Origin: a virus | IMG/VR virus record: IMGVR_UViG_3300030202_003582 | Coordinates: 1 to 20,134 of that record | Direction: 5' to 3' (one strand) | DNA length: 20,134 nucleotides | In this document: one piece after another, positions 1-20,134 of the stretch | Layout of the letters: each line of letters begins with the position of its first letter | Numbering within the stretch: the first letter of the stretch is position 1 | Program-made: the position numbers and the translations under genes | The notes under the pieces: model-generated | What the model saw: only the letters and a program-made list of their open reading frames with translations | Databases searched by the model: none | What the model was told of the DNA's origin: nothing

Positions 1-3000
1 GTTTCCGGTTTCATCATCTCTCAAAGTAGCATCATGTCTATTTAAATCAATATGACGAGATTGGTGACCACCAACCCATTGGTTTGTAAATGGGCTTTGC
101 ATCGCAACATCATTAGAAAAATCTATTGTATCGGAATGCATATTGGTAACATAAGCATCTGACCTGAATCCCGTAGCAAAAGCTGAATTATAGCCAGTAG
201 TTATTGAACCAGAGAATATATCAAACGGAAGATTATGAGCGCCTTTGATAGCATAATTATACGAAGCGCTATCATTAATCGGACTAAAAGAACCACCTGC
301 TCCAGTACTAACAGCATTCTTTCCAACATAAACTGTTGTATTAAACTTGTTTTTCTCGTTTGGTACCTCAATATCATCACAAGACGAAGGTAGTTCTACG
401 CCCTGTCCTGCACCTGCACCTACAATCAAGACATTAACAGGGATTCCCTGTGAAGTTAATCTAGATCCACGATTAACAGCAGACCATATATAGTCTCGGT
501 TCTTTTGGAGATTATAATTTATTCCGGAATGGACGGTTTGAGTGATTGAGGAACCAACTCTATATGTATTTGTGAACCTTCTTCTGGCATAAGTTGAGCC
601 TTGGTAGGTTGTGCGATTTGAGTTTGCTAAATTTGAAGATGTAGCATTATTATCATTAATGATAATCTCTCGGATTGATTCTCTCGCTGCTTGCGTTTGA
701 TAAGCCAATGCGTTGTAGGTTGAGATGTTTTCAAAGCTGCTTGAGATCTCTGTTGCTGTCAGGGTATCGCTATATAATCCGGTATTTGTTCGCTTTATTG
801 TGAAAGTGGCGTTTGCTCCATCCGCACCTGTGTAGGTTGCACTTCCAAAGTTTGTGGAAAATTTTGTATTTAAAGCAGCAGTAAGTTCATTTCTAATTGT
901 TGTATCTGATTTTGCAGCACCAAAAGGATTATTTCCTTTTACAAATTCGTAATCTGGGGCTTGCGAGCTGGATATCTCTAAATGATTTGCTCCTGTCCCA
1001 GCACTGGAAGAAATAGTGAACTGTGCGGCAGAAAGCCGACTATGTTCAGAAAACCCAAGTCCCGACCAATAATCTTCATATCCAAACTTATACCAATCAT
1101 TTATAGTAGAAGAACTAACAGAAGTTGGATTGAGCCATCGGCCTTTATTATATAACTTTGTCACGTCTGCTTGTGCTAGCAATTTATTTTTCCAAATGAC
1201 TATGTCTTGAAAGGCCATACTTTCGTCTAAATAGATATAAAAGTCGTCTATAGTTGTCGCAGAACCACCGGGGGCTCCCGGCCAAGTTGTGGAGATCTCT
1301 GCTCCGTTCTTCCAAAGTTTTGGACCAGTAGTGGTAGCCAAATTAGATACATCAAAAGTTATAACATAATGTGTCCAAACATTAACATCAGCTGAAATGT
1401 CTGTGTTGAAAGTTGCGTCTGCGTTTGTGCCTGAGTCATCGCGATACCTGACGACTATGTCGTCATCAAAAGTTATAAAATGCCTAAAAACACCACCAGA
1501 TTTTCTAAATTCAAAACGAGTATCATTTGTAGAAGATCCACTTATGTTGTTGAGCCAAAAAGCCACGGTAAAGTCATCGGTACCAAGACCACCGTAAGTT
1601 GTGTCTCTAGCATAAACTACCGTGCTTCCTGTTGAAGCAAAAGCCAAGCCATAAGAACCTGTGTAAATAAGGTGATCAATTGTCGAAGGATCAGAATCTG
1701 CGGACAGATCATCATTTGGATCTGCTATTACAGCTTTAAAAGCGTCAGAGCCTATGTTGACATTTAACGTTGCCTCATCTTGAAAACTAGTTTTTGTCTT
1801 TATATCAAAAGACAGAGAAGCATTATTTGAGAATCCCTCTGTTCTTTCTTTTCTTTCTTTCTGCCAAAGACAGTTATTGTTATCTCCGCCCTCTAATGGA
1901 GCATGACCGAACTGCCATTGATATTTTAACTCTCCAACACCTTTTACTCTACCTTCAGTTGCTGTGTGAGTTGAGGTTAGTGGGAATTTATTTTGATATT
2001 TGTTTCTCTCAAATAAGTGAGATTCGACAACATCAGAAATTCCTTTGGAGAAACGAACGCTCGCTGGGAACATTTGGGAGACCATATAGGATACAGAAGA
2101 GTCAATCCACTTAAAGTAGTCGGTGAATTTATCAAAATCAGGATCTTCCTCTACGTCTTCGAAAAACAATCTACGAACTTGATCAAGTTTCTTGTATTGT
2201 ATTCTGTATCTCTCAACTGCTTCGCCCATCAAATTAGACATTTCTTGAGCAGTTGATAAATTCCTCATCATTTCTTCTGAGATTACTTGATACATGCTCT
2301 TCTCTAGAGAGTAAAAGTTATCCGAAACATCTTCATCTTTTATGAAATACTCACGTTCTTCTCCATTAATTGTTACACGATCAGAGGAATAAGAGATTTC
2401 CGGGAGTTCTTTCTTAGAAGAATAGATAATTTCATTAGAAATAACATTTGTGGTTGATACGGGGAACCCGAAACCTTTTGCTCGGTGCTCTCTGCGAATA
2501 ATATTGTCCATCCAGCCGTATCTGCTGTCCGTTGAGCCACTAGAAACGTCAACCACGATGAATTCACCGGAGGCATCTGACGTGGATATTGTCTCAAAAT
2601 CCCAATCAGCAGTCAGCAATTCATATGAGGGAACTTCGATTTGCGATAAGTCTTTACCAAATATAGTTGAAGGACGACTTGACCTTCTATTTCCTCGTGA
2701 AGTGATATCTGTATTGTGCAGTTTGACTGAATCATCGGAAATATAGTCATACCATACGTCAAAACGTCCAATTTTTATGTCTGTTTGCTCCAAAACACTT
2801 CCGGTGAAGTTGGTTCTGTGTGCTCCAGCATAAAATCTCTTTGCATTTGAGAGGTAAGCCGAACCAGTATCATAGTTCAGACTTTGTGTTAATGTGAACT
2901 CATTCTTAATTGTGTCAAAAGCATGGTTTACACCATAGAACTCTAGTTGATAATTTCTGTTGGAAGATGTAACAACATTACCTGCTATCGGATAATCAAC

Positions 3001-5295
3001 AGGTTTCACTCTAACAGCCAAATTCCACTGTTCATTTGAGTAAATTTGCTTATATGCCGGTGTTTCTAGAGTGAAATTGCCCGCATAATCTTTCAAAACA
3101 AACTTAGCAGTTGGAGATTCCACTTCATCTCTGACCAAATACACTTGAAAGTTAGCCAAATCCTGTGTTGCCCATGTATAGTCTGCACTAGTTTCTTTAG
3201 CCTGGTGTAGTCCGAATATAGAAGCAGACTGGAATGGTGTAGGAAAGTAACCAGAATCAAAAAAGCCTAATTTTTTAGGAGCAACAATAGAAATTTCACT
3301 AGTAAGCGCATTATATTGCTCTAATTTTTCTGTTCCAGAGCCTGAAATATATGTCAATGAGTGATTTGCTGAGGAAGTTTGAAACAAAGTTGCTTCAAAA
3401 TGAGATTCTTTATTGAAATCAATATATTTTTTATTCTCTGAGGTGTGCTTGAAAGCATCGGAGAAGTAGTGTGTACCTTCGTCTGTATAAATGTTGAGCT
3501 TGACAATCTCATCGTCAACACCAAAACATCGTAACATATTGCGTATTGCGCCCTCTGTCCCTTTATGTTTGTAAATACTCTCTAGGTTATTATATATATT
3601 CGTATAAATTTGGTTCTTAATGTCTGTAACTTTCTTTTCAAATTGAACTTTGTTGAGATCTCTAGAACCGAAAGCTTCTAAAACATTGGAATCTGCGAAC
3701 AAATTAGACACAACAAGCCCTTTTTCTTCTATCAAACGATCAGCGAACGGTAGAGCCTTGTAACTTGAACTCGGATAGACTTTGTTTTTAAGACTTGGGA
3801 GAGCAGTAATCTGTGCATGTAAGGTGTCAAAATAACTTGCTATTATTTGATATAAATACTTTGTTGAAAATCCTGTAGATGAATCTTCGTCTCGAATCCA
3901 TTGAGGTACTTTGTTATAAAGAAGAGCTGGGTTTTCTCTATCATGAGATTTACCTAAATCCATAAGTGTTGTTTTCAACGAGGAAACTTCTGGGTGTGTG
4001 CTATAGATTATGGGATCTTTTTCTTCCGATGCAACCAAGCCCGACTCCACAAAAGCAGAATCTGTGGATCTTGCACCAGCAGAATAACCAGTCCACGAAC
4101 CATTAACTAGGCGTCCTGAGTAATCTAAGACAACTGAATCTGTGGAAGTTGTTCCGACAACACCTTCATTAAATTTATAATACACACCTAGGTTTACATT
4201 AGCGTCATCCGTGTTAGTTCCACCACCGACTGGCCTATACCAGTTATTATATATCTCTTCTGATGTTCTGCGGGTCTTCCAATAACGAAAATCATCTAAA
4301 CTCGCACTTAATTTTCCGGAAAAAGGCTGTGCTGTTGCTGCGCCTTGACTGGAAGAGGGATTTGTCTGTAGGGCTCCAATATAGCCATTTACTAGACCGC
4401 CTATTTCATTTACTCCGGCTGAGCCAAGTGATTTACTTTCATTTAGGTCGCCGTCAACATAAAGACGTGAAGTAACTCCGGTAGAAGCAGAGACAAAAGA
4501 CAAAGCATAGTGATGCCAATTTGATAGGGACGATGTTGTAACTGTTGCCGTTCCAATTGATTGCTCAAAGAATCCAGTTGTACCAGATTGCATGGTCACA
4601 ATAAAAGTGTCTGTTCCGCTAGTTGTACCAGAAAGAGCCAAAGTAAAGCGGCCATAATTCACAGAAGAAGAGATTTCTCCGTTCCAAAGGTCTAAAATAA
4701 CCTCTTTGTTTGTTTTTGTTAAATCAAATGCTTCCTTTTTAAGCCAGAACTCGGTTGTTAATCCCTGTGGAATATTCATCTCAAGGCTGCTTATTCTTTT
4801 CTTTGCTGCGTCATAAACTACTGACTTGTCAAACGTTTGTTGGAGTGGCTTGGTAGTCATATCATCTGCTACGTGAATACCGCCTCTGAGGTAAATATAT
4901 TCTGTACTGCTAGGTAAACCATAACCATCTGCTATTGAAGCTTGTGTTCCCCATCCACCATAAGAAAAGTTTGCATATCCATTGGTTTTTGGATATCTCT
5001 GTTCTAGAATATATTTGTCTAGATATGAAGAAGATAATTCAAATATAAGCTTTTCATTCTCTGATCCGTCATATGGGTAGTTGCCGTGAATCCTCTCAAT
5101 TGAATTTTTGTAATATTCTTCGGCAGAGCCAAACTTTGCAAAACTAGAAGCGCTAGCAAAATCAATAAAAGGGTAAAATGTTTCATCCCTCTGTATTGTT
5201 GTTAGCACTAAATCTTTTGATTCTACTAATTTGCTGCCGGACGCAGCGTTTTCAACTGTTGTTGTCTTGTTGTTAAATAAACTTTTAATACTCAT
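1..5295 (-). CDS. Giant LamG-domain baseplate/tail-fibre-type protein, 3' end beyond window
   Basis: The reading frame is open from an ATG at 5295 to the left edge with no stop, giving at least 1765 residues (MSIKSLFNNK...); the C-terminus is missing. Residues about 45-110 form a conserved-looking head (FAKFGSAEEYYKNSIERI, then YPYDGSE and YPKTNGY). Residues about 160-340 look like a LamG/concanavalin-type beta-sandwich (TEFWLKK, NWHHYALSF, RLYVDGDL, LDDFRYW). Residues about 515-605 are helical and contain YKHKGTEGAIRNMLRCFGVD, a pattern I associate with wedge/tail proteins in marine phages. Residues about 1220-1380 form a second LamG-like domain (DFTVAFWLN, WTHYVITFDV, KLWKNGAEI). The last visible stretch is unassigned. 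The start overlaps the end of the 497-aa gene by 11 nt, and no strong Shine-Dalgarno sequence is seen. LamG folds usually bind glycans, and the position after gp25-gp6 matches gp7/gpI-type connectors. A baseplate-periphery or adhesion role is therefore inferred, not shown. Confidence 0.8.
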   Translation of the reverse strand, partial: MSIKSLFNNKTTTVENAASGSKLVESKDLVLTTIQRDETFYPFIDFASASSFAKFGSAEEYYKNSIERIHGNYPYDGSENEKLIFELSSSYLDKYILEQRYPKTNGYANFSYGGWGTQASIADGYGLPSSTEYIYLRGGIHVADDMTTKPLQQTFDKSVVYDAAKKRISSLEMNIPQGLTTEFWLKKEAFDLTKTNKEVILDLWNGEISSSVNYGRFTLALSGTTSGTDTFIVTMQSGTTGFFEQSIGTATVTTSSLSNWHHYALSFVSASTGVTSRLYVDGDLNESKSLGSAGVNEIGGLVNGYIGALQTNPSSSQGAATAQPFSGKLSASLDDFRYWKTRRTSEEIYNNWYRPVGGGTNTDDANVNLGVYYKFNEGVVGTTSTDSVVLDYSGRLVNGSWTGYSAGARSTDSAFVESGLVASEEKDPIIYSTHPEVSSLKTTLMDLGKSHDRENPALLYNKVPQWIRDEDSSTGFSTKYLYQIIASYFDTLHAQITALPSLKNKVYPSSSYKALPFADRLIEEKGLVVSNLFADSNVLEAFGSRDLNKVQFEKKVTDIKNQIYTNIYNNLESIYKHKGTEGAIRNMLRCFGVDDEIVKLNIYTDEGTHYFSDAFKHTSENKKYIDFNKESHFEATLFQTSSANHSLTYISGSGTEKLEQYNALTSEISIVAPKKLGFFDSGYFPTPFQSASIFGLHQAKETSADYTWATQDLANFQVYLVRDEVESPTAKFVLKDYAGNFTLETPAYKQIYSNEQWNLAVRVKPVDYPIAGNVVTSSNRNYQLEFYGVNHAFDTIKNEFTLTQSLNYDTGSAYLSNAKRFYAGAHRTNFTGSVLEQTDIKIGRFDVWYDYISDDSVKLHNTDITSRGNRRSSRPSTIFGKDLSQIEVPSYELLTADWDFETISTSDASGEFIVVDVSSGSTDSRYGWMDNIIRREHRAKGFGFPVSTTNVISNEIIYSSKKELPEISYSSDRVTINGEEREYFIKDEDVSDNFYSLEKSMYQVISEEMMRNLSTAQEMSNLMGEAVERYRIQYKKLDQVRRLFFEDVEEDPDFDKFTDYFKWIDSSVSYMVSQMFPASVRFSKGISDVVESHLFERNKYQNKFPLTSTHTATEGRVKGVGELKYQWQFGHAPLEGGDNNNCLWQKERKERTEGFSNNASLSFDIKTKTSFQDEATLNVNIGSDAFKAVIADPNDDLSADSDPSTIDHLIYTGSYGLAFASTGSTVVYARDTTYGGLGTDDFTVAFWLNNISGSSTNDTRFEFRKSGGVFRHFITFDDDIVVRYRDDSGTNADATFNTDISADVNVWTHYVITFDVSNLATTTGPKLWKNGAEISTTWPGAPGGSATTIDDFYIYLDESMAFQDIVIWKNKLLAQADVTKLYNKGRWLNPTSVSSSTINDWYKFGYEDYWSGLGFSEHSRLSAAQFTISSSAGTGANHLEISSSQAPDYEFVKGNNPFGAAKSDTTIRNELTAALNTKFSTNFGSATYTGADGANATFTIKRTNTGLYSDTLTATEISSSFENISTYNALAYQTQAARESIREIIINDNNATSSNLANSNRTTYQGSTYARRRFTNTYRVGSSITQTVHSGINYNLQKNRDYIWSAVNRGSRLTSQGIPVNVLIVGAGAGQGVELPSSCDDIEVPNEKNKFNTTVYVGKNAVSTGAGGSFSPINDSASYNYAIKGAHNLPFDIFSGSITTGYNSAFATGFRSDAYVTNMHSDTIDFSNDVAMQSPFTNQWVGGHQSRHIDLNRHDATLRDDETGN

Positions 5296-6778
5296 CTTGT
5301 TCTACTCTGATTTTGAATGTATAGGGTTGCTCTCTGTAAGAAGAAAGAGAATCTTCATAGAAAGAAAGCTTCAATTCATATGTATAGCCCTCTTCTAATA
5401 AGTCCATATCCAAATCAAAGTAGTTTCCATCGGAATCATACGAAAGTATTGTTTCTCCCGTTGAGCCTGTTCCGTATGGTATTACTATCTTTTTATCCGA
5501 TGCTCTTGTGATTTGATAGGATGCGCTTTCTATCAATAGATTTTCTGGTTCTGATTTTGCTGTTGTGTAAATATTGGGAGACCAATTTTTCTGTCTAACA
5601 TAGAGTCTAAATCTTTCGGTTTGTCCTCTTGTATATTTTGGTTTAAGGTTTTTAACCTTCATAACATACTTTGAATTTGGGTTGTAATTTGAAAAAGAAT
5701 GTTCTTTTGGTACAATAACCGATCCAGTGTGTAGCTCACTACCGCTCATAGTCCAAACATCAACCAAATAAGGGTATGTTGAAGATATTGCGCTAGATGT
5801 CGCGGAGAATATTGCTTTGTATACACCTTTAGATTCTCGTGAAGCAGATAAGAAATTTACCGCAGTATTGGAAGAATCTCGGAAATAAAGCGCGTCTAAT
5901 TCAGGTACAGACCCAGAAGACTTGTAAAGGTTTAGAACAGGTCGTGCGTTGGAATCTCCGGCAATATCGCGAAGATTTCCCCTAATATAGTTATACATGT
6001 AAAGCGTGTTTAAGTTTTCCGTTGCAGGCGAAAGAGATGAGCTGAAATAAAAATTAGCTCTGTTATCTCTTCTTGTAGAATCCCAACGAGCCTCTAGTAC
6101 GGGACGACTAAAATAAAACTCTGATGATCTTGCGAAGAATTTTTTTGTATAATAAGAAAACCTTGCACCTTCTGGGTTTATAGAGGAAGACGCTTCATAT
6201 GATGCTGAGAGGTGAACTCCAAAACCATAGTTTTCTTTTGTATCGGCAAGCCATTCTTCAACCAAAGTTGTTACATTTACTTCAAGATCTTCGTCACCTT
6301 TGTCGAAAGAAGCAGAATATATTGGAGAAGCGTGATAATCACCGCCGGCTGTTGTCCAACTAGTCGATCCTGCTCTGCGGACCCAATTGGATCCAATGTC
6401 ATCGTAAGTTACATCTGTATATCCTTCCATATCTAGTCCATTTCCTTCTTCCCATGAAGCGGAAACAGCCAATACATCAAGCTTATAGTTTTTTGGAAGT
6501 GTATGCGGATGCCTAGCATTAAACATTTTTAAATAATATGAGACACCGGAAGCCGGTATAATCTCAGCATTTTTATCTGCTTTGATTTCGTTGATGGGAA
6601 ACTTAAGAATGATTCTTGACAATTCAGTTGAGGTAGCACTCTCTTGAGCATATATTGAGAAAGTCTCTAATATGTCGGCCTGTCCCATATTAGAGCCGGT
6701 TCCGCGAGTTGTTAAGTTTTCTTGAAAAGCATTTGTGATAGTATTATCAGCGTCTGCAAAGTATCTTTTAATGGCCAT
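5285..6778 (-). CDS. Structural protein with DNRLRE-like beta-sandwich, baseplate-associated
   Basis: This 497-aa protein starts at an ATG that overlaps the gp6 stop codon (TAATG, 1 nt), suggesting translational coupling. Residues 1-232 follow the layout of DNRLRE-type carbohydrate-binding beta-sandwiches. There is an N-terminal 'ADADNTITNAF' and 'GTGSNMGQADILE', a strand SRIILKFPI, a later YYLKMFNA, then SASWEEGNGLDME with several spaced tryptophans, and closing strands VEEWLADTKENYGFGVHL and RPVLEARWDS. Residues about 240-497 are also predicted beta-rich (Tyr/Ser/Thr-rich, with LYVRQKNW and YTFKIRVEQ) and may form further sandwich domains. I see no catalytic motif. Its place between gp6 and the LamG giant suggests a virion part at the outer wedge or fibre attachment site. 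The DNRLRE reading is pattern recognition by eye, and the protein could simply be an uncharacterised phage structural family. Confidence 0.75.
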   Translation of the reverse strand: MAIKRYFADADNTITNAFQENLTTRGTGSNMGQADILETFSIYAQESATSTELSRIILKFPINEIKADKNAEIIPASGVSYYLKMFNARHPHTLPKNYKLDVLAVSASWEEGNGLDMEGYTDVTYDDIGSNWVRRAGSTSWTTAGGDYHASPIYSASFDKGDEDLEVNVTTLVEEWLADTKENYGFGVHLSASYEASSSINPEGARFSYYTKKFFARSSEFYFSRPVLEARWDSTRRDNRANFYFSSSLSPATENLNTLYMYNYIRGNLRDIAGDSNARPVLNLYKSSGSVPELDALYFRDSSNTAVNFLSASRESKGVYKAIFSATSSAISSTYPYLVDVWTMSGSELHTGSVIVPKEHSFSNYNPNSKYVMKVKNLKPKYTRGQTERFRLYVRQKNWSPNIYTTAKSEPENLLIESASYQITRASDKKIVIPYGTGSTGETILSYDSDGNYFDLDMDLLEEGYTYELKLSFYEDSLSSYREQPYTFKIRVEQDEY

Positions 6779-8577
6779 TATTTTGCTATCCCTTTAATAT
6801 CTTCGTCTGGAAATTTTAATTCCAGTATTGAATTGTTTGGTGTTTGATAAAACGTTCCGTCTTTTGAAATTATTTTATCCATATCTAGAGTGATTGGAGA
6901 ATATGCTCCACCAGTTTTGTTATTTATTTTGACTTTTCTCACGTCAACAACGCCGTCAACACGATTGAGTATCTCATAAACTCTTGTTATATATAGAGGC
7001 TCTCCGATATAGAATTTATCCGAGTATAATTGTCTCGTTTCATTTATACATTCTCTTAAAACAGCATCTTGAGAATACTTCTTGTCAACCATAACTGTGA
7101 ATTCAACTCTAAAATTAATGATTTTGGGGTCATAAATTTCAATTTGATCGTTAAGGGAGCGATACTGATTGAGCCAGTTTTTGATGTTGTTTTTGGTTAT
7201 TTGATTTGTCTCAGATAAATGTCCACTATTATCTTGTGATATCAAATAAAGAGAAAGTCTTCTATTAGAGGAAGAAGGATCATTAATAATATTGGCTCTT
7301 GTGACGGCTCCATATTGTGGAGGCATGTTATATATGAGAGATTCATAGTCTTGCTTAGTTACTGCGCGATTTTGGGTTGCAAAATAGGATTTTGCTCTTT
7401 GCTTCAACTCTTCAGCTGATATATCTACATTAATCGACGTAATCGGATTGTCATTGTTCACTTCTAAAGAATTTTCAACAAAAATTCTTTGTGAATTGGT
7501 CAAAATTGTAGAATCTTGAAAAACATATTGTTTTGTAGACACTGCTGTGAGTGAATTTGCTGCCACATTTGTGGACTGTGGGGAGTTTGAGCGGTAAACA
7601 ACACTTAATTCTGTATTGGAAGGTGATATACCAAGCTTATTTGTAGTAATTAATTTGGTTGGATCAAATGACTTAGAGGAAATATAGTCTTTGCCTAGCA
7701 TTTTGAGAGCCACGCGTGAAGGGTCTGTGATACCTCCATCATCTGTGTCCTCAGATCCAAAGCCAAACTGAAGATATGTTCCTGTGTCGTCTTGTTCTAA
7801 TGTAAACCTTCTAGCAGTTGCAAAAGGTTTTAAGATGGAGCGAACACCATCAGTCGCAGCATTTTGATTTGTTGTCTCCACAAAAACTACTTCTTGAGAA
7901 AGATTCTCAACTTCGTAATATCTGTTTCCGGAAGAGTCATATACTGATAGGATTTGAGAGATGTTGGGGCCACCAATCCGAACTTTTTTAAATCGCTCAA
8001 AAGCACTGTTGTTTAGATCAACAGTTGCAATATTTAATACTCCGGACTGTACTTGACCATAATTACGAACAGCAAAGTAAGTTGTTGCCCCTGTTGTTGA
8101 ATTAAATCTAGCAGCCACAACATCCGAAGATATATCAGCAAAATCTATGTCTTCTGTTAGGATAAAATTTCCACCCTCAGAAGTGGTGAACGAAGTACCT
8201 GCTTTCAAAACCGGTAGATAGGCTGTATCTGGTGCTGTTCCATCAGTATTAGCAGGGCATAAGATAAACAACGATACTGTTCCAAACGAAGACGGAGCAC
8301 CAGCAAACTTGTAACCAAAAGCTCTTGCGTGCTTTCTTATATTATCAAATTCCAGTGAAGTATCTAAAAAACTTTCGTTGACATGATAATCTAAATAATA
8401 AGATAATATATCTCCTGTATAAGCAACCGTATCCAATACCAAAGAACCGAATGAAGCAGCAGAGAAGTCTCTGTACCCATCGGGATAGTATCTTTTCGCA
8501 TATTCCACTAAATCTTCCTTAATGCTTTCAAAATCTCTGCTCGTATATTTTACAGCAACATTTTTATTTTTTGGCAT
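6778..8577 (-). CDS. gp6: Baseplate wedge protein, T4 gp6 / Baseplate_J family
   Basis: Homologues of this protein form the continuous inner ring of the contractile-tail baseplate and link wedges around the hub. The N-terminus carries the family signature (KYTSRDFESIKEDLVEYAK, then FSAASFGSLVLDTVAYTGD and SYYLDYHVNESFLDTS). The C-terminal half has the Baseplate_J-like segment AKSYFATQNRAVTKQDYE followed by a repeat-like beta region ending VDGVVDVRKVKI. I chose the ATG at 8577 (599 aa). A longer frame from a TTG at 8592 would add only five residues, whereas the ATG has a GAGAGG Shine-Dalgarno 7 nt upstream. The protein follows gp25 after a 42-nt gap and overlaps the next gene by 1 nt. T4 gp6 is 660 aa, so the length is typical. 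The family assignment is confident; close relationship to T4 itself is not implied. Confidence 0.92.
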   Translation of the reverse strand: MPKNKNVAVKYTSRDFESIKEDLVEYAKRYYPDGYRDFSAASFGSLVLDTVAYTGDILSYYLDYHVNESFLDTSLEFDNIRKHARAFGYKFAGAPSSFGTVSLFILCPANTDGTAPDTAYLPVLKAGTSFTTSEGGNFILTEDIDFADISSDVVAARFNSTTGATTYFAVRNYGQVQSGVLNIATVDLNNSAFERFKKVRIGGPNISQILSVYDSSGNRYYEVENLSQEVVFVETTNQNAATDGVRSILKPFATARRFTLEQDDTGTYLQFGFGSEDTDDGGITDPSRVALKMLGKDYISSKSFDPTKLITTNKLGISPSNTELSVVYRSNSPQSTNVAANSLTAVSTKQYVFQDSTILTNSQRIFVENSLEVNNDNPITSINVDISAEELKQRAKSYFATQNRAVTKQDYESLIYNMPPQYGAVTRANIINDPSSSNRRLSLYLISQDNSGHLSETNQITKNNIKNWLNQYRSLNDQIEIYDPKIINFRVEFTVMVDKKYSQDAVLRECINETRQLYSDKFYIGEPLYITRVYEILNRVDGVVDVRKVKINNKTGGAYSPITLDMDKIISKDGTFYQTPNNSILELKFPDEDIKGIAK

Positions 8578-8584
8578 GTGTAAT

Positions 8585-8590
8585 CCTCTC
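8585..8590 (-). promoter_or_regulatory. Ribosome binding site of gp6
   Basis: GAGAGG on the minus strand lies 7 nt before the ATG at 8577. It favours that start over the in-frame TTG at 8592, which it overlaps. Confidence 0.7.
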
Positions 8591-8619
8591 AACTAAAATA
8601 AGTAGTTTTTGTTAGGATT

Positions 8620-9039
8620 TTAAAGTACGTTATCACTAACTTCGTTAATTGTTAGATCAAATGTTGAAGAAGTGGGGCTATCGGTCACCGAATACTTTAT
8701 TTTTATATTCATTCTGTTGGAATCTGCGAATAAATTAATCTGTAGGTCCAAAACTGCTATATAAGGTACAAATGTTGATAATTGTGACAATATATTCTCA
8801 CGCAGAGGCGGTAGCCCATTAGAACCTCTAGTGATTGTTGTATTGTTTTCAAAAAGATATTGTTTAAGTCCTACGCCAAAAGCAGGGTTCATTATACGTT
8901 CTCCCGGAGAAGTCAGCAGTGTCATTTTGATATTCTGATCTACTACTTTGGTGAGATCTGTTACGCCGTAAATTTCATATCTTCCGGTCTCGTCGTTTAC
9001 CTGTAGTGGCATTTTTGGCGCTATTGTTTGTGTTGGCAT
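8620..9039 (-). CDS. gp25: Baseplate wedge protein, GPW/gp25 family
   Basis: This 139-aa protein matches the gp25/gpW family in size (T4 gp25 is 132 aa) and layout. Family members sit at the inner baseplate next to the hub and are proposed to help start sheath assembly. The N-terminal part has DLTKVVDQNIKMTLLTSP, followed at residues 44-58 by SPGERIMNPAFGVGL, the place where the family carries its conserved loop before the F-G-x-x-L element. LFENN comes next, then the ENILSQLSTFVPYIAVLDL helix-strand unit and closing beta strands. The ATG start has only a weak, distant AAGGG upstream. It lies 15 nt after the giant 2195-aa gene and 42 nt before gp6. The gp25-gp6 order is the standard one in contractile tails. 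Confidence 0.9.
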   Translation of the reverse strand: MPTQTIAPKMPLQVNDETGRYEIYGVTDLTKVVDQNIKMTLLTSPGERIMNPAFGVGLKQYLFENNTTITRGSNGLPPLRENILSQLSTFVPYIAVLDLQINLFADSNRMNIKIKYSVTDSPTSSTFDLTINEVSDNVL

Positions 9040-9054
9040 AGTTAAAAAACCCTT

Positions 9055-12000
9055 TTATTTAAATAGTTTTCCAAAGCTATTTTTACATTCATTGCCATCT
9101 TTGTCAAATGGACTATTTTTTCTTATTCTTCTTTGTATGTCAAATGAATATTCTCCGTAGTTTATCAATTTTAGACCAGCAAGAATTTTTCTTTGGGCGT
9201 GCTTCACAATGTCTTCATTATTTTCCTCTTCATTTGGAGGATCTCTATCGTTGTTCTTATAGAAAGATACAAACAGCTTTCTTGCTTCGCTTTTTGAATC
9301 ATTAAATATCTTGCCGAAATTACTTGGAGAGATTGGATTCTCATCATCGCCTGGTTCACGTTCAGACTCAGAACCTAAAGAAGCCAACAAGTTATTGTAC
9401 GAGTAAACCATGTATATTGAAGGAATTTTTTTGATTTGCAAAACGTTGTCAACTAAATGTTTAAAGTTTTTAGTACCAACTAGTTTGTCGATGTAACACT
9501 TAAGGTCTTGATCCAAATTGTCATCAGAGTCCAGTAATTCTTGCATTTTTACATCTATAATGTCTTGTTCAAACGAGGCTATAGGGAAGGAGTACTTGGA
9601 TGCCTGAAGAGTGGATTGACCTGAGTCTGTCTGGAATGTTGCAGGGTTTTGTACAAAACTTCTATGTTGTCTGGCCAGTTGATCTGTTTGAAGATTTAAT
9701 TCAGTACCTTCTGGTGGAATATAACAGAGACGAACACCATACTTAATACCAATAGAACCCTCATATTCTTCACCGTTTTCACTTAAAACAGCGTCTCCGA
9801 AGAAGTCGGATACATTACTATCCGGAGTGAAGACAAAACGGTTTTGGTTTAAAAAGTTCTTGAATTCGGCAATATTTTGGATACCTGACGGTGGATTTAT
9901 AAGTTGTGGTCTAGTGTTTTGCTTGGGCTGTGAGACAACATATTTTTCTAAGTAAAGACCACCTCTCTTTTTAATCTCTTCATATCTCTCATCTGTTATT
10001 GTTGTGCCGTTAAGAGCATGAACCATGTTGGATCTTGCGCAACCAACAATGTCACCATAAGGAAAATTGCCTACGCCGCCTCCAATTGGGACTTCGTTGT
10101 CGTATACACCCGCTTCAATCTGTTTTCCGAGGAGCATATGGGAACCACCAATAAAAAATTTACGGATGTCATAGATATAAGGTCTCGGCTCAATCTCTTC
10201 TCTCATCTTCTTGGTATATATTGCAAGTTCTTCTTTGATTATATATTTCAGTAGCTTTTTAATTTCAGGCAGAACTGTGTGTATTGCGTTTATTTTTTGA
10301 GCGAACTTTGCTCGTTCAATTGATAGCCCGAAGAGTCCAAATGATAACGTCTGAAGACTTTCCAAAATATCTGGTCCACCGGAGCCTATTATAGCGATTC
10401 CTGACTCTACTTGTCTAGCCATTTCTTGTAGTCTTTGACCATATTCATTTCCTCCGACTGCTGCCAATAACGCTCTTCTTTCTTCTGGTTCATTGATATA
10501 TTCTAAATCTTTTGGAGTGACGGCATCTTTTGCATATTGCTCCTGTAAACTGTTACATGTTTCCAGAACTTTTTCTATCTCTTCGTTACTTTCTATTTGA
10601 TCAGCGCGGACTTTGCGATGTACCATTTGCGTAACTTGCTCCAAAAACAATAATGCATAAGTATACCCCTCATATGTGGAAGCAAAAAATGATGTTTCAT
10701 TTCTGAGGTCTTTAAATATTTTTTCTGAGATGTAATTTAACATTGTATTATCAAAGTTTCTCTCAACATCTAAGTGTACATTTGAAAAAATAGGAAAGCT
10801 TCTAATCAAGAAATCACTAAGATGCACTCTTATGGTTGCTCTAATAATACCCTCAATAGTCGCCATTGTATCTGAATTTGCTATCTTATCAAAAGGCAAT
10901 TCTGTTGTACACTCCGGTGAATAAGGCAGCAATTCATGGTTTTTAATTTTCTGTTTAGTCTTATTTATTTGCTTGACTATACTATCCAACATCATAAAAT
11001 TAGAATTCTTTGGATCACAGCCGGTTGGGTTTGGTACAACAATACGAGAGAACTGGAGCCACCCTTTATAATCTGCCTCTGAAATATAAATCTGGGGCTT
11101 TAGATATGTGCCCCCATATTTTTCTGGATCTAAGAAGTGGACTCTTGGGTTATTTGTTTTGCTTCTTCCAAGAACTTTATCTTCTTCTTCGTAGTTATAC
11201 TCTTCACCATCTGGTCCAACATAGACCAGATCACTATCTTCTAAAATGGGTGTATCTTCACTTCCATACAGGAACCCTTCTGATGTTTGCCCATTTCTTC
11301 TTTTAGTAAAAGCCTTGGGTAGTTTATCATAGATGTCTGCATTCAGACCTTCAAATATTTTAATGCTGTCCAAATCAACATCCCCAAATTCGCTCCATAT
11401 TTCTTTAAACATCTTATCTAAAGTTTGAGCAGAGAATGGAGTTTGAAAAGTAATTGTACCTTGATTTGGTTCATATTCTTCTGGTACTTCTAAGAAATTA
11501 TCTGTTAAAGTACTTACAGAGCTCTCAGGATCTGAAAACTGTATTTTGCCGGTTGGATCAAATGTATCATTAACCACCAATCTGCTTACAAAGTTTTGAT
11601 TACCACTTTTCTCGTTATCATAGTTAATAATATAATCTTTGCCAACTTCATAATTCGAAGGCTGCTTATCAATATATTCTTTGAGTTGAATAGCAACTGT
11701 TTCCGGCAATTCCATTTTATCGCCACCCAAAAGGAAATTTAATATTATATTATTTTTTACAGCTATATGATAATTTATGGTATCATTCTTGTTATTTGAT
11801 AATATAATACTTAAAACACCCGGTGTATTGGGGCCAAATCCACCGAGAGAACTAAAAAAGTTTGCCTCAATCGTATCATCAATGAAGGCTCTCTCTAATC
11901 TCTTAAAAATTCCTGTTATAGCGTTTGATATTGCTTGTTGTTGATTTTGAGGGTAGTCTGAAAATGACGGTATAATCCCTTTATTTGTTTTGCAATCCGG

Positions 12001-15000
12001 ATCTTTTGGGTTTAGAGCCTCGTCAATAGCATCACTCAAAGCGTCTTCTGGACCATTTATTAAAAGATCGGCGATCTCTGCCAAGTCACTTTTGGCTTTT
12101 TCATTTTGTTTATCGACAAATTCTTTTCCCAATTCCGGATCTGAAAAAGCCGCTCTTCTTTCTTGATCCCACAAATCCTTTTGTTCTTTGGTTAAACAGA
12201 TACTTGTTTCCACAGGAAATTCCGCTAAAGGCTGTGAAAGTTCTCTTTGAATACCCTGTCTTTGTTCTGGTGTTAAAATATTACCCATAGTTTGGAAATA
12301 TTGTGCGGCTGCATTTGAGTCTCCGAAAATATCTGAAAATTGTGGCAATACATTTGATACAAGAGAAGAAATATTATCTAAAAAAGACTGGTTTGCTTGA
12401 CCGACCATAGCACTTTTTATTTCTTTTTGTGTTGCAGATACTGATAAAAGCCTAGCTAAATCTCCGACTGCGGAGGCTCCTTTTGCCGCTGCCCCACCTG
12501 CTCCAGCGACTTTCTCACTTAACTTATCTCTTTGGTCATTTGTTTTTGGATCAGGACAGAGAGTATCCTCTATAAACCCTTCTAACCCTCCATCGTTCAG
12601 TAAATTTCCTGTTAGGTTTCCGGCAACCTGGCAATAATCAGCATTCAGGATTTGTGTTGTTTTCATCATAATAGCAATTATGACTCGTGAAAATATTTGA
12701 CGAAGAGCAATATAAAAAGCATCACCAAGTAATTCTACCCAATTGAAACTTGTAGGTATTTGTTGAATATTAGGAAGAGAGAATCGGGTTTTTTCTGTAC
12801 TGCAAGGGTCGAATGTCAATGTTGATAGAAAAGACTCAATAGGTGGATATATCAAAGGATCAGTGCCACAACGAAACTGTGTTACGAGTTTCCCTAAAAG
12901 ATCCGCACCGGGAATGTTTTCGATCGCCCTTTGAAGTTCTCCGATAGAAGCGGTCTTCATGATCTCGTCAATATACGCTTGAGTTAATGCCTTTTGAACA
13001 TTACCGAGAGCTTTACCAAGTGTTCCTTGTTGAATTTTATCACTTGGGGTTGTTGCGACTATTGTTGTTTTCTCTTTTTGTTTATCAATCATCTCCTGTT
13101 GATCTTCTTCTGAAAGATTGGAAAAGTTTTTATACTCTGAATCTTCTTTGGCGGTTTTATCTAATTTGTATTTTTTTGATGTAAGAATTTCTATTTCTTC
13201 ATTTATTGAGGATATCTGCTCGTTAAGAAGATCTAAGAATCTGTTTTCATTTGGATAGTAATTTCCACTACTATCTATTTGCATTATGTCCTTAAAAGGT
13301 TCAAGTCTTTTTTCCGCATCGGTAATACTAAGTAAATTATTTTTTTTGACTTCTTCTAACTCCTTTATTATCTTCTTCGTATCGGTAATATTATTTTTTA
13401 TTTTTTTTATAACTTCTAGATACTCAGTATATCTGTCTTCTCCGATGTAATATGATTCTTGCTCGCGGGTAACCCTAAGCTCTGATTCGTGCTCTCTTAA
13501 ATATCTTCGGTTATCTGCAATCTCTTCATCTTTTCGTAGATTATCAGATTTATAACCTATTATTTCATTATTGTATTGATCATAAAGCGCTTTGATTCTT
13601 AAGAGTTCTGCGCTGCCTTCTCCTCCTTCCGAATTAAATGTACTAGCGGTTTCTATTTTCTTGTCTCGCTCTTTTTCTAAATCTTCAATTTGCTTCTTTA
13701 GTGAAGCAGAAGTATCTACTCTTTCTTCTTTTTCTTTAACATTAGAGCGAGCTTGTCTGTCGACTGCTTTACCTAGAGAGCCGCCCTGCCAGCCTGGATC
13801 CCATGGGTAAGGCATATCTTTGAATTGTTTTTCTATTTCTTTTCGGATCTCTGCTTGTTTATTAGCCGGTAAAGTCTGCATTATGATTTCCAACGCTTCT
13901 TCGCCGACAGAAGATATAATCTGCTTTATTAATGTATAGTACATTTCGTCTAAGGTTAGTCCCGCCGAGATACATTTAAGAGCAACGGATAGATTACCAG
14001 CAAAATCACAGGGATTTAGCGCTTTTACATAATCCCCTGCTGCTTTCAGGGGATTATTTCCGACATCGCCGGCAGTGGGTAATTGTACGTTCTTGGCTCC
14101 TTTTGCAGCTGCTGAGCCCAGAGAACTAGCTGCTTTCTCTTCTTTGCTCTTGTTCTTTTGGAGTAATCGCTCTCTAAATGCATCTTCCAAATCCTTTATT
14201 TTTTTAAGAGAGTCTGGAGATCCTGAGAAAAAGTCCTGTATCTCTGCTCGTTGAGCCAATAATTCTTCTTTTGTTTTGCACTTATTTTGGTTAAACTTAT
14301 ATTCAATTGCTTTGAATAAATCCATTGTTTCATTAAGTATGAAATCTGACATGTCATTTAAATTGTCTTTTATACAACTATCATCTTCAAAATTATCAGA
14401 ACTTCCATAATTTACTAGTAATTGTGGAAAAGTATTCTCAACAATAAAATCCAACCACGGAGGTGTCTTGTTTCTTTGCAGAATTGTAGAAATTTGATTT
14501 ATGTTTGAGAAATATCCAAGCATAGTTTGATCTGTTTTAGTCTTATCGATGAATAATTGAAGTCCCACTTTGCACTCTACATATGGGCAATTAAACTTTC
14601 TAGCTCTCACATTCTTTATTGTAAAAGGATTGGCTTCATCTGATTTGTCGAAAGATACCTCAACCTCAAAAGCAATATTTTGTGATTTAGCTCCTGTATT
14701 AGCGAATCCTCGGAGATCAAATCCGTTCTTGCCTAATAAACTGTCTAATCTATCGACAAACTTCTTTATTCTTTCATCAGAATAGAATTTTATATAAAAC
14801 GGATTTCCGGTTTCTTCAAAATACAAAGATCCGTTTTCTTCTCTATAGAAATATGATTGGAAAGTCTTATATGATCCCATAGCAGATTTGAATAATTTTA
14901 TTGCTCTCATAAAATCTGGAGGCTTAATTACTATCTGATCTGTTGAAGTGTTTAAAGAACCAAGGTCTGGTGCCGCTGGGACTGCATCAAAACGATTCGC

Positions 15001-15642
15001 TGGGACACCAACAAGAACAACAAGCATTTTTTGACTTGTGATAAAGGTATAATCCTGAACGCGTGCTACAAGCTCTAAGGCACTAGTGTTTGTTATTTCT
15101 GGAATTCTGCTTATTTCACTGGATACTGATGTTCTGACCCATCTGCTTGGAACTTGTTCATCTGTTATTTGATCTTCCCTAATAACATATTGTTCGTAAT
15201 CAATATTAAAAACTCCTCTGCATATATCTCCCTCAAACTCGGGGGGCGAAGCACACACAATTTCATCTGTTTCTAATTTGCCATAATGTCTCAGCATCTT
15301 CCGAATACCCGGTCTTATATAAGACTTTAGTAGGTTTTTAAGTGTATATGGCGACTCTGATAAGCTTTTAAATATTCTACTACGGGAATCGCTTGGTTTA
15401 TATTCCAGTCCATCATGATACAAATCGCCATCAAGATTTATTGTAACTCTGACTTGGTATTCGCATTTCTTCTCATTAAGATATGGCTCATCCATTACAG
15501 TCCAATCTGGCTCAATATAATTTTCATTTGGAATACAAGTCGGACATATCTTGTCTGGTTCTAAGACTTCTAATTCCTCTTCTTCTTCTGGGCTTTTGAA
15601 GCACACTTCTTCTTGTAATGGTTTAAATTTTGATTCTGACAT
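9055..15642 (-). CDS. Giant 2195-aa multidomain protein of unknown function in the baseplate cluster
   Basis: A single uninterrupted frame of 2195 codons starts at an ATG preceded by GTGAGAAAATA and ends 15 nt before gp25. I do not recognise the family. Residues 1 to about 420 look mixed alpha/beta, with a paired-cysteine CPTC at residues 33-36 and strands such as CEYQVRVTINLDGDLY and FITSQKMLVVLVGV. Residues about 420-620 are helical with NPCDFAGNLSVALKC. Residues about 640-860 are highly charged Lys/Glu-rich coiled coil. Residues about 880-1240 are helical and hydrophobic in places (RQIFSRVIIAIMMKTTQ), with more cysteines and Ala/Gly-rich stretches (two AAAKGA motifs, near 510 and 1050). 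Residues about 1240-1530 are again mixed; about 1590-1900 are mainly helical; the last 300 are mixed. It could be a hub/spike platform, a fusion covering several baseplate functions, or an ejected protein. A tape measure is less likely because long parts are not helical. Its location supports a virion role only by inference. Confidence 0.7.
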   Translation of the reverse strand: MSESKFKPLQEEVCFKSPEEEEELEVLEPDKICPTCIPNENYIEPDWTVMDEPYLNEKKCEYQVRVTINLDGDLYHDGLEYKPSDSRSRIFKSLSESPYTLKNLLKSYIRPGIRKMLRHYGKLETDEIVCASPPEFEGDICRGVFNIDYEQYVIREDQITDEQVPSRWVRTSVSSEISRIPEITNTSALELVARVQDYTFITSQKMLVVLVGVPANRFDAVPAAPDLGSLNTSTDQIVIKPPDFMRAIKLFKSAMGSYKTFQSYFYREENGSLYFEETGNPFYIKFYSDERIKKFVDRLDSLLGKNGFDLRGFANTGAKSQNIAFEVEVSFDKSDEANPFTIKNVRARKFNCPYVECKVGLQLFIDKTKTDQTMLGYFSNINQISTILQRNKTPPWLDFIVENTFPQLLVNYGSSDNFEDDSCIKDNLNDMSDFILNETMDLFKAIEYKFNQNKCKTKEELLAQRAEIQDFFSGSPDSLKKIKDLEDAFRERLLQKNKSKEEKAASSLGSAAAKGAKNVQLPTAGDVGNNPLKAAGDYVKALNPCDFAGNLSVALKCISAGLTLDEMYYTLIKQIISSVGEEALEIIMQTLPANKQAEIRKEIEKQFKDMPYPWDPGWQGGSLGKAVDRQARSNVKEKEERVDTSASLKKQIEDLEKERDKKIETASTFNSEGGEGSAELLRIKALYDQYNNEIIGYKSDNLRKDEEIADNRRYLREHESELRVTREQESYYIGEDRYTEYLEVIKKIKNNITDTKKIIKELEEVKKNNLLSITDAEKRLEPFKDIMQIDSSGNYYPNENRFLDLLNEQISSINEEIEILTSKKYKLDKTAKEDSEYKNFSNLSEEDQQEMIDKQKEKTTIVATTPSDKIQQGTLGKALGNVQKALTQAYIDEIMKTASIGELQRAIENIPGADLLGKLVTQFRCGTDPLIYPPIESFLSTLTFDPCSTEKTRFSLPNIQQIPTSFNWVELLGDAFYIALRQIFSRVIIAIMMKTTQILNADYCQVAGNLTGNLLNDGGLEGFIEDTLCPDPKTNDQRDKLSEKVAGAGGAAAKGASAVGDLARLLSVSATQKEIKSAMVGQANQSFLDNISSLVSNVLPQFSDIFGDSNAAAQYFQTMGNILTPEQRQGIQRELSQPLAEFPVETSICLTKEQKDLWDQERRAAFSDPELGKEFVDKQNEKAKSDLAEIADLLINGPEDALSDAIDEALNPKDPDCKTNKGIIPSFSDYPQNQQQAISNAITGIFKRLERAFIDDTIEANFFSSLGGFGPNTPGVLSIILSNNKNDTINYHIAVKNNIILNFLLGGDKMELPETVAIQLKEYIDKQPSNYEVGKDYIINYDNEKSGNQNFVSRLVVNDTFDPTGKIQFSDPESSVSTLTDNFLEVPEEYEPNQGTITFQTPFSAQTLDKMFKEIWSEFGDVDLDSIKIFEGLNADIYDKLPKAFTKRRNGQTSEGFLYGSEDTPILEDSDLVYVGPDGEEYNYEEEDKVLGRSKTNNPRVHFLDPEKYGGTYLKPQIYISEADYKGWLQFSRIVVPNPTGCDPKNSNFMMLDSIVKQINKTKQKIKNHELLPYSPECTTELPFDKIANSDTMATIEGIIRATIRVHLSDFLIRSFPIFSNVHLDVERNFDNTMLNYISEKIFKDLRNETSFFASTYEGYTYALLFLEQVTQMVHRKVRADQIESNEEIEKVLETCNSLQEQYAKDAVTPKDLEYINEPEERRALLAAVGGNEYGQRLQEMARQVESGIAIIGSGGPDILESLQTLSFGLFGLSIERAKFAQKINAIHTVLPEIKKLLKYIIKEELAIYTKKMREEIEPRPYIYDIRKFFIGGSHMLLGKQIEAGVYDNEVPIGGGVGNFPYGDIVGCARSNMVHALNGTTITDERYEEIKKRGGLYLEKYVVSQPKQNTRPQLINPPSGIQNIAEFKNFLNQNRFVFTPDSNVSDFFGDAVLSENGEEYEGSIGIKYGVRLCYIPPEGTELNLQTDQLARQHRSFVQNPATFQTDSGQSTLQASKYSFPIASFEQDIIDVKMQELLDSDDNLDQDLKCYIDKLVGTKNFKHLVDNVLQIKKIPSIYMVYSYNNLLASLGSESEREPGDDENPISPSNFGKIFNDSKSEARKLFVSFYKNNDRDPPNEEENNEDIVKHAQRKILAGLKLINYGEYSFDIQRRIRKNSPFDKDGNECKNSFGKLFK

Positions 15643-15649
15643 TATTTTC

Positions 15650-16576
15650 TCACGTTGTATATACCGAGTCGCTTAGAATATTATTACCACCAGGTATCAA
15701 ATCACTATCTAGAGAGTTCATATCTCCCAAGTATGTATTTAAAGTATTTAATATTGATTCTAAAAAATGCGTACCGTTTCTTTGCATAAAGGGCCCAAGT
15801 GCAATGGCTGCTCCGGGAAGAGCAGAAACTATTCCATTAAGCGTCATTAAATTAAGATTCATCGTACTCAGCATTTCATACATCTTTTTCTCTTTTTTGT
15901 TTTTACTTTTAAGATAATCAACTAAGTTATTTCCCAAAACCATTGGGTGCAACTCTCCATTGCCAACTTGCAACTCAATTACTTGTCCTTGGAGCCTCTC
16001 ACCTAAAGTGTTTGTTTGGCCAACTCCTGTTTCAAAACCTTCAAAATTTCCACGACCACAATATATTCTAACTTTTTCTCGCCCTATTAGTCTTACTTGG
16101 TCCGCATTAACGGCGACAGCTGATTTATTGATTGCGTTCTGGCCACCGGAGGGCTTTAACCCAAAATATTGATCTATATCTTTTGCTTTTTGAGTTATAT
16201 AGACTCTTGCCGCATCTGAGTGGAACATAGGGCCGACAAACTCAACACCGCTTAACGGATCTTTGTTTTCTTTTTCATTGTTAGCAATAATCAATTGTCC
16301 TCTTCCGGCAACCAGATCAATCATGCCACATTGTGTCATTCCATCGCCGCCGTTGCCGGAAGCCCACGATGCATTTCTATCTCTGCCCAATACAACAAAC
16401 GCATTGTGATTACCTTGCATTACAACTTCACACTTTGCTTTATCAAACTCAGGAATTTTTTCGTCTATATTTCCACAAAAAAGACCTGCTGCTCCGTTCT
16501 CAACTAGTCTTCTAGAGTAGTCGGTGGCTGTATTTGATAAGTTTGTTGATTTTTTATAAAATTCTTCTGTTGGCAT
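15650..16576 (-). CDS. Putative spike- or baseplate-associated structural protein, beta-rich
   Basis: This 308-aa protein starts at an ATG with GGAG 8 nt upstream, 3 nt after the M15-peptidase gene, and ends 7 nt before the 2195-aa gene. Residues about 45-175 are beta-rich and carry distinctive motifs: NAFVVLGRDRNASWASGNGG, GMIDLVAGRGQLIIAN, and AARVYITQKAKDIDQYFGL. The alternating strand SAVAVNADQVRLIGREKVRIY recalls the stacked beta repeats of spike proteins (gp5/VgrG-type). Residues about 225-308 look helical, with a hydrophobic SALPGAAIALGPF segment. I have a recollection of this motif set in uncharacterised marine phage proteins but know no proven function. Its position directly after the OB-M15 protein makes a spike-tip or hub accessory role plausible. 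No enzyme motif is visible, and a membrane role for the hydrophobic segment cannot be excluded. Confidence 0.7.
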   Translation of the reverse strand: MPTEEFYKKSTNLSNTATDYSRRLVENGAAGLFCGNIDEKIPEFDKAKCEVVMQGNHNAFVVLGRDRNASWASGNGGDGMTQCGMIDLVAGRGQLIIANNEKENKDPLSGVEFVGPMFHSDAARVYITQKAKDIDQYFGLKPSGGQNAINKSAVAVNADQVRLIGREKVRIYCGRGNFEGFETGVGQTNTLGERLQGQVIELQVGNGELHPMVLGNNLVDYLKSKNKKEKKMYEMLSTMNLNLMTLNGIVSALPGAAIALGPFMQRNGTHFLESILNTLNTYLGDMNSLDSDLIPGGNNILSDSVYTT

Positions 16577-16579
16577 TAC

Positions 16580-17758
16580 TTAACTCCATATCTCGTTTAT
16601 TTTTATCCACTGAATGTGCCAAGACTCATCTGAACCAGCTCCATCTCTGAGTATTGGAGGGCTCTCAAAGCCAAATCTTGGTGCATTTTCAAGCATCCAT
16701 TTATAGGTCTCTGATTGAAATCCGGATTTATTATTATAGTGTGTACTGAAATCAAAAGCCAAGCCCCAGCCGTGATTAGAAGTGCCCGGCTTTGCGGCTT
16801 CACCACTTTTACCTTCTTTCAGTTTTTTATCTTTTATTTTTATTTGTTCATTGAAAGTTCTGTAAGAGTCGTTCAGTACCAATTTTTGATTGAATTTATT
16901 CTCAAATGCAATTGCTAATCTGTCAAAATCATTAATAACGTCTTTCAAAAGCAAAGCAGGAAATCCAGTTGCAGAACTAGATTGCCCTATCAATTCTTGT
17001 GGTAATAGGCCATTTTCCAACTGCTTTCCTTTGAACGCTTCAATAGAACCTTTATATGTTTTCTTTATTGGCTGATGAGATGCGCCATCTGATGTTTTAT
17101 TTGTTTTTATATTTTCGCTTGTTGATTCGGAGACATATGTTTTATCTTTGTCTCTTAAAGATTCCAAGACACCTGAAGAGGCTTCTTCTGTTGGTTCGTA
17201 AGGTGCGTAATCCCCTCGCTTAAAAGCAGCTTGAGCAGAAGAAGGTTTTTTAGCGTTTCCTTCAGAAGAACCAAATAGACACTCATAGTTAATTCCTACT
17301 CCCGAAAACTTACGCGTAATATTTGGCCTATAAGTCAGTCCCCTAAGTTTACCAGAAGATTGCGGCCCATTCTTAAAAAAACACTCAACTACGCGTGCAT
17401 CGTTGAAAGGTTGGGGATCCGAGGTTTGGATTTTTCCACCTTCTGTGGAATCCGGATAAGCAATCGGGTGCAAAGACAAAATTCGCTTTCGCGTCTCAGG
17501 ATCTTCAAATTCACATGGCTCAGGTATTATAAAATCATAAACACCTAGTGGTCTAACCCTGACCGCTCTTTTACCATCAAAAATTATTGATTCCCCTAGA
17601 TTTTCTGGTAATATAACTGCATCAAACGATGTTTTACCTGCGAGACTGTTGAAAAAAGTCTGAGCTACTGCTTGGAGGTTCATTTCCTTTTGCATAGCAT
17701 AATAGGACTTTGGGTCCGATAGAGCGTTGAATAACGCTGTAAATAAACCTTTGGCCAT
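16580..17758 (-). CDS. Tail-tip peptidoglycan hydrolase: putative OB-like hub domain plus M15 peptidase
   Basis: The C-terminal domain (about 270-392) has the full metal-binding signature of M15 peptidases (VanY/DacY-like D,D- or L,D-carboxypeptidases and endopeptidases). It shows SYR with Arg300, SNHGWGLAFDF with His329 and Asp336, and ESWH with Glu378 and His381. These would hold zinc and cut stem peptides of peptidoglycan. Residues about 55-145 are beta-rich (KRAVRVRPLGVYDFIIPEP; ARVVECFFKNGPQSSGKLRG) and look like the OB-type domain at the start of T4 gp5-like spikes. A Ser/Lys/Glu-rich linker of about 100 residues joins the two. There is no signal peptide. The ATG overlaps the previous stop by 1 nt (TAATG), with AGAGGA 6 nt upstream. 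It is probably a virion-borne enzyme that opens the wall at infection. An endolysin role is less likely given the N-terminal domain and the tail-gene setting. Confidence 0.85.
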   Translation of the reverse strand: MAKGLFTALFNALSDPKSYYAMQKEMNLQAVAQTFFNSLAGKTSFDAVILPENLGESIIFDGKRAVRVRPLGVYDFIIPEPCEFEDPETRKRILSLHPIAYPDSTEGGKIQTSDPQPFNDARVVECFFKNGPQSSGKLRGLTYRPNITRKFSGVGINYECLFGSSEGNAKKPSSAQAAFKRGDYAPYEPTEEASSGVLESLRDKDKTYVSESTSENIKTNKTSDGASHQPIKKTYKGSIEAFKGKQLENGLLPQELIGQSSSATGFPALLLKDVINDFDRLAIAFENKFNQKLVLNDSYRTFNEQIKIKDKKLKEGKSGEAAKPGTSNHGWGLAFDFSTHYNNKSGFQSETYKWMLENAPRFGFESPPILRDGAGSDESWHIQWIKINEIWS

Positions 17759-18045
17759 TACTCTTCCTCTTTATTAATCATTGAATAGATATCTTCCATA
17801 TCATCCTCAGTTAATCCTTGAGATTTTTCATTTTTAGACATAAGAGTGGCGATTTTTACAATCTGTTCGTTTGATCTTTGCAGAGTCTCAACATATTTAG
17901 CCAAGGTCATTCCAATTTGTTGATGCCTTGCTTCGTCTTTAACAACAAATTTGATAGCATCATCAAGGAGTTCGCGTGTTATTTTGCGGTCTTCTCGAAT
18001 GTTATCAAGTGCTTCTTTTAAATGTTCTTCTACTTTTTTACTCAT
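17758..18045 (-). CDS. Small helical protein of unknown function next to the sigma factor
   Basis: This 95-aa protein is predicted almost fully helical and highly charged. It has a stretch KEALDNIREDRKITRELLDD, then ARHQQIGMTLAKYVETLQRS and an acidic tail (LTEDDMEDIYSMINKEEE). It has no cysteine, no membrane segment and no known motif. The start lies 17 nt after the sigma-factor stop, with no clear Shine-Dalgarno, and the stop overlaps the M15 gene by 1 nt. Translation probably depends on coupling. Its size and position beside a gp55-like sigma invite comparison with small transcription partners such as T4 gp33. I see no sequence feature proving this, and a chaperone or structural role is equally possible. 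Confidence 0.7.
   Translation of the reverse strand: MSKKVEEHLKEALDNIREDRKITRELLDDAIKFVVKDEARHQQIGMTLAKYVETLQRSNEQIVKIATLMSKNEKSQGLTEDDMEDIYSMINKEEE
17765..17770 (-). promoter_or_regulatory. Ribosome binding site of the M15 peptidase gene
   Basis: AGAGGA on the minus strand lies 6 nt before the ATG at 17758, inside the last codons of the 95-aa gene. It fits re-initiation at the TAATG overlap. Confidence 0.6.
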
Positions 18046-18062
18046 ATATTAAATAGAACCAA

Positions 18063-18749
18063 TCAAATATTTACATTATCCCAATCGGTCTTAAACAACT
18101 TATATTTTTTACGAAATTTGTTCAATTGTGTCACTACTTGCTTGGTATTCATACCGGTAATCTCTCGGAGATACAAATAAATTGCTTTTTTGTTGAAGAT
18201 TTCTATCTCCTCAACAGAACCTAACAAGATTCTTATGGCTTCATATACTTTTCGTTCATTCTCATTCATATCATTGGTTCCCCATCCATCCATTTCAACT
18301 TCTAAGTGTTCCCAGAATTCTCTCTTTTCTCTTTCTTGTTCATGTGTATCATAATAGACTACCTGTTCAAAGGTTAATTCTTTGATAGCATCATCATAGT
18401 CAACTTCTCGTTTTGCTCTCTTGGCTCGTTGTTTTACCTTGTGGATAAACCAGTTCTTGGTAATCACACTAAAATAGGAAAAAGCCTTAGATTTCTTAGA
18501 AACGTCGTATTTTCCTAGTATAGTGGTAAGCCATATCTTGCAATCTTCTCTTAATTCATCGATATTAGGGAGAGTGGTAAACTTATACGTGAACACAATC
18601 TTATCAACCAATTCATTAAAAGCTGGTTGGATTAACTCTACGTATAATTTTGTTTTTTCTTTACGGCAGTTTGAAGCAGCGTACTTAAGTATCGCGTCTT
18701 CGTGAACCTGCGTAAAATACATTCTCTTCTTGGACTTTGGTCTGGGCAT
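18063..18749 (-). CDS. gp55: Putative late-transcription sigma factor, T4 gp55-like
   Basis: This 228-aa protein resembles the phage late sigma family, which directs host RNA polymerase to short late promoters with a DNA-loaded sliding clamp. The N-terminus reads MYFTQVHEDAILKYAAS, followed by helices like sigma region 2 (IQPAFNELVDKIVFTYKF, then GKYDVSKKSKAFSYFSVI, residues about 77-95). A very basic stretch follows (HKVKQRAKRAKREV). An acidic linker leads to a C-terminal helical part (YLYLREITGMNTKQVVTQLNKFRKKYKLF) that could be a helix-turn-helix. I chose the ATG at 18749 because of the CAGGAA site 7 nt upstream; an extension to 18797 would need a TTG. Another ATG at 18722 (MYFTQ) remains possible. 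The start overlaps the previous gene by 65 nt. T4 gp55 is 185 aa and lacks a region-4 domain, so this is a divergent relative. Confidence 0.72.
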   Translation of the reverse strand: MPRPKSKKRMYFTQVHEDAILKYAASNCRKEKTKLYVELIQPAFNELVDKIVFTYKFTTLPNIDELREDCKIWLTTILGKYDVSKKSKAFSYFSVITKNWFIHKVKQRAKRAKREVDYDDAIKELTFEQVVYYDTHEQEREKREFWEHLEVEMDGWGTNDMNENERKVYEAIRILLGSVEEIEIFNKKAIYLYLREITGMNTKQVVTQLNKFRKKYKLFKTDWDNVNI

Positions 18750-19080
18750 TAATTTGTTCCTGTTGTTGTGGTGGCACATCTTCTTCCACATCCTCAAACT
18801 CTTCTAGAAAGAATTCTTCATCTTCAAAGTCTTCTAGAAGGGTCGATATAGACCTTGTGTGATCTAGTAGATGCTGTAGTGTTTCATCCCCATAAAACAT
18901 TTCCATTGAGTATACGGATTTTAGATGTGCTCTGTAATTAGCAATAATATCGGACACTTCCCCTATGTTATCGTAGATAAAAGTTAATCTTTGAGTAAGT
19001 TGTCGTAAATACCAAAACATGACACCATTGAAAATTAATGATCCTACTAAAACTGTTATTAAAATTACGGTACTACTCAT
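18685..19080 (-). CDS. Single-pass membrane protein with acidic cytoplasmic tail, unknown function
   Basis: Residues about 3-25 of this 131-aa protein form one hydrophobic segment (TVILITVLVGSLIFNGVMFW), likely an uncleaved N-terminal membrane anchor. A helical part follows with HLKSVYSMEMFYGDETLQHL, which I recall from small proteins of marine T4-like phages. The C-terminal third is very acidic (Asp/Glu-rich, about residues 80-105), then Gln-rich, ending GSRRRDT. The start overlaps the zinc-ribbon stop by 8 nt, and the last 65 nt overlap the sigma-factor start in another frame. No function is known to me. A role at the host membrane during infection is inferred from the anchor alone. Confidence 0.72.
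   Translation of the reverse strand: MSSTVILITVLVGSLIFNGVMFWYLRQLTQRLTFIYDNIGEVSDIIANYRAHLKSVYSMEMFYGDETLQHLLDHTRSISTLLEDFEDEEFFLEEFEDVEEDVPPQQQEQINAQTKVQEENVFYAGSRRRDT
18757..18762 (-). promoter_or_regulatory. Ribosome binding site choosing the sigma-factor start
   Basis: CAGGAA on the minus strand lies 7 nt before the ATG at 18749 and inside the coding sequence of the preceding membrane protein. It supports that start over the TTG at 18797. Confidence 0.5.
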
Positions 19081-19327
19081 TGTATTCTATCCTTTGTTTT
19101 TTTTCTTCCTTGAGAATCCTTTTGTTCTCTTCAATATATTCTTTTGTTAAAGAACCTGTTTTTCTCTCGCCTTGTTCTTGCTTTCTCACAATATTGGTGA
19201 GTTGAGGTATACGGGTCAAAACTCCTTGATTATCACAAACTTCACAGTCTGTGAGGCGTTCCGTCATCCCGTGCCTTACCTCTATCTCACTTTCACATTC
19301 CGAGCATTTATAGCAGTATTTTGGCAC
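19073..19327 (-). CDS. FmdB-like zinc-ribbon protein
   Basis: This 84-aa protein begins PKYCYKCSECESEIEV and has a second cysteine pair in TDCEVCDNQG, so Cys8, Cys11, Cys28 and Cys31 form a CxxC...CxxC zinc ribbon. The MPxYxYxC opening is typical of the FmdB regulatory-type family. The second half is a charged helix (EYIEENKRILKEEKKQR). The start is GTG at 19327, chosen because it gives the family's usual N-terminus, overlaps the upstream TAG by 1 nt (TAGTG) and has AAGGG 8 nt upstream. Small zinc ribbons of this kind bind nucleic acid or protein partners. The target here is unknown, but the neighbouring sigma factor makes a role in transcription possible. Confidence 0.78.
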   Translation of the reverse strand: MPKYCYKCSECESEIEVRHGMTERLTDCEVCDNQGVLTRIPQLTNIVRKQEQGERKTGSLTKEYIEENKRILKEEKKQRIEYNE

Positions 19328-19545
19328 TATAGTGGCCCTTCTATATCAAGACTTGTAAGAACCTTCGGCTTGGGCTCTTCTGCTTTAACAGTTGGTGGGT
19401 TCATGACAACCAACTCTCCTGAATCGTCAACTTGAACGTTGAAGTTTCGTAAAACCGGCACAATGTCGGTTTGCTCCATAAGAGACTTTTGTAAAGCCAT
19501 CATGATTGCTCCAACGGCTTGATTTGATAATTTATGATCTTTCAT
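19327..19545 (-). CDS. Small conserved-looking phage protein, unknown function
   Basis: This 72-aa protein has a helical N-terminal half (NQAVGAIMMALQKSLMEQTD, then IVPVLRNFNV) and a short beta segment with DDSGELVVMNPPTV. A Pro/Lys/Glu-rich tail follows. The ATG is backed by the strongest Shine-Dalgarno in the window, AAGGAG 6 nt upstream, next to the stop codon of the dehydratase gene. I recall similar small proteins in T4-like cyanophages and other marine phages, always without a known role. There is no membrane segment and no cysteine. Its strong start site and its place ahead of the zinc ribbon suggest it is well expressed, which is inference. Confidence 0.72.
   Translation of the reverse strand: MKDHKLSNQAVGAIMMALQKSLMEQTDIVPVLRNFNVQVDDSGELVVMNPPTVKAEEPKPKVLTSLDIEGPL
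19336..19340 (-). promoter_or_regulatory. Ribosome binding site supporting a GTG start
   Basis: AAGGG on the minus strand lies 8 nt before the GTG at 19327 of the zinc-ribbon gene and inside the end of the 72-aa gene. It supports the non-ATG start. Confidence 0.5.
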
Positions 19546-19551
19546 CTTATA

Positions 19552-19557
19552 CTCCTT
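19552..19557 (-). promoter_or_regulatory. Strong ribosome binding site of the 72-aa gene
   Basis: AAGGAG on the minus strand lies 6 nt before the ATG at 19545 and directly beside the TAA of the dehydratase gene at 19558-19560. This fits coupled translation. Confidence 0.7.
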
Positions 19558-20134
19558 TTACCATTTAAAATTATTCTTATAATATTGTACGATCTTTGAC
19601 AGCTCTTGTTGGAAGTTTTTATTTGGCTTCCAGCCCAAAGAACGTAATTTTTTATCATTTAAAGCATATCTTACATCTTGACCTGGACGTTTAAACCCTA
19701 AATCTAAATGCTTTAACACTTCTATATTTTGTTTATCAAAATAATTGTTTATTATTTGAGTCGCAGTATCAATATTTTTCTGCTCAAAGCCCCCAGCAAC
19801 ATTGTAAATTTCATTTGTATTACCTGATTCTATTATTTTGATTACAGCCTCTGCTGTGTCAGCTGAATGAAGCCAGTTTCTTATTGGCTCACCAGCGTCA
19901 TGCAATCTTATTTTCTTTCCTCTTTGAAGGTGTTTGACACAGATAGGTATTAATTTTTCTGGATATTGACCGATTCCATAGTTATTGGTAGGTCTTAAAA
20001 TAATATACTTCATATCATAGGTTCTCGCCCAAGCCAACACAAGCATATCCGCTGCTGCCTTGGAGGCAGAGTAGGGATTGCTGGGCTTAAGGATGTCAGT
20101 CTCTATGTGGGCGCCCTCTTCGATATCGCCATAC
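19558..20134 (-). CDS. rmlB: dTDP-glucose 4,6-dehydratase-like (RmlB), 5' end beyond window
   Basis: The C-terminal 191 residues are visible, and the frame is open to the right edge. RmlB converts dTDP-glucose to dTDP-4-keto-6-deoxyglucose, the entry step to rhamnose and other deoxysugars, using bound NAD. The visible part holds the SDR Tyr/Lys pair in NPYSASKAAAD, the family signature RPTNNYGIGQYPEKLIP, and the substrate-site stretch GEPIRNWLHSADTAEA. NEIYNVAGGFE and KRPGQDVRYALNDKKL follow, then the usual C-terminal LGWKPNKNFQQEL. The Rossmann NAD site and the Thr-Asp-Glu catalytic triplet would lie just outside the window; the fragment begins YGDIEEG, which normally follows that triplet closely. 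A related nucleotide-sugar dehydratase is possible, but the signature favours RmlB. In a phage it probably serves sugar modification of virion or host surface. Confidence 0.88.
   Translation of the reverse strand, partial: YGDIEEGAHIETDILKPSNPYSASKAAADMLVLAWARTYDMKYIILRPTNNYGIGQYPEKLIPICVKHLQRGKKIRLHDAGEPIRNWLHSADTAEAVIKIIESGNTNEIYNVAGGFEQKNIDTATQIINNYFDKQNIEVLKHLDLGFKRPGQDVRYALNDKKLRSLGWKPNKNFQQELSKIVQYYKNNFKW

What the first reader, a model, noticed from the sequence alone, without database searches (positions are those of the whole stretch)
9055..15642. A 2195-aa unrecognised protein between the spike-like genes and gp25
In contractile tails the stretch just before gp25 normally holds hub, spike and small baseplate genes. 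Here one 6.6-kb gene fills it. It has paired cysteines at the N-terminus, a coiled coil at about 640-860, hydrophobic helical parts near 980 and mixed alpha/beta ends. It may be a fusion of several baseplate functions or a new type of central baseplate component or ejected protein. No gp53- or gp27-like gene is visible separately in the window.
Basis: partly seen in the sequence, partly recalled or inferred. Interest (0 to 1): 0.68.

Follow-up and report, generated by a model that had tools for sequence, protein, structure and literature searches.

The report
Giant extra protein in T4-type baseplates
A 249-kDa protein of unknown fold is encoded, always in the same place among the tail-tip genes, in a large group of uncultured viruses with contractile tails; it comes on top of a set of the usual tail-tip parts and is probably a very large, cysteine-rich structural piece beside the cell-piercing spike.

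Summary
The 2195-aa gene is real: minus strand, 15642 to 9055. It has no match in Pfam, PHROGs, PDB or 50,697 phage genomes. It is not isolated. Iterated scans of IMG/VR gave 75 distinct homologous loci; the full-length proteins run from about 1,940 to 2,765 aa, always as one open frame. In all 72 loci with enough DNA it is followed by gp25, and in all 56 with upstream DNA it follows a spike-type gene. So it belongs to a baseplate operon.

The proposed gp27 + gp53 fusion is not supported. In giant-bearing contigs a gp53/LysM-like wedge gene, tape measure, tube connector, gp26-like gene and candidate hub sit in a separate tail module, in the order seen in giant-free relatives (Flavobacterium phage immuto, Microcystis phage Mel-JY01). 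The giant is an addition.

Two clues: 19 cysteines are nearly invariant across 20-79% identity; and a hypervariable central arm (25-446 aa) carries a peptidoglycan-binding domain in one clade.

Best reading: a giant structural baseplate protein beside the spike, with an arm that can reach the cell wall.

The parts
9055..15642 (-). Giant gene, 2195 aa, 249 kDa, pI 4.9
   Evidence: single open frame; 75 distinct homologous loci, same place in all
15463..15603 (-). Residues 14-60: near-invariant four-cysteine motif C14, C33, C36, C60 (consensus CPTCxPNP), zinc-site-like
   Evidence: cysteine in 55-56 of 58 aligned proteins; the rest are gaps in truncated records
14203..15642 (-). Residues 1-480: conserved N-terminal region, no recognised fold
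   Evidence: median identity to window 31%; no PDB, Pfam or PHROG match
13123..13752 (-). Residues 631-840: hypervariable arm, heptad signal at both ends; PG_binding_1 domain in the same place in 5 homologues
   Evidence: median identity 13%; arm 25-446 aa; PF01471 at 55.1 and 45.9 bits, cut-off 23
11923..13122 (-). Residues 841-1240: conserved part with C925, C947, C1004, C1029, C1149, C1217
12661..12732 (-). Residues 971-994: most hydrophobic segment, borderline membrane-helix score
   Evidence: 19-residue hydropathy 1.62
10543..11322 (-). Residues 1441-1700: best conserved block (GFxYG..DLxYVxP, FLDPxxxGG, LLFLEQ; C1542, C1578)
   Evidence: median identity 34%; used as alignment A5 to reach 55 loci
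9058..10242 (-). Residues 1801-2195: conserved C-terminal region (C2049, C2186)
   Evidence: median identity 31%
15650..16576 (-). 308-aa spike-type protein, directly upstream; in several homologous loci the giant's frame opens with a GTG overlapping this gene's stop
   Evidence: weak hhalign match to immuto OB/spike C-terminus (10%); upstream in 56/56 homologous loci
16580..17758 (-). 392-aa gp5-like position: N-terminal part (OB-fold suspected, not tested) plus C-terminal VanY peptidase
   Evidence: PF02557 E 6e-15; in relatives the hydrolase is swapped for Amidase_2, tail lysozyme, muramidase or M23
8620..9039 (-). gp25-like baseplate wedge protein, 15 bases downstream of the giant
   Evidence: PF04965 E 7e-11; phrog_261
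6778..8592 (-). gp6-like baseplate wedge protein
   Evidence: phrog_219 E 4e-21
5285..6778 (-). 497-aa conserved neighbour of the wedge genes
   Evidence: present in the homologous loci that extend far enough
1..5295 (-). 1765+ aa protein (incomplete in window) related to the giant-free phages' 1265-1336-aa gene (GpI/gp7 place)
   Evidence: hhalign 97% to immuto protein
17758..18045 (-). 95-aa conserved operon member
18063..18797 (-). 244-aa gp55-like late sigma factor (weak match)
   Evidence: phrog_234 E 0.033; position conserved

Best explanation
The gene encodes a giant structural protein of the baseplate, made with the spike and wedge proteins and built into or around the centre of the baseplate next to the spike. 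SHOWN: strict gene order with spike, gp25 and gp6; vertical conservation; presence on top of a separate tail module with tape measure, connector, gp53-like and candidate hub genes; 19 near-invariant cysteines; a hypervariable central arm that in one clade carries a peptidoglycan-binding domain; an upstream partner gene with swappable cell-wall hydrolases. INFERRED: it is in the virion; the body (about 1-630 and 840-2195) is a rigid scaffold stabilised by disulfides or metal; the arm projects and, where it has the wall-binding head, holds the baseplate on the peptidoglycan while the neighbouring hydrolase opens it.
For: Gene order [TM131, sigma, 95 aa, OB/hydrolase, spike] - giant - [gp25, gp6, 497 aa, LamG/GpI]: gp25 follows in 72/72 loci with downstream room, spike precedes in 56/56. 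No giant in immuto, Mel-JY01 or LR756508 at that place, yet their tail module (gp26-like, tape measure, connector, gp53-like) is matched gene by gene in giant-bearing contig G003. Sheath found in 9 and candidate hub in 7 of 12 giant-bearing contigs. 19 near-invariant cysteines. PG_binding_1 inside the arm of L129, L128, L135, L137, L078, which fall in one clade of the gp6 tree. Hydrolase swapping in the upstream gene.
Against: No fold, no proteomics, no isolate. No similarity to any known virion protein. Gene clusters also hold non-virion assembly factors. The PG-binding head occurs in only one clade, so wall contact may not be general; in L042 the arm is only 25 aa. Invariant cysteines alone do not tell disulfides from zinc.
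Confidence: 0.55

Rival explanations
1. It is ejected into the cell, or forms the inner needle or channel that crosses the envelope, rather than staying in the baseplate.
For: Central helical part with a hydrophobic segment at 971-994; peptidoglycan-binding insertion in some members; acidic, coiled-coil-like arm.
Against: A separate tape measure gene of the usual kind exists (G003 704 aa, BLAST E 2e-4 to the tape-measure-position gene of Mel-JY01, 0.003 to immuto's annotated tape measure). Only one borderline hydrophobic segment. Gene lies with spike and wedge genes, not with the tape measure.
Confidence: 0.15
2. It is a non-virion assembly factor, a giant scaffold or chaperone for spike and wedge.
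For: T4 needs such factors (gp51, general knowledge); the operon has other unknown small genes.
Against: A 249-kDa assembly factor would be without precedent known to me; 19 near-invariant cysteines and a wall-binding insertion suit a surface part better.
Confidence: 0.13
3. It is a fusion of known baseplate proteins (gp27 + gp53 and others).
For: Size and position; several conserved blocks separated by variable stretches.
Against: No block matches gp5, gp6, gp7, gp8, gp9, gp10, gp11, gp12, gp25, gp26, gp27, gp28, gp29, gp48, gp51 or gp53 of T4 while controls work for gp6 and gp25; gp53-like and candidate hub genes are separate. Targets were single sequences, and the candidate hub itself did not match T4 gp27 either, so very remote homology is not excluded.
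Confidence: 0.1
4. It is a host-binding or fibre-anchoring platform at the edge of the baseplate.
For: Large, multi-block, with a variable arm.
Against: Apart from the arm it is evenly conserved (median 18-34% per block) with no fibre-like variable C-terminus.
Confidence: 0.07

Closest known systems
T4 baseplate (gene cluster 53-5-5.4-6-7-8; gp25 elsewhere)
   Same: Same setting: spike/lysozyme gene, gp25-like and gp6-like wedge genes, same virus superfamily by terminase, portal and sheath.
   Different: T4 has no protein of this size or sequence at that place; no profile similarity to T4 baseplate proteins.
Flavobacterium phage immuto, Microcystis phage Mel-JY01, LR756508
   Same: Nearest named relatives by gp6 (30-33% identity) and terminase (40-45%); same operon order around sigma, OB/spike, gp25, gp6; same tail module order (immuto, Mel-JY01).
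   Different: 139-223-aa proteins stand before gp25 where the giant stands here; no similarity to it.
Agrobacterium phage Milano tail (PMC10811340)
   Same: Precedent for functional cysteines in a contractile tail and baseplate: disulfides lock wedge, centrepiece and sheath.
   Different: There the bonds join many ordinary-sized proteins; here the cysteines sit in one giant, and their bonding state is unknown.

Membership tests
T4 gp27-type hub | sequence or profile similarity to gp27 | tested here: not met
   hhalign of six pieces, at most 0.8% against T4 gp27; no PDB profile hit
T4 gp53 / LysM-type wedge protein | similarity to gp53 or LysM-type wedge families | tested here: not met
   no such PHROG match for any scanned member; a separate 110-aa gene matches phrog_7145
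Tape measure protein | similarity to tape measure families, or the only such gene in the genome | tested here: not met
   one of 41 members scanned (A7, A8) gives a weak match (phrog_58, E 9e-4); separate tape measure in G003
Tail lysozyme / gp5 spike | catalytic cell-wall hydrolase domain | tested here: not met
   only a non-catalytic PG_binding_1 domain in 5 members; hydrolases are in the upstream gene
Virion baseplate protein (functional class) | gene in the conserved baseplate operon | tested here: met
   72/72 with gp25 downstream, 56/56 with spike upstream
Virion baseplate protein (functional class) | present in virions, in baseplate density | not testable with these tools
   no isolate, no proteomics
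Any fold of known structure | structural match | not tested

The most novel reading that the evidence does not exclude
A lineage of T4-type phages has gained one giant, cysteine-stabilised protein that forms a previously unseen layer or cage around the spike, with coiled-coil arms that grip the peptidoglycan before or during puncture; the cysteines may also act as a redox or metal lock on firing.
Probability: 0.22. Interest if true: 0.78.

Novelty: new variant of a known kind. Interest (0 to 1): 0.58.

Why it matters
The baseplate parts list of contractile tails is thought to be well known. Here a widespread group of uncultured viruses adds a protein of roughly 215-300 kDa with no known relatives next to the spike. 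If it is in the virion it would be one of the largest tail-tip subunits, and it offers a natural series (arm nearly absent, arm present, arm with wall-binding head) for asking how phages get through the cell wall.

Tried and rejected
Pfam and PHROG scans of the giant and of 41 homologues: no family except PG_binding_1 in the arm of one clade, scattered weak single-member hits, and endolysin PHROGs explained by that same domain. PDB profile searches: nothing. tblastn of four family members against 50,697 phage genomes: nothing for three; for L129 only its PG-binding domain region matched endolysins. GTDB genome contigs: two pattern scans, no relative. Internal repeats by profile self-comparison: only the overlaps I made myself. 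hhalign against sister-phage proteins at the same locus (immuto 371 aa, annotated 'RecN'; Mel-JY01 343 aa): no relation. Co-loss of cysteines to read off disulfide pairs: too few losses; only clade-limited extra cysteines 1061/1099 co-occur perfectly, which shared descent could explain. Paper searches found no description of the family.

Full report
OBSERVATION. The frame is real and at the stated place, on the minus strand: ATG at 15642, stop ending at 9055, 2195 aa, 249 kDa, pI 4.9. One hundred shuffles of the window gave at most 221 open codons. The gene starts 7 bases after the stop of the 308-aa spike-type gene and ends 15 bases before gp25. In several relatives an in-frame GTG overlaps the spike gene's stop, a sign of translational coupling.

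NEIGHBOURS. Downstream: gp25 (PF04965, E 7e-11), gp6 (phrog_219, E 4e-21), a 497-aa conserved gene and a large gene related to the 1265-1336-aa protein near gp6 in giant-free phages. Upstream: the 308-aa spike-type gene, then a 392-aa gene with a C-terminal VanY peptidase (PF02557, E 6e-15), a 95-aa gene, a gp55-like sigma factor (weak match) and a small 131-aa gene.

FAMILY. The protein itself has no Pfam, PHROG or PDB match and no tblastn match in 50,697 phage records. Scans of IMG/VR, first with the single protein and then with growing alignments, reached relatives at 20-79% identity. I count 75 distinct loci, with full-length members from about 1,940 to 2,765 aa, always as one frame. Three further members gave no phage-genome relative beyond one domain. 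Two scans of GTDB genomes found none. So the family is known here only from uncultured viral contigs; host unknown.

GENE ORDER. Profiles of each neighbour were searched in every locus. gp25 is the next gene in all 72 loci that extend past the giant; three run off the contig. The spike-type gene precedes in all 56 loci with upstream DNA. The order [131 aa, sigma, 95 aa, OB/hydrolase, spike, GIANT, gp25, gp6, 497 aa, LamG/GpI] holds across the family, with small gaps where a locus ends or a profile fell short. This is strong evidence that the giant belongs to the baseplate operon.

NOT gp27 + gp53. The nearest named phages by gp6 and terminase are Flavobacterium phage immuto, Microcystis phage Mel-JY01 and the uncultured jumbo phage LR756508. 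They share the operon but have proteins of only 139-223 aa directly before gp25. The tail module of immuto and Mel-JY01, elsewhere in the genome, reads sheath, tube, gp26-like, tape measure, connector, gp53-like, hub candidate. In giant-bearing contig G003 (141 kb; it holds the giant's first 194 aa and then ends) the same module is present: two tube genes, gp26-like (phrog_150, E 2e-18), tape measure, connector (BLAST E 7e-11 to Mel-JY01, 3e-9 to immuto), gp53-like (E 2e-9 to immuto; phrog_7145; PDB 8kea baseplate gp16, E 2e-5), a 1308-aa candidate hub and a 400-aa gene. A sheath relative is found in 9 of 12 giant-bearing contigs, including those of 185-191 kb, and the candidate hub in 7 of 12. 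Caution: the hub label rests on position; it did not match T4 gp27 or any PDB chain. Six pieces of the giant against 18 T4 tail proteins gave at most 4% probability, while the window's gp25 and gp6 families scored 97% and 73%. The giant is therefore best seen as an addition to a set of the usual parts.

ANATOMY. Fifty-eight proteins were aligned. Blocks at window residues 1-480, 841-1240, 1441-1700 and 1801-2195 are conserved (median identity 28-34%); 641-840 is not (13%) and varies from 25 to 446 aa in length. In the window it has heptad signal at both ends with a weaker middle. In L129, L128, L135, L137 and L078 a PG_binding_1 domain sits in this arm between helical-looking stretches (PF01471, 55.1 and 45.9 bits in L129 and L078, cut-off 23). 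These five fall in one clade of the gp6 tree (100/100), so one gain is enough. The endolysin PHROG matches come from this domain; no catalytic domain was seen. The upstream gene carries the hydrolases, and they are swapped between relatives: VanY in 13, Amidase_2 in 4, tail lysozyme in 4, others in one or two.

CYSTEINES. Nineteen cysteine columns are 95-100% conserved: 14, 33, 36, 60, 352, 423, 455, 545, 557, 925, 947, 1004, 1029, 1149, 1217, 1542, 1578, 2049, 2186. Most missing cases are gaps. The first four look like a zinc site; several others lie in near pairs. Phage Milano shows that a contractile tail and baseplate can be locked by disulfides (PMC10811340). Which applies here is unknown.

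MECHANISM. The best reading is a giant structural baseplate protein beside the spike: a cysteine-stabilised scaffold with a variable arm that in one clade binds the cell wall, next to a spike partner that cuts it. Operon membership and anatomy are shown; virion presence, location, symmetry and wall binding are inferred. Rivals are an ejected or needle protein, an assembly factor, a cryptic fusion of known parts, and a host-binding platform.

LIMITS. No metagenome scan was available. The profile comparison used single sequences as targets and can miss very distant homology. Contig completeness is unknown.

VERDICT. As a protein family it is unrecognised; as a system it is a new variant of the T4-type baseplate.

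Noticed in passing
window 16580-17758 and the same gene in relatives (alignment A11): The gp5-position gene swaps its C-terminal cell-wall hydrolase between relatives: VanY, Amidase_2, tail lysozyme, DUF2272, muramidase, M23; one has an OmpA domain.
   Followed up: partly
L049:17468-18576: Two tail tube (gp19-like) genes in tandem in giant-bearing contig G003; similar pairs in L172 and L174.
   Followed up: no
L030:33446-35935 and 36944-39424: Jumbo phage LR756508 has two tail sheath genes close together.
   Followed up: no
L029:25761-29921 and L029:36475-38202: LR756508 portal and prohead protease frames hold long insertions that split the homologous parts (232-535 and 712-1117 of 1387 aa; 185-449 of 576 aa), possibly inteins.
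   Followed up: no
L140, L133, L127, L139, L160, N-terminus of the giant: Some giants have 200-507 extra N-terminal residues without any Pfam match above its cut-off.
   Followed up: partly
L028:25555-28368 against window 16580-17758: In immuto the VanY peptidase is fused to the hub-position protein; in the window it is fused to the gp5-position protein. The lysin module has moved between tail-tip parts.
   Followed up: partly
L022:13021-14136: Immuto gene annotated 'DNA repair ATPase RecN' lies between spike and gp25-type genes and has no PHROG match; the name looks wrong.
   Followed up: no
window 19558-20133; L005, L009, L038, L042, L044 upstream ends: A cassette of glycosyltransferase, epimerase and other sugar genes of changing content lies just upstream of the operon in relatives.
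   Followed up: no
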